From Phycisphaerae bacterium RAS2 (GTDB lineage: Bacteria; Planctomycetota; Phycisphaerae; UBA1845; UTPLA1): 64,000 nucleotides of DNA. This document shows, one piece after another, positions 1 through 64,000 of the stretch (positions are counted from its first letter, which is position 1; the number at the start of each line of letters is the position of its first letter). Location of the stretch: the NCBI GenBank assembly GCA_007753915.1, contig CP036352.1, positions 1,984,001 to 2,048,000 on the forward strand, in the 5' to 3' direction. The notes below the pieces were generated by a model. The model saw only the letters and a program-made list of their open reading frames with translations, was not told the origin of the DNA and made no database searches. Position numbers and translations under genes: made by a program.

Positions 1-2
1 AC

Positions 3-2945
3 CACCAGCCGGAGCTGGCTCGGCAGCTTTGGCAGCAATGGCACGACAAGCCTTTCGATAGCCGGGGCCGACTTCTTCTCGTAGCAACGCGGATACACCG
101 GCCCGTTGTCGTCACTCCCGTGCATGATTTGATGTTTTTCGAGAGACACCCGGAAAACCCCGCTATGTCTATCCGACCAACGCCGGAGGACTTGGGTCGC
201 ATCGCCAAGCACCTCTATCGCCGAATTGGTGGCGCAAAACTCCCTCCGATGCCAGAACCCTCTGCGAAAGTACTCGCCGAATGGCACAGCATCTATGGGG
301 CGGCATTGAATGCGTTCGCCTTCGCCGCCCTAGATAGTCTTGCGAACTTCCAGAAGAACAAGTGGTCCCTGCTTCCGTCGCGAGCATCCATTTGGGTTCA
401 CGAACATTGGCTTAATAAACTCGATATTGAAGAACGTGAGAACACAATCTGTTTAGCGACGTTCGGAGCGCAAGAAATAGAAATACACGTTTCAGCCGAA
501 GCGCTCCCGCATCCCGGCAAAATGGAAAAACTGTTCGCACTTGGTCTTGTTACTCAGACCCAACGCGGCCAATTAAAGCAATATCGCCAATATGAATTGC
601 GCGAGCCGGGATGGGGGCGGTTGATTCTCGGAGCTCTATCATCACCAATAGACGAGGAACAGATTCTGTTCGCTACAGCCTCAAGACACTTGCACACAGC
701 AATGATTCTTAGCGAGAGACTACGGCGTAATGGGAAGGACGACCGCTTGAAACGCCTCTGGGATCGCCTTGCCCAGAGTGCGGATGGGCTCATCAATCAA
801 ACATCAGATTTACCACTCCAAGCCTTCACCAATCTAGTCAAGTTGGTGGAAGCTGGCGGCCAACCTGAACTCCTCACTCACTTTTGGAACTCCATCGAAG
901 CAGACTCACATGCGTTCGCCGCTAGCGCGTGGGCGAATTCGCTGGATAAGCTAGGTTCGTTTCTCGACGTGGCTCGACAACACAAGCGCGACACTGCTCC
1001 GTGGTGGGCTCTGCTCGAAAGCCAGCCGGAAAAGTTCACCGCCAGCGCGTGGGTAACTTCACTGGACAAGCTGGGTTCGTTTCTTAGCGTGGCCCGACGA
1101 CACAAGCGCGACACTGCTCCGTGGTGGGCTCTGCTCGAAAGCCAGCCGGAAAAGTTCACCGCCAGTGCGTGGGCAACTTCACTGGATACTGTGGGTTCGT
1201 TTCTCGACGTGGCCCGGCAACACGGGCGCGACACCGCTCCGTGGTGGGCGCTGCTCGAAGGTCAGCCGGAAAAGTTCACCGCTAGCGCGTGGGCGAATTC
1301 GCTAGAAAAAGTGGGGTACTTCCTCGACGTGGCCCGGCGGCACGGACGCAACACCGCTCCGCTGTGGGCGCTGCTCGAAAGCCAGCCGGAAAAGTTTATC
1401 GCCAGCGCGTGGGCGAATTCGCTGGATAAGCTAGGTTCGTTTCTCGGCGTGGCCTGGCGACACAAGCGCGACACCGCTCCGTGGTGGGCTCTGCTCGAAA
1501 GCCAGCCGGAAAAGTTCACCGCCAGTGCGTGGGCAACTTCACTGGATACTGTGGGTTCGTTTCTCGACGTGGCCCGGCAACACGGGCGCGACACCGCTCC
1601 GTGGTGGGCGCTGCTCGAAGGTCAGCCGGAAAAGTTTATCGCTAGCGCGTGGGCGAATTCGCTAGAAAAAGTGGGGTACTTCCTCGACCTGGCCCGGCAA
1701 CACGGGCGCGACACCGCTCCGTGGTGGGCGCTGCTCGAGGGTCAGCCGGAAAAGTTTATTGCTAGCGCGTGGGCGAATTCGCTAGAAAAAGTGGGGTACT
1801 TCCTCGACGTGGCCCGGCGGCACGGGCGCAACACCGCTCCGCTGTGGGCGCTGCTCGAAAGCCAGCCGGAAAAGTTCACCGCCAGCGCGTGGGTAACTTC
1901 ACTGGACAAGCTGGGTTCGTTTCTTAGCGTGGCCCGACGACACAAGCGCGACACCGCTCCGTGGTGGGCTCTGCTCGAAAGCCAGCCGGACCGTTTGTCC
2001 CGAGAGGGACAATTGGCGACACTAGAAGCACTAGTTGGTTTCGCTCACCATGCCCCCCTTTATTTGCTCAAAATTGCCCTTCTAGAAATCAAGCCAGGAC
2101 ATTGGAGTTCAATAACGGCTTCCGAGGGCCTTGTTGGGGCAACTTGGTTGGCTTGGAAATGTGCGAATGCCATGCGTAATGACCTTGCGACTGACCTGAA
2201 GGCTTTGCTGCTCAGACGCAAGAACTGGCGAGATTTCCCTGCTCAAAGTGGAGGATTTACTCAGGTTTGCTGGCTTCTTGCCAATATTCCCGCCTCAGCG
2301 AACGAACTCGTTGAGCCTTTTCTCAAGACTATTCGAACTAAAAAATGGTTGCAAATTGCCTATGCGGCCACCGGTTGCGGTCAATTGGCGTCTGGGTTGA
2401 GGCAACTGGCCTTGAACCAATCAGTGAACCGATGCCAGCAATTCAATCACAAGGGACTGGACCGTCGCTTAGAAGAGGAGCTAGGGCAATTCGAGTCGGC
2501 CGCGCCACACGAACAATCTCAAATCATTCAATTCCTTGGCTGCGCTGGTCTTTGCGGCTGGCTTGCCAGTCAGAGAGTTCTTGCATGCATTACGATCAAG
2601 TCTCTATCACTACTTCCGCTAAGTGTCCTACCACACCGACCGGAAGCCAAGAGAGTCGAAGACTATCAATATCAGCTCTGGCTTGGTCTGCGCGTTTTCG
2701 TTGGTGTTACGCGGCAAACGTTATCGCTCGACCGCGAGACCATTTCTGAAACGTTGTTGCTCTGGCGCGCAAATTTCGCAGAGACCGATTCGATGCCAAC
2801 AACCGCTACTCATCGGGTCAACCAGAGTATGGTCGCGTGGTTAGAAATCTGTTCCTGCGCCGATCCGCCCGCTCTTGTGCCGCCGACAGAACCACTTTGG
2901 ACTCTGATGGGTTTCCCCCGTGACTCTCATGTCAAACCTCCATAG
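3..2945 (+). CDS. Large repeat protein, 5' end outside window (STAND/NTPase-like C-terminal half suspected)
   Basis: The reading frame is open back to base 3 with coding-like residues before the first possible starts (GTG 120, ATG 132, ATG 165), so the gene most likely begins left of the window. About 980 residues are visible. The first 270 are alpha-helical looking, with a winged-helix-like stretch (MEKLFALGLVTQ to GWGRLILGAL). Nine 40-residue repeats follow, rich in Trp, Leu and Ala, and then about 310 residues of helical sequence without obvious repeats. This layout (helical and winged-helix part, then helical repeats) resembles the sensor half of STAND NTPases used in defence or signalling, but no P-loop is inside the window, so that is inference. 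Base composition is visibly less GC-rich than the neighbouring chromosome. The function is not recognised. Confidence 0.75.
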   Translation, partial: HQPELARQLWQQWHDKPFDSRGRLLLVATRIHRPVVVTPVHDLMFFERHPENPAMSIRPTPEDLGRIAKHLYRRIGGAKLPPMPEPSAKVLAEWHSIYGAALNAFAFAALDSLANFQKNKWSLLPSRASIWVHEHWLNKLDIEERENTICLATFGAQEIEIHVSAEALPHPGKMEKLFALGLVTQTQRGQLKQYRQYELREPGWGRLILGALSSPIDEEQILFATASRHLHTAMILSERLRRNGKDDRLKRLWDRLAQSADGLINQTSDLPLQAFTNLVKLVEAGGQPELLTHFWNSIEADSHAFAASAWANSLDKLGSFLDVARQHKRDTAPWWALLESQPEKFTASAWVTSLDKLGSFLSVARRHKRDTAPWWALLESQPEKFTASAWATSLDTVGSFLDVARQHGRDTAPWWALLEGQPEKFTASAWANSLEKVGYFLDVARRHGRNTAPLWALLESQPEKFIASAWANSLDKLGSFLGVAWRHKRDTAPWWALLESQPEKFTASAWATSLDTVGSFLDVARQHGRDTAPWWALLEGQPEKFIASAWANSLEKVGYFLDLARQHGRDTAPWWALLEGQPEKFIASAWANSLEKVGYFLDVARRHGRNTAPLWALLESQPEKFTASAWVTSLDKLGSFLSVARRHKRDTAPWWALLESQPDRLSREGQLATLEALVGFAHHAPLYLLKIALLEIKPGHWSSITASEGLVGATWLAWKCANAMRNDLATDLKALLLRRKNWRDFPAQSGGFTQVCWLLANIPASANELVEPFLKTIRTKKWLQIAYAATGCGQLASGLRQLALNQSVNRCQQFNHKGLDRRLEEELGQFESAAPHEQSQIIQFLGCAGLCGWLASQRVLACITIKSLSLLPLSVLPHRPEAKRVEDYQYQLWLGLRVFVGVTRQTLSLDRETISETLLLWRANFAETDSMPTTATHRVNQSMVAWLEICSCADPPALVPPTEPLWTLMGFPRDSHVKPP
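924..2003 (+). repeat. Nine tandem 120-bp coding repeats (40 residues each)
   Basis: Nine head-to-tail units of exactly 120 bp encode the pattern SAWxxSLDKLGSFLDVAR then a His/Lys/Arg/Asp block, TAPWWALLE and SQPEKF. Units 2 and 9 are almost identical in DNA. Units 3 and 6, and units 4 and 8, also pair up, showing that blocks of several units were duplicated. Variable positions cluster at DKL/DTV/EKV, S/Y before FL, K/G before R, and W/L in PWWA. The near-identity of DNA implies recent expansion or gene conversion. Confidence 0.95.
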
Positions 2946-3842
2946 AGTGAGATACACGGTTTAGGTTACCGAGCCAACTCATCCCATGTGCATTGCGAAG
3001 AACTTGATCGTTCGCTATGCGGTGTGTGATAGCAGTTGTATCTCCCACAACATCCTTGTCTTCACCTAGCAACTGCCCTCAAACTGCCCTCAAAGCGTAT
3101 CACAAGATGGTAAGAAACCGTGGAGAAACAGGATATCGGCGAGACGCGCGAAGTCTTTGTCGTTTCGGAGGTTGGCTGATAAACTGAGGTTTCGACAGAG
3201 GTTGAGGATTCGAACGAGATCGAATCCCCCCCTCTCCGTTCAACAATTCTCTTAGGAAGTGGTTTACGAAGCCGTCGGTTGCACACCTCGCCTCTCCGAT
3301 TCAGGTGGGTATTGTGAGCGCTCGATCATTCATCGCGTTGGGAAACTCGTTTGAAGCGGTCCCGCAATGAGGACGGCCGCCGGGTCGTCCTCGGGCCGCA
3401 GGATTGACTGCCGGCCTTGAGTATCAAGTTGGAGCGCAAGCACCAAGAAATAGCAAGGCAAGGGTTATCGTTATCTCCTTCGCGCGATGGGACCCAAAGC
3501 CGGGCGCGTGGACGGTTCAATCTGTGCATGAAGGGGCCATGCACATTCAGGTTCCGGTATCGACATAAGAATAGATTAAACGAGCGGTCATTTGTCTGGA
3601 TTCATTGCGCAGAGGCGCGAACGGATACATGTCTCACGAACGGGCGCTCGCGCGACATTTGCGACGATCTCATTGTGTCAACTCTTGACATTCCGACCGA
3701 GATGCCGAATTAAAAGCATCGCTCCGATGACCCATATGTTCCGATAGGTGGAGCATGGGAATTGGCAAGTCGTCGTCCGTTGGTTGCAACGCCAGTATGG
3801 GGCCCCCTTGCGTTATGGACGAACGAATCAGGTGACAGCCCA
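2946..3842. other. Intergenic region without a convincing gene
   Basis: About 900 bases separate the repeat gene from the GGDEF-HD gene. The short open frames here have no family-like sequence, no ribosome-binding site and no conserved motifs, and I reject them. The only recognisable item is a tRNA-Ser-like 3' fragment near 3219. The composition changes here from the less GC-rich left part to the GC-rich chromosome. Confidence 0.6.
3219..3238 (+). other. Possible tRNA-Ser 3'-end fragment (candidate attachment-site remnant)
   Basis: The stretch contains CGAATCCCCCCCTCTCCG, which reads like the T-loop, T-stem and acceptor end of a bacterial tRNA-Ser (TTCGAATCCCC.. ..CTC.CCG). No matching 5' half lies upstream in the window, so this is not a complete tRNA gene. 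Duplicated tRNA 3' ends typically mark the distal end of integrated elements. This is a tentative reading from similarity by eye. Confidence 0.3.
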
Positions 3843-5387
3843 ATGCACCCAATTACGATTCTGATCGTCGAGCAATCGCCACACCAGTCAAGGGAAATCG
3901 AGAAGACGCTCCGATGCATTGCTCGCCCGGTGACAGTGGTGATGCGTCCGGAAGCGGATGCGATCTGGAGCCAGGAATCTGACTCTCGTGTTGATGTTGT
4001 TCTCCTCAATCCAGGCGATGATCCGAATGAGATCGATCGTGTCGTCGCAATCGCGGTGTCGCGACAGCCGCCGTGTCCAGTTCTGGTTTACTCCGAGTCC
4101 CTCGCAGTGGACACGGTCATTGAATGCATCAGAATGGGAGGGGCGGACTTCATTCGCCGCCAGGAGCTGGCCGATCCCGTCATGTTGTGGGATCGAATTG
4201 ACTCCGCGGTGAAACGACATCGTCGCGATGCAATTGAAAAGCGTCGAATGGAACGCCGCATTCGCCAGTTGCAGCGCAAGGTGGAGTTGGACCCGCTGAC
4301 CGGCCTGGGGAATCGGCGAGCAATTGAGCGGATTCTGGATCGCGACGGTCGAAGGACTCGAGAGCGGCGGGGAGATACCTGCTTCGCCATGCTGGACATC
4401 GACATCTTCAAGCGAGTCAATGATCGCATGGGCCACGAAATGGGGGATCGTGTGCTGCAAGCGGTGTCGCGTGAGATCGCCGCGATGACCGGGTCACGCG
4501 GAGTGGCGGCGCGCTGGGGAGGCGAGGAATTTCTCATTATCTTGCCGAATACGTCCCTTGCGCACGGGTATTCGGATGCCGAAAAACTGCGCGAGCGGAT
4601 TGCATCGCGACTCTTTGATTCACCGAGCGCGCCGTGCTCGGTCTCGGTCAGCATTGGCCTGTCGGTCGCTCCGAGTCGGGACATTTCGAGTGATTGCATT
4701 CTTCACGCAGACGCCGCTTTGATGCTGGCCAAGTTGCGAGGCCGCAATCAGACCTGCATCAATGCCATGGTCGGGTTCGATGAGTTGGCGGCCAACACGC
4801 CCGGAGGCTCCGTTGAAGTTCGCATTCGCGATTTCATACGAATCTGTTGCAAACAGCTCGGTCCGGCGCAGCGGGAACATCTCACGCATCACTCTGAGAG
4901 AGTGAGTGATCTGGCCGTTCGGGTCGGCCGACAATTAGGTATGACGGATGTCGCCTTGCAGGAGCTTGCCCTCGCCGGATTGTGTCACGACCTCGGCAAA
5001 TGCTGTATTCCGGACACCGTGCTTTCCAAGCCGGACAAACTCACGCCGGAGGAGCGATTGCTTGTTGCCCGCCATGCTCAGGAGGGCGGACAGCTTGCTG
5101 CGAAACTCGGTGCGGCAAAAGAACTTTCTGAGGCCGTGCGATTCCACCATGTGCCCTACATGCAAGAAGGTAGGGGTCGCACGGGCCTCGGACTTTCCGC
5201 CTTGGGTGCCGGGACCGGGCTAGATGCGGGCATCCTGAACGTCGCCGACACCATGGCAACCATGTTGACCGAGTTCTCGTACCAGTCCGCGCGGACGCTG
5301 AATCAAACACTTCAGGAAGTGGCCAACCAAAGCGGCCGGCAATTTGCTCCAGCAATCGCCCAGGCCGCGATCAAAGCCATGCATTGA
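3843..5387 (+). CDS. Degenerate receiver - GGDEF - HD domain signalling protein
   Basis: I chose the ATG at 3843 (MHPITILIVEQ), the usual start of a receiver fold; the open frame extends upstream to 3762. Residues 1-120 resemble a response-regulator receiver, but the expected phospho-acceptor Asp strand reads VVLLNPGDD, so the acceptor appears to be Asn. A GGDEF domain follows (DPLTGLGNR near 150, GGEEF near 226), with an intact catalytic signature and no RxxD inhibitory site just upstream. The C-terminal third is an HD hydrolase domain (CHDLGK near 381-386, later HH) lacking a clear GYP motif. It probably makes cyclic di-GMP, with an HD module for nucleotide turnover or sensing. It stands alone in the window with no adjacent kinase gene. 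Confidence 0.85.
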   Translation: MHPITILIVEQSPHQSREIEKTLRCIARPVTVVMRPEADAIWSQESDSRVDVVLLNPGDDPNEIDRVVAIAVSRQPPCPVLVYSESLAVDTVIECIRMGGADFIRRQELADPVMLWDRIDSAVKRHRRDAIEKRRMERRIRQLQRKVELDPLTGLGNRRAIERILDRDGRRTRERRGDTCFAMLDIDIFKRVNDRMGHEMGDRVLQAVSREIAAMTGSRGVAARWGGEEFLIILPNTSLAHGYSDAEKLRERIASRLFDSPSAPCSVSVSIGLSVAPSRDISSDCILHADAALMLAKLRGRNQTCINAMVGFDELAANTPGGSVEVRIRDFIRICCKQLGPAQREHLTHHSERVSDLAVRVGRQLGMTDVALQELALAGLCHDLGKCCIPDTVLSKPDKLTPEERLLVARHAQEGGQLAAKLGAAKELSEAVRFHHVPYMQEGRGRTGLGLSALGAGTGLDAGILNVADTMATMLTEFSYQSARTLNQTLQEVANQSGRQFAPAIAQAAIKAMH

Positions 5388-5574
5388 ATGATTCCAAAGG
5401 TGAGGCTAATTCCTCGCCACAGCGTGATTATTCCCGCTACAAAAACACATCGTTCGGTCTTCCGCCTCCATTGCAGTTGCCGGTGGATGGCATTGGAATT
5501 GCTTGGTTGCCAGTTGAGTTAACCAATGCGTTCGTGTCGAGAGCGCTCCGAAACCTAACACCGGAGACGCCACG

Positions 5575-6798
5575 ATGTCGGTCCAGTCTCCTCCAACCTC
5601 CACTGAAGCGTGTCGTCGCGAGCATCAGTCTGCGTTCGCGGGCCTTGGGACGACCGAATTTGCAATGCCCCGAGTGGCAGTCGGGCCGATCCTCGCCTTG
5701 GGCGCGGAGGGCAAGGGCAGTGTTTGCTTCTACCAGGGATCGTGCGCGGAGATGGTGAGCGGTTTAGGAAATCTTGCGCAGCCAGGCCCATTTCGCACGT
5801 TCCATCGACACGTCAAGGAGTTGCTTGAGCGAGCCGGCGAAGGACCGTTGTTGATTGCTCATGACCTGCATCCGTCCTATCTGTCTACGCGGTTGGCCCA
5901 AAGTCTAGGGCGTCCGTGTTTGCCGGTGCAGCACCATCACGCACACGCGATGACCGTCCTGGCCGAGCATGACGTGAAAACTCCGGCGTTGGCGCTGGTC
6001 TGTGATGGTGCAGGGTACGGCTCCGATGGGATGATCTGGGGATGCGAGCTGCTGGCTTGTCGCGGAGCCGCCTTTGATCGAATGGGGCATCATGTCACGT
6101 TTCCGCTGCTCGGCGGCGATGCGGCATCCATTGAAACGTGGCGGCCTGCAGCGGCCTTGTTGCAAGCGGCCTATGGCGATGCGTGGCCCCGTGACGCAGT
6201 GGGTCGTCTAGGGTCCAATGTTTTGTCGGACATCTCACGGCTGGTCGCGCGCCGTGCGGTCGTTCGACCTTCATTGCTTACGTCAAGCCTCGGCCGAATT
6301 TTTGATGCCGTGGCGTCGCTGCTTGGATTGTGCAATCGAAATGATCGTGAAGGCCAGGCAGCCGGCGTGCTGCAAAGCGCCGCCGCAGGCTGCATCGGCC
6401 CGCCTTATGCCTACGAGACGGCGCTCGATGCCCAGCACATTCGCATGAGCCTGATTCCCGGAATTCGCGGAGTGGTCGAAGACATTCTGGAACGCCGGGA
6501 CGTGGCGGAGGTCGCGGCACGCTTTCACGGGACGGTCGCCAGCATGCTTGCTGCTGCGGCGCGGATCGCGGCGGATCGAACGGGCATTCGACTGGTTGCG
6601 TTGGCCGGCGGCTGCTTCACGAATTCGCTCCTGCGCGAGTGCGTCATCACGCGTCTGGCCGCGGCGAGGCTGGAAGTCCTCACGCCTCGTAGAACGTCCT
6701 ATGGAGATGAGTGTCTGGCGCTCGGACAGGCTGTAATCGGCGCGGCGCACACGGCGGCGGGGTTTTCTGCAGGAGCGAACGACCGAAAAGGACGGTAA
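5575..6798 (+). CDS. hypF: HypF-like carbamoyltransferase domain, stand-alone (Kae1-like)
   Basis: This 407-residue protein matches only the C-terminal Kae1/TsaD-like part of HypF, the enzyme that supplies the CN ligands of the [NiFe] site. The metal-binding HHHAH motif (PVQHHHAHAM), the CDGAGYGSDG segment (family F-DGTGYG-DG) and the glycine-rich LAGGCFTNSLL segment are present. The N-terminal acylphosphatase, double zinc-finger and YrdC-like domains of full-length HypF (about 750 residues) are absent, and the 187 bases upstream do not encode them. It leads the hyp-hydrogenase cluster, with hypC 5 bases downstream. The function is secure by context; how carbamoyl-adenylate is provided is not explained by this locus. 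Confidence 0.85.
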   Translation: MSVQSPPTSTEACRREHQSAFAGLGTTEFAMPRVAVGPILALGAEGKGSVCFYQGSCAEMVSGLGNLAQPGPFRTFHRHVKELLERAGEGPLLIAHDLHPSYLSTRLAQSLGRPCLPVQHHHAHAMTVLAEHDVKTPALALVCDGAGYGSDGMIWGCELLACRGAAFDRMGHHVTFPLLGGDAASIETWRPAAALLQAAYGDAWPRDAVGRLGSNVLSDISRLVARRAVVRPSLLTSSLGRIFDAVASLLGLCNRNDREGQAAGVLQSAAAGCIGPPYAYETALDAQHIRMSLIPGIRGVVEDILERRDVAEVAARFHGTVASMLAAAARIAADRTGIRLVALAGGCFTNSLLRECVITRLAAARLEVLTPRRTSYGDECLALGQAVIGAAHTAAGFSAGANDRKGR

Positions 6799-6803
6799 GA
6801 GCT

Positions 6804-7064
6804 ATGTGTCTCGCGGTTCCTGGGAAGATGATTGAATGCGATGGCTCCAACGCTGTCGTGGACATGCAGGGCAATCGCGTGCGAATTGTTCGCGTGCTGA
6901 CGCCCGATGCGCGACCGGGTGACTGGGTGCTGGTCCACGCGGGGTTTTCGATTTCGACGATGGACGAGACCACGGCGCTCGAGACATGGGACTACCTGGA
7001 CGGAGCATACGGCGCCGCGGAACTGAGGGAAGAAATAAGCGCCGCTAGGGAGGGCGAGTTGTGA
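6804..7064 (+). CDS. hypC: Hydrogenase assembly chaperone HypC/HupF
   Basis: This 86-residue protein begins MCLAVPGKM, the invariant HypC N-terminus. Its Cys2 is the ligand that carries the Fe(CN)2CO unit together with HypD and then interacts with the hydrogenase large subunit. The length is slightly above the typical 75-90. The start is fixed by the MCLAVPG signature. The stop overlaps the hypD start (GTGA), indicating translational coupling within the operon. Confidence 0.95.
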   Translation: MCLAVPGKMIECDGSNAVVDMQGNRVRIVRVLTPDARPGDWVLVHAGFSISTMDETTALETWDYLDGAYGAAELREEISAAREGEL

Positions 7065-8245
7065 AAGTGGACATGGCATCATGGCTCGAGGAGGTCACGG
7101 CATCGGTCAGCCGAATCGGCCGCCGCGTGCAGATTATGGAGGTCTGCGGGACGCATACCGTGTCTTTCTTCCGCAGCGGGATTCGTTCGATACTGCCGCC
7201 GGACCTGCGCCTGATTAGCGGGCCCGGCTGCCCGGTCTGCGTCACCGCCCAGCGACACATTGATGCGGCGATCGAACTGGGGTCGCGCCCCGGTCTCACG
7301 ATTGCGACATATGGCGACATGCTGCGCGTGCCGGGCCGGCGAGGCAGCCTCGAATCGCTTCGGTCCGCCGGAGCGGACGTGCGCGTTGTGCAATCGGCGA
7401 TGAAGGCCCTCGAATGGGCGGGTTCACATCCAACGCGTCAGGTTGTGTTTCTGGGAGTAGGTTTCGAGACGACTGCTCCGGCAACCGCAGCAGCGGTGCT
7501 CGCGGCAAAGCGCGACGCGATCAAGAACTTCAGCGTGCTGATGTGTCACAAACTGGTTGTTCCCGCCATGACGGCGTTGCTGCGCGGGCAGCGCGTGGCG
7601 CTGGACGGATTTCTCTGCCCCGGGCACGTTAGTGTCATCATCGGTGCCAAGGCTTATCGACCGCTCGTTCAACGGTTCAGCAAACCGTGCGTCGTTGCGG
7701 GATTTGAGTCGTCGCAATTGGCGCTGGGGCTGCTTCATCTCGTACGTCAGATCGAGGGTGGCGCGGCCCGATTGGAAAACGTTTACAGCGGCGTTGTCCA
7801 TGAGACAGGCAACCGGACCGCGCGGGCTCTCATGCGGCGCGTGTTCGTCGTGGCCGACGCACCGTGGCGCGCGATGGGTGTGATTCCGCGAAGTGGGCTC
7901 GAATTGGCGCACGCCTATCGAGCCTTCGACGCACTGGAGCGCTTCGGCATCGCACTCGGAGAAGATCACGATCCGCCGGCGTGTCGATGTGGCGAAGTGA
8001 TCCAGGGAGTCGCCACACCGGAGGATTGCCCGTTGTTCGGGCACGGCTGCACTCCGCGCACTCCCATCGGCCCTTGCATGGTCAGCGGCGAGGGGACATG
8101 CGGCGCGTGGTACCGATTCGAGTCGGCGTTGCGATCGGGCGGCCGGCAATGGGCAGCGCGATCAGGCAAAACGGATCACTTAATCGCAGAGTCCGGCAAA
8201 GTCGCCTCGATCGGTGAGCAAGGTCTTCGGGAGGACTCGCCATGA
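7061..8245 (+). CDS. hypD: Hydrogenase maturation protein HypD
   Basis: This 394-residue protein carries the HypD signatures MEVCGTHT, GPGCPVCVT, the FxGVGFETTAP segment and FLCPGHVSVI. The C-terminal cysteine cluster (ACRCGEV, CPLFGHGC, GPCMVSGEGTC) binds the [4Fe-4S] cluster. It is the scaffold, with HypC, on which the iron receives CN and CO. It starts at a GTG overlapping the hypC stop and ends overlapping hypE (ATGA), so hypC, hypD and hypE are tightly coupled. Confidence 0.97.
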   Translation: MKVDMASWLEEVTASVSRIGRRVQIMEVCGTHTVSFFRSGIRSILPPDLRLISGPGCPVCVTAQRHIDAAIELGSRPGLTIATYGDMLRVPGRRGSLESLRSAGADVRVVQSAMKALEWAGSHPTRQVVFLGVGFETTAPATAAAVLAAKRDAIKNFSVLMCHKLVVPAMTALLRGQRVALDGFLCPGHVSVIIGAKAYRPLVQRFSKPCVVAGFESSQLALGLLHLVRQIEGGAARLENVYSGVVHETGNRTARALMRRVFVVADAPWRAMGVIPRSGLELAHAYRAFDALERFGIALGEDHDPPACRCGEVIQGVATPEDCPLFGHGCTPRTPIGPCMVSGEGTCGAWYRFESALRSGGRQWAARSGKTDHLIAESGKVASIGEQGLREDSP

Positions 8246-9363
8246 CTGCGTTGACGTCGAACAGGGTTGCGGGCTCAAACTCAACAGATGAGACGTTCCC
8301 ATCGGTGCTCACGCCCGGCAGTGCAATCGAGCGCATCGTTGTCGCGCATGGTGGTGGCGGGGAACTGACCGCGGCGCTGGTGCGCGAGCACTTCCTGCCG
8401 CGCCTGACCAATAAGCAATTGGAGCAACTCTCGGACAGCGCCGTGCTGCCATGGTCCGGCGAGAAACTCGTCTTCACGACGGATTCGTATGTCGTAACAC
8501 CGATTGAGTTTCCCGGAGGCGACATCGGCCGCTTGGCGGTGTGTGGCACCGTGAACGATCTCGCCGTAATGGGCGCCAAACCGGTCGCGCTGTCTCTCGG
8601 AATGATTCTCGAAGAGGGTCTGCCGGTGATGCTGCTGGATCGCGTCGTAGCGTCGATTGAAGCGGCTTGCCGCGAGGCGGGCGTGGCCATCGTCACGGGC
8701 GATACGAAGGTCATCGAATCGCGTCAGCCCGTGGGCGGGCCATCGGACGAATCCTCCATGGCGCGAGGTCTATTCATCAATACGGCGGGAGTCGGTACGC
8801 TCCTACCCGGAATCAGTCTGGATGTGTCGCGCATCAGCCCGGGTGACGCGGTGCTGGTAAGCGGGACACTGGCCGAGCATGGGCTGACGATTCTGGCCGC
8901 GCGCGAAGGGATGGAGTTTGAAAGCAGCCTGACCAGCGACGCCGCGCCCTTGAACCACATGATCGCTTCTGTTCTTGGCGCGGGCAGTGATATTCGATTC
9001 ATGCGCGACGCGACGCGCGGCGGCATCGCCAGTGTCCTGGCGGACATTTGCGAGCTACGCGACGTGAGCATTGTGCTCGAAGAGACAGCGCTGCCGATTA
9101 CACCGACCGCGCGGCATGCGGCGGAACTGTTCGGCCTGGATCCGCTGACCATCGCCAACGAGGGGAAAGTTGTAATCGTGACATCCGCGAGTGCAGCGGA
9201 AGCGGTTGTCAACCAGCTTCGACGCCACCCGCTTGGACAAAACGCCGCCATCATTGGCCGCGTCACGGCCGAGCAGCCGCCACTTGTGGAACTTCGCACG
9301 GCCGCCGGCGGGTCAAGGATCGTGCAACGACCTTACGGCGAGGAGCTGCCGCGCATCTGCTAG
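8242..9363 (+). CDS. hypE: Carbamoyl-dehydratase HypE
   Basis: This 373-residue PurM-like ATPase converts the carbamoylated C-terminal cysteine to thiocyanate during CN ligand synthesis. The IVVAHGGGGELT start, the AVCGTVNDLAVMGAKP segment, the GDTKV motif and RDATRGGIASVL are present. It ends in the diagnostic PRIC tail that carries the reactive cysteine. The ATGA overlap with hypD indicates coupling. About 160 bases without recognisable features separate it from the hydrogenase structural genes. Confidence 0.97.
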   Translation: MTALTSNRVAGSNSTDETFPSVLTPGSAIERIVVAHGGGGELTAALVREHFLPRLTNKQLEQLSDSAVLPWSGEKLVFTTDSYVVTPIEFPGGDIGRLAVCGTVNDLAVMGAKPVALSLGMILEEGLPVMLLDRVVASIEAACREAGVAIVTGDTKVIESRQPVGGPSDESSMARGLFINTAGVGTLLPGISLDVSRISPGDAVLVSGTLAEHGLTILAAREGMEFESSLTSDAAPLNHMIASVLGAGSDIRFMRDATRGGIASVLADICELRDVSIVLEETALPITPTARHAAELFGLDPLTIANEGKVVIVTSASAAEAVVNQLRRHPLGQNAAIIGRVTAEQPPLVELRTAAGGSRIVQRPYGEELPRIC

Positions 9364-9526
9364 GAAAACCCCTTCGAGTCCTGCGCATAAACAGCCAAAC
9401 CCTGCGCACAATCTCGCGCTGCCAATAAATGGCGCTTCAGAACATTGGCCGGTCGCGCTCGGGCCGCGCGGCATCAGACTTGCAACATGAATCGGCGGGT
9501 GGACGGACGGCCATGGAGGCCCTGCC

Positions 9527-10576
9527 ATGCTGGACCGGATGCTGAATCATGCGGATTTGATCGAGATGCTGGACGATCTGGCACGGAAGCGGCGATTGGT
9601 CGGTCCGGTCCGACGAGGCGAGCGATTTCTTTACGAAGAAGTGACAGATCCGAGGCAGCTTGACCTCTTATTTACCTATTGCGTGTTTGGACCTCGGAGT
9701 TACTTGTTCCCGCCGGTTGAGACACTCTTCACCTTTGAGAGCGAGAACGGCGCGTTTCGCGCCAAGCCGATGCTGGACGCCCGGCCGCTCGCATTGATCG
9801 GTGTGCATCCGTGTGACCTGCACGCGATCGCGCTGTTGGATCATGTGTTCGGTCACGAGCACGCGGACGAACACTACCTGACGCGCAGGCGACACACTTT
9901 TATCGTCGGAATGGACTGCGGGCGACCTTGTACAGAGGGCGTCTTCTGCGCGGACATGGGATGTCATGACACGGAGAGCGGCTTTGATCTCATGCTGCAT
10001 CTGTTGGGCGAGAAGGCGAACGGGCATGCGCGCTACGGTGTGCGTTTCGGTACGCCGGAAGGGCGGCAGTGGGTGTTGTACGGGCGGCGCAGCGAAGTTC
10101 CGACACTGGATGATGAACGGGCGTTCGACCGCGCACAGCGCGAGAAGGCCGCCGCCTTCAGCCGGCGCATCAAGACTCCCGCGGAGGAATTGCCCGCGCT
10201 GCTCGACCGGTCATACGATTCGCTTCTCTGGGAGGCGACAGCGCGGCGGTGTTATTCTTGTGGCAGCTGCAATCTCTCGTGCCCGACCTGCTATTGCTTC
10301 AATATTCTCGACGACTTGAGCTTGGACGGCTCGCAGGGAACGCGCCGCCGCGAGTGGGACGGCTGTCAGATCAAGAGCTTCGCGACCGTGGCCGGACCGC
10401 ACAACTTCCGTCCCAAGGCCGCGTCGCGATTGCGCCATCGCATCTATCGCAAAGCGAAGTGGATTCGCGAGAAGACCGGCCTGCCGGGCTGCGTGGGTTG
10501 TGCCCGTTGCGATCGCGCCTGCACGGCCAAGATCAATTCCGTGGAAATCTACAACCAGCTCGCGGAGGAGGTGTGA
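9527..10576 (+). CDS. hydB: NAD(P)-linked [NiFe]-hydrogenase (group 3b) beta subunit, iron-sulfur protein
   Basis: This 349-residue protein matches the sulfhydrogenase beta-subunit family. The C-terminal half has two [4Fe-4S] motifs: CYSCGSCNLSCPTCYC around residues 240-255 and CVGCARCDRAC around 325-335. Cysteines near residues 140-155 (DCGRPCTEG, DMGCHD) are also typical. The protein would pass electrons between the small subunit and the flavin gamma subunit. It is the first gene of the structural operon, whose order beta-gamma-delta-alpha equals that of Pyrococcus hydrogenase I. The next gene starts one base after its stop codon. Confidence 0.9.
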   Translation: MLDRMLNHADLIEMLDDLARKRRLVGPVRRGERFLYEEVTDPRQLDLLFTYCVFGPRSYLFPPVETLFTFESENGAFRAKPMLDARPLALIGVHPCDLHAIALLDHVFGHEHADEHYLTRRRHTFIVGMDCGRPCTEGVFCADMGCHDTESGFDLMLHLLGEKANGHARYGVRFGTPEGRQWVLYGRRSEVPTLDDERAFDRAQREKAAAFSRRIKTPAEELPALLDRSYDSLLWEATARRCYSCGSCNLSCPTCYCFNILDDLSLDGSQGTRRREWDGCQIKSFATVAGPHNFRPKAASRLRHRIYRKAKWIREKTGLPGCVGCARCDRACTAKINSVEIYNQLAEEV

Positions 10577-10577
10577 A

Positions 10578-11435
10578 ATGACGCCTGCCCCCGTTCTTCA
10601 TGCGAACCCCGGCGGCAGCGTGTACATCCCGTCGCCCGCGCGCGTGCTGCGCGTGACTCGGTTAACGGAAATGGAGAAGCTCTTCGAGCTGGCGTTTCTC
10701 GATGAGCGGCCGCTGGGCCACGATCCCGGGCAGTTCGTGCAGGCCTCCGCCCTGGGCTATGGCGAGTGTCCAATCTCAATTTGTTCGTCGCCCACGCAGC
10801 GAGATCGTTTCGAGCTGTGCATTCGCCGCGTGGGCCGTGTGACGAATCAACTGCATCAGCTGGCGCCCGGAGCGGTCATCGGCATTCGCGGCCCGCTTGG
10901 GCACGGCTTTGACATGCACGAGTTCCACGGGCGCGACGTGCTGGTGGTGGCGGGTGGACTGGGTCTGGCCCCGCTACGGTCGCTCATTCAGTACATCGTC
11001 GATGAGCGTGCGCGGTTCGGACAGTTCCACTTGCTCTATGGTGCCCGGTGCCCGTCGGAACTGCTCTTTCAGGAAGACCTCGTCCGCTGGCGGCAGAACC
11101 CAGACGTGAATCTGCTCATCACAGTGGATCGGCCCGACGAGCAGTGGCGCGGGCGCAACGGCGTCGTCACGACCCTGTTCAAGGACCTGCCGAAACTTGA
11201 TCCCGCCAATACCAATGTCGTGATCGTCGGGCCGCCGGTGATGTTCAAGTTCGTCGTTCTGGAAGTCCTCGCGCGGCGCATTCCGCAGAGCAGCATCTAT
11301 TGTTCACTCGAGCGGCACATGAAATGCGGGATCGGCAAGTGCGGCCACTGTCAGGCCAATCATGTGTACGTCTGCATGGACGGTCCGGTCTTCAAATATG
11401 GCGAACTGAAAGCGATGCGTGAGGCGATGGAATGA
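10578..11435 (+). CDS. hydG: Group 3b hydrogenase gamma subunit, FAD/NAD(P)-binding oxidoreductase
   Basis: This 285-residue ferredoxin-reductase-type protein follows the beta gene after one base; the ATG at 10578 matches the family N-terminus. An FAD-binding barrel (SICSSPTQRDRFELCIRRVG) is followed by the glycine-rich nucleotide-binding strand VVAGGLGLAPLRS. A C-terminal [2Fe-2S] motif lies in MKCGIGKCGHCQ with a later YVC before DGPVF. It is the NAD(P)H-reacting subunit of the hydrogenase, related to anaerobic sulfite reductase subunit B. Choosing between NADH and NADPH from sequence alone is not safe. Confidence 0.9.
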   Translation: MTPAPVLHANPGGSVYIPSPARVLRVTRLTEMEKLFELAFLDERPLGHDPGQFVQASALGYGECPISICSSPTQRDRFELCIRRVGRVTNQLHQLAPGAVIGIRGPLGHGFDMHEFHGRDVLVVAGGLGLAPLRSLIQYIVDERARFGQFHLLYGARCPSELLFQEDLVRWRQNPDVNLLITVDRPDEQWRGRNGVVTTLFKDLPKLDPANTNVVIVGPPVMFKFVVLEVLARRIPQSSIYCSLERHMKCGIGKCGHCQANHVYVCMDGPVFKYGELKAMREAME

Positions 11436-11506
11436 CTCGGCAGGCGAGCCGGCTCGCTGCGGGTTGAACGACCCATGAAGCGACGTATGAAACAACGCGT
11501 GCAACG

Positions 11507-12250
11507 ATGAAACCGCGAATCGCCATCTTCAGTCTGACGGGTTGCGAGGGATGCTCGCTGGCAATCCTGGAGCTGGAGGACCAGCTGCTGGACCTGCTTG
11601 GGGCCGTCGAGATTGTGAACTTCCGCGAGGGCATGACCGAAAAGGCCTGGGACATCGACATCGGCTTTGTGGATGGGGCGGTGTCCACGCCGGAGGATGA
11701 ACGAGAGGCGAAGCGATTTCGCGAGGCCTGTAAGACACTCGTCGCCATCGGCTCGTGTGCCTGCCTCGGCGGCATCAACACGCTCAAAAACCATCAGGCC
11801 AGGGATGATTACCGGCGCTACGTGTATGGCGAGCGCGCCGAGTGGTTCCCGACGCAGCCTGCCCGGCCTCTTTCATCGGTTGTCAAGGTTGACTACGAAT
11901 TGCCCGGCTGCCCGATGATCAAGGAGGAGTTCCTGCAATTCGTGAAGGACGTGCTCGCGGGCAGGCCCTTCAAGCTGCCGGACACCGCCGTGTGCGTGGA
12001 GTGCAAGAAGCGCGGCAATGTCTGCCTCTATGAACAGGGCATCTGCTGCCTCGGACCGGTGACGCGCGCCGGGTGCAACGCGATCTGCCCCAGCTTCGGA
12101 TCGAAGTGTGAAGGCTGCCGTGGAATCGTTGATCGCGAGGCGCTGCTCGTCGCCGGCGTCAATCTGCGCGAGCAATACGACATCCCACTGGAGCAGGTCC
12201 TCGCCGATTTCAGGCTCTTCGGTGCGTACCAGGAAGGAGACCTGCCATGA
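11507..12250 (+). CDS. hydD: Group 3b hydrogenase delta (small) subunit
   Basis: This 247-residue member of the NADH:ubiquinone oxidoreductase 20-kDa / hydrogenase small-subunit family has the proximal cluster motifs TGCEGCS near residue 10, GSCACLGG near 83 and PGCPM near 130. A C-terminal cysteine-rich segment (CVECKKRGNVC, GICCLG, CEGCRG) holds further [4Fe-4S] clusters. It lacks a twin-arginine signal, consistent with a cytoplasmic enzyme. Its stop overlaps the start of the large subunit (ATGA). Confidence 0.93.
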   Translation: MKPRIAIFSLTGCEGCSLAILELEDQLLDLLGAVEIVNFREGMTEKAWDIDIGFVDGAVSTPEDEREAKRFREACKTLVAIGSCACLGGINTLKNHQARDDYRRYVYGERAEWFPTQPARPLSSVVKVDYELPGCPMIKEEFLQFVKDVLAGRPFKLPDTAVCVECKKRGNVCLYEQGICCLGPVTRAGCNAICPSFGSKCEGCRGIVDREALLVAGVNLREQYDIPLEQVLADFRLFGAYQEGDLP

Positions 12251-13563
12251 CCGATGTCTCCATCGATGTCCGGCACGTCACGCGCGTCGAGGGGCACGGC
12301 AACATCGCCATCAACGTGCAGGATGGCGAGATCACGCGACTGGAACTGGCGATCGTGGAAAGCCCGCGGTTTTTTGAGTCCTTCCTGCGCGGGCGGATGT
12401 ATCACGAAGTCCCGCACATCACCTGTCGCATCTGCGGCATCTGCTCGGTCGGGCACACGACAACGAGCGTCAAGGCGGTGGAGGCGGCGCTGGGCATCAC
12501 GCCGAGCGAGCAGACGGTGCTGCTGCGAAAGCTCATTTTGTACGGCGAGGAGTTGCAGAGTCATTTTCTCCACCTGTATTTCCTTGCGGTGCCGGACTTC
12601 CTCGGCGTCGGTTCGGTGATTCCGCTGGCTCGCACGAACCCCGATGTGGTCAAACGCGCTTTGAGGATGAAAAAACTCGCCAACGATATCTGCGGCGCGG
12701 TCGGCGGACGCCACATTCATCCGATCGCCATTCATGTCGGCGGGGTCACACATCTCCCACGCGACGAGGAACTGACCGGTTTGAAGCGACGGTTGGAAGA
12801 CTGCCGCACGGATCTTGCGGAGACAGTGGGCCTCTTTGCGACGCTCAAACCGCCAGACTTGCGGCGCGATACGGAATACATGGCCTTGAAAGACGCGGGG
12901 GGCGAGTACGCCTTTTACGACGGCGACATTGTTTCGACGCGCGATCCGACGCCGACCCCGGTGGCCCGATACCGCGAGCGGGTCATTGAATCGGTCGTGC
13001 GCCACTCGGCGGCCAAGCATTGCCGCTCGCCGCAGAGCGAGACCTACGCAGTCGGCGCGCTGGCGCGGTTCAACAACAACCACGAGCAATTGCATCCCAA
13101 AGCCAAAGAGGCAGCGAAGGCGCTGGGCTTGCAACCGCCGTGTGACAATCCGTTCCATAACAACACGGCGCAACTGGTCGAGTCGGTTCACTGCGTCGAT
13201 GCATCGATTGAATTGATCGACGAGTTGCTGCGACGTGGGTTGCGCCTTGAACCGCTCGTGAAACCGCAGCGGTACGGGGAGATCGGAGCCGGCGCCGCGG
13301 AAGTCCCACGGGGCGTGCTCTTTCACGAGTTCGGGATCGACCGTCAAGGTCGCGTGGAAAGCGCCAATCTGATTATTCCAACGGGTCAGAATCTGGCGAA
13401 CATCGAGGCGGACATGCGCGCCATGGTTCCCAAGCTCATCGACAGCGAGCTTTCCAAGGGCGAAATCAAACTGCAACTGGAAATGCTCGTTCGAGCCTAT
13501 GACCCGTGCATATCCTGCGCGACGCACTTGCTGGACATTGAGTGGCAGGGGGAAGGGACATGA
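12247..13563 (+). CDS. hydA: Group 3b [NiFe]-hydrogenase alpha (large, catalytic) subunit
   Basis: This 438-residue catalytic subunit ligates the NiFe centre through two cysteine pairs: RICGIC (C63, C66) near the N-terminus and DPCISCATH (C421, C424, H427) at the C-terminus. Eleven residues follow H427, a peptide expected to be removed by the maturation protease encoded immediately downstream. The gene order and subunit set point to the soluble bidirectional group 3b (sulfhydrogenase) type, which couples H2 to NAD(P)H. The stop overlaps the protease start (ATGA). Confidence 0.95.
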   Translation: MTDVSIDVRHVTRVEGHGNIAINVQDGEITRLELAIVESPRFFESFLRGRMYHEVPHITCRICGICSVGHTTTSVKAVEAALGITPSEQTVLLRKLILYGEELQSHFLHLYFLAVPDFLGVGSVIPLARTNPDVVKRALRMKKLANDICGAVGGRHIHPIAIHVGGVTHLPRDEELTGLKRRLEDCRTDLAETVGLFATLKPPDLRRDTEYMALKDAGGEYAFYDGDIVSTRDPTPTPVARYRERVIESVVRHSAAKHCRSPQSETYAVGALARFNNNHEQLHPKAKEAAKALGLQPPCDNPFHNNTAQLVESVHCVDASIELIDELLRRGLRLEPLVKPQRYGEIGAGAAEVPRGVLFHEFGIDRQGRVESANLIIPTGQNLANIEADMRAMVPKLIDSELSKGEIKLQLEMLVRAYDPCISCATHLLDIEWQGEGT

Positions 13564-14066
13564 TCGCAACGCGCAACGAAATTGTGATTGTCGGGTGCGG
13601 CCGCTGGCTCTACGGTGACGATCAGGCCGGTCTGGTCGCAGCTGAATCGCTGCTGGGGATGAGACTGCCGGATGTTCGAATCTATGCCACCGAATCGCCC
13701 GCCGCGGACATCGCTTTGATTGCAGCCGATGCGAGGATGTTGATCGTGATCGACGCGGCCCGGGCCGGCGCAGGCCTGCCGGCAGGAGACTGGCGACGAA
13801 TCGATTACCACCAGAACAGGCCGCGCTTTTTCGAGGCGCGAACGCCGAGCGCTCATACGTTGAGCGTCGCAACGGCGCTGGAGGTGGCCGACAGCATCGG
13901 GAGCCTTCCCGCGGAAGTCTGGATTTACGCGATCGGCGCGGCATCCGCCGAAGCGGGTGCGAAGGTGTCACCACTCGTGGCACGCGCCGTGCAGGATGTG
14001 ATCTCCGCTGTTCGACGCGATGTGATCGTCTGGCATCAAAAGCACGCGGAGTTGAGCCATGCATGA
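13560..14066 (+). CDS. Hydrogenase maturation protease
   Basis: This 168-residue protein of the HybD/HycI/HoxW family removes the C-terminal peptide of the large subunit after nickel insertion. The N-terminal IVGCGRWLYGDDQAGL corresponds to the family GxGNxLxxDDGxG motif, with the acidic metal ligands present (DD, later VIDAA). The start at 13560 overlaps the large-subunit stop, and the 3' end overlaps hypA. Placement directly after its substrate gene supports the role. Confidence 0.9.
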   Translation: MIATRNEIVIVGCGRWLYGDDQAGLVAAESLLGMRLPDVRIYATESPAADIALIAADARMLIVIDAARAGAGLPAGDWRRIDYHQNRPRFFEARTPSAHTLSVATALEVADSIGSLPAEVWIYAIGAASAEAGAKVSPLVARAVQDVISAVRRDVIVWHQKHAELSHA

Positions 14067-14514
14067 GATTGCGATCGCCAAAGCCATCGTCGAGGGCGCC
14101 TGTGCCGAAGCTCATCGTCTTGGATCAACCGGAGTTCGGCGGGTCCGCTGTCGTGTGGGTGTGCTGCGGCAAATCGACTCGGATTTGTTGCGCGATGCAT
14201 TCGAGTTGGCGCGCGGCGAATCGGCTTGTGGTAGAGCGTCGTTGGAAGTCGAAGCAGCGCCGATGACCGCCCGCTGTCCGTCATGCGGAACTGGCTTCGA
14301 AATTGCGAGTTGGGATTGGTCCTGTCCTCGCTGCGGTGCGGAGGGGCTGGATCTGCGCGGCGGCGACGAACTGGAGTTTGTTTCGATCACCCCGGAGTTC
14401 GTTGATTCGTGTGCCGACCTCGGACGCCGCATTCAATCGCCGGACAAAGTCACGGGAAGTCCAAGCGTGAGCAGGGAGAACAATCAGGGAGTCGGCGTTG
14501 CACGAGGTGAATGA
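14059..14514 (+). CDS. hypA: Nickel-insertion zinc protein HypA
   Basis: The protein begins MHEIAIAKAIVEG; the invariant MHE start provides the nickel ligand His2. A zinc ribbon CPSCG..CPRCG lies at residues 74-94. It delivers nickel with HypB to the hydrogenase large subunit. The length is 151 residues against the usual 113-118. The extra C-terminal 35 residues (after VSITPEF) are polar and not part of the known fold. The gene overlaps the protease gene, and malic enzyme follows. Confidence 0.93.
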   Translation: MHEIAIAKAIVEGACAEAHRLGSTGVRRVRCRVGVLRQIDSDLLRDAFELARGESACGRASLEVEAAPMTARCPSCGTGFEIASWDWSCPRCGAEGLDLRGGDELEFVSITPEFVDSCADLGRRIQSPDKVTGSPSVSRENNQGVGVARGE

Positions 14515-14527
14515 AAGGAACGGTTCC

Positions 14528-16240
14528 ATGACTGACACCATGATGACCAAAGCGACCCGGAAAGCGTCTGCGGGGTTTGGCGACCAACCAACCGGTTCGC
14601 GATTGCTGCGTGACCCCATGCGAAACAAGGGGCCGGCCTTCACCGACGACGAGCGCGATCGCAACGGTCTGCGCGGCCTGCTTCCGCCCACCAGTCTGAC
14701 GATTGAGCAACTTGTCGCCCTGGAGCTGGAGCACCTGCGAGCCAAGGCGGATGACCTGGAGAAATACATCGGCCTCGCGGCGCTTCAGGATCGCAACGAA
14801 ATACTGTTCTACCGTGTGCTTTCGGAGAATCTGCCGGAGCTTCTGCCGATTGTGTATACGCCGACCGTCGGCCGCGCCTGCCAGCGATACAGCCACATTC
14901 TTCGTCGCCCACGAGGCATTTGGATCACGCCCGATGATGTCGCTCGCATCCCGGAATTGCTTCGCAACGTCTCGGAAGAAGATATTCGCCTGATTGTCGT
15001 GACGGACAACGAGCGCATCCTTGGCCTGGGCGATCAGGGTGCAGGCGGCATGGGCATCCCGATCGGGAAGCTGACGCTGTACACCGCGGCGGCCGGGATT
15101 CATCCTTCGCAATGCCTGCCCGTCAGCCTCGATGTCGGCACGAACAACGCCGAATTGCTAAACGATCCGTTTTATCTGGGTTATCGCCGACGGCGCATTC
15201 GCGGGCCGGAATACGACGAGTTGATCGAGTCATTCGTGGAAGGCGTCAAGGAGGTCTTTCCGCGGGCCATCATTCAATGGGAGGATTTCAACCGCCAGAC
15301 CGCTTTTGACATTCTCGAACGCTATCGTCGGCGCACGCCGAGCTTCAATGACGACATTCAGGGGACGGCTGCCGTAACGCTCGGAGGAATTCTCGCGGGC
15401 CTTCGGCTGACCGGCGGAAAGCTGGCGGATCAGCGGATTGTTTATGCCGGCGCGGGCAACGCGGGAATCGGCATCGCGCGGCTCGTGCGCGCCGCCATGC
15501 GGGCCGAGCGCATTCCTGATTCGGTCGTGCTGGATGCGCAGCTACTTTGCGATACGCACGGCCTGCTTCATGGGCGGCGCTCATTGGACGATGCGAACAA
15601 GCGGGAGTGCGCGGTGCCCGCAGCGTGCCTTGATGCGCTGGGGTTCACCGGCGACGGGCCGTTCGACTTGATTGAGGTTGTGAAACGATTCAAGCCGACC
15701 ATTCTCATCGGCACGACCGCGATGGCGGGTACGTTTACCGAGGAGATCATTCGCGCGATGGCCCAGCAGACCGACCGCCCCATGATCTTTCCGTTGAGCA
15801 ATCCCACCTCCAAGGCCGAGGTTACACCCGCCGAGGCGATCCGCTGGTCGCGCGGCCGTGCGCTCGTCGCCACGGGCAGCCCTTTTGTGCCGGTGGATTT
15901 CGAAGGCAAACGGCACGTCATCGGCCAGGCGAACAATGTATTTGTTTTTCCCGGAATCGGTCTGGGCTGCATGGTGGGTGAAGTGAGCGAAGTGGTTGAT
16001 GAGCTGTTCCTTGCCGCGGCGAAGGCGCTCGCCGAATGCGTCACGCCGGAGCGGCTGGGCGACGGCGCCCTCTATCCAGACCAGTCGATGCTTCGTGAGG
16101 TCAGCCGCCGCGTGGCGTGCGCGATCGTGAACGTCGCGCGAGACCTGCGTATCGGCCGTTGCATTCCGGCGGACCAGGTTGTGTCCGCCGTTGACTCCGC
16201 GATGTGGCAGCCCGGTTACGACCGTGCGGACTACGAATGA
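14528..16240 (+). CDS. NAD(P)-dependent malic enzyme (large type)
   Basis: This 570-residue malic enzyme is similar in size to bacterial MaeA. It oxidatively decarboxylates malate to pyruvate with NAD(P)H formation. Family motifs include LPIVYTPTVG near the N-terminus, GLGDQGAGGMGIPIGKL, FEDF-like WEDFNRQTAFDIL, FNDDIQGTAAVTL and the Rossmann motif AGAGNAGIGIARL. I chose ATG 14528 because AAAGGA precedes it by 8 bases; an upstream start at 14498 is possible. It sits between hypA and hypB and directly feeds pyruvate to the oxidoreductase encoded downstream. Confidence 0.93.
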   Translation: MTDTMMTKATRKASAGFGDQPTGSRLLRDPMRNKGPAFTDDERDRNGLRGLLPPTSLTIEQLVALELEHLRAKADDLEKYIGLAALQDRNEILFYRVLSENLPELLPIVYTPTVGRACQRYSHILRRPRGIWITPDDVARIPELLRNVSEEDIRLIVVTDNERILGLGDQGAGGMGIPIGKLTLYTAAAGIHPSQCLPVSLDVGTNNAELLNDPFYLGYRRRRIRGPEYDELIESFVEGVKEVFPRAIIQWEDFNRQTAFDILERYRRRTPSFNDDIQGTAAVTLGGILAGLRLTGGKLADQRIVYAGAGNAGIGIARLVRAAMRAERIPDSVVLDAQLLCDTHGLLHGRRSLDDANKRECAVPAACLDALGFTGDGPFDLIEVVKRFKPTILIGTTAMAGTFTEEIIRAMAQQTDRPMIFPLSNPTSKAEVTPAEAIRWSRGRALVATGSPFVPVDFEGKRHVIGQANNVFVFPGIGLGCMVGEVSEVVDELFLAAAKALAECVTPERLGDGALYPDQSMLREVSRRVACAIVNVARDLRIGRCIPADQVVSAVDSAMWQPGYDRADYE

Positions 16241-16248
16241 GGTGCGCG

Positions 16249-16911
16249 ATGGACGAGATTCCTGTCCTACGAAGAGTGCTGGAAAAGAACGATCGTGCAG
16301 CACAGGAGAATCGCGCGCTGTTTGATCAGCATGGCATCCGCTGCATCAATCTTCTCGGCGGGGCGGGTTGCGGCAAGACGGCGCTGTTGGAAGGCGTGCT
16401 GCCGCGCATCCGATCGGAAGTTGCCTGTGCGGTGTTGGAGGGCGACCTGGCCACGACGAACGATGCCCGGCGCATCGCGGCGTTGGATGTCCCTGTTGTT
16501 CAACTGCTCACCGAAGGCTCATGCCACCTTTCGGCGGTGCACGTGCAGCATGCGCTGCGACGCCTGGACCTGAATCAATTGGATTTGCTCATCATTGAGA
16601 ACGTTGGGAACCCTGTTTGCCCGGCGAACTTTGACCTCGGTGAGCATTCCCGCATCGCCGTTTTGAGCGTCGCCGAAGGGGACGACAAACCGGAGAAGTA
16701 TCCCCTGTTGTTCCGCGATGCGCAGCTCATTGTGCTGACCAAGTCCGACCTGCTGCCGTACGTCAATTTCGACATGGATCGAACGACCCGACACCTGCGA
16801 CGCCTGAATGCCGCTGCGAAAATCCTTCAAACCGGTCGAAGGGTGGAGAGGGGTTTTGAAGAGGTTGCCGCGTGGCTGTCGTCGCAGGTCGGATCATTGT
16901 CACGAATCTGA
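16249..16911 (+). CDS. hypB: Nickel-incorporation GTPase HypB
   Basis: This 220-residue SIMIBI-class GTPase carries the P-loop GGAGCGKT (family GSPGSGKT), the EGDLATTNDARRI switch region, the IIENVGNPVCPANFDLGEH signature and the base-recognition segment LTKSDL. It energises nickel transfer from HypA. No N-terminal CxxCGC nickel site or His-rich stretch is present. It is separated from hypA by malic enzyme, eight bases after that gene's stop. Confidence 0.95.
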   Translation: MDEIPVLRRVLEKNDRAAQENRALFDQHGIRCINLLGGAGCGKTALLEGVLPRIRSEVACAVLEGDLATTNDARRIAALDVPVVQLLTEGSCHLSAVHVQHALRRLDLNQLDLLIIENVGNPVCPANFDLGEHSRIAVLSVAEGDDKPEKYPLLFRDAQLIVLTKSDLLPYVNFDMDRTTRHLRRLNAAAKILQTGRRVERGFEEVAAWLSSQVGSLSRI

Positions 16912-17112
16912 CAATTAACGGTATTGTTTCGCCATAATCCGCCGTTGCGTGCGGGATTTTCCTCAATCCAATCGATTGTGCGGATTCACCCCCGCGCAAA
17001 ATCACTCGCAATCTGTCACGCCTGGATCACCTCAACGGCTTTTCGGACGCTGGAACGGGGCTTGCAAGTTGAATGGCAGCAAGGCGCTACGCATTGAAGA
17101 GAGGCACGTACG

Positions 17113-18081
17113 ATGGCGACGGCGATGGAAGTATCCGGCGTTCGACAACCGCAGTCTGGCAGCGAATACAGCTTGCCGGCGAAAGACGAACTGGGGTTTT
17201 GCAACGTCTTCATGTCGGCCCTGGGTGGAGACGGGGCCAACATGGCCGGCAAGCTGCTTTTCAAGATCGGTTGCAAGCACTTCGGACTGGACGGCGGCTA
17301 CGACGCCCGCTACGGCTCGGAGAAAAAGGGCACTGCGACGGATGTCTCCGTTCGGTTTTGCGAACTCGGCACACCGGTGCGCCCGGCCGGTCCGACGCGC
17401 CGGCCGCATTTCCTCGCTGCCTTTCACGAAGACCTTATTGCTCCGCTCGATCTGGGGCGCGGACTTCATGCCGGCGCGATTTGCGTCGTCAATTCGATTC
17501 GCTCGCCAAGCGAAATTCGTCAGCTTCTGCGGTTGCACAGCGGGCGCGTTCTCTGTGTCGATGCCACGCGAATCGCCGTCGAGTCACGAAGCCGACTCAA
17601 CATGCCGCTGCTGGCGGTGATGGCGCATGAACTGGAATTCCCCGACGAGTTGGTCAGGAAACTCATCGCCGAGCAATGGCCGCGCGCCGCGAGCGCGAAC
17701 CTGGCCGCGTTCGAGGCCGCGGTTTCCGGAGTCCGCGAAATGGCCTTCCAGCCCGACGGGAAGTACGCGTTGACCGAGCCGCTGACCTATCACGGGCCGA
17801 TTGGCTGGAAGAACATGTTGAATGGCGGCGCAATCGACGCGCGGCGCCACACGACGTTCAACCGGGACAATCGGATCGCAGGTCGCGGCCGCGTACCGAA
17901 ATTCGATGCAGAAGCATGCACCTCCTGCGGGATCTGTCTCACCATTTGCTCTGATCCGGGTGGCTTGCTGTGGCGGGAAGGTCGGATGCAGGGCATCGAT
18001 GAGTCGTTCTGCAAGGGGTGCATGCGATGCGTCGAGGTCTGCCCGGACACCAAGCGGGGCAAAGCACTGACGATTGACTAG
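17113..18081 (+). CDS. 2-oxoacid:ferredoxin oxidoreductase gamma subunit fused to a 2[4Fe-4S] ferredoxin domain
   Basis: This 322-residue protein has an N-terminal gamma domain (SALGGDGANMAGKLL, then GGYDARYGSEKKG) and a C-terminal ferredoxin-like domain with CTSCGICLTIC and CKGCMRCVEVCPD. The order corresponds to fused gamma and delta subunits of pyruvate- or 2-oxoacid:ferredoxin oxidoreductases. The alpha/beta partner follows 100 bases downstream on the same strand. About 200 bases separate it from hypB, so it may have its own promoter; CTGACA at 16908 and CATAAT at 16933 are weak candidates with an over-long spacer. Confidence 0.88.
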   Translation: MATAMEVSGVRQPQSGSEYSLPAKDELGFCNVFMSALGGDGANMAGKLLFKIGCKHFGLDGGYDARYGSEKKGTATDVSVRFCELGTPVRPAGPTRRPHFLAAFHEDLIAPLDLGRGLHAGAICVVNSIRSPSEIRQLLRLHSGRVLCVDATRIAVESRSRLNMPLLAVMAHELEFPDELVRKLIAEQWPRAASANLAAFEAAVSGVREMAFQPDGKYALTEPLTYHGPIGWKNMLNGGAIDARRHTTFNRDNRIAGRGRVPKFDAEACTSCGICLTICSDPGGLLWREGRMQGIDESFCKGCMRCVEVCPDTKRGKALTID

Positions 18082-18181
18082 TTGCCAGTGGGCCGTATTT
18101 ATCCGGCGAGCTTGCTCGCCGTGGGATCGAATTAGACGCCGAGTGAGCAAATGAACTTCAGGAAAGCGAGACGCTTTGCCC

Positions 18182-20485
18182 ATGAGAACCGCCATCGTTG
18201 ATCATCCCGGCCATCTTCCCCCGATGACGCAAGCGCCACAGGCCGTGTGGATCGGCAACGGCAACGAAGCCGTTGCGCGGGCCATCCTCGACGTCGGCTA
18301 CGACGGCGAAGGGTACTACCCTATCACGCCGTCGTCCGAGGTTGGCGAAATCGTCTCCAAAGCGGTGGCCGACGGGAAGAGCGACATGGCCTTTGTCGTC
18401 GGCACAAGCGAGCTGGCGGCGCTGTCGATCTGCGCCGGAATGGCGGCCGCCGGTGCTCGCGTGGTCGATGTCACGAGCGCGCAGGGCCTGCTGCTCAAGG
18501 CCGAGCAGATGCCGGCAATCAGCGGTCTGGGCCTGCCGATGGTGCTGAACCTCTCCACGCGCGAAGTGTCCGGCCCGCTCAACATCAAGAACGGCCACAG
18601 CGACCTCTACGCAGCGCTCGGCTACGGCTGGCTGATCTTTCTCGCGCCGACCGTGCAGGCGGCGTACGACATGAACATCATCGCGATCAAAGTGGCCGAA
18701 GCGGTGAATCTGCCTGCCATCGTCGCGTACGACGGCTTCCACACATCGCACGCAACGCGCCGGATCAAGGTATTCGAAAGCGCCGGCGATGTGCGCGCCT
18801 TCGTCGGACCGCTGCCGTTCAGGGCGACCCTCGAAGAGACCAACGGCCGCCTGAACATTCTCAACACGCAACGGCCCTACACATTCGGGCCCTACATGAA
18901 CGACGATTGCATCAACAGCAAGGTGCAGTTGGAGAACAAGTTCGAAAAGGCGTACGGAGTCATCGCGAGAGTCTTCGAGGAGTTCGCGACCCTATCGGGG
19001 CGACGGTATTCATTCATTGAGCAGTACGGGGACACGGACGCCCCCATGTGCCTGGTGGCCCTGAATTCGGCCGGTGAAGCAGCGAAGGACGCGGTCGATG
19101 AGCTGGCGCGAGCGGGTGACACGGCCAAACTGGTGATTCCAACGGTGCTGCGTCCTTGGCCGGAGCAGGAGTTGATCGACGCAATCGGCCCGGCGAAGCG
19201 CGTTGTCGTCGCCGAGCGAGCGAGCCAATACGGTGCGAGCAATTACCTCGCAAACGAAATCGGTGCTGCGTTGCAACGGGCCGGCAATGCCGCGCGCGTC
19301 ATTCAGCGGTCCTACGGCATCGGAGGCCTGAACTTCAACAAGGAAGACGCGCTCGCGATGTTCGAGGTCGCGCGAGACTGGCCGTCGCACAGCGAACACG
19401 TCGGCGACCAGCCGATTTATACTTTCGCACGGCGCAAGGCATATTACGGCGCGTGGCCGGGCGACATGGACTACAACCCGCCCGAGTCGCTCGTGCCGCT
19501 CACGGTCAACGAATGTTCCTTGAACGCAGGACAGGGCGGCAAAGTCAATCTCAAAGAGTTGTCGAAAATGCCTGCCCGCTTCGACAAGCACAGCGCCTGC
19601 CCCGGTTGCGGCATCTTCACCACGCTCAACTTGTTCCTTCGCGGCATCGACGGCCACGTCCTCCTTGTTTTCAACACGGGCTGCGGAATGGTTGTCACGA
19701 CCGGTTACCCGTTGACGAGTTTCAAGGTGCCGTACATCCACAACCTGTTTCACAACGGCAGCAGCACAGCGACGGGTCTCGTGGAAATGATTAAGCGCTA
19801 TCGCGCCAAGGGCGACCTGCCCGACGACATCACCGTCTTAATGGTGACCGGCGACGGCGGTGACGACATCGGACTGGATCAGCTCATCGCCGCGGCTCTG
19901 CGCAACGATCCGTTCATCGTGCTCGAGTACGACAACAAGGGCTACATGAACACCGGAGCGCAAATGTGCTACAGCGGCTTCCGCGGGCAGAAGAACACCA
20001 ACGCCCCGGTCGGGACGAAGCAATCCGGCAAGCGCACGCATCACAAGGACATCCTTGAAATCCTGCGTGGCACCTTCGCGCCGTACCTGGCGTCGGCCGC
20101 CGAGTCCAACGGTTTGGACATGATCCGCAAAGCGCGCAAAGCGCAGGCCGTCGTGCGGGCCGGCGGGTTCGCGTTTGTGAAGACGTTATCGGTTTGCCCG
20201 CTGAACTGGGGCATGGATGAGCATGTCGGCCCGTCCGCGGTGGAGGCGTGCGTCGATGCCTGCATGCATCCGCTGTTTGAAATTGACCACGGGAAGACGG
20301 TGATCACTTACGACCCGGCCGCGAAGGGGAAGAAGATTCCCGTGACCGAAGCGTTCACGAAGATGGGCGGCGCGTACCGGCATCTGTCCACGCCGGAGTT
20401 CACCGACATCGCCCGAGAGGTTCAGGAGGAAGTTGATCGCCGATGGGCACGGCTCAAGGCGATGGCGGATTGCAGCCTGTTGTAG
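18182..20485 (+). CDS. 2-oxoacid:ferredoxin oxidoreductase, fused alpha and beta subunits
   Basis: This 767-residue protein fuses the alpha subunit (YYPITPSSEVGE near residue 45; a thiamine-site Glu-type segment GTSELAALS) to the beta subunit (CPGCG near 475; thiamine-Mg motif GDGGDDIGLDQL near 560, with the later DNKGYMNTG). It decarboxylates a 2-oxoacid, most likely pyruvate, to acyl-CoA while reducing ferredoxin through the gamma-ferredoxin partner upstream. The open frame has a TTG at 18176; I prefer ATG 18182. Placed after malic enzyme and hydrogenase, it completes a malate-to-acetyl-CoA-plus-H2 route. Confidence 0.93.
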   Translation: MRTAIVDHPGHLPPMTQAPQAVWIGNGNEAVARAILDVGYDGEGYYPITPSSEVGEIVSKAVADGKSDMAFVVGTSELAALSICAGMAAAGARVVDVTSAQGLLLKAEQMPAISGLGLPMVLNLSTREVSGPLNIKNGHSDLYAALGYGWLIFLAPTVQAAYDMNIIAIKVAEAVNLPAIVAYDGFHTSHATRRIKVFESAGDVRAFVGPLPFRATLEETNGRLNILNTQRPYTFGPYMNDDCINSKVQLENKFEKAYGVIARVFEEFATLSGRRYSFIEQYGDTDAPMCLVALNSAGEAAKDAVDELARAGDTAKLVIPTVLRPWPEQELIDAIGPAKRVVVAERASQYGASNYLANEIGAALQRAGNAARVIQRSYGIGGLNFNKEDALAMFEVARDWPSHSEHVGDQPIYTFARRKAYYGAWPGDMDYNPPESLVPLTVNECSLNAGQGGKVNLKELSKMPARFDKHSACPGCGIFTTLNLFLRGIDGHVLLVFNTGCGMVVTTGYPLTSFKVPYIHNLFHNGSSTATGLVEMIKRYRAKGDLPDDITVLMVTGDGGDDIGLDQLIAAALRNDPFIVLEYDNKGYMNTGAQMCYSGFRGQKNTNAPVGTKQSGKRTHHKDILEILRGTFAPYLASAAESNGLDMIRKARKAQAVVRAGGFAFVKTLSVCPLNWGMDEHVGPSAVEACVDACMHPLFEIDHGKTVITYDPAAKGKKIPVTEAFTKMGGAYRHLSTPEFTDIAREVQEEVDRRWARLKAMADCSLL

Positions 20486-20566
20486 GGTGCGTCCGGGCCG
20501 CTCTGTAGCCCCTCGCGACGTACTGTGCGAACTTCGGCGCGTCGAATCGAAATGGGGATACACACT

Positions 20567-21016
20567 ATGTCCCGCGCAACGCTGAACTATCTGATCGACG
20601 CCGCGACGTTGCTAGTGTTGCTGGGAATGGTCGCGACCGGATTGATCCTTGAGTTCGTGTTGCCGCCCGGCAGCGGCGGAATTCGCCACGCACCCGACAC
20701 GCTCTGGACCCTGGCACGACACGACTGGGGGGATGTGCATTTCTACGCCGCGATCACGATGGCCGGATTCGTTGCTCTGCACCTGGCACTTCATTGGAAC
20801 TGGGCTTTCACGACAACTGCTCGACTGCTGACGCGAGGCAAGTCATCCGCTTCGATAGAGGCCTGGCGAAGAAACGCAGTCGGTTTCGGACTGCTGCCGG
20901 CCGTACTCGCGTCGTTCGTTCTCTTTGTCATCGTTGCGAGAACGTACGTTGCTTCTCCAGACAGTCAAGAAGACGAACAGGCCCAGGCAGAATACGCCGA
21001 GCAGGCGGACGGGTAG
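20567..21016 (+). CDS. Small membrane protein, DUF4405 / cytochrome b-like
   Basis: This 149-residue protein has three predicted membrane segments: residues 5-25, 58-80 around FYAAITMAGFVALHLALHW, and 105-125. Two histidines in the second segment and one just before it (VHFY) resemble the haem-type ligands of DUF4405/cytochrome b561-like proteins. The C-terminus is acidic. ATG 20567 is chosen because GGGGA lies 8 bases upstream; ATG 20552 is an alternative. It follows the 2-oxoacid oxidoreductase by 81 bases and may link that module to membrane redox carriers. This role is inference. Confidence 0.7.
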   Translation: MSRATLNYLIDAATLLVLLGMVATGLILEFVLPPGSGGIRHAPDTLWTLARHDWGDVHFYAAITMAGFVALHLALHWNWAFTTTARLLTRGKSSASIEAWRRNAVGFGLLPAVLASFVLFVIVARTYVASPDSQEDEQAQAEYAEQADG

Positions 21017-21046
21017 AGCGGTCTCAATCTGGTGGCGAGGTGGATC

Positions 21047-22420
21047 ATGGCTTCGAAGACCAAGAGGGCGACCCGAAACAACAACAACCCAAGTGCGTCG
21101 CATCCGAGATCAAGCAGCCGTCGCGCACCAAAGTCTCTCGATGAATCCCGCCGTCGCACCCGCACGCGCCTGATTCACGGCAGGGGACGCACCGGGAAAT
21201 GGGAATACGACCACCACGTTGTCCCGCCGATGACCTGCAGCGCCGCATTCCGGCTGGACTCGGCGCGACGAGGGGCACAAGGCTTCTGCGACTTCGCCCA
21301 CCACTCCGCCGGCGCATCCGAAGAAGCCCCCATCTACATCTACGACCGGCTCGACGAGCCGACCCGCGCCATGCTCGAGGAGAATCTCGCCGTTGCCGAA
21401 CATGGCGAAATGGCCGTGTGTTTCGCATCCGGCATGGCCGCCATCAGCGCCCTCGTGGGTGTACTGGTCCGCACGGGGCAGCACATCGTCTCACATCGTA
21501 CGCTCTATGGTTGCACCTATTCGCTTTTCACCAACTGGCTGCCGCGGGCGGACATCGGCACGGCGTTCATCGACCTCTCCGACGAAGCCGCTTTGCGGAA
21601 GTCCATTCGTCACGAGACCCGGCTGGTGTACTTTGAGACGCCGGTCAATCCTGATTTGCAACTGATTGACATCGCCCGCGTGCGGCGCATCGTGGATGAG
21701 ACAAACCTCGATCGGCCGTTGTCGCATCGCGTTTGGATCGCATGCGACAACACGTTTGCGTCGCCGTTCTGCCAGCGCCCGTTGCAGCGAGGGGCTGACG
21801 TGGTTGTCGAGAGCCTGACCAAGGGAATCGGCGGGTTCGGCACGGATCTGGGCGGCGTGGTCGTCGGACCGGCCGGACTTCAAGACAAACTGCTGATGTA
21901 TCGCAAGGACTTCGGCGGCACGCTGTCACCCAAGGCGGCCTGGGGCGCGCTCGTGTATGGCCTGCCCTCGCTCGCGGCGCGAATGGCGAACTATCAGAAG
22001 TCGGCGATGCGCGTAGCGAAGTTCCTGGAAACGCATCCCCGCGTCGAGTATGTCCGCTACCCGGGATTGCCGTCATTCCCGCAATACGACCTGGCCCGTG
22101 AGCAGATGGTGGATGAGAGCGGCCGCTTCGCCCCCGGCTCAATGATTTATTTTGTATTACGGCAGACATCGCACGACGACAATCCCGGTGAGCGGCTCAT
22201 TGACTGGATCGCGAAGAATTCCTACTGCATCACATTGGCCGTTTCACTCGGCCAGGTCAAGACACTGATCGAGTGTCCTTATTCAATGACCCATGCGGCC
22301 GTCCCGCGGGAGCAGAAAGAGGTCGATGGGCTGGTCCCGGGCGGCGTGCGTTTGAGCATCGGGCTGGAAGACTGGCACGATTTGATCGAGGAGTTGGACG
22401 CGGCGCTCTCAAGCACGTGA
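21047..22420 (+). CDS. Cys/Met metabolism PLP-dependent enzyme (cystathionine/methionine gamma-lyase type)
   Basis: This 457-residue fold-type I PLP enzyme has the PLP-lysine motif SLTKGIGGFG, the substrate/phosphate segments FASGMAAIS and YFETPVNP, and CDNTFASPFCQRP. The first 40 residues are basic (SSRRAPKSLDESRRRTRTR) and longer than in typical family members. The end GVRLSIGLEDWHDLIEEL is typical. The exact reaction (gamma-lyase, gamma-synthase or sulfhydrylase) cannot be decided from sequence. It lies 30 bases after the membrane protein and may share its transcript. Confidence 0.9.
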   Translation: MASKTKRATRNNNNPSASHPRSSSRRAPKSLDESRRRTRTRLIHGRGRTGKWEYDHHVVPPMTCSAAFRLDSARRGAQGFCDFAHHSAGASEEAPIYIYDRLDEPTRAMLEENLAVAEHGEMAVCFASGMAAISALVGVLVRTGQHIVSHRTLYGCTYSLFTNWLPRADIGTAFIDLSDEAALRKSIRHETRLVYFETPVNPDLQLIDIARVRRIVDETNLDRPLSHRVWIACDNTFASPFCQRPLQRGADVVVESLTKGIGGFGTDLGGVVVGPAGLQDKLLMYRKDFGGTLSPKAAWGALVYGLPSLAARMANYQKSAMRVAKFLETHPRVEYVRYPGLPSFPQYDLAREQMVDESGRFAPGSMIYFVLRQTSHDDNPGERLIDWIAKNSYCITLAVSLGQVKTLIECPYSMTHAAVPREQKEVDGLVPGGVRLSIGLEDWHDLIEELDAALSST

Positions 22421-22428
22421 GCGAGCAG

Positions 22429-22830
22429 CTACTTACCCGCGATCGCGATTTGTGCCTTGGCTCTTGCGATGGCGCGCTGTTTGGCCGTTGCGGTTGCCTC
22501 GTCCTTGGCAGGCATGGCGTTGGCTGCATCGAGCGCTTTGTGGGCGTCGGCGGATGTGATGTTCTCGGCAAGGGCGGCGCGCTCGGTGAGAATCGTAATC
22601 TCGTTTTTGTGAACCTGGGCGAAGCCGCCATCCACAAAAACCTGTTGGGTCTTCCCGGCATCGGTCTCAACGCGCAGGACGCCGGTGCCCAGCTCGCAAA
22701 GCAGGGGGGCGCGCTTGTCGAGGACGCCGATCAGCCCGTCGTGCGCCGGAAGTACCACCGAAACCGCGTCGGTCTCGAGTACCTGCCGCTCGGGCGTGAT
22801 CACGTTGCAGTGCAAAGGTGCTTTGGCCAT
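22429..22830 (-). CDS. atpC: F-type ATP synthase epsilon subunit
   Basis: This 133-residue protein has the epsilon beta-sandwich pattern (HCNVITPERQVLETDAVSVVLPAHDGLIGVL, later FVDGGFAQV) and a C-terminal helical hairpin rich in Ala and Lys. ATG 22830 fits the family start. None of the other ATP synthase genes is nearby, so atpC is isolated here. It lies 50 bases downstream of the ion-channel gene on the same strand and probably shares its transcript. It converges with the PLP enzyme gene (8 bases between stops). Confidence 0.9.
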   Translation of the reverse strand: MAKAPLHCNVITPERQVLETDAVSVVLPAHDGLIGVLDKRAPLLCELGTGVLRVETDAGKTQQVFVDGGFAQVHKNEITILTERAALAENITSADAHKALDAANAMPAKDEATATAKQRAIARAKAQIAIAGK

Positions 22831-22880
22831 GCCGAAGTGATACGGGAAACCGGTGCCGGCGTCAAGGGGCGCCGAGTCGA

Positions 22881-23987
22881 TCACAGGAACCAGAAGGCAA
22901 CCACCGTCGCAAGCATCATCAGCACGAAATAGGCAAGCGGGAAGGCCCAACGGCAGCGCTGATCGAGCAAGTCGCCCGATTCGCGGTGCCCCCGGCGATC
23001 CAGCGCCGCGACGCGCAGATTCACCACGACCGTCCCGCACATCGTCACGAAACTGATGTTCAAGAAGGCATGAATCAGGGTAAACGTCGCAATTTGCGGC
23101 AGCAGATCGCTCATGACGATCTGATAAGCGACGCCTGTCAAGATGCCAATGAATGAGACGCTGATCCGGTCTCCCACGGACGATCGATCCATCCAGAAGA
23201 CGCAGAAAGACAGCAGCACAATAATGATAAGCGGCAGGACAACGAGGCGAATGATGAAAAAGGGCCGTCGTTGAACCTCAAACTTGACCTTCAACGAAGA
23301 AACATTTCCTCGGTGCCCGAGATACGCCGTCGCCCGGTCGGAGCATTCCATGCTAATCTGTCCCAGTTTCCATTGAGGAACCTGCACCATGCCGGTCGAG
23401 AGGTGACATGGATCGGGCGCGGGCTGAAACTCGAGTTCGTGCGAGTTGTATCCGAGAATAACAAACACCGCTTCGAGAGTTTGCTTGTCGAATGGGAATC
23501 GTCCAACCGAGAAGTCATCTCTTGCGACGGCGTTGATCGTTTGCACGAGTGTCAGGGTTCCGTCGGGCCGCAGGCGCAGCAAGACGCCGTTCTTCTCATA
23601 GAGGCCGGATCCATTGACCAACACCTCCTGGGGAAACCATCCGGGAAAAAGCTCGTTGAATTGGTAGTCCCCCTGATAGACCTTCTCGGTAAGGCCGGCC
23701 TTCTGCGGATCAAAGGCTAAGCGAGGATCATGCCATTGAAGGGTCAACACGCACGTGAATTCGAAAGTGAGGTCTTCGTCATTTATCGAGTTGATATTCT
23801 GGAGTTGGAATGCCGCGATGATCTTAACGGGGCCGTCTGCGGGCGGTGGAGTCAGCAGCGCCGTCGCAGCACTCGCCGCATCCATCGCGGTCGCGTCGGA
23901 AACAGGAGGCCCGTCGGCGAAGGCTCGCGGCGACAAGCACGCACCCACCGCCAGAATGAAACATGCAATCTCCGGCAGAAGCCTCAT
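22881..23987 (-). CDS. Pentameric ligand-gated ion channel homologue (bacterial Cys-loop family)
   Basis: This 368-residue protein starts with a signal peptide (MRLLPEIACFILAVGACLS) and continues with an extracellular beta-sandwich containing WHDPRLAF and the Pro-loop RFPFDKQTLE. It then has four membrane segments: M1 begins after RRPFFIIRL, M2 is the pore helix beginning near VGDRISVSF, M3 covers the TFTLIHAF region, and M4 is at the C-terminus. The loop corresponding to the eukaryotic Cys-loop lacks the cysteine pair, as in GLIC and ELIC. A GGAG lies 6-7 bases before the ATG. The start is only 20 bases from the attachment site, so insertion of the mobile element now separates this gene from tRNA-Leu. 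The ligand cannot be inferred. Confidence 0.92.
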   Translation of the reverse strand: MRLLPEIACFILAVGACLSPRAFADGPPVSDATAMDAASAATALLTPPPADGPVKIIAAFQLQNINSINDEDLTFEFTCVLTLQWHDPRLAFDPQKAGLTEKVYQGDYQFNELFPGWFPQEVLVNGSGLYEKNGVLLRLRPDGTLTLVQTINAVARDDFSVGRFPFDKQTLEAVFVILGYNSHELEFQPAPDPCHLSTGMVQVPQWKLGQISMECSDRATAYLGHRGNVSSLKVKFEVQRRPFFIIRLVVLPLIIIVLLSFCVFWMDRSSVGDRISVSFIGILTGVAYQIVMSDLLPQIATFTLIHAFLNISFVTMCGTVVVNLRVAALDRRGHRESGDLLDQRCRWAFPLAYFVLMMLATVVAFWFL

Positions 23988-24006
23988 TCAATGCTCCAAT
24001 TCCCAT

Positions 24007-24031
24007 TGGGCGAGGCGGGACTCGAACCCGC
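24007..24031 (+). repeat. Left attachment site (25-bp direct repeat of tRNA-Leu 3' end)
   Basis: These 25 bases repeat exactly at 38869-38893, inside the tRNA-Leu gene. The core GGGCGAGGCGGGACTCGAAC is the acceptor stem and T-arm read on the opposite strand. The flanking bases differ at both ends. No tRNA body is attached here, so this is the displaced end produced by site-specific integration. Confidence 0.93.
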
Positions 24032-24220
24032 TGCGAATTCGTTCGGAAATCTACAAGACGAATCGACCGAGTGTGCAAAAAGCTGTGCAGTCGATCCGGA
24101 TGGTAATCGTACTGTGGTTCAGGCCGCGCTCAACCGTTGGGCCTTACTCTCCCAGACGGATCGGCGTCGTCTCACTGAAATGGCCGCGTCGGCGGTGCGG
24201 GCATCCGTGGAGGCCGCGCC

Positions 24221-24592
24221 GTGATTCACTTCCCCGTCGGCCGATGCTGTGCGTGCCTTCGCGACCGAGAGTGCCGGCACTTCGTAACGCTTCCAGTGGT
24301 GGCTCCTACCCCTGGCGCGGGCTGGGGCTGTTTGGCCTGCGATCTTCCGCGGGATGGTGCTATTGCCGTCGTCTGCGATGAATGCAACACCAGCGGTCAG
24401 CCGGAGATTGTGGAAGTCTGTGCAGGAAACCCGCGCGAACCGGGGCGAGTCCCCTACGCCCTTTGCCCAGTTCGGTTTGAGTGCAATCCCCTGAAGCATG
24501 AACGCAAGCCTGGCCGGCGCCATGGCTCTCGGCGCGTGGAAGCCGCGTCGGTTGAGAGTGGCGCAGGCCGGGCTTGGGGGGGAACGCCATGA
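24221..24592 (+). CDS. Small zinc-ribbon protein, first gene after the left attachment site
   Basis: This 123-residue protein has many cysteines, including CCACLRDREC near the N-terminus and CLACD..CDEC around residues 37-54, suggesting a zinc ribbon. The C-terminal part is basic. Its GTG start overlaps, as GTGA, the stop of a frame that enters from the attachment site and becomes the integrase tail in the circular form. Its own stop overlaps the next gene (ATGA). No function is recognised. Confidence 0.6.
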   Translation: MIHFPVGRCCACLRDRECRHFVTLPVVAPTPGAGWGCLACDLPRDGAIAVVCDECNTSGQPEIVEVCAGNPREPGRVPYALCPVRFECNPLKHERKPGRRHGSRRVEAASVESGAGRAWGGTP

Positions 24593-25182
24593 GATTGAAG
24601 GGTCGGAAATTCGACAGGGTTCGACACCATAAAAAGGGCAAATCGCCTATGGCGCGCCGCCAGGTGGCGTTCCTGACTGCCTTTGCCCGCTTCGGCCTTG
24701 TGACCCGCGCGGCGCAGGCAGCCGGTATCCATCGCACGACACACAACAACTGGCTCAAGCAGTCGAGCTATCGCGAGCGGTTCCACGATGCGACAAAGGA
24801 CTTCGTTGATCGAATCGAAGCAAGGGCGTTACATCTCGCAATTGATGGTCAAATCCGGAAGAAGTTCTACAAGGGCCGGCCAATTATCGACCCGGTGACG
24901 GGTAAGCAGTATTTCGAGGTTGAGTACGACGCGACGATGCTCATGTTCTTGCTCAATCGGCATCACCCGGATTACCGCGCCCAGTCGTTCGGCGAGGATG
25001 CAAGGTACGGATTCGCGAATCGCGCAATCACGGTTCGGGATGTTGTCAACTTGCTAAAACACTTCCAAAAGAAAAGGCCGCGTACGGATTGTCCGCATGG
25101 CGGCAAGAAAAGTTCGGGTATAGATGCGCAGTGCCACCTGCTTATTGAAAGCACGACCAGGCCCGCGCAGAAAGGTAAGTAG
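24589..25182 (+). CDS. HTH protein resembling phage terminase small subunits (phBC6A51-like)
   Basis: This 197-residue protein is basic at its N-terminus and contains a helix-turn-helix stretch (VTRAAQAAGIHRTTHNNWLK). It is followed by YRERFHDATKDFVDRIEARA and a central FEVEYDATMLMFLLNRHHPDYR segment, a layout seen in small-terminase-like HTH proteins. ATG 24589 is chosen because a G-rich Shine-Dalgarno stretch precedes it and it overlaps the previous stop. No large terminase gene follows, which is unusual for this family. Confidence 0.65.
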   Translation: MRLKGRKFDRVRHHKKGKSPMARRQVAFLTAFARFGLVTRAAQAAGIHRTTHNNWLKQSSYRERFHDATKDFVDRIEARALHLAIDGQIRKKFYKGRPIIDPVTGKQYFEVEYDATMLMFLLNRHHPDYRAQSFGEDARYGFANRAITVRDVVNLLKHFQKKRPRTDCPHGGKKSSGIDAQCHLLIESTTRPAQKGK

Positions 25183-25185
25183 GTC

Positions 25186-25848
25186 ATGCCAGTTACAGTT
25201 AGCAAGCCGATGTACGAACAAGTAACCAAGGATGAATTGCTTGCGGTCGCCAACGGGGGCCTGGCAGCGGCGATGCGCGTGCGCGAGTCGATTCAGGTCA
25301 AGCCGGAGCTTGCGATCGCCATCAAGCGAGCATCCGGTGCGACTCCCTTCAAGCGCATCGGGCTGACGCTCTCCGATGGTCGGACACTCTTCATCGAGTC
25401 AAATGTCGGGCTGATGGTCGGCCCGCTAGAGGTGCTCTACAAGGATCGCGACGGCAAGAAGGCTTCAGTTCCGCTGAATCACATTTCCCGCGTGGAGGTG
25501 CTTGAGCAATCGACCGGCGCAAGTCAGCAGAGCCGGACAACTGAATCGGCATCATCCGATCGCCCAATGTACGAGACGATTGACAAGGGCGACCTGCGCA
25601 AATTCATGAGTGGGATTCCCGTCGCGTCCGGCGATTCATCCGGGAAGTCGAGCGACGAAAGAGCAGTTGACGCGCTGCATCAACGGCTTGGCCGAATCGA
25701 GAGCCGAATGCAGGAAATGAAGGAAGATTTGGGCGAGAGCCATGGGCGGAATGCCGGCCAGAAACGAGAAGACGACAAGCCGCTGTTTGAGACCATGACG
25801 GCCCAATCGTTGCGAGATGACATTCGCCGGGCCGCGCTCTTGCGTTGA
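25186..25848 (+). CDS. Element protein with a PF-RI beta domain and three copies of a short peptide motif
   Basis: This 220-residue protein starts 3 bases after the previous stop. Residues 40-105 (GATPFKRIGLTLSDGRTL onward) form a small beta domain also found in the next gene. A related 12-14 residue motif occurs three times: KPMYEQVTKDEL near residue 8, RPMYETIDKGDL near 126 and KPLFETMTAQSL near 198. Between the last two lies a heptad-like coiled-coil stretch (HQRLGRIESRMQEMKEDL). The motif may be a repeated docking peptide. The function is not recognised. Confidence 0.65.
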   Translation: MPVTVSKPMYEQVTKDELLAVANGGLAAAMRVRESIQVKPELAIAIKRASGATPFKRIGLTLSDGRTLFIESNVGLMVGPLEVLYKDRDGKKASVPLNHISRVEVLEQSTGASQQSRTTESASSDRPMYETIDKGDLRKFMSGIPVASGDSSGKSSDERAVDALHQRLGRIESRMQEMKEDLGESHGRNAGQKREDDKPLFETMTAQSLRDDIRRAALLR

Positions 25849-25916
25849 CCCGATTCATACATCGCGAATGGACTCGCTGATTGACAGTTTGCAGAGCAAA
25901 CGAAGGAGAGCAAACG

Positions 25917-26183
25917 ATGAAAGACTTTTTGAAAAAAGCACTGAACGCCCGACCGTTCAGGCGGATCATTCTGGTGACGTACGATCGAAGCACCCACGAC
26001 ATTCTTTCTCCGGACCGTGTGACGCTGGAGGGAAATGCGGTCGTATTTACACTGAAGACCGGTGAGCAACGGGCCATCAATTTGGATTGGCTCACAACAA
26101 TCAAGCTTCCTGCGGAAGTTCACGGTAAGCCAACTCCGTTGGCCGGCGCCACGACTGTGGCTACCAGCGCCGATGACGATTGA
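25917..26183 (+). CDS. Small PF-RI beta-domain protein
   Basis: This 88-residue protein is preceded by a strong AAGGAG site 9 bases before ATG 25917. Residues 10-60 (NARPFRRIILVTYDRS onward) align by eye with the beta domain of the gene just upstream: PF-[KR]RI, a polar turn, then alternating strands and a closing LTTI/ISRV. Small proteins with this fold are common in planctomycetes, but I know no function for them. A large hairpin follows the stop codon. Confidence 0.65.
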   Translation: MKDFLKKALNARPFRRIILVTYDRSTHDILSPDRVTLEGNAVVFTLKTGEQRAINLDWLTTIKLPAEVHGKPTPLAGATTVATSADDD

Positions 26184-26192
26184 CGCGAAAAA

Positions 26193-26240
26193 GTGAAGGG
26201 GGCCGATCCAGTACGTCACTACTGGGCCGACCCCCTTCAC
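26193..26240 (+). terminator. Long inverted repeat between element genes
   Basis: The outer ten bases GTGAAGGGGG and CCCCCTTCAC pair perfectly. The inner arms CCAGTA/TACTGG pair after two or three mismatches or wobbles, leaving a short loop around CGTCAC. There is no T-run after it, so it could be a factor-dependent terminator, an RNA-stabilising hairpin or a protein site. Confidence 0.55.
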
Positions 26241-26302
26241 GATGAACTGAACATCGGGGATTTTAGATCAGTAAGACTTGATTGCAAGAGAAAAAGGTCA
26301 AC

Positions 26303-26647
26303 ATGGGTGCATTGACGATCACGGGACCAACAACCAGGAGCGTCATTAGAACCGATGGCGGATCGGTGACGCTCTCCGGAACTGTGGATGCCGAGGGGCT
26401 GGCTGGATGCACATGGCGCAACAGCCGCGGCGGGAATGGCGACATTACGCCGGTCGATGGGGATTGGACGGTCGAAGACATCCCGCTCCAGATCGGCCTC
26501 AACGTCATTACGGTGACGGCGACCTACAACGAGGGCGAGACGATCAAGGCGCGGGCATGCGTCACGCGGAATTTTGCCGGCGCTCCGGCGGCCGGCGACC
26601 GCGGGAAACTGATTCGACCAAAGCGGAGAGGTGTACGGAATAGATAG
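26303..26647 (+). CDS. Ig-like beta-sandwich protein (Big/glucodextranase-B type)
   Basis: This 114-residue protein is mostly a single Ig-like domain. VTLSGTVDAEGL, then CTWRNSRGGNGD and IPLQIGLNVITVTATYNEG, match the pattern of bacterial Ig-like/glucodextranase-B domains (VTWSNSRGGSG .. VPLQ.G.NVITVTA). Phages use such domains on capsid or tail surfaces. The tail GKLIRPKRRGVRNR is basic. ATG 26303 is preferred over TTG 26282. The 3' end is close to the next gene. Confidence 0.65.
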   Translation: MGALTITGPTTRSVIRTDGGSVTLSGTVDAEGLAGCTWRNSRGGNGDITPVDGDWTVEDIPLQIGLNVITVTATYNEGETIKARACVTRNFAGAPAAGDRGKLIRPKRRGVRNR

Positions 26648-26663
26648 AGACCGGAGACGAATC

Positions 26664-28112
26664 ATGGCGAGAATGGGCTTAATAGCAGGCGTTGCGCTAA
26701 TGTTCGGCGCTGTCGCGATGGAGTCGATGGGAGAACCGAGAATGGCTACAACCGTAGAGTTGGTTATCAATGGATCGAACACCGGAACCGCCCGAAACAA
26801 CGACGGCACGTTCTCGCGAATCGAAGACGGCGATGCGTCTTATGTTTCAGAGGGGACGGCCGATGTTCGCAAGTCCTACGGGTACTTCAATTTGGCAAAA
26901 GTGCCAAAGGGGACCGTGCTGGACTCATTGCAGGTGCAGTTCGAGGTGACGGATGTGAGCGATGCCACGAGCAACCTCTTCGCGTGGTGTCTGTTCCAGG
27001 ATTATCGAGGCACCGACACGGATGAGGAGCTTTTCAATCGAATCGCGGCCTATGTATCGGCCAACGATATTAGCCAAACGGCTACTACGGTCGGCCTCAA
27101 AACGCTGACTTTCCCCGCAGGGACGGTCCAGCTACTCAATTCGCTGCTAGAACTAGGCGAATTACCCTCAATCGGCATTGGACTGGCGGGCGATGATGCG
27201 ATTCAGCAAATTGGTTGTCGGATCGGCGATGAATGGCGGCTAATTGCAGTCTGTAAGACACTGGAATGCCCGAATCCATTTGATGACCAGCGAATTGGAA
27301 AGCGGATCGACAGCGCGTTCCCTCGCCTTGCTGTGGTCGGCCCTCGAATGTCGTCAATTCTCGATTTGCTGTTCAGGCAGTTGGTATCGAACAAGAGTCG
27401 GATGGAGCAGGCTGGACGCTTTGCGATCAACCGGCATGAAAGCCGAGGGTTTTCCTTCGAGGTTGAGAAAGGACTCATCCACAATGGAAGGGGGCAGGTC
27501 GTCGGTGAGCTTCAGGAGCAGGAAACCGTCCCGGTTGATGACGCCACGGAAAACTTCATCGAATACGACCCCGATCAGGACGAAATCGCTGTCAATGCTG
27601 ACGGCTTCACGCCGGGTCGCATCAGTTTGCACCGTGTCCCCCAGGCTGCTACCAGCAAGCCGACCGGGTTGTATGAAGACGCTCGGCCCTCGTGCGCGAT
27701 TCTGTACGGAAAGCGAATTGGGCCACTCAACTTGGTCGATGGGCTGGGGGCCGAGTTCGGATCAATCGAGTTCGAGGCTGCGGCCCAGGTTGATGACGAA
27801 ATCGTGGTCACCGCGACACTGAAAGACTTTGAAGGCGCCACGATCGAACAATCGCGGATTGTCGAAGTCTGGCTAGGGGATTCTCCCTATGGATGGCTGA
27901 CGACAGCGGAGCCGGCGGCTTTTGAGGTTCATGAGGCTGGTACGGAACTGGAGGCTGTGACGGCCGGGAAGCGGCTTCGCGTAGAGACAATTGGCGGAGA
28001 GGTTGAATTCTCGGTTCGGAGCGTCGAGGCGCGGACGTACTACCTGCACGCCGAGCTTGACGACGGCCGCCTTTTTGTGAGCGAAGCAATTGAATTCGAG
28101 GCGTCCGAGTAG
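26664..28112 (+). CDS. Beta-rich phage structural-type protein
   Basis: This 482-residue protein begins with a hydrophobic stretch (GLIAGVALMFGAVAM) that could be a signal or membrane segment. Residues 35-190 have a DNRLRE-like beta-sandwich pattern (SYGYFNLAKVPKGTVLDSLQV). The C-terminal 120 residues (VWLGDSPYGWLTT .. GGEVEFSVRSVEARTYYLHAEL) resemble a domain recurring in phage neck and tail proteins. It lies directly upstream of the tape-measure gene, the usual place for tail structural genes. The exact role is unknown. Confidence 0.6.
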   Translation: MARMGLIAGVALMFGAVAMESMGEPRMATTVELVINGSNTGTARNNDGTFSRIEDGDASYVSEGTADVRKSYGYFNLAKVPKGTVLDSLQVQFEVTDVSDATSNLFAWCLFQDYRGTDTDEELFNRIAAYVSANDISQTATTVGLKTLTFPAGTVQLLNSLLELGELPSIGIGLAGDDAIQQIGCRIGDEWRLIAVCKTLECPNPFDDQRIGKRIDSAFPRLAVVGPRMSSILDLLFRQLVSNKSRMEQAGRFAINRHESRGFSFEVEKGLIHNGRGQVVGELQEQETVPVDDATENFIEYDPDQDEIAVNADGFTPGRISLHRVPQAATSKPTGLYEDARPSCAILYGKRIGPLNLVDGLGAEFGSIEFEAAAQVDDEIVVTATLKDFEGATIEQSRIVEVWLGDSPYGWLTTAEPAAFEVHEAGTELEAVTAGKRLRVETIGGEVEFSVRSVEARTYYLHAELDDGRLFVSEAIEFEASE

Positions 28113-28224
28113 GGCGATGCACAGCTAATTGCACGCTCCCGCGTTGTGACACGCGAAACCTTCGGCGATTTGGCCGGGTTCGAGTCGTTGCACGACTAGA
28201 GCGCGATCCGATGGAGTGGATCAA

Positions 28225-30933
28225 ATGTCCGATGTTGCGATCAGCATGGGGTTGATTGACCGCGTGACGGGCGGCCTGCGCGGCTATGAGCGCACGGTGG
28301 ATTCCCTCCACGCCAAGCAGATGCGGTACACGCGGGAGGCGGAAGCCGGGCAACGGCGACTGGCGGCCGGTTATGCGCGGCTCGGCGGCTCCATTGATTT
28401 CTTCACCCGCAAGGCCACGACGGCCGGGCAGTCCATCTTCAGGAGCTTCCAGACCGCCACCCGTGCAACCCTCATGTGGGGCGGCGTCGCCAGCGGTGCG
28501 GCGGCCGGCGCGATGGGGCTGTTGCTCCGGCAGGGCATCAAACTCAACGACGAAATGGAGCGGTATCGCATCACGCTCACGACCGTCATGCGGTCCCAGG
28601 AGAAGGCCAACAGTCAAATCGCGTGGATGATTCGATTCGCCGAGAAGACGCCTTTCGACGTGCAAGGGTTGGTGCAGGCGTCCGCGCAGTTGGAGGCGTT
28701 CGGCCTCAATTCCCGGAAGTGGATTCCGCTGGTGGGCGACCTGTCGGCGACGTTCGGCGGCACGACCGAGACCGTCAACGAACTGGTGGACGCGCTCGGC
28801 AAGCTGAAGTCCGGCCTGACCGGCATCGCGTTTCGATCCATCCGGCGATTCGGCATCTCGAACGAGGAATTGGAACGCCGCGGGGCGCGGTTCGACAAGC
28901 GCGGCGAACTGCTGACGCCGCCCGATGAAGCGCTCGGGATGCTGGAAGACATCATCAAGTCGCGGTTCGGCGGCATGATGCAAAACCTGCTGGGAACCTA
29001 TACGGGCGTCACGTCCAACCTGATGGACATGGCGACCAACATGCTGCGCGAGACCACGAAGCCGTTGTTCGATCGGCTGCGCGGCGCAGGCGGCGGGCTG
29101 CTGGGCGGTCTGGATGAGCTGCGGGACAGTGGCGTGCTGGGCTACCTGACGGGCCGTGTGGGCGGAGGCATCAACGCGCTGGCAGGCCGCGCCGGCAACT
29201 TCTTGAGTTCCAACATCCTGCAACCCCTCATGGGCGGCGCGAGCCTGAAGGACGTGGGGCTTGGGCTGTTCGATCAGATCAAGACACCGGCCGCGGAGTT
29301 CATTCGATGGTTCGCCGGCACGATGGTCAGCGCGATATGGAGTTCGCTCAAGATTCTCATGTCGTCATCGGAGGGGCGCGCGTTGCTGGGCTATGGCGCA
29401 GCGTGGCGGTACGGCGAAACTGCGATCGGGCTTTTGGGCGATGCCGTAAAGGCGACAGGAACCTACTTCGGTGGCCGGGGCATCGCGCGGGCAATCGCGG
29501 GCCGGGGGGCGGCGGCATCCGCGCCCGCGATGGTCGGCAGATTCACGACACCCCTCATGGCCGCGCAGGCCGGCGCAGCGAGTCCCGGCGCGGTCGCGAT
29601 GTCGGCCGCCAACTCCGGGGCGTGGATGTTGCCGGGCTGGGGAACGCTCGGCGCGGCGGGGCTGGCCGGAAACTTCCTCGGCACGGCGGCCTACAACGCC
29701 CTCAACCCCATGACGGCGAACAACTGGCAGGGCCGAACCGGCCGATGGCTGGGCACGAAGGCGTCCGAGTGGTGGAACGGTCCCGTCAATGAGTTCACGG
29801 GCAACGGCGCCGCGTGGGGGATGCAGCAACACGCCGCCGGCGTGGCGGACGATATCGCAAAGCGGTTCGGCCAGTCGGGCGTCTCGCTGTTCACCGCCAT
29901 GCGGGCTGAACGTGGCGGCATGATGCCGACCACCAAAGAGTTTGAGAGCGCGTGGGCGAGGATCGGGGCAACGAACGCCACGGACAACATCCGAGACCTG
30001 GCGGGCGAGTTCACGGGCCTCAATCAATCCATCGCCGAGTTCGCCCAAAAGGCCCGCGATGACGCCACGTTTGCCGGCAACCAGTTGTCCGACATGCTGG
30101 AGGGGCTTTCGCGCGATTTCCTGACCGCTGAAGAGCGCATCAACCGCCTCACGCGCGCGATGCCGACCTTCAGCCAGCAGATCAATTCGTCGTACCTGGC
30201 GGCCGGCAATGCCGCCCTTCTGGCGTTTCGAGACCCCACCAGAGCCGGGGCGGCCGTCGATGCCCTCAACATGGCACGCGGCTCCATCATGGGAATGCGG
30301 AACAAACAGGCCGAAGCCGAAATGGCGCTGGCGGTGGAGCGGTTCAAGCTGCGGGGCGATTCGGTGGAACGCAACCGCGGCCTGCTGGGCCACTTCTCCG
30401 AAGTGTACGGCGACCCGATGGAGGTTGCGCGCCTGCGTGAGCAGGCCCGATCGGCGCTGCTGTTCAACGCCGGGCAGCGAGACCTGAAGACCAACCGCCT
30501 CATCGAAATCAACAAGGCGACCGGCCTCATCAACCCGGACGCCATGCGCCGCCGCCTCATCGACGACTTCATCGGCAGCGACACCGAATTGCGCGGCCTG
30601 TTTGATCGTTCCGGCGGCTTCTCGCAGACGGGCGGCGCCCTTCAGTCCGAGCTTGAGCGGATCGGCCAGCGGTTCAAGCTGTTGAGCGAACAGGACATCG
30701 CGAATCTTGACGCGGTCCTTCAAGAGCTGCGCACCACGATCCCGGATGCCTTCGAGGACGGCGCCCAGAAACTCGCCGAGAAGTTGCGGCAATCGCTGGC
30801 CGTGACGGGCGTGGAGTTGAGCCAGGCCATGAAGGATGACCTCGTGGGCAGTATCCGGGGTCTCGTGAAGGAACTGCAGCGCCAGGGCGGTGCGCCGTCC
30901 GGCTATGCCGAAACGGTCCCGACGGGGTATTGA
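28225..30933 (+). CDS. Phage tail tape measure protein
   Basis: This 902-residue protein has the tape-measure N-terminal domain (MRSQEKANSQIAWMIRFAEK, TPFDVQGLVQASAQLEAFG, LVGDLSATFGGTTETVNELV). A Gly/Ala-rich middle with two hydrophobic stretches (ATLMWGGVASGAAAGAMG and WGTLGAAGLAGNFLGTAAY) and a long helical C-terminus follow. The protein sets tail length and usually passes into the host membrane. Its presence shows descent from a long-tailed phage. No chaperone, tube or baseplate gene flanks it. Confidence 0.88.
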   Translation: MSDVAISMGLIDRVTGGLRGYERTVDSLHAKQMRYTREAEAGQRRLAAGYARLGGSIDFFTRKATTAGQSIFRSFQTATRATLMWGGVASGAAAGAMGLLLRQGIKLNDEMERYRITLTTVMRSQEKANSQIAWMIRFAEKTPFDVQGLVQASAQLEAFGLNSRKWIPLVGDLSATFGGTTETVNELVDALGKLKSGLTGIAFRSIRRFGISNEELERRGARFDKRGELLTPPDEALGMLEDIIKSRFGGMMQNLLGTYTGVTSNLMDMATNMLRETTKPLFDRLRGAGGGLLGGLDELRDSGVLGYLTGRVGGGINALAGRAGNFLSSNILQPLMGGASLKDVGLGLFDQIKTPAAEFIRWFAGTMVSAIWSSLKILMSSSEGRALLGYGAAWRYGETAIGLLGDAVKATGTYFGGRGIARAIAGRGAAASAPAMVGRFTTPLMAAQAGAASPGAVAMSAANSGAWMLPGWGTLGAAGLAGNFLGTAAYNALNPMTANNWQGRTGRWLGTKASEWWNGPVNEFTGNGAAWGMQQHAAGVADDIAKRFGQSGVSLFTAMRAERGGMMPTTKEFESAWARIGATNATDNIRDLAGEFTGLNQSIAEFAQKARDDATFAGNQLSDMLEGLSRDFLTAEERINRLTRAMPTFSQQINSSYLAAGNAALLAFRDPTRAGAAVDALNMARGSIMGMRNKQAEAEMALAVERFKLRGDSVERNRGLLGHFSEVYGDPMEVARLREQARSALLFNAGQRDLKTNRLIEINKATGLINPDAMRRRLIDDFIGSDTELRGLFDRSGGFSQTGGALQSELERIGQRFKLLSEQDIANLDAVLQELRTTIPDAFEDGAQKLAEKLRQSLAVTGVELSQAMKDDLVGSIRGLVKELQRQGGAPSGYAETVPTGY

Positions 30934-31099
30934 TCGGGCTTGACTGGCCGATCAAGTCGATAGACGATTCTCAAAGTTCGCCGGGCCGCAAGGCGCCTAT
31001 TTGACACGCCGGCATTGTCCCAAACGTGAAGGTGTGGAAACTGCGCCGAGCGGCCGCGGCGGACCCGTTCTTCCGTGCGCCCACTGGGGTAGAAGCAAA

Positions 31100-31606
31100 A
31101 TGGCAATTATCACCGTCACTTGCCAGTCATGCTTAAAGGCACTCCATTTTAGCGATGATCGCGCTGGAACGATTGTAAAGTGCGATTGTGGCGAGCGCAT
31201 CAAATTACGCGAGGCTCCACCCAATTGGTTCGCATCCGAGCCGGCCAAGACTGTTGGAGAATCAACGGGAGTAATTGAAGCTGCCGTCCCGGAATATGGA
31301 TGGTTGATGTGGTGGGCAGAGGTTACGCGCTGGACCGGGATAGTTGGACTGATTCTTGCGATATTGGCAGCGATGCTCGCGGGGTGGGACTATCGAAAGG
31401 CAACTACTAAAGACGACGCCGAATTTTATTATTTACTAATTTGGGTATTTGTAGGCGCGGCCGTGAATTCTTCATTAGTCATTGGGTTTGGGCAAGCGCT
31501 TATAGCATTTCGCGACTTGGTGCGCAATTCCTGGCGAGCAACGCGGGCGACGGAATGCACACACAGCGTCTTTCGGGCATTACTGGATAAGTCGGCCCGT
31601 AAGTAG
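31100..31606 (+). CDS. Zinc-ribbon membrane protein
   Basis: This 168-residue protein starts with a zinc ribbon (TCQSCLKALHFSD .. VKCDCGERI), a type common at the N-terminus of planctomycete proteins. Two membrane segments follow, around WTGIVGLILAILAAMLAGW and LLIWVFVGAAVNSSLVIGF. The tail is basic and soluble. Its composition is less GC-rich than its neighbours. It may be a cargo or host-interaction gene carried by the element; the function is unknown. Confidence 0.65.
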   Translation: MAIITVTCQSCLKALHFSDDRAGTIVKCDCGERIKLREAPPNWFASEPAKTVGESTGVIEAAVPEYGWLMWWAEVTRWTGIVGLILAILAAMLAGWDYRKATTKDDAEFYYLLIWVFVGAAVNSSLVIGFGQALIAFRDLVRNSWRATRATECTHSVFRALLDKSARK

Positions 31607-31777
31607 ATCGAGCGAAGGCACTGCGCCGGAAATTGCACAGCATTGCAGCAGAACAATCGCAGATCGCGCGCGAGCCGGGTAGTTCGAGTCCTGAAGTGAC
31701 TCGCGCCAGTTGCGGCCCTCCAGGTGGATGCTGGTGGAATCTGGGTTTCACGCGCAGAATATGCCGACCAGAAACGA

Positions 31778-31814
31778 GCCGACCCCGCCAGTCCGGTGGA
31801 TTAGCGGGGTCGGC
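31778..31814 (+). terminator. Hairpin after the structural module
   Basis: GCCGACCCCGC and GCGGGGTCGGC form a perfect 11-bp stem around a 15-base loop. It lies between the zinc-ribbon membrane gene (plus) and the 54-residue gene (minus). It could terminate transcription from either side, though neither flank has a clean T-run. Confidence 0.55.
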
Positions 31815-31852
31815 CGATACAACTAAGTCCTCACATCGCGGTGATGTGGATG

Positions 31853-32017
31853 TTACTTTGTGCAAGTCCCGTTTCGGTCCTTGCCCTTGCACTCGTCGCA
31901 AAGTTCTCCACTGGTCGGCTTGTCCGTCTTTTCGACGTAGTCATACGTCGGCCAGTTTGAGCAGTTGCGGCAATAGTGCCAAGTGTCGGAGTCCTTCTTC
32001 CTTCGATATGTAGCCAT
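31853..32017 (-). CDS. 54-residue zinc-ribbon protein
   Basis: The minus-strand frame encodes a 54-residue protein starting MATYRRKKDSDTWHYC and ending with LCDECKGKDRNGTC. Two CxxC pairs (CRNC, CDEC) define a compact zinc ribbon. The high content of Asn, Trp, Tyr and Lys in an ordered pattern is typical of a real small protein. Its ATG abuts the ATG of the opposite gene, the two forming CATATG with no base between them, so at least one must be leaderless or start elsewhere. Confidence 0.65.
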   Translation of the reverse strand: MATYRRKKDSDTWHYCRNCSNWPTYDYVEKTDKPTSGELCDECKGKDRNGTCTK

Positions 32018-32302
32018 ATGAATCTTCTCCAGCGTGACACAACGTCACGTGAAATCTGCAAACTCTGTTACCATGTGAACCCGGTAGGGTTCAACGTTCC
32101 GAACGATGTATGGCTGGCGGTCGTGCCAGACCACGTAAAGAGCTCGGTCGTTTGCCTATCGTGCTTCACTCGGCTTGGGGATGAGAAGGGAATCCCGTGG
32201 GATCACGAGATTGATCTCTACCCCGTCAGCCTTGCGACGCACCTGGGCATCGACCGGGCAATTCGCCACAAAAAAGAGATTTTGTTGGCGTCAAACTGTT
32301 GA
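32018..32302 (+). CDS. Small zinc-binding phage protein
   Basis: This 94-residue protein contains CKLCYHVNPVGFNVPNDVW and VCLSCFTRLGDEK, two CxxC pairs around an NPVGF..VPDDVW-type core found in small phage proteins. The end YPVSLATHL also looks conserved. A clear Rho-independent terminator lies about 100 bases downstream. ATG 32018 is the only good start and lies back to back with the minus-strand gene. Confidence 0.65.
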   Translation: MNLLQRDTTSREICKLCYHVNPVGFNVPNDVWLAVVPDHVKSSVVCLSCFTRLGDEKGIPWDHEIDLYPVSLATHLGIDRAIRHKKEILLASNC

Positions 32303-32401
32303 ACGCGGGCGGGGGACGTGGTAATATCGGAACCCAGTAGCCCGATCCATCGGGGTTGCGCATAGCAGCCGTCCTTGACACAACATTCGGAACGGGCTTC
32401 A

Positions 32402-32438
32402 GAGGCCGGGACGCGCCAACGTCTCGGCCTCACCCTTT
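32402..32438 (+). terminator. Rho-independent terminator
   Basis: GAGGCCGGGACG pairs with CGTCTCGGCCTC (one wobble) around a six-base loop, followed by ACCCTTTT. It would end the transcript of the small zinc-binding gene and insulate the regulatory region downstream. Confidence 0.75.
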
Positions 32439-32720
32439 TCCGAATAAAGTCTACTGTAATGGTTATCGATCTTCTGTCAAGAATCACCCGCCTGAACATC
32501 TACCAAACATTGTGAAACTTTTCACGAACCAAGCGAAGGTGGATCATCCATTCGCCATTGCCGACGACTTCCCAACTAGCAATTCTTGCTTGAACGGCGT
32601 CGACGGTGCGCGATAATGGCTTAACCGGACAAGCGCCGACGGGCGCTGCATCGTCGGGCATGGATGCCGTTACTCACCTGGCGGCATCCGTACCCGGCGA
32701 TCCGGTTACAGGTGAACACC
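32439..32720 (+). promoter_or_regulatory. Regulatory region with operator-like palindrome
   Basis: This 280-base stretch between the terminator and the next gene has no convincing frame and is AT-richer than its surroundings. At 32512-32525, GTGAAA-CT-TTTCAC is a perfect two-fold symmetric site of the kind bound by small phage repressors. I did not find an unambiguous promoter. Confidence 0.45.
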
Positions 32721-33404
32721 ATGTCACAAACGGCCAATCAATCTACAATCGTAGATGTTCCGAGTGTTCCTACGACGGACGAATGGCTCGCACTGCTTCA
32801 CAGCGAGTACGAAGCGCCTCTGGAGCGGCTTCAGTTTCGTCAGGCGGAGCATTTCCGAAGCAAACACGGGAAGCGGGCCGCACTTCCTTCGCGATTGACT
32901 CACCCCGTCAAGATTGTGCCGGAATGCTTCCTAGCCCGCACGCCGGACGGAAAACTCTATCGCTACTGCGAGGACGCGGCGGAATTGCATTGGACTGGCG
33001 AGATCGCCGATCGCGTGCCAACGGATCGGACTCGCGAAGACATCATCGGCAAATATGAGTTGCTTCGCGCGTTAGGGCCGCGGATCAATCACGCCGAGCT
33101 TGAACGACGAGAGGCCGACGAACTGGAAACGTTTGAGCGACTCAATCGCTTGCGCGAGGTCGACGATCGGGGTTCAGAATGCCTGCCGGGCCTCTCTGTG
33201 AATGCAGCGGAGGTTTACGAGCTATTGATAGAGTTGCCTTTGTATCGTTGCCTTACAGGCCCAGAGATTGTTGAGAAGTTGCGTGAAAAGAGAATCTACA
33301 TCAGCGAAGAAAGCCTGCGCAGCCGCATCATTGCCGAATTGAAGCCATATGGCATTGAAAACGCCCCCAGAAAAGGCTATAGGATACTTCGCAAGAGAAA
33401 ATGA
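32721..33404 (+). CDS. Element protein with C-terminal winged-helix-like region
   Basis: This 227-residue protein is preceded by the regulatory region; ATG 32721 is preferred. The N-terminal half is charged and of unknown fold (EWLALLHSEYEAPLERLQFR). The C-terminal 65 residues (VYELLIELPLYRCLTGPEIV to RIIAELKPYGIENAPRKGYR) look like a winged helix with a GYR wing. As first gene of the rightward early operon, with palindromes on both sides, it is a candidate repressor or activator of the element. That role is inference. Confidence 0.6.
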   Translation: MSQTANQSTIVDVPSVPTTDEWLALLHSEYEAPLERLQFRQAEHFRSKHGKRAALPSRLTHPVKIVPECFLARTPDGKLYRYCEDAAELHWTGEIADRVPTDRTREDIIGKYELLRALGPRINHAELERREADELETFERLNRLREVDDRGSECLPGLSVNAAEVYELLIELPLYRCLTGPEIVEKLREKRIYISEESLRSRIIAELKPYGIENAPRKGYRILRKRK

Positions 33405-33407
33405 AAC

Positions 33408-33426
33408 GCATGCGCTGCGCATGCGA
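33408..33426. promoter_or_regulatory. 19-bp near-perfect palindrome
   Basis: CGCATGCGC-T-GCGCATGCG is a 9-bp inverted repeat around one base, lying immediately after the stop of the winged-helix-like gene and about 40 bases before the next gene. It is a plausible operator or a short hairpin. Confidence 0.5.
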
Positions 33427-33464
33427 TATATCACCCAGCCTGCCTTCCGTGCGATTATCCGCGC

Positions 33465-33704
33465 ATGGAAACCCACAAGAACTCACCACCAATACCCCTC
33501 GGCCCAATGGCGAGGATAGCAGGGGTTCCGACTTCCTGGCTGCGCCAGCAGGCGGAAATTGGGACGATTCCACATCTGCGCGCCGGAAATAAACTGCTTT
33601 TTGACGAACAGACTGTTGTGGAGATAATTACACGTTTGGCGAAAACTGGAGCGGCTGAAACAATCCTCGTCGGCGATCGTGAGTTGGGAGAGGCCGCTCA
33701 ATGA
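33465..33704 (+). CDS. Small HTH protein, excisionase/MerR-like
   Basis: This 79-residue protein carries a MerR/excisionase-type DNA-binding pattern (GVPTSWLRQQAEIGTIPHLR, AGNKLLFDEQTVVEII). Start choice lies between ATG 33465 and ATG 33507. The stop overlaps the next gene (ATGATG). With its neighbour it forms a pair of small HTH proteins typical of integrative elements, where they control excision or repression. Confidence 0.7.
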   Translation: METHKNSPPIPLGPMARIAGVPTSWLRQQAEIGTIPHLRAGNKLLFDEQTVVEIITRLAKTGAAETILVGDRELGEAAQ

Positions 33705-33961
33705 TGCCCGCGAAGGCAAAAACGCCGCCGATTCTGCGCGTCTCGGTTGCTCCGGCGCCGGCGGAGTCGCAGCCTGCCAAGCTGGCGGTCTCGGAGCGCG
33801 AAGCCGCGCAAATGCTCTCCATCGGAGAAAGAACGTTGCGCGGGCTGCGCAATGCAGGCAAGGTTCATTTTACCAGAGTCGGGCGGCGTGTCGTTTATCG
33901 CGTTGTAGATTTAGACACACTCCTCCAACGGGCGAAGGAAGGCGGGGACGCGCCGCCGTGA
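33704..33961 (+). CDS. Excisionase-family HTH protein (helix_turn_helix_17 type)
   Basis: This 85-residue protein contains LAVSEREAAQMLSIGERTLR followed by GKVHFTRVGRRVVYRVVDLD, the classic excisionase/AlpA-type winged HTH. The N-terminal 25 residues are Pro/Ala-rich. ATG 33701 and ATG 33704 are both possible; the former overlaps the upstream stop. The stop overlaps the next gene (GTGA). It is a likely recombination directionality factor or regulator. Confidence 0.8.
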   Translation: MPAKAKTPPILRVSVAPAPAESQPAKLAVSEREAAQMLSIGERTLRGLRNAGKVHFTRVGRRVVYRVVDLDTLLQRAKEGGDAPP

Positions 33962-34800
33962 GTTGGAAAGTTTCCAAAGCCGTCAACGATCACTTCTTTG
34001 CCATTACGCCGGCTCCTGCGAAGACCGGACGCGCGGTCCGCGTACCTGATCCGCGCCCAATAGACAGGTGGATTCTCGCCAACCTGGCAGATTTGAGTGA
34101 TGAGTCTGGGCGCGTGCGCGCAGCCATTTCTACCGTTGCGCGCCGCACCGGTTTGACGCGCCGATCGGTGCAGCAAGGGCTTACTCGGCTGGAGGCGCTC
34201 GGCCTGCTTGGCGCCCAACGGTCTCGTGGTGGCGCAGCGGCGGACCAAACGACCCGCTCCACTTTCCAAATAACGCTCCCCCACGGGCGCACGGAGTGCG
34301 CCCCAACGGGTGAATCAAGTGCGCCCGTTGGGCGCATGGTCAGCGCCCCGACGGGCGCACGCCAGGGCAAGGACGGGCGCACCGGGTGCGCCGATACCGA
34401 ACGTTTTCCTGGGTATGAACCGAATAAAAAACGTAACGTTGCTTGCGCAAAGTTGGATCGCAGGCGGGCCGCCTTCGCAAAGACCTGCGGCCAAGACCTG
34501 AAGGCCCTCATCCAAGACGACTTCGTGGACGACCGCTTCAGGTCCGCCACTGAAATCGGTGTGCTGCCTGATACCGATCAAGCCAGGCTGCGAGTTTGGG
34601 CGGCGGCCGAACAGACCCTTCTCGCGGCGTGCGACAACGCAGAAACCAAAATCGCCCTGTTTGTCTATCTGGTGTGCGACCCGAACGGGGTCGCGTGCAT
34701 CACGAATGCCGCCGACGAATCGGCTGCGCACCGAATCAGGCTGTTCTACCACGGCGAGACTTCGCGGCGATTGACGGCAGATGAAGAGGTGCTGACGTGA
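33958..34800 (+). CDS. Replication-initiator-like winged-helix protein with internal repeats
   Basis: This 280-residue protein starts at GTG 33958, overlapping the previous stop. Residues 20-85 contain a phage-O-like winged helix (RAAISTVARRTGLTRRSVQQ, GLTRLEALGLL). Residues 100-140 are low-complexity CAPTG/SAPVG/SAPTG repeats that arise from short DNA repeats. The C-terminal 140 residues are helical. The arrangement of an N-terminal HTH, repeats embedded in the gene and early-operon position parallels initiators that carry the origin within their gene. The function is inferred. Confidence 0.6.
   Translation: MSWKVSKAVNDHFFAITPAPAKTGRAVRVPDPRPIDRWILANLADLSDESGRVRAAISTVARRTGLTRRSVQQGLTRLEALGLLGAQRSRGGAAADQTTRSTFQITLPHGRTECAPTGESSAPVGRMVSAPTGARQGKDGRTGCADTERFPGYEPNKKRNVACAKLDRRRAAFAKTCGQDLKALIQDDFVDDRFRSATEIGVLPDTDQARLRVWAAAEQTLLAACDNAETKIALFVYLVCDPNGVACITNAADESAAHRIRLFYHGETSRRLTADEEVLT
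34283..34382. repeat. Iteron-like repeats inside the initiator-like gene
   Basis: The ten-base word ACGGGCGCAC occurs exactly at 34283-34292, 34351-34360 and 34373-34382, and inverted at 34319-34328. Shorter derivatives (GTGCGCC) lie between. Four exact copies within 100 bases, within the candidate initiator gene, suggest a replication origin. Confidence 0.5.
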
Positions 34801-35075
34801 ATCTATACACGGCGCTCCATGAAGCCGATCGTGCCATTGTTGAGGCAGCCCGTGCAAGGGTGCGATGGATTCAATCGGTACTTCGGCGTGAACGAAACTC
34901 CGGAGCGATTCGCAAACTCCGACTGGACGAACGGCGGGCGATGATCCATTGCGCGATGACCGAGGAAGTCTTTGGTCAACCGCACGCATTCGAGCGCCCG
35001 AAGCCCAAATGGGAATCAATGCAGAATGCTGAAGGGCCGAAATTGGCGATTGTTCGAGAGAGAGTGATAGCATGA
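34797..35075 (+). CDS. Small charged element protein
   Basis: This 92-residue protein starts at a GTG overlapping the previous stop (GTGA) and ends overlapping the next start (ATGA). It is rich in Arg, Glu and Ala (ADRAIVEAARARVRWIQSVL) and predicted helical. No motif is recognised. Support comes from coding character and the coupled position in the early operon. Confidence 0.55.
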   Translation: MNLYTALHEADRAIVEAARARVRWIQSVLRRERNSGAIRKLRLDERRAMIHCAMTEEVFGQPHAFERPKPKWESMQNAEGPKLAIVRERVIA

Positions 35076-35361
35076 GCCTGATCGAATTGCTACCAGAGCG
35101 GGCGGCGGCCGAATTGATTGGCGTTTCTGAGTGCCGGTTGCGCGAAGGGCGATTGAGTCGAGAGGTCGCTCACGTGCATCGACTCGGCCGGGCGACGGCT
35201 TGCTCCGGCTGGCCGATGCGTTGGAACGGCAAGCGGCTGAATTGCGTCGGATGGTGGCGGCCCGCGTGGATGCTGCCGGAACGCGACAGGTTCGCCCATG
35301 GCGCGTCGAGCCGGCCGAGGCAGCGCCTGATTCGGGAGAGGCTGAGAGGGGGCAACCGTGA
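35072..35361 (+). pseudogene. HTH gene with an apparent -1 frameshift
   Basis: The frame beginning at ATG 35072 encodes an excisionase-like start (MSLIELLPERAAAELIGVSE .. VHRLGR). Coding character then continues in the -1 frame (GDGLLRLADALERQAAELRR to AERGQP) and stops at 35361. The switch lies near 35190 at a CGGCCGGGC stretch. Joined, the product is about 96 residues. It may be a real mutation, a base-calling error in the G run, or programmed slippage. In the uninterrupted first frame the protein would end at 35392 with non-family sequence. Confidence 0.45.
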
Positions 35362-35490
35362 TGCGACTGCACAGCATTTTGCGCTCATTTAGGCGAGAAC
35401 CGTTGTTTCCAACGAACCGCAGCGGTTTTTCGAGTCCTGTTGCGACCCGCACCAGTGGATCGTGGGTCAGCCCACACGCTGAACTGTCCT

Positions 35491-35537
35491 GCGGGCGGGG
35501 TGCTGGGGTATTAGCCTCAGGCCCCGCGCCGCTTTTT
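35491..35537 (+). terminator. GC-rich hairpin followed by T-run
   Basis: GCGGGG and CCCCGC form a strong stem around an imperfectly paired 20-base interior (GTGCTGGGG .. CCTCAGG), followed by GCCGC and TTTTT. It fits termination of the early operon just before the promoter of the next operon. Confidence 0.55.
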
Positions 35538-35550
35538 AACCAGATTTCCC

Positions 35551-35584
35551 TTGACGCTGGTGTTGGGAAGTGTAATAATTACAC
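35551..35584 (+). promoter_or_regulatory. Sigma-70-type promoter with overlapping operator palindrome
   Basis: TTGACG at 35551 and TAATAAT at 35573 are spaced 16 bases apart, a good housekeeping-type promoter. The -10 box lies within the symmetric site GTGTAAT-A-ATTACAC (35570-35584), so a repressor bound there would block transcription. The promoter would drive the operon from 35633 through the integrase. Confidence 0.65.
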
Positions 35585-35632
35585 ACCAACAGCGAGCGTA
35601 TCCCGCCGATACCGGAATTGAAGGGTAAAGCG

Positions 35633-35944
35633 ATGCCGAGCAGTGAATCAGAACCGATTATTTTGAGCCGGCGCGATTGGTTGGAAATCAGCGGCGCTCT
35701 CCGGCGCCGCGCGAACGATGAACACCGCATAGCCGAGCGTCAACGGATACAGGCCATTATCGAACGGATCGGAGTTGGCGGAAGCACGGCCGCCGAGCGC
35801 GGAGTTCTGGGTGCGAAGGCATCGGGGGGGTTCCAAGAGTTTTGTCGCGTTGCCGATTCGTTGGGCGTGCCAGTTCCGGCGACGGCGGCCAGGTTCTTCC
35901 AAGAGCGGATGAATGAAATCCTGCCGCTGGACAGCGAGGCTTGA
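35633..35944 (+). CDS. Small element protein
   Basis: This 103-residue helical protein is the first gene after the operator/promoter. It has an Arg-rich middle (SGALRRRANDEHRIAERQRI) and a C-terminal FCRVADSLGVPVPATAARFF segment. ATG 35633 is preferred. It is followed by the next gene after 3 bases. No family is recognised. Confidence 0.55.
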   Translation: MPSSESEPIILSRRDWLEISGALRRRANDEHRIAERQRIQAIIERIGVGGSTAAERGVLGAKASGGFQEFCRVADSLGVPVPATAARFFQERMNEILPLDSEA

Positions 35945-35947
35945 GAG

Positions 35948-36262
35948 ATGCAATCACCATTCAGCCAGGAAGCGATTCGGGCCGCCGCGGCCCTCAAGTC
36001 GATGCCGCTTTCAATCCAGCGCGCGATTGTGGAAGTGCTGGAGCGGCGCGCGCAATCGCCAGCGCAGGGAGCGGACGGTTTCGCCGACGACTGTGACGAT
36101 CAGCATAGCCGCAACAGATTCGCGCGCAACATTGAGCGGCACAAAGCGCGTTGTTTCGAGTTGGCGCAGGTCGCGCTGGGATTGAGCCGCGACAAAGTAG
36201 AGCAACTTATCGCGGCAGTGCGGCGAGAGGTGGAGATTCATGCGGCAGGGCGCACAGCGTGA
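35948..36262 (+). CDS. Small helical element protein
   Basis: This 104-residue protein (MQSPFSQEAIRAAAALKSMP) has two amphipathic helical stretches and a C-terminal ALGLSRDKVEQLIAAVRREV segment. It starts 3 bases after the preceding gene and overlaps the next (GTGA). No motif is recognised; coding is supported by coupling and codon character. Confidence 0.55.
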   Translation: MQSPFSQEAIRAAAALKSMPLSIQRAIVEVLERRAQSPAQGADGFADDCDDQHSRNRFARNIERHKARCFELAQVALGLSRDKVEQLIAAVRREVEIHAAGRTA

Positions 36263-36663
36263 TGGAAGCGATGGACGACAATCTGAAGCATTCTGTCCCG
36301 GCCGGCTGGTGGCGCAGTGAGCGCGGCTTCTTGAGTGTCGAGGGGGCGATATTGACCGCGTGGTACTTCGCGCGGTTGGAAGACATTTATCTGCGAGACG
36401 TTGGGAGACTGCCGCTCCAAGCCGAGGTAGCCGACCTGCTGGAGTTTGCTTCGGCCGGAATGATCCGGGGCGATGTTGGCGACGTGGCGGCCGAATTCTG
36501 TACGGCGCTTGGGGCGCCCAACGCTCCGACGGCCAGGATCGTTGGAAGCCAAAGTCCGGCCGCCCGCGTGCGCGATGGCTGGCACCCGAATACCGACCCA
36601 TGCACGGGTCAATTGTTGAAGCGTCGAGAAGGCGAGACACCAAAGCACGGAGAAGAAAAATGA
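36259..36663 (+). CDS. Small element protein
   Basis: This 134-residue protein starts at GTG 36259 (or ATG 36262). The WWRSERGFLSVEGAILTAWY stretch and LADLLEFASAG-like helices suggest a globular fold. The C-terminus is polar and basic. The stop overlaps the next gene start (ATGA). No family is recognised. Confidence 0.5.
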   Translation: MMEAMDDNLKHSVPAGWWRSERGFLSVEGAILTAWYFARLEDIYLRDVGRLPLQAEVADLLEFASAGMIRGDVGDVAAEFCTALGAPNAPTARIVGSQSPAARVRDGWHPNTDPCTGQLLKRREGETPKHGEEK

Positions 36664-37103
36664 AAACACAAACGGCGAAGAAAGGCAGAGCAGTTCAGCG
36701 AAGGCGATCGGCCGAACTACCGGACTGGGCAGAACCGCCGGAAACGGATCGCGTCTGCTTCACCGGCCGGACCAACGGCGAGTATTTCCCGCCGCGATAC
36801 GTCCGTCACAAGATGGATGATGAAATCCGGGCGGACATCGACAAGGCGCGCGGCTCGATTGTGCCTCGCGGGATGGATCATGTTCAGGTGTGCGTGTTCC
36901 TGGGCAAAGACGGCGGCGAAGAGGTCGCACGGTTTAGCCTTGTCGGACTGGAGAACACGGCCGAGGTCGTTTGTGAACGGCTCGGCGCGTACCTGCAATG
37001 GATGCAATCGCACCTGATTCTGGAGTTGGCAAAGTCGATGGAAGAATGGATTGCCGAGCAACCGCAGTTCATCGTCATCCCCAGCGGGAAGGCGGGCGGA
37101 TAA
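36660..37103 (+). CDS. Small element protein
   Basis: This 147-residue protein has a basic N-terminus (KKGRAVQRRRSAELPDWAEP) and a mixed alpha/beta body with HVQVCVFLGKDGGEEVARFS. The helical C-terminus is LQWMQSHLILELAKSMEEWI. It overlaps its neighbours by ATGA and TAATG junctions, so it is part of one translationally coupled operon ending in the integrase. The function is unknown. Confidence 0.55.
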   Translation: MKTQTAKKGRAVQRRRSAELPDWAEPPETDRVCFTGRTNGEYFPPRYVRHKMDDEIRADIDKARGSIVPRGMDHVQVCVFLGKDGGEEVARFSLVGLENTAEVVCERLGAYLQWMQSHLILELAKSMEEWIAEQPQFIVIPSGKAGG

Positions 37104-37597
37104 TGGACACCGCGATGGCGACACGCGACAATTCGGCTGCCATGATCGTACCCGTTGCGATACGAAAAACAGGCGGCCGATTCGAGGCGTTTGCTCCCGC
37201 GTTCGCCGACTTGAAGCCCGTGCGCGCGGCGTCGATGGATGCCGCGCTCGCGAGAATCACAGAGTCCGTAGCGTCGCACATTGCAGACCTGGCCGATTCC
37301 GGGACAACGGTTCCGGATGTCGGCACGGTTGAGACGATTGCGAAGCGGCCGGAGTGCAAGCGCGCCACCATTACCGTTGTCCAGGTCGATGACAAGGCGC
37401 TCGAGACCGATCGGGAGCGGGTCAACATCATCATCGCGCGGCGCATTCTGGCGGCCGCGGATGATTATGCGAAGCGAAACGGCCTGAACCGGTCCGAGTT
37501 GTTCACGAAGGCGGTTGCGAAGTTCATCGGATTCGACCCTCGCAAGATTCTCCGATTCAAGTGGCGTGGTCGGCCGGCGAAGAAAAAGGGGCGATGA
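37103..37597 (+). CDS. HicB-like antitoxin-fold protein with C-terminal ribbon-helix-helix
   Basis: This 164-residue protein has a HicB-type N-terminal fold (VAIRKTGGRFEAFAPAFADL, then DAALARITESVASHI) and a C-terminal RHH-like segment (DDYAKRNGLNRSELFTKAVA) ending in a basic tail. No hicA-like toxin of about 60-80 residues lies next to it, so it may be a solitary transcriptional regulator. It directly precedes the integrase gene. Confidence 0.6.
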   Translation: MDTAMATRDNSAAMIVPVAIRKTGGRFEAFAPAFADLKPVRAASMDAALARITESVASHIADLADSGTTVPDVGTVETIAKRPECKRATITVVQVDDKALETDRERVNIIIARRILAAADDYAKRNGLNRSELFTKAVAKFIGFDPRKILRFKWRGRPAKKKGR

Positions 37598-37598
37598 C

Positions 37599-38909
37599 AT
37601 GGCGAGTGTTTCGACGAACAAGAAAGGGCTGAAGCGGATTCAGTTCTTTGACGCGGCGGGTGAACGAAAGAGTATTTGGCTTGGCCGCATGACGGACAGG
37701 CAGGCAGACCTTTATCGCGAGCAGATTGAGGCAATTGTATTTTCTCAAAAAACAGGCGACCCGCTGCCGATTCAAACGGAGCAATGGGTTCACCAGCGGG
37801 CACCTGCCTTCAAAAAGAAGCTGGAAAAGGCGGGCCTGATTGAGATCGAAGTCCAGGAAGAGGCCGCGTGCGCAATGCTCGGAGACTTCATCGAGTGCTA
37901 CATCTTGGGTCGAGGCGACGTAAAGGCTGCGACTGGAATCAGCTACTCTAACGCCGAGCGGAACCTCAAGACATTTTTTGGAGCCGATGCACCGCTCAAC
38001 AGCATCACCCCAGCCCGCGCGGAGGAATGGCGAAATTGGCTTAAGTCCCATGAACGGCTTGCTCCAAACACGATCCGACGGAGGACTGGCATTGCAAGGC
38101 AGTTCTTCAGGGCGGCGGCCAAGCGAGGACTGATTGCCGAAAATCCCTTTGAGGGGCTGGCCGCGTCGGTGCGGGAGAATACGTCACGGTTCTACTTTGT
38201 GACACCGGAGGAGACGCGAGCGTTGATCGACACGGCACCGGACTCTCAATGGAGGCTTCTTATCGCATTGGCGCGATACGGCGGACTGCGCATGCCGTCT
38301 GAAGTGCTGCCACTCGCCTGGGATGACGTGGACTGGGATCGCGGTCGATTCACGGTTCATTCGAGCAAGACGGAGCATCACGCTGGGGGCGGAAGTCGAA
38401 GCGTTCCACTGTTCCCGGAGTTGCTCCCCTACATGCGCGAGGCGTTCGAGATGGCCGAAGATGGAGCGACGCATGTCATTACGCGATATCGCGATGCGAC
38501 ACAAAACCTGCGCACGACGCTCGGAAAGATCATCAAGCGAGCGGGCCTGAAGCCGTGGCCGAAGCTGTGGCAGAATATGCGGTCGAGTCGCCAAAGCGAA
38601 CTTGTTGCAGAGTTCCCGGTTCACGTCGTTTGCAAGTGGCTGGGCAACAGTCCGGTCATTGCTGCGAAGCATTACCTTCAGGTGACAGAGGACGATTTCC
38701 AGCGAGCGGCAACCGAGGCGACAATGAAGCCGGCGCCCACATCCAAAAGTAGCGCAAAAAGCGGCGCACTCGCCGCGGCACCGAGCGGCACGGCGCGGCA
38801 GGCAGCGCAAGCGGCGCTATCAAAAACCGCAAGTCACGATGGCGCAAGGCGCTTAGAATATCAAATGGTGGGCGAGGCGGGACTCGAACCCGCACATCCT
38901 TGCGGATAG
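37599..38909 (+). CDS. int: Tyrosine site-specific integrase
   Basis: The protein has 436 residues in the integrated state. Residues 110-200 form the SAM-like core-binding domain. The catalytic domain has R231 (GGLRMPSE), a Lys in HSSKTEHH, the NMRSSR box in place of HxxR, VVCKWLGNS and the nucleophile Tyr359 in AAKHYLQV, the pattern common in planctomycete integrases. The last 17 residues (from VGEAGLEP) are read from the tRNA-Leu gene on the opposite strand, and the stop lies inside the tRNA. In the excised circle the frame would instead continue from the attachment core into 24032-24224, giving 495 residues with a different tail. Confidence 0.93.
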   Translation: MASVSTNKKGLKRIQFFDAAGERKSIWLGRMTDRQADLYREQIEAIVFSQKTGDPLPIQTEQWVHQRAPAFKKKLEKAGLIEIEVQEEAACAMLGDFIECYILGRGDVKAATGISYSNAERNLKTFFGADAPLNSITPARAEEWRNWLKSHERLAPNTIRRRTGIARQFFRAAAKRGLIAENPFEGLAASVRENTSRFYFVTPEETRALIDTAPDSQWRLLIALARYGGLRMPSEVLPLAWDDVDWDRGRFTVHSSKTEHHAGGGSRSVPLFPELLPYMREAFEMAEDGATHVITRYRDATQNLRTTLGKIIKRAGLKPWPKLWQNMRSSRQSELVAEFPVHVVCKWLGNSPVIAAKHYLQVTEDDFQRAATEATMKPAPTSKSSAKSGALAAAPSGTARQAAQAALSKTASHDGARRLEYQMVGEAGLEPAHPCG

Positions 38910-38951
38910 GGGATTTTAAATCCCCAGCGTCTGCCATTCCGCCACTCGCCC
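38866..38951 (-). tRNA. tRNA-Leu (anticodon UAA)
   Basis: On the minus strand the gene runs from GGGCGAG (acceptor 5' strand) to CTCGCCC, discriminator A and an encoded CCA. The anticodon stem-loop is GGGGA-TTTAAAA-TCCCC, giving UAA. A long variable arm (ATCCGCAAGGAT) marks a class II tRNA, and the T-arm is GCGGG-TTCGAGT-CCCGC. The CCA and 3' third come from the integrated element; the pre-insertion junction at 24007 would have had no encoded CCA. Confidence 0.97.
38869..38893 (+). repeat. Right attachment site within tRNA-Leu
   Basis: These 25 bases equal 24007-24031 and cover the discriminator base, acceptor 3' strand and T-arm of tRNA-Leu on the opposite strand. The integrase frame passes through them in the same register as the frame at the left end. 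Confidence 0.93.
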
Positions 38952-39022
38952 GGAGGCTTCATCATTGACTTGATATCCCGCTTCGTCAAACGGCCTCGGC
39001 AGCCGCGCGATATGATTCCGGC

Positions 39023-39895
39023 ATGATTCGCCGCGAGGCTTTTGCCAAGCTGAACCTGACGCTTGCGGTGCGTGGACGCCGCAACGATGGATTTCATGAG
39101 TTGGAATCCTGGGCCGTGCCCATTGCCCTTGCGGATGAATTGCGCTTCGATCCGACGGATGAGCTTCGTCTGTCAATCGAATCAAACGCCGCGGTACCGC
39201 TGGCTGGCGATTCGAGCAATCTGGTTCTTCGCGCAGCCCGGGCATTGGCCGATGCCGTCGGCCGACCACCGCTGGTGCGCATCCACCTCGTCAAGCGCAT
39301 TCCAATTGGCGGCGGGTTGGGCGGCGGCAGCTCGGACGCGGCGGCAACACTCATCGCGTTGAACGAACTTTGGAGGCTCAACGGGTCATTCGATCAACTC
39401 GCTGCCATTGCAGCGACACTCGGATCGGACGTGCCTTTTTTTCTTTCCGGCGGACAGGCCGTCATGCGAGGGCGCGGTGAAATTCTCGAACGCGTGGAAG
39501 GATGGCGAGGCTTCTCCGCGATCGTCATTCCGTCCTTCGGCGTTTCCACGGCTGACGTGTATCGCCGTCACGCACAGCGTGCCGCGATGTCAACAACGCG
39601 TACAACCTCGAATCCATCTGTGCTGCCTTGGACAGTGCGAGGCGCCGGCGCCGATCAACTGCTCCCCATGTTGTCCAACGACCTGGAATCCGCTGCCTTT
39701 GAAATCGAACCGCGCCTCGCGGAGTTACACACGCGATTGTCGGGCGAGGGCGGCCGAATTGTTCGCATGACCGGTAGCGGGAGCTGTCTGTTCACCTTGT
39801 TTGATGATGAATCCGCAGCCCGGGCATGGAGTGCACGAGTCAGGCCGGCGCTTGCGGCCGATGACCGCGTGGAAGTCGCAAGCGTGCTGGGATGA
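39023..39895 (+). CDS. ispE: 4-diphosphocytidyl-2-C-methyl-D-erythritol kinase
   Basis: This 290-residue GHMP-family kinase of the MEP isoprenoid pathway starts MIRREAFAKLNLTLAV, with the AKLNL substrate motif. The ATP-binding glycine/serine motif PIGGGLGGGSSDAAATL lies near residue 95. The C-terminal GHMP motif (IVRMTGSGSCLFTLF) is present. The length is typical (about 290). It lies just outside the tRNA-Leu gene and 115 bases upstream of spoVG, a neighbourhood shared with many bacteria. Confidence 0.95.
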   Translation: MIRREAFAKLNLTLAVRGRRNDGFHELESWAVPIALADELRFDPTDELRLSIESNAAVPLAGDSSNLVLRAARALADAVGRPPLVRIHLVKRIPIGGGLGGGSSDAAATLIALNELWRLNGSFDQLAAIAATLGSDVPFFLSGGQAVMRGRGEILERVEGWRGFSAIVIPSFGVSTADVYRRHAQRAAMSTTRTTSNPSVLPWTVRGAGADQLLPMLSNDLESAAFEIEPRLAELHTRLSGEGGRIVRMTGSGSCLFTLFDDESAARAWSARVRPALAADDRVEVASVLG

Positions 39896-40010
39896 TTCCA
39901 GTTGGATTCCGTGCATTCGCTTGGTTTCATATCTTCGTTGTGGTACGCTTCGAGTTCAGCCGCCGACGATGCACCCTTGATCTGCACCATGACAGTCCGG
40001 AGGCCGCCCG

Positions 40011-40637
40011 ATGAACATTACCGAAGTCCGGATCAAGCTGGTCGGAAGCAATTCCGAGCGGCTGCGAGCGTTTTGCAGCGTGACGCTGGACGGGGAGTTT
40101 GTCATTCGGGACTTGAAGATCATCGACGGCGTCAATGGCCCGTTTGTGGCGATGCCGTCGCGCAAGCTCGCCGATCGCTGCCGCAAATGCGGCTGCAAAA
40201 ACCATCTCCGGGCGCGATTCTGCAACGAGTGCGGCACGCGATTGAATGACAATCGAGCGATTCGGGATGCCCAGGGGCGCATCAAGTTGCACGCCGACGT
40301 GGCACACCCGATCAATCCGTCGGGGCGCGAGCGGATTCAGGCGGAGATCATTCGGGCCTATCAGGAAGAACTGGCCCGCTCGGCCGAGCCGGGGTATCGC
40401 CCGGCGGCGTTCGACGATGACGACGATCTGGGGCCGTCGGAGTACGACGAGTTGATCGACGATTTGAAGCGGACGGCTGCGGCGCGCTCCAATGCAGCGC
40501 GGGAATCGGTCTCACCGGAAACGGAAGCCGAGGCGACTGCTCGCACGTGTCCGAGCCCAATTCGCGCGCCGTCGCATTCCAGCGGCGCTGCCAAACCGTC
40601 GGGACCGAGCGGGTCCTTCAGCGCGGGAATCCTTTAG
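40011..40637 (+). CDS. spoVG: SpoVG-family RNA/DNA-binding regulator with inserted zinc ribbon
   Basis: The N-terminal 55 residues are SpoVG-like ([20 protein letters not shown] .. [30 protein letters not shown]). A zinc ribbon (CRKCGCKNH .. FCNECG) is inserted before the final SpoVG segment ([18 protein letters not shown]). A disordered Asp/Ser/Pro-rich C-terminus brings the length to 208 residues, more than twice the Bacillus protein. The inserted ribbon appears to be a planctomycete form and may extend nucleic-acid binding. Confidence 0.88.
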
Positions 40638-40658
40638 TACACCTGGCGCGCAAAGCCA

Positions 40659-40967
40659 TCAGGTGCCGATCACGTCATCCAGCGCGGAGATGCTGACCAC
40701 CACGTTGGCGAAGACGAAAATGCGCTGCCGGTTTTCTCGAATGCCCAGCTTCTGTGCGGCGCAGATGTATTCCTCCTTCGTGTCGTGCCCCTCGTTCCGG
40801 TCGCGAATGTCGGCCCGCTCCAGCCAGAACCCCTCCCGCGTCACGCGTTCAAGCGTGCCGAGATAAATCAAGGGGCCTTCCGTGTCCAAGACGACTTTCC
40901 GGCCGACCAGTTCCGCAAGATCAAAGGTGCGGTCGCCGCCGTCGGATTCAGGCGGAATCAACATCAT
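40659..40967 (-). CDS. Conserved small protein, Sm-like beta barrel suspected
   Basis: This 102-residue protein has strand-rich sequence (LAELVGRKVVLDTEGPLIYL, GTLERVTREGFWLERADI) and a C-terminal RIFVFANVVVSISALDDVI, consistent with an Sm-like barrel. A DxxDRNEGHDTKEEY loop and KLGIRENR segment look conserved. It converges with spoVG (21 bases between stops). I cannot assign a function. Confidence 0.65.
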   Translation of the reverse strand: MMLIPPESDGGDRTFDLAELVGRKVVLDTEGPLIYLGTLERVTREGFWLERADIRDRNEGHDTKEEYICAAQKLGIRENRQRIFVFANVVVSISALDDVIGT

Positions 40968-41089
40968 GGCACAAGCATCCTCCGATGGGATAGAATAATC
41001 AGGGATCGGCTGCCGCGGCAGCCCCTAAGAATCGGTGGCCCGACCTCGGCCACCATGGGGCTGGAATTGTGAAATCGAATCAGTTGGGG

Positions 41090-42034
41090 ATGAGTCGCAT
41101 GAGACATCGAGTATGCGGTTGTTTATTGGGTGCGGCGGCTGCGTGGTGCATGGTCGGGGCCATGTGGCAGCCGACGGCGAACGAGAGCGACTCGCGGGCC
41201 GCGCCGGCCTACTTCTTGGTGCAAGACCCGCCGCAGCCGACATCCGGCCCTGGCGACGAAGCCGACGAAGAAGCGATGCGTGCGATGTTCGAGGGACCGT
41301 ATCGCGTCGAGGAGCGCAAGCTGACGAATAAGGAAATCAGCCGGATTCGCTACATGGAGCTGCGCGGCATGCGCATGCGCACGACGCAGCCAGACCGCGT
41401 GACGGTCAAGGTGCCGCGCGAGATTGTGGACGAGTTCCTCGTGAGCATGGAAGGCCACCCCGATTTTGCCGAGGAGCGCAACCGGCGCGATTTCCTTAAG
41501 CAGACGCCGCCGCAGAAACTCCACGCGATCGCGTTTTACAAGCGCGAGGAGTTCGCCGACAAAGTGGAAATCCTGACCGATCCGGAAGTCTATGCGGAGT
41601 TCAAACGCAACGTTCTGCCGCCGATTCTGCGGAGTTGCGCGACGTCCGGCTGTCATGGCCCCGGCGCACCGGTTGACCAGGTAAAGTTTCGATTGTTCAA
41701 GGATCCCAAGAAGACCAACAGCGCGCTGTATGGTAATTTCATCTTATTGAACGAGCTGGGGCACAAGGGCCGGCCGCTCATCAACCGCGCGCAAGTGTCC
41801 AATTCGTTGATGCTGACCTACCTGCTGCCCGAATCGGAAGTGCGACCCGAGCTGCGTCACCCCGGCAACATCAAGCTGAAGCCACTGTTCCGCAGCCGCA
41901 GCGCGATGGGGTTCAAGCGCATCGAGGCGTGGATCGCTTCATTGCGCAATCCGCCCAGCGATTACGGCGTGCACCTCGTGCATCGCGGTGAGACCGACGC
42001 GCCGCCGGGGCCGGGCGATCAGTTCCTGCCGTAA
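41090..42034 (+). CDS. Secreted protein with one cytochrome-c-like CxxxxCH motif
   Basis: This 314-residue protein has an N-terminal signal-like stretch (RVCGCLLGAAAAWCMVGAMW). The middle contains ILRSCATSGCHGPGAPVD, a CATSGCH haem-c-like motif (C-x4-CH rather than C-x2-CH), in a context typical of planctomycete cytochrome-like proteins. The remainder (KTNSALYGNFILLNELG, LLPESEVRPELRHPG) resembles their downstream segments. ATG 41090 or 41099 is the likely start. An electron-transfer or haem-binding role is tentative. Confidence 0.6.
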   Translation: MSRMRHRVCGCLLGAAAAWCMVGAMWQPTANESDSRAAPAYFLVQDPPQPTSGPGDEADEEAMRAMFEGPYRVEERKLTNKEISRIRYMELRGMRMRTTQPDRVTVKVPREIVDEFLVSMEGHPDFAEERNRRDFLKQTPPQKLHAIAFYKREEFADKVEILTDPEVYAEFKRNVLPPILRSCATSGCHGPGAPVDQVKFRLFKDPKKTNSALYGNFILLNELGHKGRPLINRAQVSNSLMLTYLLPESEVRPELRHPGNIKLKPLFRSRSAMGFKRIEAWIASLRNPPSDYGVHLVHRGETDAPPGPGDQFLP

Positions 42035-42062
42035 GATCGAGAATCCTTCTAAGAAACTCTCA

Positions 42063-43901
42063 TCACGTGCCCGAAGGCTGCGAGGATGGCGGCGGGGCGG
42101 AAGCTGCACTCTCTGTCGGCTGGGAAGTCGGCGGCTGCGCGGATTGGGACGTTGCCGCGACAGATGAGGGCTGACTCGACGCAGGCTGGCTTGTTGCCTG
42201 ATTTGCCAAGGCGGCGCGGATCGCGCTGTCCTGAAGCATCTGGAGAATGCGCTGGTATTCTGCAGACTCGGTTGCCGGTTGGGAAGCGGTGCTGCTGTAC
42301 TGCGACGGGCGTGGGCTGGCGAGCGGTCGATCAAACTCTTCAACGTTCGGCGTCTTGAATGAAGTCGAATCACTTTCCGACGTCGCCGGAACGTTGCTCG
42401 CGATGAATGCCAGCAAGCTGACCACTTGCTCGTCACGTGTCTTCCCGGAGATCGACCGCATGAATTGTGCGAGCTTGGCTTCCTGGGGATCAAGGGTACC
42501 CAGAACGACATCGGTGACAGCGCTGGACCCGCCGCCGCCTTGTTTCACTAGTTCCTGAATCGCGGCGTCCTTCTTGGCCGAGTCTTCTTCGATTCGCGCC
42601 AAGCGTTCGTGCAATCCCTCTTTTTCCGTGCTGACGCGAGAAAACTGCCGCACGGTCCACCACGAAATGCCGAACATCGCCAGCAGGCCGGCGCAGACGC
42701 CGACCAGCGCCCGATGCTTGAGAACGGCCTTCTTTAGTAGATAAGTACCGGTCGCCTGTTTTGCCGAAATCGGCTCGCCGGCGAGGTAGTGGCGAACGTC
42801 CTGCGCAAAGCCATCTACCGATTGATAGCGATTGTCCTTGTTCTTCTCGAGCGCCTTCAGCGCGATGGCCGCGAGCTCCGCGTCGATTTTCGGGTTGTGC
42901 TTGGTTGGGAAGGTCGGTTCGGCATGGGCAATGTTCTGCAGGGCCTTGCCGATGGCGCCGCTCGTGTCGTAAGGCAGTTTCTTGCAGACCGCCTCGTACA
43001 GCACGACGCCGAGCGAATAGACATCCGTACGAATATCGACGCTGTTCGGATCGGCCGAAGCCTGCTCCGGCGACATGTACGCCGGCGTGCCGATGATCGG
43101 CGCCGAGATCGACGTGGTCACGTCGCCCAGCGCGCCGCTCTTTGCCAGGCCGAAATCGAGGATGTGCGGCTCGCCCTCGCCGTCGACGAGAATGTTCGAC
43201 GGCTTCAGGTCGCGATGCACCACGCCGCGCTGATGGGCATAGCCCACGGCCGCGAACACCTTCAGCATCAATTGCAGTGAGTCGCGGATCGAGAGATTGT
43301 GCACGCGCAGGTAGTCGCTCAACGGAAGCCCGTAGATGAACTCCATTGCGTAGTACATGCGGCCGTCGGACGTGCCGCTGTCGTAAATCGGGATGATGTT
43401 CGGGTGACGCAGACCCGCGGCGAGCGAAATCTCGCGCTCAAACCTCCGCCGCGCCATCTCCGTCGCGAACGGTCCTTCCAGCAACACCTTCAGCGCCACG
43501 ACGCGCCGCGTGGAAATTTGAATCGCGCGATAGACCAGGCCCATGCCGCCGCGACCAATCGGCTTCTGCACTTCGTAGCCGGCGACCGTGGGGATCGGCT
43601 GATTCGATTCGCCGCCGTTCGAGCGGGCCGACGATCCGCCGAAGTGACCTTCCATCGGCCGAGCGAGCGTGTCGTCCGCCGACGAGGACGCGCCGGATTT
43701 GCTTAGCGGTTCAAGGAGGTGCAACCCGCGCAGATGCTCGCGCAGCACGTCGGCATGCTGCGGATTCTCCGCGAGGAACGAGTCTTCGGAGATCGGCTCG
43801 CCGCGCGAACGCCGATCGAAGAACTCGTTAATCAGCTCTCCCAGGCGTTCGTCGAGCGCGTCATCCGGGGAATCTGCGGGTTGCGGGTCTGCGGGATTCA
43901 T
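42063..43901 (-). CDS. Membrane-anchored serine/threonine protein kinase
   Basis: This 612-residue protein has a kinase domain at about residues 105-370: the Gly loop IGRGGMGLVYRA, catalytic HRDLKPSN, ILDFGLAK and TPAYMSPEQA. One membrane segment follows near residue 405 (ALVGVCAGLLAMFGISWW), then a short coiled coil. The outer domain is Ser/Gln/Pro-rich low complexity (ATSQPASSQPSS), about 100 residues. The N-terminal 100 residues resemble planctomycete kinases with an anti-sigma-like leader. It is divergent from the ECF sigma gene, a common planctomycete pairing. Confidence 0.93.
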   Translation of the reverse strand: MNPADPQPADSPDDALDERLGELINEFFDRRSRGEPISEDSFLAENPQHADVLREHLRGLHLLEPLSKSGASSSADDTLARPMEGHFGGSSARSNGGESNQPIPTVAGYEVQKPIGRGGMGLVYRAIQISTRRVVALKVLLEGPFATEMARRRFEREISLAAGLRHPNIIPIYDSGTSDGRMYYAMEFIYGLPLSDYLRVHNLSIRDSLQLMLKVFAAVGYAHQRGVVHRDLKPSNILVDGEGEPHILDFGLAKSGALGDVTTSISAPIIGTPAYMSPEQASADPNSVDIRTDVYSLGVVLYEAVCKKLPYDTSGAIGKALQNIAHAEPTFPTKHNPKIDAELAAIALKALEKNKDNRYQSVDGFAQDVRHYLAGEPISAKQATGTYLLKKAVLKHRALVGVCAGLLAMFGISWWTVRQFSRVSTEKEGLHERLARIEEDSAKKDAAIQELVKQGGGGSSAVTDVVLGTLDPQEAKLAQFMRSISGKTRDEQVVSLLAFIASNVPATSESDSTSFKTPNVEEFDRPLASPRPSQYSSTASQPATESAEYQRILQMLQDSAIRAALANQATSQPASSQPSSVAATSQSAQPPTSQPTESAASAPPPSSQPSGT

Positions 43902-44236
43902 TCCGTTTCGGCACCGTCGGCGCTGGCCCGGTTGTTCAGGCTGGGGCGCGGATCCTCTCTCCTATAAGTGTTGCACCAAACCGGCGGTTCGTTCAATGGA
44001 AAATCGCATCCGTCTTTCGCGGCGAGGTCGGGAGTGTAAACCACCGGGGCAATTAGGGTTATGCCTTGCCCGAATCCGCAATTGGCGATTACAATTGTGC
44101 AGGATTATCACAACCACCGGCCTTTTCTCGCTCCCAGAAGTCCATTTCCGGCTTGCGCCCTATTCTAGGCCGGTTCGGTCGGGATGCCGATGACGAAGGC
44201 ATTGACGGCAGACACGCTTCAATCACGGGGTCGCCC
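43902..44236. other. Divergent intergenic region between kinase and sigma factor genes
   Basis: These 335 bases should hold the promoters of both divergent genes. An open frame in register with the sigma gene extends left to a TTG at 44066, but the sequence before residue LSDSTETK is not family-like. I see no clear promoter consensus, which would be expected if an ECF sigma factor controls the region. Confidence 0.45.
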
Positions 44237-44866
44237 TTGTCCGACTCGACCGAAACGAAGATTCTCATCCAGCGTGCTCGAAAGGGCAACGAGGAAGCAA
44301 CCCAGCGCTTGCTCGTGATGTACCATCCGCGCTTGCGTGCTCGCCTGCTGCGTCAAATGGACGCCACGATGAAGGCGCGGATCGAGCCGGAGGACATCCT
44401 CCAACAGGTGTATCTGGAGACGTTCCGCGCCATCGATCAGTTCGAGTACCAGGGCAAGGATTCTTTTCTCCGCTGGATGTACGCCATTCTCGACCGAAAA
44501 CTGATCGACGAGCACCGCGCCATGCGGGCCGACCGACGCGACGTGCGCCGCGAGGTGAAGCAGGCTCCGCAAACCGCCGGTCAGACCAGTTACGTCGATC
44601 TCATGGCACGCATCATGTCGCAAACCGGCACGCCCAGCCAGGCCGTGCGGCGGGATGAAGCGATCGATGTCCTGGCCGAGTGCATCGCGGCGTTGCCCGA
44701 TCATTATCGCGATGTGATCCAGATGAGATTCATCGAAGGGCGGCCGGTGTCGGAAGTGGCGAAGCAACTCAAGCGATCCATCGGATCGATTCATATGATC
44801 TGCCATCGGGCGCTTCGTCATCTGCGAGAAGAGGCCGAGCGCATGGGGATTCATCGCGATTTTTGA
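44237..44866 (+). CDS. ECF-type RNA polymerase sigma factor
   Basis: This protein of about 209 residues has region 2 (VMYHPRLRARLLRQMDATMK, PEDILQQVYLETFRAIDQFE, FLRWMYAILDRKLIDEHR) and region 4 (ALPDHYRDVIQMRFIEGRPV then HTH VAKQLKRSIGSIHMICHRAL). This is the planctomycete ECF type. The start is uncertain: TTG 44237 gives a sensible N-terminus, while the frame is open from 44066. Its 3' end overlaps the convergent sulfate transporter gene by 16 bases. Confidence 0.88.
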   Translation: MSDSTETKILIQRARKGNEEATQRLLVMYHPRLRARLLRQMDATMKARIEPEDILQQVYLETFRAIDQFEYQGKDSFLRWMYAILDRKLIDEHRAMRADRRDVRREVKQAPQTAGQTSYVDLMARIMSQTGTPSQAVRRDEAIDVLAECIAALPDHYRDVIQMRFIEGRPVSEVAKQLKRSIGSIHMICHRALRHLREEAERMGIHRDF

Positions 44867-46665
44867 GTACCGGCATCGCCGACCGGGATAACGCCGCTGC
44901 GGCCCGAGAGCGATCGGCGCGGCAGGTCGCGCGCCTTGCGCAGCGCCTCTTCCATCGTGCCGTAGATGGACAGCCATTCGTGGCGGCCCTTCCAGCCGGC
45001 CTTTGCCATGAGCTTAAGCACGGGCGGCCGCGCTCCGCCGATGATGACGTTTGCACCGGCGCGGCGGAGCTTCTCCATTGCCGATTCGAGATTGACCAGG
45101 CCGGTCGCATCCATGACCGGAACCGAAACCATGTCCAGCACGACGGTGCGGATGCCGCGTTCAACGGTGCGCAGGGAACTCATGGCCTTTTGAGCAGCGC
45201 CGAAGAACAGCGGCCCCGCGATTTCATAGATCACGACGTCGGGCGGCAACGCCTCCTGCCGCGCGAGCGGATGCGAAGAGACGAGTTGCACCGTGGAGAC
45301 CTCGGCCATGCGCCGCATGAACAGCAGCGCTGCCAGCACGACACCGGCGCCCACGGCGATCATCATGTCGAACAGCACGGTCAGCGCGAAGCAAGTGACC
45401 AGCACGAGGACGTCGGCTGCGGGGGCGACACGGATTACGTGGAAAAAATGTTTGGCTTCGCTCATGTTCCACGCGACCACGAGCAGCAATGCCGCCATCG
45501 AAGCCATCGGCAGATATCCCAGGAGCGGCGCCAGCAACAGGACCGCCAACAGGATAAAAATGGCGTGAGTCAGGGAAGCGACCGGAGATCGAGCGCCCGA
45601 TCGGATGTTGGTTGCGGTCCGGGCGATCGCCCCCGTCGCAGCAATTCCACCGAAAAAGGGCGATGCGATGTTGCCGATGCCCTGTGCAATCAACTCCGCG
45701 TCGGGATTGTGCTTCTCGCCGGTCATGCCGTCGGCGACGACGGCCGACAGCAGCGACTCGATCGCCCCGAGCATGGCAATGGCGAAGGCCGGCCCGATCA
45801 GCGCGCGGAGGGTTGCCAGCGAAAGCGTGAAGTCTCCGCCGCTTGGCCCCGGCGCGTTCCACGGCCAGATCGGAACGGGGGGAAGTTGCGGCACGCCGGC
45901 ATGGGTGACGCCGTCGAGTGTGTATGAAAAACGACTGGCGATCGTGTCGATCTCAACGCCCGTGCCGAAGCGACAGGCGAAGTAGGCAGCGACCGACGCC
46001 ATCGGCAGTGCAACGAACGGTGAAGGAATCCGCCGCGTGATCTTCGGCAAGAGAACGAGCACCGCGAGTGTGAGCAACCCGATGAGCAGATCGGGGCGGT
46101 GAAATCGCGGCACCGCCTGAGCCAGTGCCTGAACGCGTTCATGAAAATGCTCCGGCATGTGCTCGATCTTCAGTCCAAAGAAATCGCGCACCTGCATTGT
46201 TGCGATGACGACGGCGATGCCGGAGGTAAAGCCCGTCGTGACCGGATAGGGAATGAACTCAATGAGTTGTCCCAGCCGCATGGCGCCGGCAATCACCAGC
46301 AACACACCGGCCATCATCGTGGCAACCATCAGCCCGCCAAGGCCGAATTGCAGCGCGATCGGCGCGAGGATGACAACAAACGCTGCGGTCGGCCCTGAGA
46401 CCTGCACCGGAGAGCCGCCCAGAAGGGCGATGAGTCCACCGGCGACGATGGCCGTGTACAGCCCGTGCTGCGGCGGGACGCCTGATGCGATGGCCAGCGC
46501 CATCGAGAGCGGCAGGGCGACGACGCCAACCACAAGTCCAGCCAGGATGTCGCGTTTCAGATCCGGAGCGTGATAGCCCCGAGCGAGGCTGCCGCGAAGC
46601 GCGGGCGCGATCCGCATCCGATGAGTCGGAAGACTGGAAACGGAGGCACGGTAACGGTGCGGCAC
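44851..46665 (-). CDS. SulP-family anion transporter with STAS domain
   Basis: This 604-residue membrane protein has about 10-12 predicted segments. The SulP signature is present (DILAGLVVGVVALPLSMALA, GSPVQVSGPTAAFVVI, GIGNIASPFFGGIAATGAIA). A C-terminal STAS domain (VIYEIAGPLFFGAAQKAMSS .. VPVMDATGLVNLESAMEKL) completes the family architecture. It may import sulfate, bicarbonate or another anion; sequence alone does not decide. ATG 46617 is an alternative start. Confidence 0.92.
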   Translation of the reverse strand: MPHRYRASVSSLPTHRMRIAPALRGSLARGYHAPDLKRDILAGLVVGVVALPLSMALAIASGVPPQHGLYTAIVAGGLIALLGGSPVQVSGPTAAFVVILAPIALQFGLGGLMVATMMAGVLLVIAGAMRLGQLIEFIPYPVTTGFTSGIAVVIATMQVRDFFGLKIEHMPEHFHERVQALAQAVPRFHRPDLLIGLLTLAVLVLLPKITRRIPSPFVALPMASVAAYFACRFGTGVEIDTIASRFSYTLDGVTHAGVPQLPPVPIWPWNAPGPSGGDFTLSLATLRALIGPAFAIAMLGAIESLLSAVVADGMTGEKHNPDAELIAQGIGNIASPFFGGIAATGAIARTATNIRSGARSPVASLTHAIFILLAVLLLAPLLGYLPMASMAALLLVVAWNMSEAKHFFHVIRVAPAADVLVLVTCFALTVLFDMMIAVGAGVVLAALLFMRRMAEVSTVQLVSSHPLARQEALPPDVVIYEIAGPLFFGAAQKAMSSLRTVERGIRTVVLDMVSVPVMDATGLVNLESAMEKLRRAGANVIIGGARPPVLKLMAKAGWKGRHEWLSIYGTMEEALRKARDLPRRSLSGRSGVIPVGDAGTQKSR

Positions 46666-46884
46666 GCTACGGCACTTTCAGGAGCATGGTCTCCGGCTCG
46701 CTCGCGAGGAAGAATGCGACCAGTTCACCGTCGCACTCGACCACGTGTTGCTTGCCGAACACCCTCCTTGACATGCATCGACAGGTCCGGTAAGACACTT
46801 TAGCGAGGTCGCTTTGGGATCGGCGACTCGGTGCGTGTCGCAGAAGCGCCACGCAAACTCAAAACTGTTATGAGGATCGCTCGC

Positions 46885-47016
46885 ATGTTGGCCAACCTTC
46901 TCATGCTTGCTCAAGACGACGGCGCGGTGTTCACGATGCGGAATGGCCTCCTGGTGCTTCTGATCGTCGGGATTCTTGTCGGTTACAAAATCTATAAGAA
47001 CAAGACGATGGGGTAA
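46885..47016 (+). CDS. Small single-span membrane protein
   Basis: This 43-residue protein has one membrane helix (MRNGLLVLLIVGILVGYKIY) and a basic end KNKTMG. GAGG lies about 9 bases before ATG 46885; ATG 46870 is an alternative. No family is recognised. Coding is supported by the clean helix with positive-inside end and the ribosome-binding site. Confidence 0.5.
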   Translation: MLANLLMLAQDDGAVFTMRNGLLVLLIVGILVGYKIYKNKTMG

Positions 47017-47092
47017 TCCCCATTGCGGGCATTCGGCAGCCTGTCGCGCGCAACCGCATGATGGCGCGATGGAAGGTCCGTTGCAATCGTTG

Positions 47093-47758
47093 CTAGCGGC
47101 TGGCGTCGTGCGGATGCCATTGCAGCGGGCATCCCTCGCAATTCGCTCGTGTCTTGCAATGGCTTTTTGCCACTTTCACGATCAATGCGTGGTATTCGTT
47201 GTACAATTGCGCATTGGCCGGAATGCTGCGCTCAAATAATGATTGGGTCTTATGGTAGTCAGGCTTGTCTTCGATCAGGCCGTGGCGACGAATCACCCTA
47301 TGGGTGTACGCATCCACGACGAAGCTCGGCTTGCACAGTGCGTAAACGAGGATCGAGTCCGCCGTCTCCGGTCCAATTCCATTCACTTCCAGCAGCGCCT
47401 TGCGTGCGGCGGCTTTATCGAGGCGTCCGAGTCGTGTCAGGCTGCCTCCGTGATGCTTCCATAGCCATGTGACGAAGCATTTGAGTCGCTTCGCTTTGAC
47501 GTTGAAATAGCCTGCCGGCTTGATCAACGCCGCGAGCTGGTGCGTGCTTATGTCTCGCAGCGCACGCCAGGACAAAAGCCGGGCGGCCTTCAGGTTTGCG
47601 ATGGCCTTCTCGACGTTGCGCCAGTTTGTGTTCTGCGTCAGAATCGCGCCGACCACGACCTCGGTGGGTGAATCACCCGGCCACCAGCCTTGCGATCCGT
47701 AGGCGCGCAGCAGCTCGCGATAAAAGCGGCGTATCACTTTTGCAACGGCGTCGGCCAT
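47093..47758 (-). CDS. Endonuclease III-like HhH-GPD DNA glycosylase
   Basis: This 221-residue protein of the HhH-GPD superfamily has VGAILTQNTNWRNVEKAIAN, the helix-hairpin-helix LLEVNGIGPETADSILVYAL and the catalytic Asp in FVVDAYTHRVIRR. Three C-terminal cysteines (CKTRANCEGC) suggest an iron-sulfur cluster with a fourth ligand not obvious. It resembles the endonuclease III subgroup including the Helicobacter 3-methyladenine glycosylase. It acts in base-excision repair. ATG 47758 is preferred over 47785. Confidence 0.85.
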   Translation of the reverse strand: MADAVAKVIRRFYRELLRAYGSQGWWPGDSPTEVVVGAILTQNTNWRNVEKAIANLKAARLLSWRALRDISTHQLAALIKPAGYFNVKAKRLKCFVTWLWKHHGGSLTRLGRLDKAAARKALLEVNGIGPETADSILVYALCKPSFVVDAYTHRVIRRHGLIEDKPDYHKTQSLFERSIPANAQLYNEYHALIVKVAKSHCKTRANCEGCPLQWHPHDASR

Positions 47759-47822
47759 GCAATTCGAGCTTGACGGGTGCCACATTGCGGACTGCTACCG
47801 CGCCGGGTAATGATACCCGCTT

Positions 47823-48647
47823 ATGCCTCGTCGCGCTGCCCGACGCAAGCCTCCCGCAACGCTTCCGAAACGTCCGGCCAAGCGCCGAGATTCGGAGCCG
47901 GCGCGCTATTGGGAGGTGACGCAGCGACCACTTCAATGCCTCGCCTTCCTCGCGCCGATGATCGCCGCGTACGAACTCGGCATGATCTGGTTGCACGGCA
48001 GCGCGTTGCATCAGCAGCGGCCGTTCCTCGCGGCGCAACAGTTGCTTCAATGGTTTTTCAGTCTCTTTGGCGTTACGGGCTACTACCTGCCCGGCGCGGC
48101 GCTCATTGCAGTGCTGCTTTTCTGGCACCTTGCAAGCCGGCATCCGTGGAAGGTCGAGGGCTGGCCCTTGGGCGGGATGGCGGGCGAGAGCGTCTTGCTG
48201 GCGATTCCATTGTTGTTACTGAACGATTGGATTCCCGGGCTGGCCGCGAGGTCGGCGTTCGCAATGGCGGGATCGCCAAGCGGCACTGTATTGCTTCAAG
48301 CGTCCGGCAATTCGGCAAGCCAATTGGACGATTTGCTGCTAAGCGTCGGGGCGGGGTTGTACGAAGAGCTTGTTTTTCGGCTCATGATCATTTCCTTGCT
48401 GACGCTCCTGATTACCGATGTGGGCCGTGTGCGGCAATCAATCGGCGTCGCCTCGGCGGTCATCGTTTCCTCGCTATTGTTCGCCGCGCACCACTATTCC
48501 CCGATCGGGGCCGAAGAGTTCACCACCGGAGGATTTGCATTTCGCAGTGCGGCGGGGGGGTATCTCGCGGGCGTTTATGTACTACGCGGCTTCGGCCTTG
48601 CCGTTGGCTGCCACGTTGTTTATGACGTGATGGCGTTTCTGATTTGA
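47823..48647 (+). CDS. CPBP-family intramembrane metalloprotease
   Basis: This 274-residue multi-span protein has the CPBP/CAAX-protease motifs: EELVFR (YEELVFRLMI) near residue 180, a His pair at FAAHHYS, and a final HVVYD. The N-terminal 25 residues are strongly basic. Its substrate is unknown. It is divergent from the glycosylase gene. Confidence 0.87.
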   Translation: MPRRAARRKPPATLPKRPAKRRDSEPARYWEVTQRPLQCLAFLAPMIAAYELGMIWLHGSALHQQRPFLAAQQLLQWFFSLFGVTGYYLPGAALIAVLLFWHLASRHPWKVEGWPLGGMAGESVLLAIPLLLLNDWIPGLAARSAFAMAGSPSGTVLLQASGNSASQLDDLLLSVGAGLYEELVFRLMIISLLTLLITDVGRVRQSIGVASAVIVSSLLFAAHHYSPIGAEEFTTGGFAFRSAAGGYLAGVYVLRGFGLAVGCHVVYDVMAFLI

Positions 48648-48713
48648 TCGGTGCAGGAAATTCGCATTTGAGGAACACGGCCCCTCACGTTGCGATTCGG
48701 CAGCCTCGGGCGC

Positions 48714-48746
48714 AAAAAAAAGGAGCGCACCGTTCGATGCGCTCCT
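48714..48746 (-). terminator. Rho-independent terminator of the CHRD gene
   Basis: On the minus strand AGGAGCGCA pairs with TGCGCTCCT around an eight-base loop and is followed by eight T residues. It lies 38 bases past the CHRD gene stop. It may also act against the CPBP transcript arriving from the left. Confidence 0.85.
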
Positions 48747-48783
48747 GTCGATTCTGGATTTCCCACAGAAACAGCGGGGCGAA

Positions 48784-49281
48784 TTACCTGCGCCGTGAGC
48801 GACGGGCGACGATGCCCAATGCGCCAAGCCCCAGAAGCAGCGCGGTGGTCGGCTCGGGAACAATCTGCCCGCGAATTTCTCCAGCGGGTCGGAACGTCGA
48901 ATGCAGATTCACATAGGTCAAACCGTCGAGGACATGCTGGAGGACGGTCGGCGTAAACGTGCCGCTGCCTGTGATCGTTCCACTCGATGCCGGCGTGAAT
49001 GACAGTCCAACGAGGACGCCGGCCGGGACGCCCGGAAGCGCCGGGCCGTGAATGTGCGCGTTGTTCGCAGTTCCGATCAGGCCGCTGAAATTGCAGAGCA
49101 GGTTCCAGTCACCGGTGACATCGTCGAAGTCGAGCTGGCAATCTCCGGTTCCGGGGGTGGCGACCGGCGGCGTTTCCTGGAGACCGTCCAGCGGAAACGT
49201 CCAGCTCAGGGGAGCCGCCGTCGTGATGGATGCGATTGACAAGCACACAAGCGTCGAAAAGGCAAGAGCGCGAGTTTTCAT
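48784..49281 (-). CDS. Secreted CHRD-domain protein with PEP-CTERM sorting tag
   Basis: This 165-residue protein has a signal peptide (MKTRALAFSTLVCLSIASIT) and a CHRD domain (LDGLQETPPVATPGTG, NAHIHGPALPGVPAGVLV, YVNLHSTFRPAGEIRGQI). The C-terminal PEP-CTERM signal is VPEPTTALLLGLGALGIVAR followed by RSRRR. This implies an exosortase system elsewhere in the genome and surface or extracellular-matrix delivery. Confidence 0.93.
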   Translation of the reverse strand: MKTRALAFSTLVCLSIASITTAAPLSWTFPLDGLQETPPVATPGTGDCQLDFDDVTGDWNLLCNFSGLIGTANNAHIHGPALPGVPAGVLVGLSFTPASSGTITGSGTFTPTVLQHVLDGLTYVNLHSTFRPAGEIRGQIVPEPTTALLLGLGALGIVARRSRRR

Positions 49282-49724
49282 CGATCAACTCCCAACTAAA
49301 GCAGATGCACGCCCCAATCGAATGCCGATTGGGACTGAACCGGGGCCAAGTATAACTCAAATCTAACCGCGATGTCAATTGTCCTGTGCCGGGCGGACCT
49401 CGTAAAGATTGGCGTGCCATCGGTTGTCTAAGCACACCCTTGTCTCATTCTTGGGACAGAAAATACCCTCGCCGCGGTTTCATGGCCCCCCAGAATCTGG
49501 GTTTGGACTGCTTGTGGAATGATTTGGAACGTTCCATGATTCCTAAGAGGGGTGAACGCCCAGGTTTATGCCCAGTGCGACATGGTTCACATCCGAATTG
49601 ATCCTGTGTGGTCAATAGGGGCTGTGAATTCTCTGCATATCGCGGGACTGGACGAGTAAACGGGCTCGCCGTATAGTCTTTCCCCCACGGGCGTTGTCGC
49701 ACAGGCCCTGTGGAATGAGCCCGG
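49282..49724. other. Intergenic region with a palindromic element
   Basis: There is no convincing gene in about 440 bases. TGGAACGTTCCA at 49525-49536 is a perfect 12-base palindrome within a wider imperfect one (GGAATGAT .. ATGATTCC, 49516-49543). TGTCTCATTCTTGGGACA near 49440 is a second imperfect inverted repeat. Promoters for the CHRD gene (minus) and tRNA-Tyr (plus) should lie here, but no consensus is clear. Confidence 0.4.
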
Positions 49725-49804
49725 GCGTGTGTCCGAGTGGCCAAAGGAGACGGGCTGTAAACCCGTTGGCTCTGCCTTCGCTGGTTCGAATCCAGCCGCG
49801 CCCA
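49725..49804 (+). tRNA. tRNA-Tyr (anticodon GUA)
   Basis: The acceptor stem is GGGCGTG with CGCGCCC (one G-U). The anticodon arm is ACGGG-CTGTAAA-CCCGT, giving GUA. A medium variable arm contains a GGC/GCC stem, and the T-arm is GCTGG-TTCGAAT-CCAGC. The discriminator A is followed by TCG, so CCA is not encoded and must be added enzymatically. Confidence 0.96.
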
Positions 49805-49914
49805 ATCGAAGTCTCTTGTTTCTCGCCGTGGAGGGATTGCCGCGGCCGATTTGCCTCTGCTTCCGGGCCGGCCGGGCGAATCCGACGCTTTGGGCAAAGG
49901 ATGCCACCGGTCGA

Positions 49915-50520
49915 ATGAACCTTCCCAACCAGATCACCCTGGCTCGACTGGTTCTGGCGATCGTGTTTTTCTGTCTGCTTGGTGCGTTTGAATGGCCTCG
50001 CCGGGTCGATCAGGCCTGGATGATCGAGGCTGCTTTCTGGCTCTTCATCGTCGCGGCGCTGTCGGACATCCTTGACGGCTACCTCGCGCGCAAACAGAAC
50101 CAGGTCACCTCGTTCGGGCGCATTCTCGATCCGTTTGTTGACAAAATTCTTGTTTGCGGCGGGTTCATCCTGTTCCTGGGGCCGGGCTTTCACGATGAAC
50201 GGGGGCTCGCTGTCACTGGACTGGCCCCGTGGATGGTGGTGGTCATGATCGCGCGGGAGTTTCTCGTCACGAGCCTGCGCGGGTTCAGCGAGGCCGCCGG
50301 CACGCCTTACGCGGCCAACCTCTGGGGCAAAGTCAAGATGCTGCTTCAGTCGATCACGATTCCGCTCATTCTCAAGTCCATCCACGCGTGGCGCGACATC
50401 GAGTGGATTACAACGGCGCGCACGATCATGATCTGGCTCACCGTCGCCGTGACGATTCTTAGCGTCGGGTCGTACCTTGCTGCGTCGCGGCAGGCGCTCT
50501 CGCAGCGTGCCCGCGGTTAG
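49915..50520 (+). CDS. pgsA: CDP-diacylglycerol--glycerol-3-phosphate 3-phosphatidyltransferase
   Basis: This 201-residue CDP-alcohol phosphatidyltransferase starts MNLPNQITLARL. It has the signature SDILDGYLARKQNQVTSFGR-ILDPFVDK (D-G-x2-A-R-x8-G-x3-D-x3-D) in the first cytoplasmic loop region, and four or five membrane segments. It makes phosphatidylglycerol phosphate. ATG 49915 fits the family start. It is followed after 15 bases by uppP. Confidence 0.93.
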   Translation: MNLPNQITLARLVLAIVFFCLLGAFEWPRRVDQAWMIEAAFWLFIVAALSDILDGYLARKQNQVTSFGRILDPFVDKILVCGGFILFLGPGFHDERGLAVTGLAPWMVVVMIAREFLVTSLRGFSEAAGTPYAANLWGKVKMLLQSITIPLILKSIHAWRDIEWITTARTIMIWLTVAVTILSVGSYLAASRQALSQRARG

Positions 50521-50535
50521 CATCGGAGCGCGCCC

Positions 50536-51342
50536 GTGAGCGACCTACTTAAAGCAATCGTCCTCGGGGTCATCGAAGGCCTTAGCGAGTTCCTTCCGAT
50601 CTCCAGCACGGGCCACCTGATCATCGCGATGCCGATGCTGAAGGTGGACGGCGAATTGCCATCGTGGAAGGTCTTTCTCTATTTCATCCAGATCGGCGCG
50701 ATCCTGGCCGTCATCCTTCATTTTCGGCGACACCTGCTGAACGCGGCACTTGCGTCGCCGCGCGGCGGATTCGCCAGCCACCTCATTACGAAGCTCGTCG
50801 TCGCCATGCTGCCCGCCGCCGTGATCGGTCTGCCGCTCAACGACTACGTCGAGAAGATTCTTGAGAAACCCCTCCCGGTCGGAGTCGCCTTGATCCTTGG
50901 TGCGATCGCGATGGTCCTGATCGAACGCAAGTATCGTCGCACCACTGGTCCGGGGATCGACGATGTGACGCTGCGGCAGGCCTTCCTCATCGGCCTTGCC
51001 CAGGTCGTTTCGATCATCCCGGGGACCAGCCGCGCCATGGCGACGATCATGGGAGGGATGATCGCAGGCCTCCCAGCGCCGACGGCGGCGCAGTTCTCCT
51101 TTTATCTCGCCATTCCGACCTTGCTTGGGGCGGGCCTCCTCAAGCTCATCAAGTACCGGCATGCAATTGGTTCCGAACAGGCGGCTGTGCTGGCGGTGGG
51201 ATTCGCGACTTCATTTGTCGTGGCATGGGTGGTCGTCGCAGGATTCATGAAGTACCTGCAAACGCGGTCGCTCACTCCATTCGCGGTCTATCGCGTCATT
51301 CTGGGGCTGGCCGTCATCGGCTGGTGGATTCTCGCCAGGTAG
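50536..51342 (+). CDS. uppP: Undecaprenyl-diphosphatase
   Basis: This 268-residue BacA/UppP protein starts at GTG 50536. The conserved GVIEGLSEFLPISSTGHLI (E-x3-E and PISSTGH) and PGTSRAMATIMGG (PGxSRS/A) active-site motifs are present, with about eight membrane segments. It recycles the undecaprenyl carrier for peptidoglycan and polysaccharide synthesis. It is probably co-transcribed with pgsA. Confidence 0.95.
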   Translation: MSDLLKAIVLGVIEGLSEFLPISSTGHLIIAMPMLKVDGELPSWKVFLYFIQIGAILAVILHFRRHLLNAALASPRGGFASHLITKLVVAMLPAAVIGLPLNDYVEKILEKPLPVGVALILGAIAMVLIERKYRRTTGPGIDDVTLRQAFLIGLAQVVSIIPGTSRAMATIMGGMIAGLPAPTAAQFSFYLAIPTLLGAGLLKLIKYRHAIGSEQAAVLAVGFATSFVVAWVVVAGFMKYLQTRSLTPFAVYRVILGLAVIGWWILAR

Positions 51343-51499
51343 GGCCGCAACGACGTTCCCCGGCATCGCTAACCATCCAGCCTCCCCTGTGTCTGAACGT
51401 TTGTCCTCGTATTGCGGGGATCGCCTGTGGGTTGGCCGCCCACAGCGCCGTAAACGGCCAAGTCGGCGAAGACTCTGTCGTTTGCAGGAGAATTGAGAC

Positions 51500-51817
51500 A
51501 TGAACAGTCGTTTGAGAATCATGGTGTTGGGAGCCGTCGCCGCGTTGGCGGTTAGCACGGTCGGCGCGGCCACGGCCGAGGCCGGCGGACGGTGCGGCCC
51601 GCGGCGAGGCGGCTATTCGTACTCGTACAGCCGCTCGTGGTCCGACTGCGGTCCGCGATTCGCGGCACCGCGGTATTGCCCGCCGGTGCGGTCGTGGGGC
51701 TACTCGCGATCGTGGAACGATTGCGGTCCGCGATACAGTCGCGCGCCGCGGTCGGTCGGCTTCTCGTTCAACTACAGCCGAGGCGGCTGGGGTCGCGGCA
51801 ATCGCTGCGGCTGGTAA
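51500..51817 (+). CDS. Small secreted Gly/Arg/Tyr/Ser-rich protein
   Basis: This 105-residue protein has a signal peptide (RLRIMVLGAVAALAVSTVGA) and a mature part with repeats SYSRSWSDCGPR and GYSRSWNDCGPR. Six or seven cysteines recur in CGP contexts. An AGGAG lies 8 bases upstream of the ATG. A strong terminator follows. The repeat-rich basic mature region suggests a cell-surface or structural role; the function is unknown. Confidence 0.7.
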   Translation: MNSRLRIMVLGAVAALAVSTVGAATAEAGGRCGPRRGGYSYSYSRSWSDCGPRFAAPRYCPPVRSWGYSRSWNDCGPRYSRAPRSVGFSFNYSRGGWGRGNRCGW

Positions 51818-51857
51818 TTCGGTTTGATTGAGGCGTAGATTCGCCGGAAGCGTATTG

Positions 51858-51897
51858 CCGGCGGCGCGTGGCAAGGTCCAGCGCCGCCGGTTTTTTT
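51858..51897 (+). terminator. Rho-independent terminator
   Basis: CCGGCGGCGC pairs perfectly with GCGCCGCCGG around a 13-base loop and is followed by seven T residues. It terminates the Gly/Arg-rich protein gene. Confidence 0.92.
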
Positions 51898-51914
51898 GCG
51901 CGATGGTAAAATCG

Positions 51915-51948
51915 AAAAAGGCCCGGGCTTTGCGCCGCGGGCCTTTTT
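51915..51948. terminator. Bidirectional terminator hairpin
   Basis: AAAAAGGCCCG and CGGGCCTTTTT form a stem with A/T tracts on both sides. It serves the minus-strand small gene downstream as well as read-through from the left. Confidence 0.85.
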
Positions 51949-51997
51949 CTTGCCGCACTGGAGAGAGGAGAGGGAAGTTTGAAGCGTGTGACCGTTG

Positions 51998-52102
51998 CTA
52001 CGGTTGAATCGGGCCGAAGATCAGACCGAGGAATCCGGCGAGTATTTCCCAGATTCCCGAGAAGAACGCCTGAATGCTGGCCAACAGATCGAAGCCTTCC
52101 AT
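51998..52102 (-). CDS. 34-residue membrane miniprotein
   Basis: The minus-strand ATG at 52102 is preceded by AAGGAG about 12 bases upstream. It encodes MEGFDLLASIQAFFSGIWEI followed by a hydrophobic Gly/Leu/Phe-rich end and PIQP. The whole peptide is one amphipathic-to-hydrophobic helix. A terminator hairpin lies 50 bases past its stop. The boundaries are consistent with a real small gene, although no family is known. Confidence 0.5.
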   Translation of the reverse strand: MEGFDLLASIQAFFSGIWEILAGFLGLIFGPIQP

Positions 52103-52363
52103 TGTTAAGTTTGACTCCTTTTGTCCCAGCGTGATCACTGCTTTTCGCCATCCGGCACGCCGCCGGATCGTCGCACTTGAGAATGGCAAGCACCGTGCCA
52201 GTCCGTGCGGCGCGTCGCAATGCTTCCTGGATCCTGCTTGGTGGGGTCGAAAGCATCATCGATGGGCAATAGTCCCCTCGCGCAGCCGCGACTGACTGGA
52301 ATCCACCCACAGTCACAGGTCCCAGAAGTTGTCTGATCACATTGCGCGGGAATCGGCACGAGC

Positions 52364-54079
52364 TTATCGCGCTGCGTGCCAATGATCGATCTGGTTGGGC
52401 GAACAGAGTGTGAATCCCCCGGTTGCCTGCGAAACAACCGCGGTAGGGGAGGGGCGTGAGGCAATAGGGCGAAGAGAAGCCTGCCCCACCAGGAGCGAGC
52501 TTTCCACCAGCAGCGGGCCCTTGTGCCGAAACTCGCGCAGGACGGCCTGCAACTCCGGGCCGTCCACGTCCCGAAAACTCGCGATCGCCCGGCGGCCGAG
52601 ATAATTCGCTGCAATGGCGGTCAGCTTGGCGTCGCTTTGCTGGTCGGTGACACATACCAATTCGGCGCCCGCCAGCACGCGCGAGTCAAGCCAATTGGCG
52701 AGATTCTGGCCGGCTGCCAATCGGGCGGAGGATTTTACTGCGGCGATATCGAGAGACCCTTGAAGATGCACGCGTTCCATCGCGGCGGCGGACGCTGCAA
52801 TCAAGATCGTGGCCGCGACCGCGCCCTTTGCGAGGCGAATTCGTCCCGCTCGAAGCATCGTCTGCCGCGCAGCGGACCCAATTTCAACGACGTAGCACCA
52901 CGCAATCGGCAGCAGCGGGGCGGCGAGCCGCATTCCCTCCTGATAGGGCCAGACCGAAATGATTCCGAGCGTGATTAGAAAGTAAACGTCCTCCGCCCCA
53001 GGGCGCTTCACCAGGCGTGCGGCGCACCATGCGATCAACAGGCCGCCAATCGCGAACGACGTCGGGCGATTCCAGGGAGACTGGAAGAATCGCCAGCCGA
53101 CATGCTCGGGAATCAGGAGTGACTTGAGGGCATCGAGGCGGGCTGGGCCGAATCGAATGAAGCGTTCGGCTTGCAATGCCACTCCAGTGGCGTTCGTGCC
53201 TTCGTTGGAGCGCGGCTGCGACCAGATGTCGCTGTACTGACGCGACGGAGGATAGGCCGACTGACGAAGTTCCCACGCGCCGAGTGCAAGGATAGTCGGC
53301 CCGGCGAAGAGCAGGGTCGCCAGGATCGCTCGTCGTGGAGTCACTCTGATTTGCAGCAGGCACATCGCCGCGCCGGCAATAAGCAAGCCGATGCCGATCG
53401 AGCGCACGAGGAGACTCGCGGCTGTCGCCACACCGGCCAAAGCCGCCCACATCCGGATGGGTCCCGCCTCACGCAACGAGCCATGGAGGCGGCCGATCAA
53501 CCACAACGCGAGCAACGAGAGCGGCAGGTAAGCAAGCTCCGAAAGCAGCGTCGCCGATTGCTGGAGAAGGACGCCGCTTGCAGCGACGGCGAGACCTGCT
53601 ACCAGCGCGCCCCGATCACCCAGTCGCCGCCTTAACAAGACATACGTCATCATTACCGCCGCGGCGGAAGCAATCGACGCCCCGATGCGAATGGCTGTCC
53701 ACGGCATAGCACCGAATCGCAGGAAGGGGGCGAGCACATAGAAGAATCCCGGGGGGCATTGCGGCCGTTCGGGCGGCAACGCGCCCGTTTGCACGAGGCT
53801 TCGAGCGGCCGTTAGGAACATAAAGCTGTCGGGCGACAGCGCGATCCAATTGCCCCATACTGGGATGTGTGTGGCAAATACAATCGCCGCCAGCAACACG
53901 CAGAAAATTCCCGTGCGCCGGCGCGATGGATTCAGCGGGGTCGCGGAACTCGAAACACAATCCAACACGTCCTGGTCGGAAACCGGCTCCGGGATCACCA
54001 TGCCCCGAATCGGCGAGGGAGCGAGGCTGGGACGCGCGAGATCCAGCCGATTCAGTCGGGGCGGGGCGGGCGATTGCAT
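52364..54079 (-). CDS. Multi-span membrane protein, glycosyltransferase family 39-like (ArnT/PMT type)
   Basis: This protein of about 571 residues has about ten membrane segments. The first outer loop contains SPDSFMFLTAARSL, resembling the acidic-motif loop of GT-C fold glycosyltransferases, and ERPQCPPGFFYVLAPFLRF follows. The soluble C-terminal 120 residues lie outside the membrane. It would use a polyprenyl-phosphate sugar donor. The start may be ATG 54001 instead of 54079. Specific acceptors cannot be predicted. Confidence 0.7.
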   Translation of the reverse strand: MQSPAPPRLNRLDLARPSLAPSPIRGMVIPEPVSDQDVLDCVSSSATPLNPSRRRTGIFCVLLAAIVFATHIPVWGNWIALSPDSFMFLTAARSLVQTGALPPERPQCPPGFFYVLAPFLRFGAMPWTAIRIGASIASAAAVMMTYVLLRRRLGDRGALVAGLAVAASGVLLQQSATLLSELAYLPLSLLALWLIGRLHGSLREAGPIRMWAALAGVATAASLLVRSIGIGLLIAGAAMCLLQIRVTPRRAILATLLFAGPTILALGAWELRQSAYPPSRQYSDIWSQPRSNEGTNATGVALQAERFIRFGPARLDALKSLLIPEHVGWRFFQSPWNRPTSFAIGGLLIAWCAARLVKRPGAEDVYFLITLGIISVWPYQEGMRLAAPLLPIAWCYVVEIGSAARQTMLRAGRIRLAKGAVAATILIAASAAAMERVHLQGSLDIAAVKSSARLAAGQNLANWLDSRVLAGAELVCVTDQQSDAKLTAIAANYLGRRAIASFRDVDGPELQAVLREFRHKGPLLVESSLLVGQASLRPIASRPSPTAVVSQATGGFTLCSPNQIDHWHAAR

Positions 54080-54234
54080 GAGTTAGTCATCGACGCGGCC
54101 GTTCAACGCGGCTTAGCGAAAGAACGAGTCCCGCGATTGGATCGAGAAGTGCGCTACCCGAAGGCCGTTTTTTTCATACAATCCTCGGCTGCGGCGGACG
54201 CTGTGAACAAACCCGCCCCGGAAGGCTTGCTTGG

Positions 54235-56904
54235 ATGAATGATTTCGAACGCTTCGACACCGACCCAGTCGAAACCCAGGAATGGCTTGATTCGCTCCGC
54301 GCCGTGATTGCCCATCAGGGGCAGTCGCGGGCGGGTTACCTGATGACCATCTTGCGCGACTATGCCCACGCACAGGGCATGCCGGTTCCCTTCAGCGCCA
54401 ACACGCCGTACGTCAATACAATTCCCGCCGATCAGCAACCGAAGTACCCCGGCGATCGGGCGATCGAACGCCGGCTCAAGAGCCTGCTTCGATGGAACGC
54501 GATGGCGCTGGTCGTGCGGGCCAATCGGCGCTCCAGCGGCATCGGCGGGCACATTTCCACGTACGCCAGCGCGGCCACGCTTCTGGAAGTGGGCTTTCAG
54601 CACTTCTTTCGCGCGAACACGCCCGAGCGCTCCGGGGATCAGATTTATTTTCAGGGGCACGCCTCGCCCGGTATTTATGCGCGGGCCTATTTGCTGGGCC
54701 GCTTGACCGCGCAACAGATGCACAACTTTCGTCGCGAGCTGCAACCCGGCGGGGGGCTATCCAGTTACCCGCACCCATGGCTTATGCCGAACTTCTGGGA
54801 GTTTCCGACCGTCTCGATGGGCCTCGGCCCGCTCTCGGCGATCTACCAGGCGAGATTTAATCGGTACCTTCATGACCGCGGACTGGCACAAACCGATCAC
54901 TGCCGCGTCTGGGCGTTTCTCGGCGACGGCGAAATGGACGAGCCGGAAAGCATGGGCGCGATCACGCTGGCCTCGCGCGAAGGGTTGGACAATCTCATTT
55001 TCGTCGTGAACTGCAACCTGCAACGGCTCGACGGCCCGGTCCGCGGCAACGGCAGCATTGTGCAGGAACTGGAAGCCGCTTTTCGCGGTGCCGGGTGGAA
55101 CGCCATCAAGGTGCTTTGGGGCCACGACTGGGACCCGCTCTTCGAAGCCGACGAGGATCATCTGTTGCCCGCGCGGATGGCGCGCACCGTTGATGGCGAA
55201 TGGCAGCGATACAGCACAGAATCGGGCGACTACATTCGTGAGAAGTTCTTCGGCGCGCATCCCAACCTGCTCAAACTGGTTGAACACCTTTCCGACAAGC
55301 AGTTGCAGAAGCTGCGGCTCGGCGGGCACGATCCCGAGAAGGTCTTCGCTGCGTTCGACCGAGCCGTGCGTCCGAACGGCAAGCCGACCGTCATCCTCGC
55401 GCGAACGATCAAGGGCTACGGACTGGGCGAGGCCGGCGAGGGCAAGAACATCACGCATCAGCAGAAGAAGCTGAATGAAGACGAGCTTCGGCATTTCCGC
55501 GACCGGTTTGAAATCCCCGTCTCCGACAAAGACCTGAAAGACGCGCCGTTCTATCGGCCGCCGGAGAACAGCCCCGAGCTGCAATACCTCCGCGACCAGC
55601 GCGCGAAGCTGGGCGGCTACATCCCTCGGCGCGTCGTGCGGGCGCAGCCGCTGGAAGAACCGTCGGAAAAGTGCTTCAACGAATTCTACGGCGGCAGCGG
55701 GGGGCGCGAGGTCTCGACCACGATGGCGTTTGTGCGCATCCTGGCGCGCCTGCTGGAGGACAAAAAGGTCGGGCGGTTGATCGTGCCGATCGTCCCCGAC
55801 GAATCGCGAACGTTCGGCATGGACGCGCTGTTTCAGAAATATGCCATTTACGCTCACTTCGGCCAGAAGTACGAACCGGTCGATCGCAAGCAGTTGATGT
55901 ACTACCGCGAGGAGACCAACGGCCAGATTCTTCAGGAGGGCATCACCGAGGCCGGCTCGCTGGCGTCGTTCACTGCCGCGGGCACAGCCTATGTCACCCA
56001 CGGCGTTAACACGATTCCGTTCTTCGTGTTCTACTCGATGTTCGGCTTTCAGCGCGTCGGCGACAGCATCTGGGCGCACGCAGACATGCGCGGCCGTGGA
56101 TTCCTCATGGGCGCGACCGCCGGCCGCACGACCCTCGCCGGCGAAGGGTTGCAGCATCAGGACGGCAACAGCCACCTTCTGGCGAGCACGGTTCCGAACA
56201 TCGTGACATACGACCCGGCGTTTGCCTATGAACTGGCGGTCATCATTCGCGATGGCATTCACCGGATGTATGAGAAACAGGAAGACGTCTTTTATTACAT
56301 CACGATCGGCAACGAGCCGTACGTGATGCCCGCGATGCCCGAGGGGTGCGAAGAGGGCATTCTGCGAGGCATGTACCTCTTCCAGCGCGGCGAGCGCAAG
56401 CGCAACTGGCCGCACGTGCACCTGCTGGGCAGCGGGTCGATCCTGAATGAAGTCATCCGGGCACAGGCGATCCTGGCGGAACGATTCAAGGTCGTGGCCG
56501 ATGTGTGGAGCGTCACGAGTTACCTGCAGCTGCGGCGCGACGCGCTGGCGGCCGAGCGATGGAGTCGCCTGCACCCGACCGCCAAACCGCGACGCGGTTA
56601 TTTCGAACAGCAGATGGCGGCCGATCCGGCGCCGATCGTAGCGGCGAGCGATTACGTCAAGACGGTCGCCGAACAAGTGGCACGTTGGGCACCGGCGGAG
56701 TTCTGTCCGCTCGGGACGGATGGTTTTGGTCGCAGCGAAGCGCGCGAGGAACTTCGGCGGCATTTCGAAGTTGACGCGGAGTCGATCGTGGTTGCTACGC
56801 TGCATCAATTGGCAGCCAAGGGCAGCGTCGATGCCAAAGTCGTTGAAGACGCCATCCGCACGTTCGGGCTTGATCCCGAAGGCCGCGACCCTGCGAAGGC
56901 ATGA
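54235..56904 (+). CDS. aceE: Pyruvate dehydrogenase E1 component, homodimeric type
   Basis: This 889-residue protein matches AceE (about 887 in E. coli). The thiamine-Mg motif is GDGEMDEPESMGAITLASRE .. NCNLQ, after the GHASPGIYARAYLLGRL segment. The C-terminal transketolase-like part includes QEGITEAGSLASFTAAGTAY and GNEPYVMP. It decarboxylates pyruvate for acetyl-CoA synthesis. The E2 and E3 genes are not adjacent. It gives the organism a second pyruvate-oxidising enzyme besides the ferredoxin-linked one at 17-20 kb. Confidence 0.96.
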   Translation: MNDFERFDTDPVETQEWLDSLRAVIAHQGQSRAGYLMTILRDYAHAQGMPVPFSANTPYVNTIPADQQPKYPGDRAIERRLKSLLRWNAMALVVRANRRSSGIGGHISTYASAATLLEVGFQHFFRANTPERSGDQIYFQGHASPGIYARAYLLGRLTAQQMHNFRRELQPGGGLSSYPHPWLMPNFWEFPTVSMGLGPLSAIYQARFNRYLHDRGLAQTDHCRVWAFLGDGEMDEPESMGAITLASREGLDNLIFVVNCNLQRLDGPVRGNGSIVQELEAAFRGAGWNAIKVLWGHDWDPLFEADEDHLLPARMARTVDGEWQRYSTESGDYIREKFFGAHPNLLKLVEHLSDKQLQKLRLGGHDPEKVFAAFDRAVRPNGKPTVILARTIKGYGLGEAGEGKNITHQQKKLNEDELRHFRDRFEIPVSDKDLKDAPFYRPPENSPELQYLRDQRAKLGGYIPRRVVRAQPLEEPSEKCFNEFYGGSGGREVSTTMAFVRILARLLEDKKVGRLIVPIVPDESRTFGMDALFQKYAIYAHFGQKYEPVDRKQLMYYREETNGQILQEGITEAGSLASFTAAGTAYVTHGVNTIPFFVFYSMFGFQRVGDSIWAHADMRGRGFLMGATAGRTTLAGEGLQHQDGNSHLLASTVPNIVTYDPAFAYELAVIIRDGIHRMYEKQEDVFYYITIGNEPYVMPAMPEGCEEGILRGMYLFQRGERKRNWPHVHLLGSGSILNEVIRAQAILAERFKVVADVWSVTSYLQLRRDALAAERWSRLHPTAKPRRGYFEQQMAADPAPIVAASDYVKTVAEQVARWAPAEFCPLGTDGFGRSEAREELRRHFEVDAESIVVATLHQLAAKGSVDAKVVEDAIRTFGLDPEGRDPAKA

Positions 56905-56910
56905 CATCCG

Positions 56911-57789
56911 TCAAGGCAATGCGTCGGGCAAACGCAGGAGCTCGGTGAGGGGCGACGGATCGGGGAAGGACAGCGATCCGCCTGCAGGGTCGCCGTTCGC
57001 CAGCGGCACGAGCTTGTAATACTCATTGCCGACAAAGTCGCCGACCTGCGACGGGGAGCAGCGACAGATCACGTTCGTCAGGAATTGCCAATCGTCAGTG
57101 AAGTAAAGATAAGGGCCGGACATGTCCGGTGGATCTTCAAACACCCCGGCCACGACCAGCTCCGGAACTGAGTCGATCGGCGGCTCACAAGCAAACCGGC
57201 GATGGGGCAGGGGCTCGCCGAACTGTTTCAGGGCGGCCGTTTCCAGAGAGCGGCTGACAAAGATCACAAGCGGTCCCGTCGAATCGCTCGAGTCGCGTGG
57301 CATGTGTTCGACGATCATCGGCGCCCCAACCTCGGTGAGGGTGAATCGAACAGTGGCCGAATTGACCACCCCGCAGGATAGCGATTCGGAAGGCGTCTGG
57401 TTATTCCCGGTAGGCAAATGCCATTGAAAGGTGACCTGTCGTCGAAGCACCGGGCCAAAGTGGGTCTCGGCCTCTGCGTAGTTCAGGGTAAGGCGGGGCG
57501 CTTCGCCAGCGGGTCTTGTGGCTGCGTCAGGTTCCGGGGCGGGTCGTTCGACGACGATCAGCGGGGCGACCAGTGTAGGCCGATCCGGCTCGAGCCATGG
57601 GTCAGGTTTGTGGAAGTCGGCGAGGATGAAGTACCTTTCCGTGCGGTAGTAGAAGTCATCCAGCCTGTCGGCCTGTTCCGGCGGCGGGGCGTCCGGGGGC
57701 GATACGGAGCCGGGGCGCGGGCCGCACCCCCATCCCGCGCAGGATAGCATTAATACTATTGCCTTTCGTCTTATGTCAATCGTATTCAT
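56911..57789 (-). CDS. Hypothetical secreted or lipid-anchored protein
   Basis: This 292-residue protein starts at ATG 57789 with a basic n-region and short hydrophobic core ending CAGWGCG, a poor but possible lipobox. The body is Pro/Asp/Glu-rich with beta-type sequence (TFQWHLPTG, VRFTLTEVGAPMIVEH, YLYFTDDWQF). The stop lies 6 bases from the aceE stop (convergent). I do not recognise a family. Confidence 0.6.
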   Translation of the reverse strand: MNTIDIRRKAIVLMLSCAGWGCGPRPGSVSPPDAPPPEQADRLDDFYYRTERYFILADFHKPDPWLEPDRPTLVAPLIVVERPAPEPDAATRPAGEAPRLTLNYAEAETHFGPVLRRQVTFQWHLPTGNNQTPSESLSCGVVNSATVRFTLTEVGAPMIVEHMPRDSSDSTGPLVIFVSRSLETAALKQFGEPLPHRRFACEPPIDSVPELVVAGVFEDPPDMSGPYLYFTDDWQFLTNVICRCSPSQVGDFVGNEYYKLVPLANGDPAGGSLSFPDPSPLTELLRLPDALP

Positions 57790-57815
57790 AATACATAACT
57801 TTGCCAAACAGATTA

Positions 57816-58580
57816 TTACGCCTGCCTTGCCGTTTGCATCATCAGCAGCAGGGGCCAGCCTAGGTACTTCTCCGACCGCGGCGACCGCGCCACCAGGGCC
57901 TCGTCCACCGCGTGCTCGCTCAAATGATCCAAGGTCAGGCCCGCTCGCAGGGCCGCGTTCACGTAATCGCTGATCGTATGCGAGCAGCTTCGCGGCCGCG
58001 TCTGAACGCCCGTACGCGGGTCGGTGAATCGCGCCGAAACGCCGCGCAGCATCATCGCCGGATGCAGGTTCGACACCACGGCAAACCCGCCGGGCCGAAG
58101 CACCCGACGAAACTCGCCAAACACAAAGCCCAGGTCCGGGACATGCTCCAGCACGAGGCCGCACACGATTCGATCGAGTTCGCCGTCGGCGAATGGAAGG
58201 GGGGCCGCGAGATCATGTTGACGGAAATCCACCTTCGCGCAGCCCGGCTTGCTGCGCGCCTTTTCCAGCATGCCGCGTGAGAAATCCAGCCCGATGACGC
58301 TCGCTCCGGCCGCCGCCAGCCATTGCGTATGCCGGCCGGTCCCGCAGCCGACGTCCGCCACGTTCAGCCCGCGAAGGGTGCCCAGGAGGTCGATGACCCG
58401 GGGCTGTTCGAGCTGGATCAGCGGGTTGTCCTCTCCGTCGTAAATCTCGGCCCAGAGGTCGTATCCGGCTTCGGCAGGAAGCACGTGGTATTCGCCGGCT
58501 GCCGCCATGCCGCAAACCGGTGATTCGGAATGACTTGGAAGTGCGGAATTCGATTGACTAGATGCGGAATTCGGAGTCAT
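57816..58580 (-). CDS. Class I SAM-dependent methyltransferase
   Basis: This 254-residue protein has motif I VADVGCGTGRHTQWL, GASVIGLDFSRGMLEKAR, then LDRIVCGLVLEHV and LRPGGFAVVSNLHP, all typical of the UbiE/Methyltransf_11 family. The N-terminal 25 residues are Ser-rich and may not be translated; ATG 58506 (MAAAGEYHV) is an alternative start. The substrate is unknown. Confidence 0.85.
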   Translation of the reverse strand: MTPNSASSQSNSALPSHSESPVCGMAAAGEYHVLPAEAGYDLWAEIYDGEDNPLIQLEQPRVIDLLGTLRGLNVADVGCGTGRHTQWLAAAGASVIGLDFSRGMLEKARSKPGCAKVDFRQHDLAAPLPFADGELDRIVCGLVLEHVPDLGFVFGEFRRVLRPGGFAVVSNLHPAMMLRGVSARFTDPRTGVQTRPRSCSHTISDYVNAALRAGLTLDHLSEHAVDEALVARSPRSEKYLGWPLLLMMQTARQA

Positions 58581-58709
58581 GCCGGGATCGTAGCCGCACC
58601 GGCATCGAACGCAACATAACAGTCATTATGAGACGTTAAGCAGGGGGTTCAATTCGCAGGAAAGTGCTTGCCCGTACGCTGTTGCTTCCGCTTGATTAGG
58701 CAGGATCGC

Positions 58710-59009
58710 TTAGGGCCTTGCAGCTCCGAGCACGCGCTTCAGGTCGATCTGGTCCCAAAGGATGAGTTCACGCCGAGTCGTGTCGTAGCTGTACACGTTG
58801 GTGATTTGAGCGGCCGCGTCCGTGATGTAGATGATTTCGTCGTTCTCACTGAATTGGGCTGTAACCATGATGTAGTCCCCGCCACGATCGAGCATGCCGA
58901 CGGCTTGGGCCGGGTTATGCACGCCGGAGGTCGCGAGAATCACAGCCGCCAGGAGGATGACCGCCGTGATGGATAGGACGCTAATGGTCAGGTTCTTGCT
59001 GTCGTTCAT
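58710..59009 (-). CDS. Small membrane-anchored protein, planctomycete type (GGDYIMVT family)
   Basis: This 99-residue protein has one N-terminal membrane segment (LTISVLSITAVILLAAVILA). A beta-rich domain follows, with GGDYIMVTAQFSENDEIIYI and TDAAAQITNVYSYD. The neighbouring gene at 59064 has the same architecture (NYLMVGGQIRRGQDALYVID), so the two are probably paralogues. The function is unknown. Confidence 0.7.
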   Translation of the reverse strand: MNDSKNLTISVLSITAVILLAAVILATSGVHNPAQAVGMLDRGGDYIMVTAQFSENDEIIYITDAAAQITNVYSYDTTRRELILWDQIDLKRVLGAARP

Positions 59010-59063
59010 GGGTTCTCTGCTCATTGCGGCGCCGCATGGCGCGGATCGACGACCTCATCAGGG

Positions 59064-59360
59064 TTACTTGCCAACCGCACCGCGAAACTCCCGCTGGAGG
59101 TCTCGCACGCCGGCGTGGAACACCTTTCGATCATTCTGCGCCCGGCTGGTGACAAACACGTGCAGCCGTCGCGTGGCAAGGTCAATGACGTATAACGCAT
59201 CCTGACCACGGCGAATCTGCCCGCCCACCATGAGGTAATTCTGGGCCAGCGGCGCGGCCTGGGCGTAGGCTTGCGAACTGGAAGGCGTAGACAAGATCAA
59301 CGTTGCCAACAGCAGCAGGTTGACCCCCACCAGAAGCACGATGATTGCGCGTTTCGACAT
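59064..59360 (-). CDS. Small membrane-anchored protein, paralogue of the downstream gene
   Basis: This 98-residue protein has a membrane segment AIIVLLVGVNLLLLATLIL. A domain follows that parallels its neighbour: LMVGGQIRRGQDALYVIDLA, TRRLHVFVTSRAQNDRK. ATG 59360 has GGATGA close upstream; ATG 59369 is possible. It belongs to a set of three small minus-strand genes (59643 to 58710) that look co-transcribed. Confidence 0.68.
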   Translation of the reverse strand: MSKRAIIVLLVGVNLLLLATLILSTPSSSQAYAQAAPLAQNYLMVGGQIRRGQDALYVIDLATRRLHVFVTSRAQNDRKVFHAGVRDLQREFRGAVGK

Positions 59361-59400
59361 TCGATTCATCCGGTTCAGATTGATTCGACGAGGTTTCGGG

Positions 59401-59643
59401 TCACGGCTCCTGCGGCGTCCGCTTGCTCGGTTTGAATGCGATGGCCAGCGCGCCGATCAGGAACGCTCCCGCCAGTGCATACTCGACAAGTGGCCGCGAC
59501 GCGGGCAGGCCTTCCACGTTGATCGGTTTGATCGCCGGGTCGTCCGTTTGTGCGAAGGCGGTCGCGACACCGAGCAGCAGGCCTGCGGCCCATGCCAGCA
59601 GATGCCACCGCCCCACCATCAAACTCTTGCGCCGCTGCACCAT
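59401..59643 (-). CDS. Small two-span membrane protein
   Basis: This 80-residue protein has a signal-like first segment (HLLAWAAGLLLGVATAFAQT) and a second segment (LVEYALAGAFLIGALAIAF) with a basic tail KPSKRTPQEP. ATG 59643 fits better than the upstream frame start. It is the first gene of the small-protein set. The function is unknown. Confidence 0.6.
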   Translation of the reverse strand: MVQRRKSLMVGRWHLLAWAAGLLLGVATAFAQTDDPAIKPINVEGLPASRPLVEYALAGAFLIGALAIAFKPSKRTPQEP

Positions 59644-59686
59644 GACGGAATTGTATCGCTTTGGGCCTGCCCCGCAATATCGGCCT

Positions 59687-60226
59687 TCAACACGGCGCCG
59701 CCAGCCAGCATTTCTCAAGAGGCTTGCTAATCGCCGCGAATTGTTCGCGCGGGACGCTGACGGTATCCCAACGCATCGAACGGACCTTCACCCCGGCCGC
59801 GTAATCCGTCAGCGGTGCAAGCCAGAAACTGTAGCGACGCCCCGCAAAGTTGAACAACGGCGACCCGTTGATGACCAGTTGCGTCTCCGGCGGCAGTCCC
59901 GCAAGCCAGAAAGCGAAGACGAACATCGCGGTGCAATCGGCTCCAAACGCCTCCTGCCAGAGCGCCAGGCCATCCAGATCGCCACGAGTCACCCAGTTGT
60001 TGGTGCGGCAATCCTCCGCTGCTTTGCGCGAGGTGATCTTGCGCCCCTTGACATCGACGAGGCACGGTCCGCCGCCTGGTGGATAGATGATGTAATCGAA
60101 CGCTTTCGCCCCGGTGCGGCCCTTTCCGGCGACGTGTTTCACATCTTCCACCGCGACGTATGCCGTGCCTCGCTGATTGAGGTAACTCTCGAACGCCATT
60201 TCGTAATGGCTTCGACGCGGTGTCAC
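59687..60226 (-). CDS. HYExAFE family protein
   Basis: This 179-residue protein carries the name-giving motif HYEMAFE at residues 7-13 (SHYEMAFESYLNQRGTAYVA), characteristic of a small planctomycete family. AFDYIIYPPGGGPCLVDVKG resembles a nuclease-fold D..E/D-x-K core, so a nuclease-like fold is possible (inference). It starts at GTG 60226, overlapping the hisS stop by 4 bases, and is probably co-transcribed with hisS. Confidence 0.85.
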   Translation of the reverse strand: MTPRRSHYEMAFESYLNQRGTAYVAVEDVKHVAGKGRTGAKAFDYIIYPPGGGPCLVDVKGRKITSRKAAEDCRTNNWVTRGDLDGLALWQEAFGADCTAMFVFAFWLAGLPPETQLVINGSPLFNFAGRRYSFWLAPLTDYAAGVKVRSMRWDTVSVPREQFAAISKPLEKCWLAAPC

Positions 60227-61536
60227 GGTGCGGCCTCCAGCGCGCGGCGCGGGTCCTGCAGCATGGATTCCATTGTGACGCTTCGTTGCGTCCCCTTCTT
60301 CATGTCTTTGATTTGGACCGCTTCGCCGCCACCGCTTTCATCTCCCACGATGATCGCCGTCGTCGCGCCTCGCTTGTCGGCGGATTTCATCTGCTTGTGA
60401 AGGGGCTGGTGGGTGTAGAGGAAGTCGGCGGGAATGCCGCATCGACGAATCGCCGCCGCGATGTGATAAACGTATGCGCGGCATGCGGGGTCGGCATCCG
60501 CCACAAACACAACCTGCTCGGCTTGCTGCGGTTTCGAGAGCCCGCGCTCCTCCAGCAGAAGTGCCAGAACAACGTCACCCATGCCGAAACCGATGGCCGG
60601 CTCGCGCGACTTGCCGAGCTTGCCGAGCAAGTCATCGTAGCGCCCCCCGCCGCAGATGGCCCGCTCGTTCTGCGATCGGTCATAAAACTCAAAAACCGGC
60701 CCGGTGTAATACGCCAGTCCGCGAACGATGTGCATATCAAAGCGGCAGAAGTCACCGACCCCGAAATTGTTGAGGATCGATAGCACCGTGGCCGTTTGCA
60801 AGACTGCTTCTTCCAACTCGGCCCCCCCCACCGCTCCGCCGAGTTCGCTCTTGAGCAGCTCCGGATTCGGCACGCTCATCACCGCGCGCAGACGGTCCGC
60901 CGACAATTGCTCCGAAAAAGCCGCGTCCCAAACCTTCGCGAAGTCCGCTTCCGGCATGGAGGACGCCTTGTCCATCAAGGCGAACGCGCGGCCATGCGCT
61001 TCCGCCGGGATCCGCACGGCTTCCAGCATTGCGGTGACCAATCGCCGATTGCTGATGTGGACACAGAAGTCGCTCGCGGTCAGGCCCAGCTCGCGCAGCG
61101 CTTCAATGCCGACCAGGATGCACTCGGCATCCGCCGCCGGCTCGGCCGCCCCGATTACGTCGATGTTCCACTGGTAGAACTCGCGCAGCCGGCCGCGCTG
61201 AACATTCTCGCCGCGAAAGAGCGTCGGGATGCTGAACCACTTGATCGGTTTGGGCAGCGCGTTGATGCGGGCCGCGACCATTCGCGCAAGCGTCGGCGTC
61301 ATCTCGGGCCGAAGCGCCAACTCCCGTCCCCCTGCGTCAGTCAGTCGAAAGAGTTGGCCGACCAGTTCATCGCCGCTCTTTTCGCGATAAAGCTCAAGCA
61401 TTTCCAGCGTCGGCCCTTCGTACTCCAGGAAACCGTGCCGGATGGAGACATTTCGCCAGACATCGAAGATGCGGCGGATCGGCGCAAGCAGCTCGGGGTA
61501 TAGATCGCGCGTCCCTTTGACGGATTGAATGGTCAT
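60223..61536 (-). CDS. hisS: Histidyl-tRNA synthetase
   Basis: This 437-residue class II aminoacyl-tRNA synthetase starts MTIQSVKGTRDLYPE. Motif 2 lies around LRPEMTPTLARMVAARINAL and GRLREFYQWNIDVIG. The histidine-specific VRGLAYYTGPVFEFYD and motif 3 AIGFGMGDVVLALL are present. The C-terminal anticodon-binding domain follows (VVFVADADP onward). The length is typical. Confidence 0.96.
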   Translation of the reverse strand: MTIQSVKGTRDLYPELLAPIRRIFDVWRNVSIRHGFLEYEGPTLEMLELYREKSGDELVGQLFRLTDAGGRELALRPEMTPTLARMVAARINALPKPIKWFSIPTLFRGENVQRGRLREFYQWNIDVIGAAEPAADAECILVGIEALRELGLTASDFCVHISNRRLVTAMLEAVRIPAEAHGRAFALMDKASSMPEADFAKVWDAAFSEQLSADRLRAVMSVPNPELLKSELGGAVGGAELEEAVLQTATVLSILNNFGVGDFCRFDMHIVRGLAYYTGPVFEFYDRSQNERAICGGGRYDDLLGKLGKSREPAIGFGMGDVVLALLLEERGLSKPQQAEQVVFVADADPACRAYVYHIAAAIRRCGIPADFLYTHQPLHKQMKSADKRGATTAIIVGDESGGGEAVQIKDMKKGTQRSVTMESMLQDPRRALEAAP

Positions 61537-61668
61537 TTGGAGAGCCGGTTGGATGATGAAGTCTGGAACTATCGGTTCGATTGGTCCCGATTCTATGAAC
61601 GGCTCGGGCGCGGGTCAAACGGATTCGAACCATGCCGCCATCAAAGCCAAGGCGATATACTTTCACGC

Positions 61669-62274
61669 ATGCGCGTCATTGCAGGAATACATCGGGGCCG
61701 GCCGCTCGTTGCGCCGCCGGGACTGGCGACAAGGCCGATCCTCGATCGGGTCAAGGTTGCGTTGTTCGACTGGCTGGGCGCGCGGCTGGCGATGCCCGGC
61801 CGATTGCCGGCATTGCACGTGCTGGACCTGTACAGCGGCGCGGGGTCGCTGGGGATTGAGGCCATCTCGCGCGGCGCCGCATCGGCGACATTCGTCGAAC
61901 GCGACCCGGCCGCCCTTCAATGCCTGCGAGAGAACCTCCAGGCGCTAAAAATCGACATCGCAACCGTTGTCCCTGCGGCCGCCGAGACGCTCCTCGCCCG
62001 ACCTTCGCAGCCAAACAGCGCGTTTGGTCTCATCTTCCTCGACCCGCCTTATCCGTTGAGTGAGAACGTGGAAGCCGACTCGCCGATGGTCCGTGTGTTC
62101 GAACGCCTTGGCGAGCAGGTCCCGATTGAATCTGACGCCACCCTCGTCTGGCGGCACGACATCCGCTTTTCCGCACCGCCTCGAATGGCCGGCCGTTGGC
62201 ACACCCACGAAGTCCGCTCTTACGGTACGATGACGATTACGTTGTACCGACCGTTCGCCGCCGAGGAGTTGTAA
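61669..62274 (+). CDS. rsmD: 16S rRNA (guanine966-N2)-methyltransferase RsmD
   Basis: This 201-residue protein has the RsmD start MRVIAGIHRGRPLVAPPGLA and RPILDRVKVALFDWLG. SAM motif I is LHVLDLYSGAGSLGIEAISR and the catalytic motif IV is FLDPPYPL. It modifies G966 of 16S rRNA. ATG 61669 is the family start; the frame extends further upstream without family sequence. It is divergent from hisS. Confidence 0.94.
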   Translation: MRVIAGIHRGRPLVAPPGLATRPILDRVKVALFDWLGARLAMPGRLPALHVLDLYSGAGSLGIEAISRGAASATFVERDPAALQCLRENLQALKIDIATVVPAAAETLLARPSQPNSAFGLIFLDPPYPLSENVEADSPMVRVFERLGEQVPIESDATLVWRHDIRFSAPPRMAGRWHTHEVRSYGTMTITLYRPFAAEEL

Positions 62275-62292
62275 GCCGCTCGCGCTGATCCC

Positions 62293-63558
62293 ATGCCTTC
62301 CCGCCAGACCCGGCCACCGTTGTCAACCGAACACAAGGCCCTCACGCCCCGCGGCGCAGCCTTGAAAGTCGTGCGCGTCCTGCAGGAGGCCGGTCATGTC
62401 GCCTATTTCGCCGGTGGTTGCGTGCGCGACATGCTGCTGGGCAAACGGCCCGACGATTACGACGTGGCCACTTCGGCCGAGCCGCGCGAAGTGATCCGCC
62501 TGTTCCGGCGAACGCAGCAGGTCGGTGCGAAGTTTGGCGTCGTGCTGGTTCGAATCGGCTCGCACGCCATCGAGACGGCGACGTTTCGCACTGACGGCGA
62601 TTACGCCGATGGCCGCCGCCCCACCGCTGTCCGATTCACGGATGCGCGGCATGATGCGGAGCGGCGAGATTTCACGATTAACGGCATGTTTTACGATCCG
62701 GTAACGCGAACCGTGATCGACCACGTTGGCGGCCAGACCGACCTCGAGCGCCGCGTGATCGGCGCCATCGGGGAGCCGGATCGGCGTTTTGCGGAGGATC
62801 ACCTTCGCCTGCTGCGTGCCATTCGATTCGCGGCGCGATTTGATTTTGAGATCGCGCGCGGCACCTGGGCCGCGATGTGTTTGAACGCGCCGTCGATCGC
62901 GCGAATCAGTCCCGAGCGAATCTGGACCGAACTCGCAGCGATGTTCGAGCATCCGCGCCGGGCAAAGGCGTTTTCACACCTCCACCGAAGCAACCTGTTA
63001 TTTCACCTGTGGCCGGTGGCGCGTGTCTTGCGCGGGCATGAGGCGCTGGTTGAAGCCTGGCTCGCTGAATTGCCCGTGCGCAGCAGTGCCGATCTTTGCC
63101 TTGCGATCACGGTGCATGCCATGTCGCTGCCGGAGGTCGACGAAACGTGCGACGCGCTGCGGTGCAGCAATCAAACTCGGCGGACTGTTCGATGGTTGCA
63201 CGAGAAGCAAGCCGCGCTAAATGAGCCTGACCGGTTGACGCTTGCGGACCTGAAGCTGCTCATGGCCCACGATGCGTTCAGTGACTTGCTTTCCATGTTC
63301 GCGGCAAGACTCCGCGCGACGGGGAAACCGGCGTCGCCATTTCGCCGGGTTCAAAGTCGCGTCCGCTCCATTGCCCCGCAGGACGTCGCGCCCAAACCCC
63401 TGGTCACCGGCGACGACCTCGCACGGCTGAAAGTGCCGCGCGGCCCGATCTACAAGAAAGTTCTTGATCAAGTGTACTATGCTCAACTTAACGGAGAGCT
63501 GTCCAACCGGGAATCCGCACACCGCTATGTCCTCACACTCCTTCAGACCCAAACTTAG
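62293..63558 (+). CDS. cca: CCA tRNA nucleotidyltransferase / poly(A) polymerase family protein
   Basis: This 421-residue class II nucleotidyltransferase has YFAGGCVRDMLLGKRPDDYD (G-G-x-V-R-D and D-x-D), RRDFTINGMFYD and EDHLRLLRAIRFAARF. The helical C-terminal part follows. It would add CCA to tRNAs such as the tRNA-Tyr here, which does not encode it. A poly(A) polymerase role cannot be fully excluded. The stop overlaps the start region of the peptidase gene. Confidence 0.9.
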   Translation: MPSRQTRPPLSTEHKALTPRGAALKVVRVLQEAGHVAYFAGGCVRDMLLGKRPDDYDVATSAEPREVIRLFRRTQQVGAKFGVVLVRIGSHAIETATFRTDGDYADGRRPTAVRFTDARHDAERRDFTINGMFYDPVTRTVIDHVGGQTDLERRVIGAIGEPDRRFAEDHLRLLRAIRFAARFDFEIARGTWAAMCLNAPSIARISPERIWTELAAMFEHPRRAKAFSHLHRSNLLFHLWPVARVLRGHEALVEAWLAELPVRSSADLCLAITVHAMSLPEVDETCDALRCSNQTRRTVRWLHEKQAALNEPDRLTLADLKLLMAHDAFSDLLSMFAARLRATGKPASPFRRVQSRVRSIAPQDVAPKPLVTGDDLARLKVPRGPIYKKVLDQVYYAQLNGELSNRESAHRYVLTLLQTQT

Positions 63559-64000
63559 GCCGACAGCGACACTCGCCTGGATGCTGTTAATCGCCCTAAC
63601 AGCTGCGGCCGGCTGCGCGCCCGGCGGTCATCCGCAGGTGCGGCAGATTGTCGCTGACATTTCGCAGGACCGTCTGCGCGCCACGGTGGAGAAGCTCGCG
63701 TCGTTCGGCACGCGGCATACGTTGAGCGAGACCGAGAGCGAGTTTCGCGGCATCGGTGCGGCGCGACGCTGGATCAAGGCCGAGATGGACGGAATCGCCG
63801 CCGAGTCCAGCGGGAGATTGAGCGTCGAGGCGCAATCCTTCACCGCCAAGGCCGACGGCAATCGCGTCTTCCGCGACGTGGAGATCGTCAACATTCTCGC
63901 CACGCTGCCGGGATCAGACCCGGCCTCAAAGGATCGCGTTTATCTCATCAGCGGGCACTACGACTCGATTCCCAGCGACCCGAAGGATGCCGCGTCCGAC
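63527..64000 (+). CDS. M28-family metallopeptidase lipoprotein, 3' end outside window
   Basis: The frame starts at ATG 63527, overlapping the cca 3' end by 32 bases. It encodes a lipoprotein signal with core TLAWMLLIALTAAAGC. The body (LASFGTRHTLSETESEFRGI .. ARRWIKAEMDGIAAES) and VYLISGHYDSIPSDP match the M28 aminopeptidase family, where the GHYDS histidine is the first zinc ligand. The gene continues beyond base 64000 with 158 residues visible. ATG 63581 is an alternative start. Confidence 0.88.
   Translation, partial: MSSHSFRPKLRPTATLAWMLLIALTAAAGCAPGGHPQVRQIVADISQDRLRATVEKLASFGTRHTLSETESEFRGIGAARRWIKAEMDGIAAESSGRLSVEAQSFTAKADGNRVFRDVEIVNILATLPGSDPASKDRVYLISGHYDSIPSDPKDAASD

Follow-up and report, generated by a model that had tools for sequence, protein, structure and literature searches.

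What becomes of an integrase whose gene runs through its own attachment site, so that integration of the element cuts the gene that drives it? The question is raised by a prophage-like element in a 64,000-nucleotide stretch of DNA from Phycisphaerae bacterium RAS2, hereafter the window. The preliminary description of this DNA held that the integrase frame passes through a 25-bp attachment core and stops inside the host tRNA after 436 residues, that the distal copy of the core is followed in the same register by an open frame to 24224, and that the two parts join into 496 codons without an internal stop. When the coordinates were re-derived, these statements proved exact (Table 1). The core (TGGGCGAGGCGGGACTCGAACCCGC) is the same at both positions, and the flanks differ on both sides. 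Across the inferred circular joint, 37599-38893 and 24032-24224 add up to 1488 nt with the sole stop codon at the end, which gives the 495-residue circular-form integrase that had been claimed. The truncation on integration holds as well: the last 63 residues of the integrase, the tail, are replaced by four host-encoded ones (HPCG). The observation that the integrase frame crosses its own attachment core is confirmed.

Table 1. Coordinates of the integrase gene, attachment cores and other features of the element in the window
Feature	Position	Strand	Basis or remarks
Attachment core, distal copy	24007..24031	.	identical to 38869-38893
Integrase gene, displaced 3' end	24032..24224	+	open in the integrase register; shared Ala codon, 63 codons, stop
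Integrated element, about 14.9 kb, prophage-like	24032..38893	.	PHROGs
Putative arm-type site, distal	24070..24089	.	AGTGTGCA AAA AGCTGTGCA; paired repeat, extent by eye
Divergent tail motif VVQAALNRWALLSQTDRRRLTEMAASAVRA (putative)	24114..24203	+	position, register; aligns best with the L125 tail
Terminase small subunit	24574-25182		PHROGs
Tape measure	28216-30933		PHROGs
Replication initiator	33679-34800		PHROGs
Integrase frame common to the prophage and circular forms	37599..38893	+	
Integrase gene as in the prophage	37599..38909	+	436 aa, ends within the tRNA; PF00589 and PF13102 matches
Putative arm-type site, proximal	38748..38768	.	AGTAGCGCA AAA AGCGGCGCA; paired repeat, extent by eye
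Host tRNA-Leu(taa); the element restores its 3' end	38866..38951	-	ARAGORN
Attachment core, integrase-proximal copy, within the tRNA 3' end	38869..38893	.	identical to 24007-24031

The ORF at 37599-38909 matches a PHROG integrase. Both of its Pfam matches, PF13102 over residues 109-185 and PF00589 over residues 200-363, are above the cut-off, and in the 436-aa form, positions 2-169 of the 172 positions of the PF00589 model are matched.

The same insertion site without the element is present in a genome of the same genus (G001). There, the tRNA-Leu is uninterrupted, contains the same core and is flanked by relatives of the same two neighbour genes, which, from the look of their sequences, we take to encode ATP synthase epsilon and IspE; a search of this genome for the integrase at 1e-30 gave no match. 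The neighbour gene of G001 lies about 60 bp from the tRNA-Leu, and the window gene at 22881-23987 (minus strand), located outside the distal core, was not detected in the 5-kb G001 stretch. In another genome (G008), the tRNA-Leu(taa), about 1.2 kb off an IspE-like gene, carries a different element with the same 25-bp core. This core is read there in another register (WARRDSNP, versus GEAGLEPA), and the tail is again in the register of the integrase.

Is this arrangement peculiar to the window? Matches to the integrase query P0001 at E<=1e-50 are present in 41 of the 114 genomes of the order. Used alone, this query found one relative among the genome contigs and none among the viral contigs; the viral relatives were found with the alignment A1 as the query. 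Among the named phages, there is no close relative, all 65 records being below 60% identity and none covering 80% of the query. We examined 50 related chromosomal integrases from one bacterial order, including that of the window. An antisense T-arm motif (GNNTYGAAC) lies within the ORF behind the catalytic Tyr in 43 of these and after the stop codon in one; two lack the motif, and four are unclassed. The target tRNAs of the relatives are Leu, Val, Tyr, Ile, Met, Glu, Ala, Gly, Lys, Asp and Ser.

A second core was accepted in 16 elements, the remaining 34 being affected by the end of the contig, a fetched stretch that was too short or the lack of a placed tRNA. Except for G035a, the cores were picked by sequence identity and not by frame; those of G055, G006 and G012 come from a separate comparison because no tRNA was placed at the end of the gene. 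Read from the far core, the integrase register stays open for 65 codons or more in all 16 elements, a count that takes for G035a a nearer, 21-bp, lower-scoring core copy with a type B tail (see below), a choice that was not blind, and that becomes 15 of 16 with the farther, 43-bp, higher-scoring copy (8 codons open in register), which was set aside as another tRNA-like copy. In the other two registers, such a frame is open in 2 and 1 of the 16 elements, so the in-register tail cannot be put down to chance. In a more distant group of integrases (L070-L073, L079, L080 and L031), the genes run into tRNA-Gly(ccc) and have almost identical antisense ends (AGDGIRTHDVQLGKLAFYH) in several genera; the stretches fetched for this group yielded no second core.

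The tails are of two types, A (ELA..V.AWPTLP..IRA.ILA.VRA) and B (FAEA.A.I.RLPLTDAERAEAVRRLLA). The window, G014, G109 and SJ586, four of the 16 elements for which both ends are available, carry tails that belong to neither type and, for this reason, were left out of the profile test. In all 12 testable elements, leave-one-out profiles detect the tail in register with 29-74 bits, compared with at most 2.4 bits in the other registers. The preliminary description had likened the tail to a W..L..R..I..M pattern of planctomycete integrases and had named absence of the tail from homologous integrases as grounds for refutation. The pattern is real in the tails of the relatives, and the claim withstands that check, since homologous integrases have conserved, in-register tails behind the far core. 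The planctomycete likeness stands in part: the relatives share the pattern, but the window tail is only modestly alike, and the label rests on one relative from the Pirellulaceae.

Type A tails are widespread, with matches in 80 of the 114 genomes of the order (E<=0.01) and in 58 of the 392 genomes sampled across the phylum (1e-6); type B tails are present in 20 of the 114 genomes. Scans against Pfam and NCBIfam gave no match to the tail in any of the queries (window tail, L103 tail, fused L103, L115 and L125), and homology of the two types was not shown by profile comparison (probability about 1%). The tail type tracks the tree of the catalytic part, in which a branch supported at 100/100 separates type B from the rest. 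For all tail groups, there are 4 changes on this tree versus 7.9 after shuffling (0 of 200 shuffles as low), with 13 of the 16 inner branches open.

Outside the profiles, we obtained 48 tail matches, which represent the fetched loci and not every match, with L209 repeating both rows of L165 and with L204 looking like a false match. The T-arm motif is upstream of the tail in 40 of these and on the opposite strand in 3; in 35, the motif and the tail share one open segment, in all three registers. From their sequences, these matches look like attL ends or remnants. The median pN/pS is 0.40 in the last 35 codons of the tail, 0.70 in the linker, and 1.17 and 1.45 in the two shifted registers, over 55 non-independent pairs that include the L165/L209 repeat; this comparison shows purifying selection on the tail motif.

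The tail of the window itself is divergent and is matched by neither the type A nor the type B profile. In a panel of 12 tails that was chosen after the tails had been viewed, its best partner is the tail of L125 (RWALLSQTDRRRL / RWALLTAEERERV), with a score reached by 7 of 1000 shuffles; for the other registers, the corresponding numbers are 745 and 430. A search of the 114 genomes with the window tail returned, besides itself, weak matches only. The best of these (L254 in G003; 47% over 36 aa, E=0.003) was rejected, given the stop codon upstream in register. The putative assignment of the window tail rests on its register, its position, the paired repeats described below and modest similarity.

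The linker DNA on both sides of the core contains paired tandem repeats, which are clear in 14 of the 16 elements with both ends, partial in G014 and not seen in G008. On the proximal side, the repeats begin 115-161 bp ahead of the core, and on the distal side, they begin 44-128 bp past the start of the core. The paired-repeat score in the window is 11.5, compared with a maximum of 10.0 in 30 shuffles. In G011, one and the same 22-bp DNA repeat is translated as AQQKAQQ on one side and as GAAKSAA on the other. We infer that these repeats are putative Int arm-type sites; the gene would then contain a complete attP, and the linker would be shaped by its function as DNA.

A terminator-like hairpin with a T run is found at 38754-38777 of the window, on the tRNA strand and inside the integrase linker, where it overlaps the arm-like repeat. 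The possibility that the linker supplies a terminator for the restored tRNA was considered and set aside: such signals are present on the tRNA strand in 8 of 40 elements and on the opposite strand in none of 40, with 1.7 expected. Since several of them draw on the A/T run within the arm-like repeats, the signal may be a by-product.

A structural model of the complete enzyme was obtained with AlphaFold2 for a relative, L115 (28 sequences; mean pLDDT 80.5). The model has a confident integrase body, whose N-terminus folds into three strands and a helix, a disordered region at 378-461 and two helices at 463-474 and 477-490; its best matches among solved structures are those of lambda Int. Thus modelled, the L115 tail is a helical hairpin that follows a disordered linker, with a pTM of 0.58, at which the docking of the tail on the enzyme is not readable. 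The divergent tail of the window would form a hairpin like that of L115. The type A motif is also found at the C-terminus of two protein kinase (PF00069) ORFs, L228 (G010:C16, 540-2153, plus strand) and L230 (G012:C13, 1544-2818, minus strand), and the hairpin may therefore occur more generally as a module. At three places in G052 (L165/L209, L207 and L196), the end of a type B tail overlaps a small ORF that follows it, is read in a different register and contains the type A motif.

As for free forms, we examined 53 viral loci, and in six of these (L103, L106/L107, L114/L115 and L116), the integrase ORF includes a profile-detected tail and has no tRNA at its end. L106 and L107 share one C-terminus, as do L114 and L115, and in L107, a tRNA is located on the other strand about 330 bp past the gene. 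Fused tails were recognized by eye in L125/L154 and L142, and the integrase and tail are fused in L233 as well, a contig of a bacterial genome bin. In L103, L114/L115 and L125/L154, the T-arm motif lies 66-69 codons behind the catalytic Tyr and is followed by the tail; the motif was not found in L106/L107, L116 and L142. Overall, the T-arm motif is within the ORF in 15 of the 53 viral loci, after the ORF in 2 and unclassed in 2; the other 34 have no motif within or just after the ORF, and many of these end at most 40 residues from the Tyr. There are also counterexamples, namely L127, where the core and the tail are in different registers, and L113 and L120, where the ORF stops within a long core.

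The principle of exchanging the end of an integrase by integration is already known from the myxophages Mx8 (IntP to IntX) and Mx9, with related ideas in archaeal suicidal integrases and in mycobacteriophage BPs. In Mx8 and Mx9, as in the window element, a tyrosine integrase gene contains attP, and int acquires a new 3' end on integration (PMC6070905, PMC4701971). The swapped Mx8 enzyme is described there as less active (PMC4701971) and as changed in specificity (PMC6070905). Mx8 trades 112 residues for 13 (PMC4701971), compared with 63 for 4 in the window element, and its Int also has an antisense T-arm peptide (STGLEP) ahead of the tail. However, the body of the Mx8 integrase is distant from that of the window (24% over 88 aa, E=0.005), and Mx8 has neither a match to the tail profiles nor paired repeats above shuffles. 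The window system works like Mx8 and is not its close kin.

The other systems share fewer features. In archaeal SSV1, pTN3 and pT26-2, attP is located in the integrase gene, which is split by integration, as here (PMC8371274), but the suicidal type is left with separate Int(N) and Int(C) parts and the catalytic part cut off, whereas the catalytic domain in the window is complete. In BPs, attP likewise lies in a coding frame and integration shortens the protein; unlike in the window, the affected gene codes for the repressor, and what integration removes is an ssrA-like tag (PMC4557955). In streptococcal ICEs inserted in rumA, the att site is in the integrase gene and the C-terminus differs between the integrated and excised states, as here, but these are serine integrases with a protein-coding target gene, and the 3' ends are exchanged with rumA (PMC4701971). 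In the open-access literature that was searched, we found no description of this integrase lineage or of a conserved swappable tail, and the conserved tail, widespread in the phylum, appears to be new.

The integrase gene of the window element probably encloses the whole attP, such that the circle yields a 495-aa enzyme and the prophage a 436-aa enzyme, the isoform being set by the state of the DNA. Under this scheme, the tyrosine integrase gene would hold an arm site, the core and a second arm site, that is, a complete attP. In the excised circle, the gene would be read through into a 495-aa protein, in which a disordered linker, encoded by the attP DNA, joins a lambda-Int-like body to a helical hairpin at the C-terminus. 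Insertion into the tRNA-Leu would cut the gene within the linker, leaving a 436-aa enzyme with an intact catalytic domain and HPCG for a tail, and excision would restore the long form. Because integration would shorten the integrase and excision would restore it, the isoform would reveal the state of the phage DNA, free or integrated.

By analogy, the tail may help integration or synapsis, the long form being better at integration; the short form would be a weaker or altered enzyme, as Mx8 suggests. The interpretation in the preliminary description is supported as regards truncation of the recombinase by integration; that this could damp or redirect its activity is suggested by the Mx8 precedent. 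A bolder and more doubtful extension is that the conserved hairpin might be an integration-specific module, present only on the circular-phase integrase, and hence part of a phylum-wide, built-in directionality switch that is removed by the reaction itself. If so, the sequence of the enzyme would itself encode the permitted direction of recombination. The arrangement is common among the relatives from one order (43 of 50) and combines a removable conserved tail with a wide choice of tRNA targets and with short and long forms that occur as natural pairs; the effect of the C-terminal swap on the direction of recombination can therefore be tested by comparison.

Other readings of the tail assign it a different role or none. 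It might be mainly an independent small module or protein, fused to the integrase secondarily through shared translation and possibly acting apart from recombination. The occurrence of the type A motif in the small ORFs that overlap type B tail ends in G052 and on the two kinase ORFs fits this reading, and the tails in the selection test came from chromosomal sites where, in most cases, the fetched stretch contained no integrase; nevertheless, we regard it as rather unlikely, given that in the 12 elements with type A or B tails the tail is always in the integrase register, across several core registers, and that the tail type tracks the integrase tree. Alternatively, the tail might be a degradation signal that makes the circular form unstable, with integration stabilising the integrase. 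This possibility, brought to mind by BPs, where the attP swap removes the ssrA-like tag of the repressor and where the integrase also has a C-terminal proteolysis signal (PMC4557955), appears quite improbable for the tails described here, which by eye do not end in ssrA-like fashion and whose conserved part is an internal hairpin.

Incidental read-through, whereby attP happens to lack stop codons in the integrase frame and the tail is meaningless to the integrase, draws on the long frames that arise by chance at the present G+C content (124 open codons in the +1 register of the window) and on the poor conservation of the window tail. It is set against the shared register in 16 of 16 elements, the leave-one-out profiles, the pN/pS values and the fused viral genes, and we consider it very improbable; for the family, neutral read-through is rejected on the basis of the register, leave-one-out and selection tests. 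Inactivation of the enzyme by integration, as in the suicidal integrase of SSV1, is hardly credible in spite of the location of attP within the integrase gene and is rejected because the catalytic domain is whole, only the region past the catalytic Tyr and the linker being removed and the PF00589 match in the 436-aa form being nearly complete.

The reading that we prefer, an integrase gene enclosing attP and producing a long form in the circle and a short form in the prophage, has a practical side. The T-arm peptide followed by the tail can serve as an annotation marker for element ends that otherwise resemble spurious small ORFs, and if the hairpin is indeed an integration-specific module, the attL tails would be countable fossils of past integrations.

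The genome from which the window comes contains two more tails, L220 (1737-2297, plus strand; about 677.7-678.3 kb) and L221 (1789-2475, plus strand; about 32.3-33.0 kb). Both follow a T-arm-like peptide, the stretches fetched around them contain no integrase of this kind, and the two are likely remnants of other elements.
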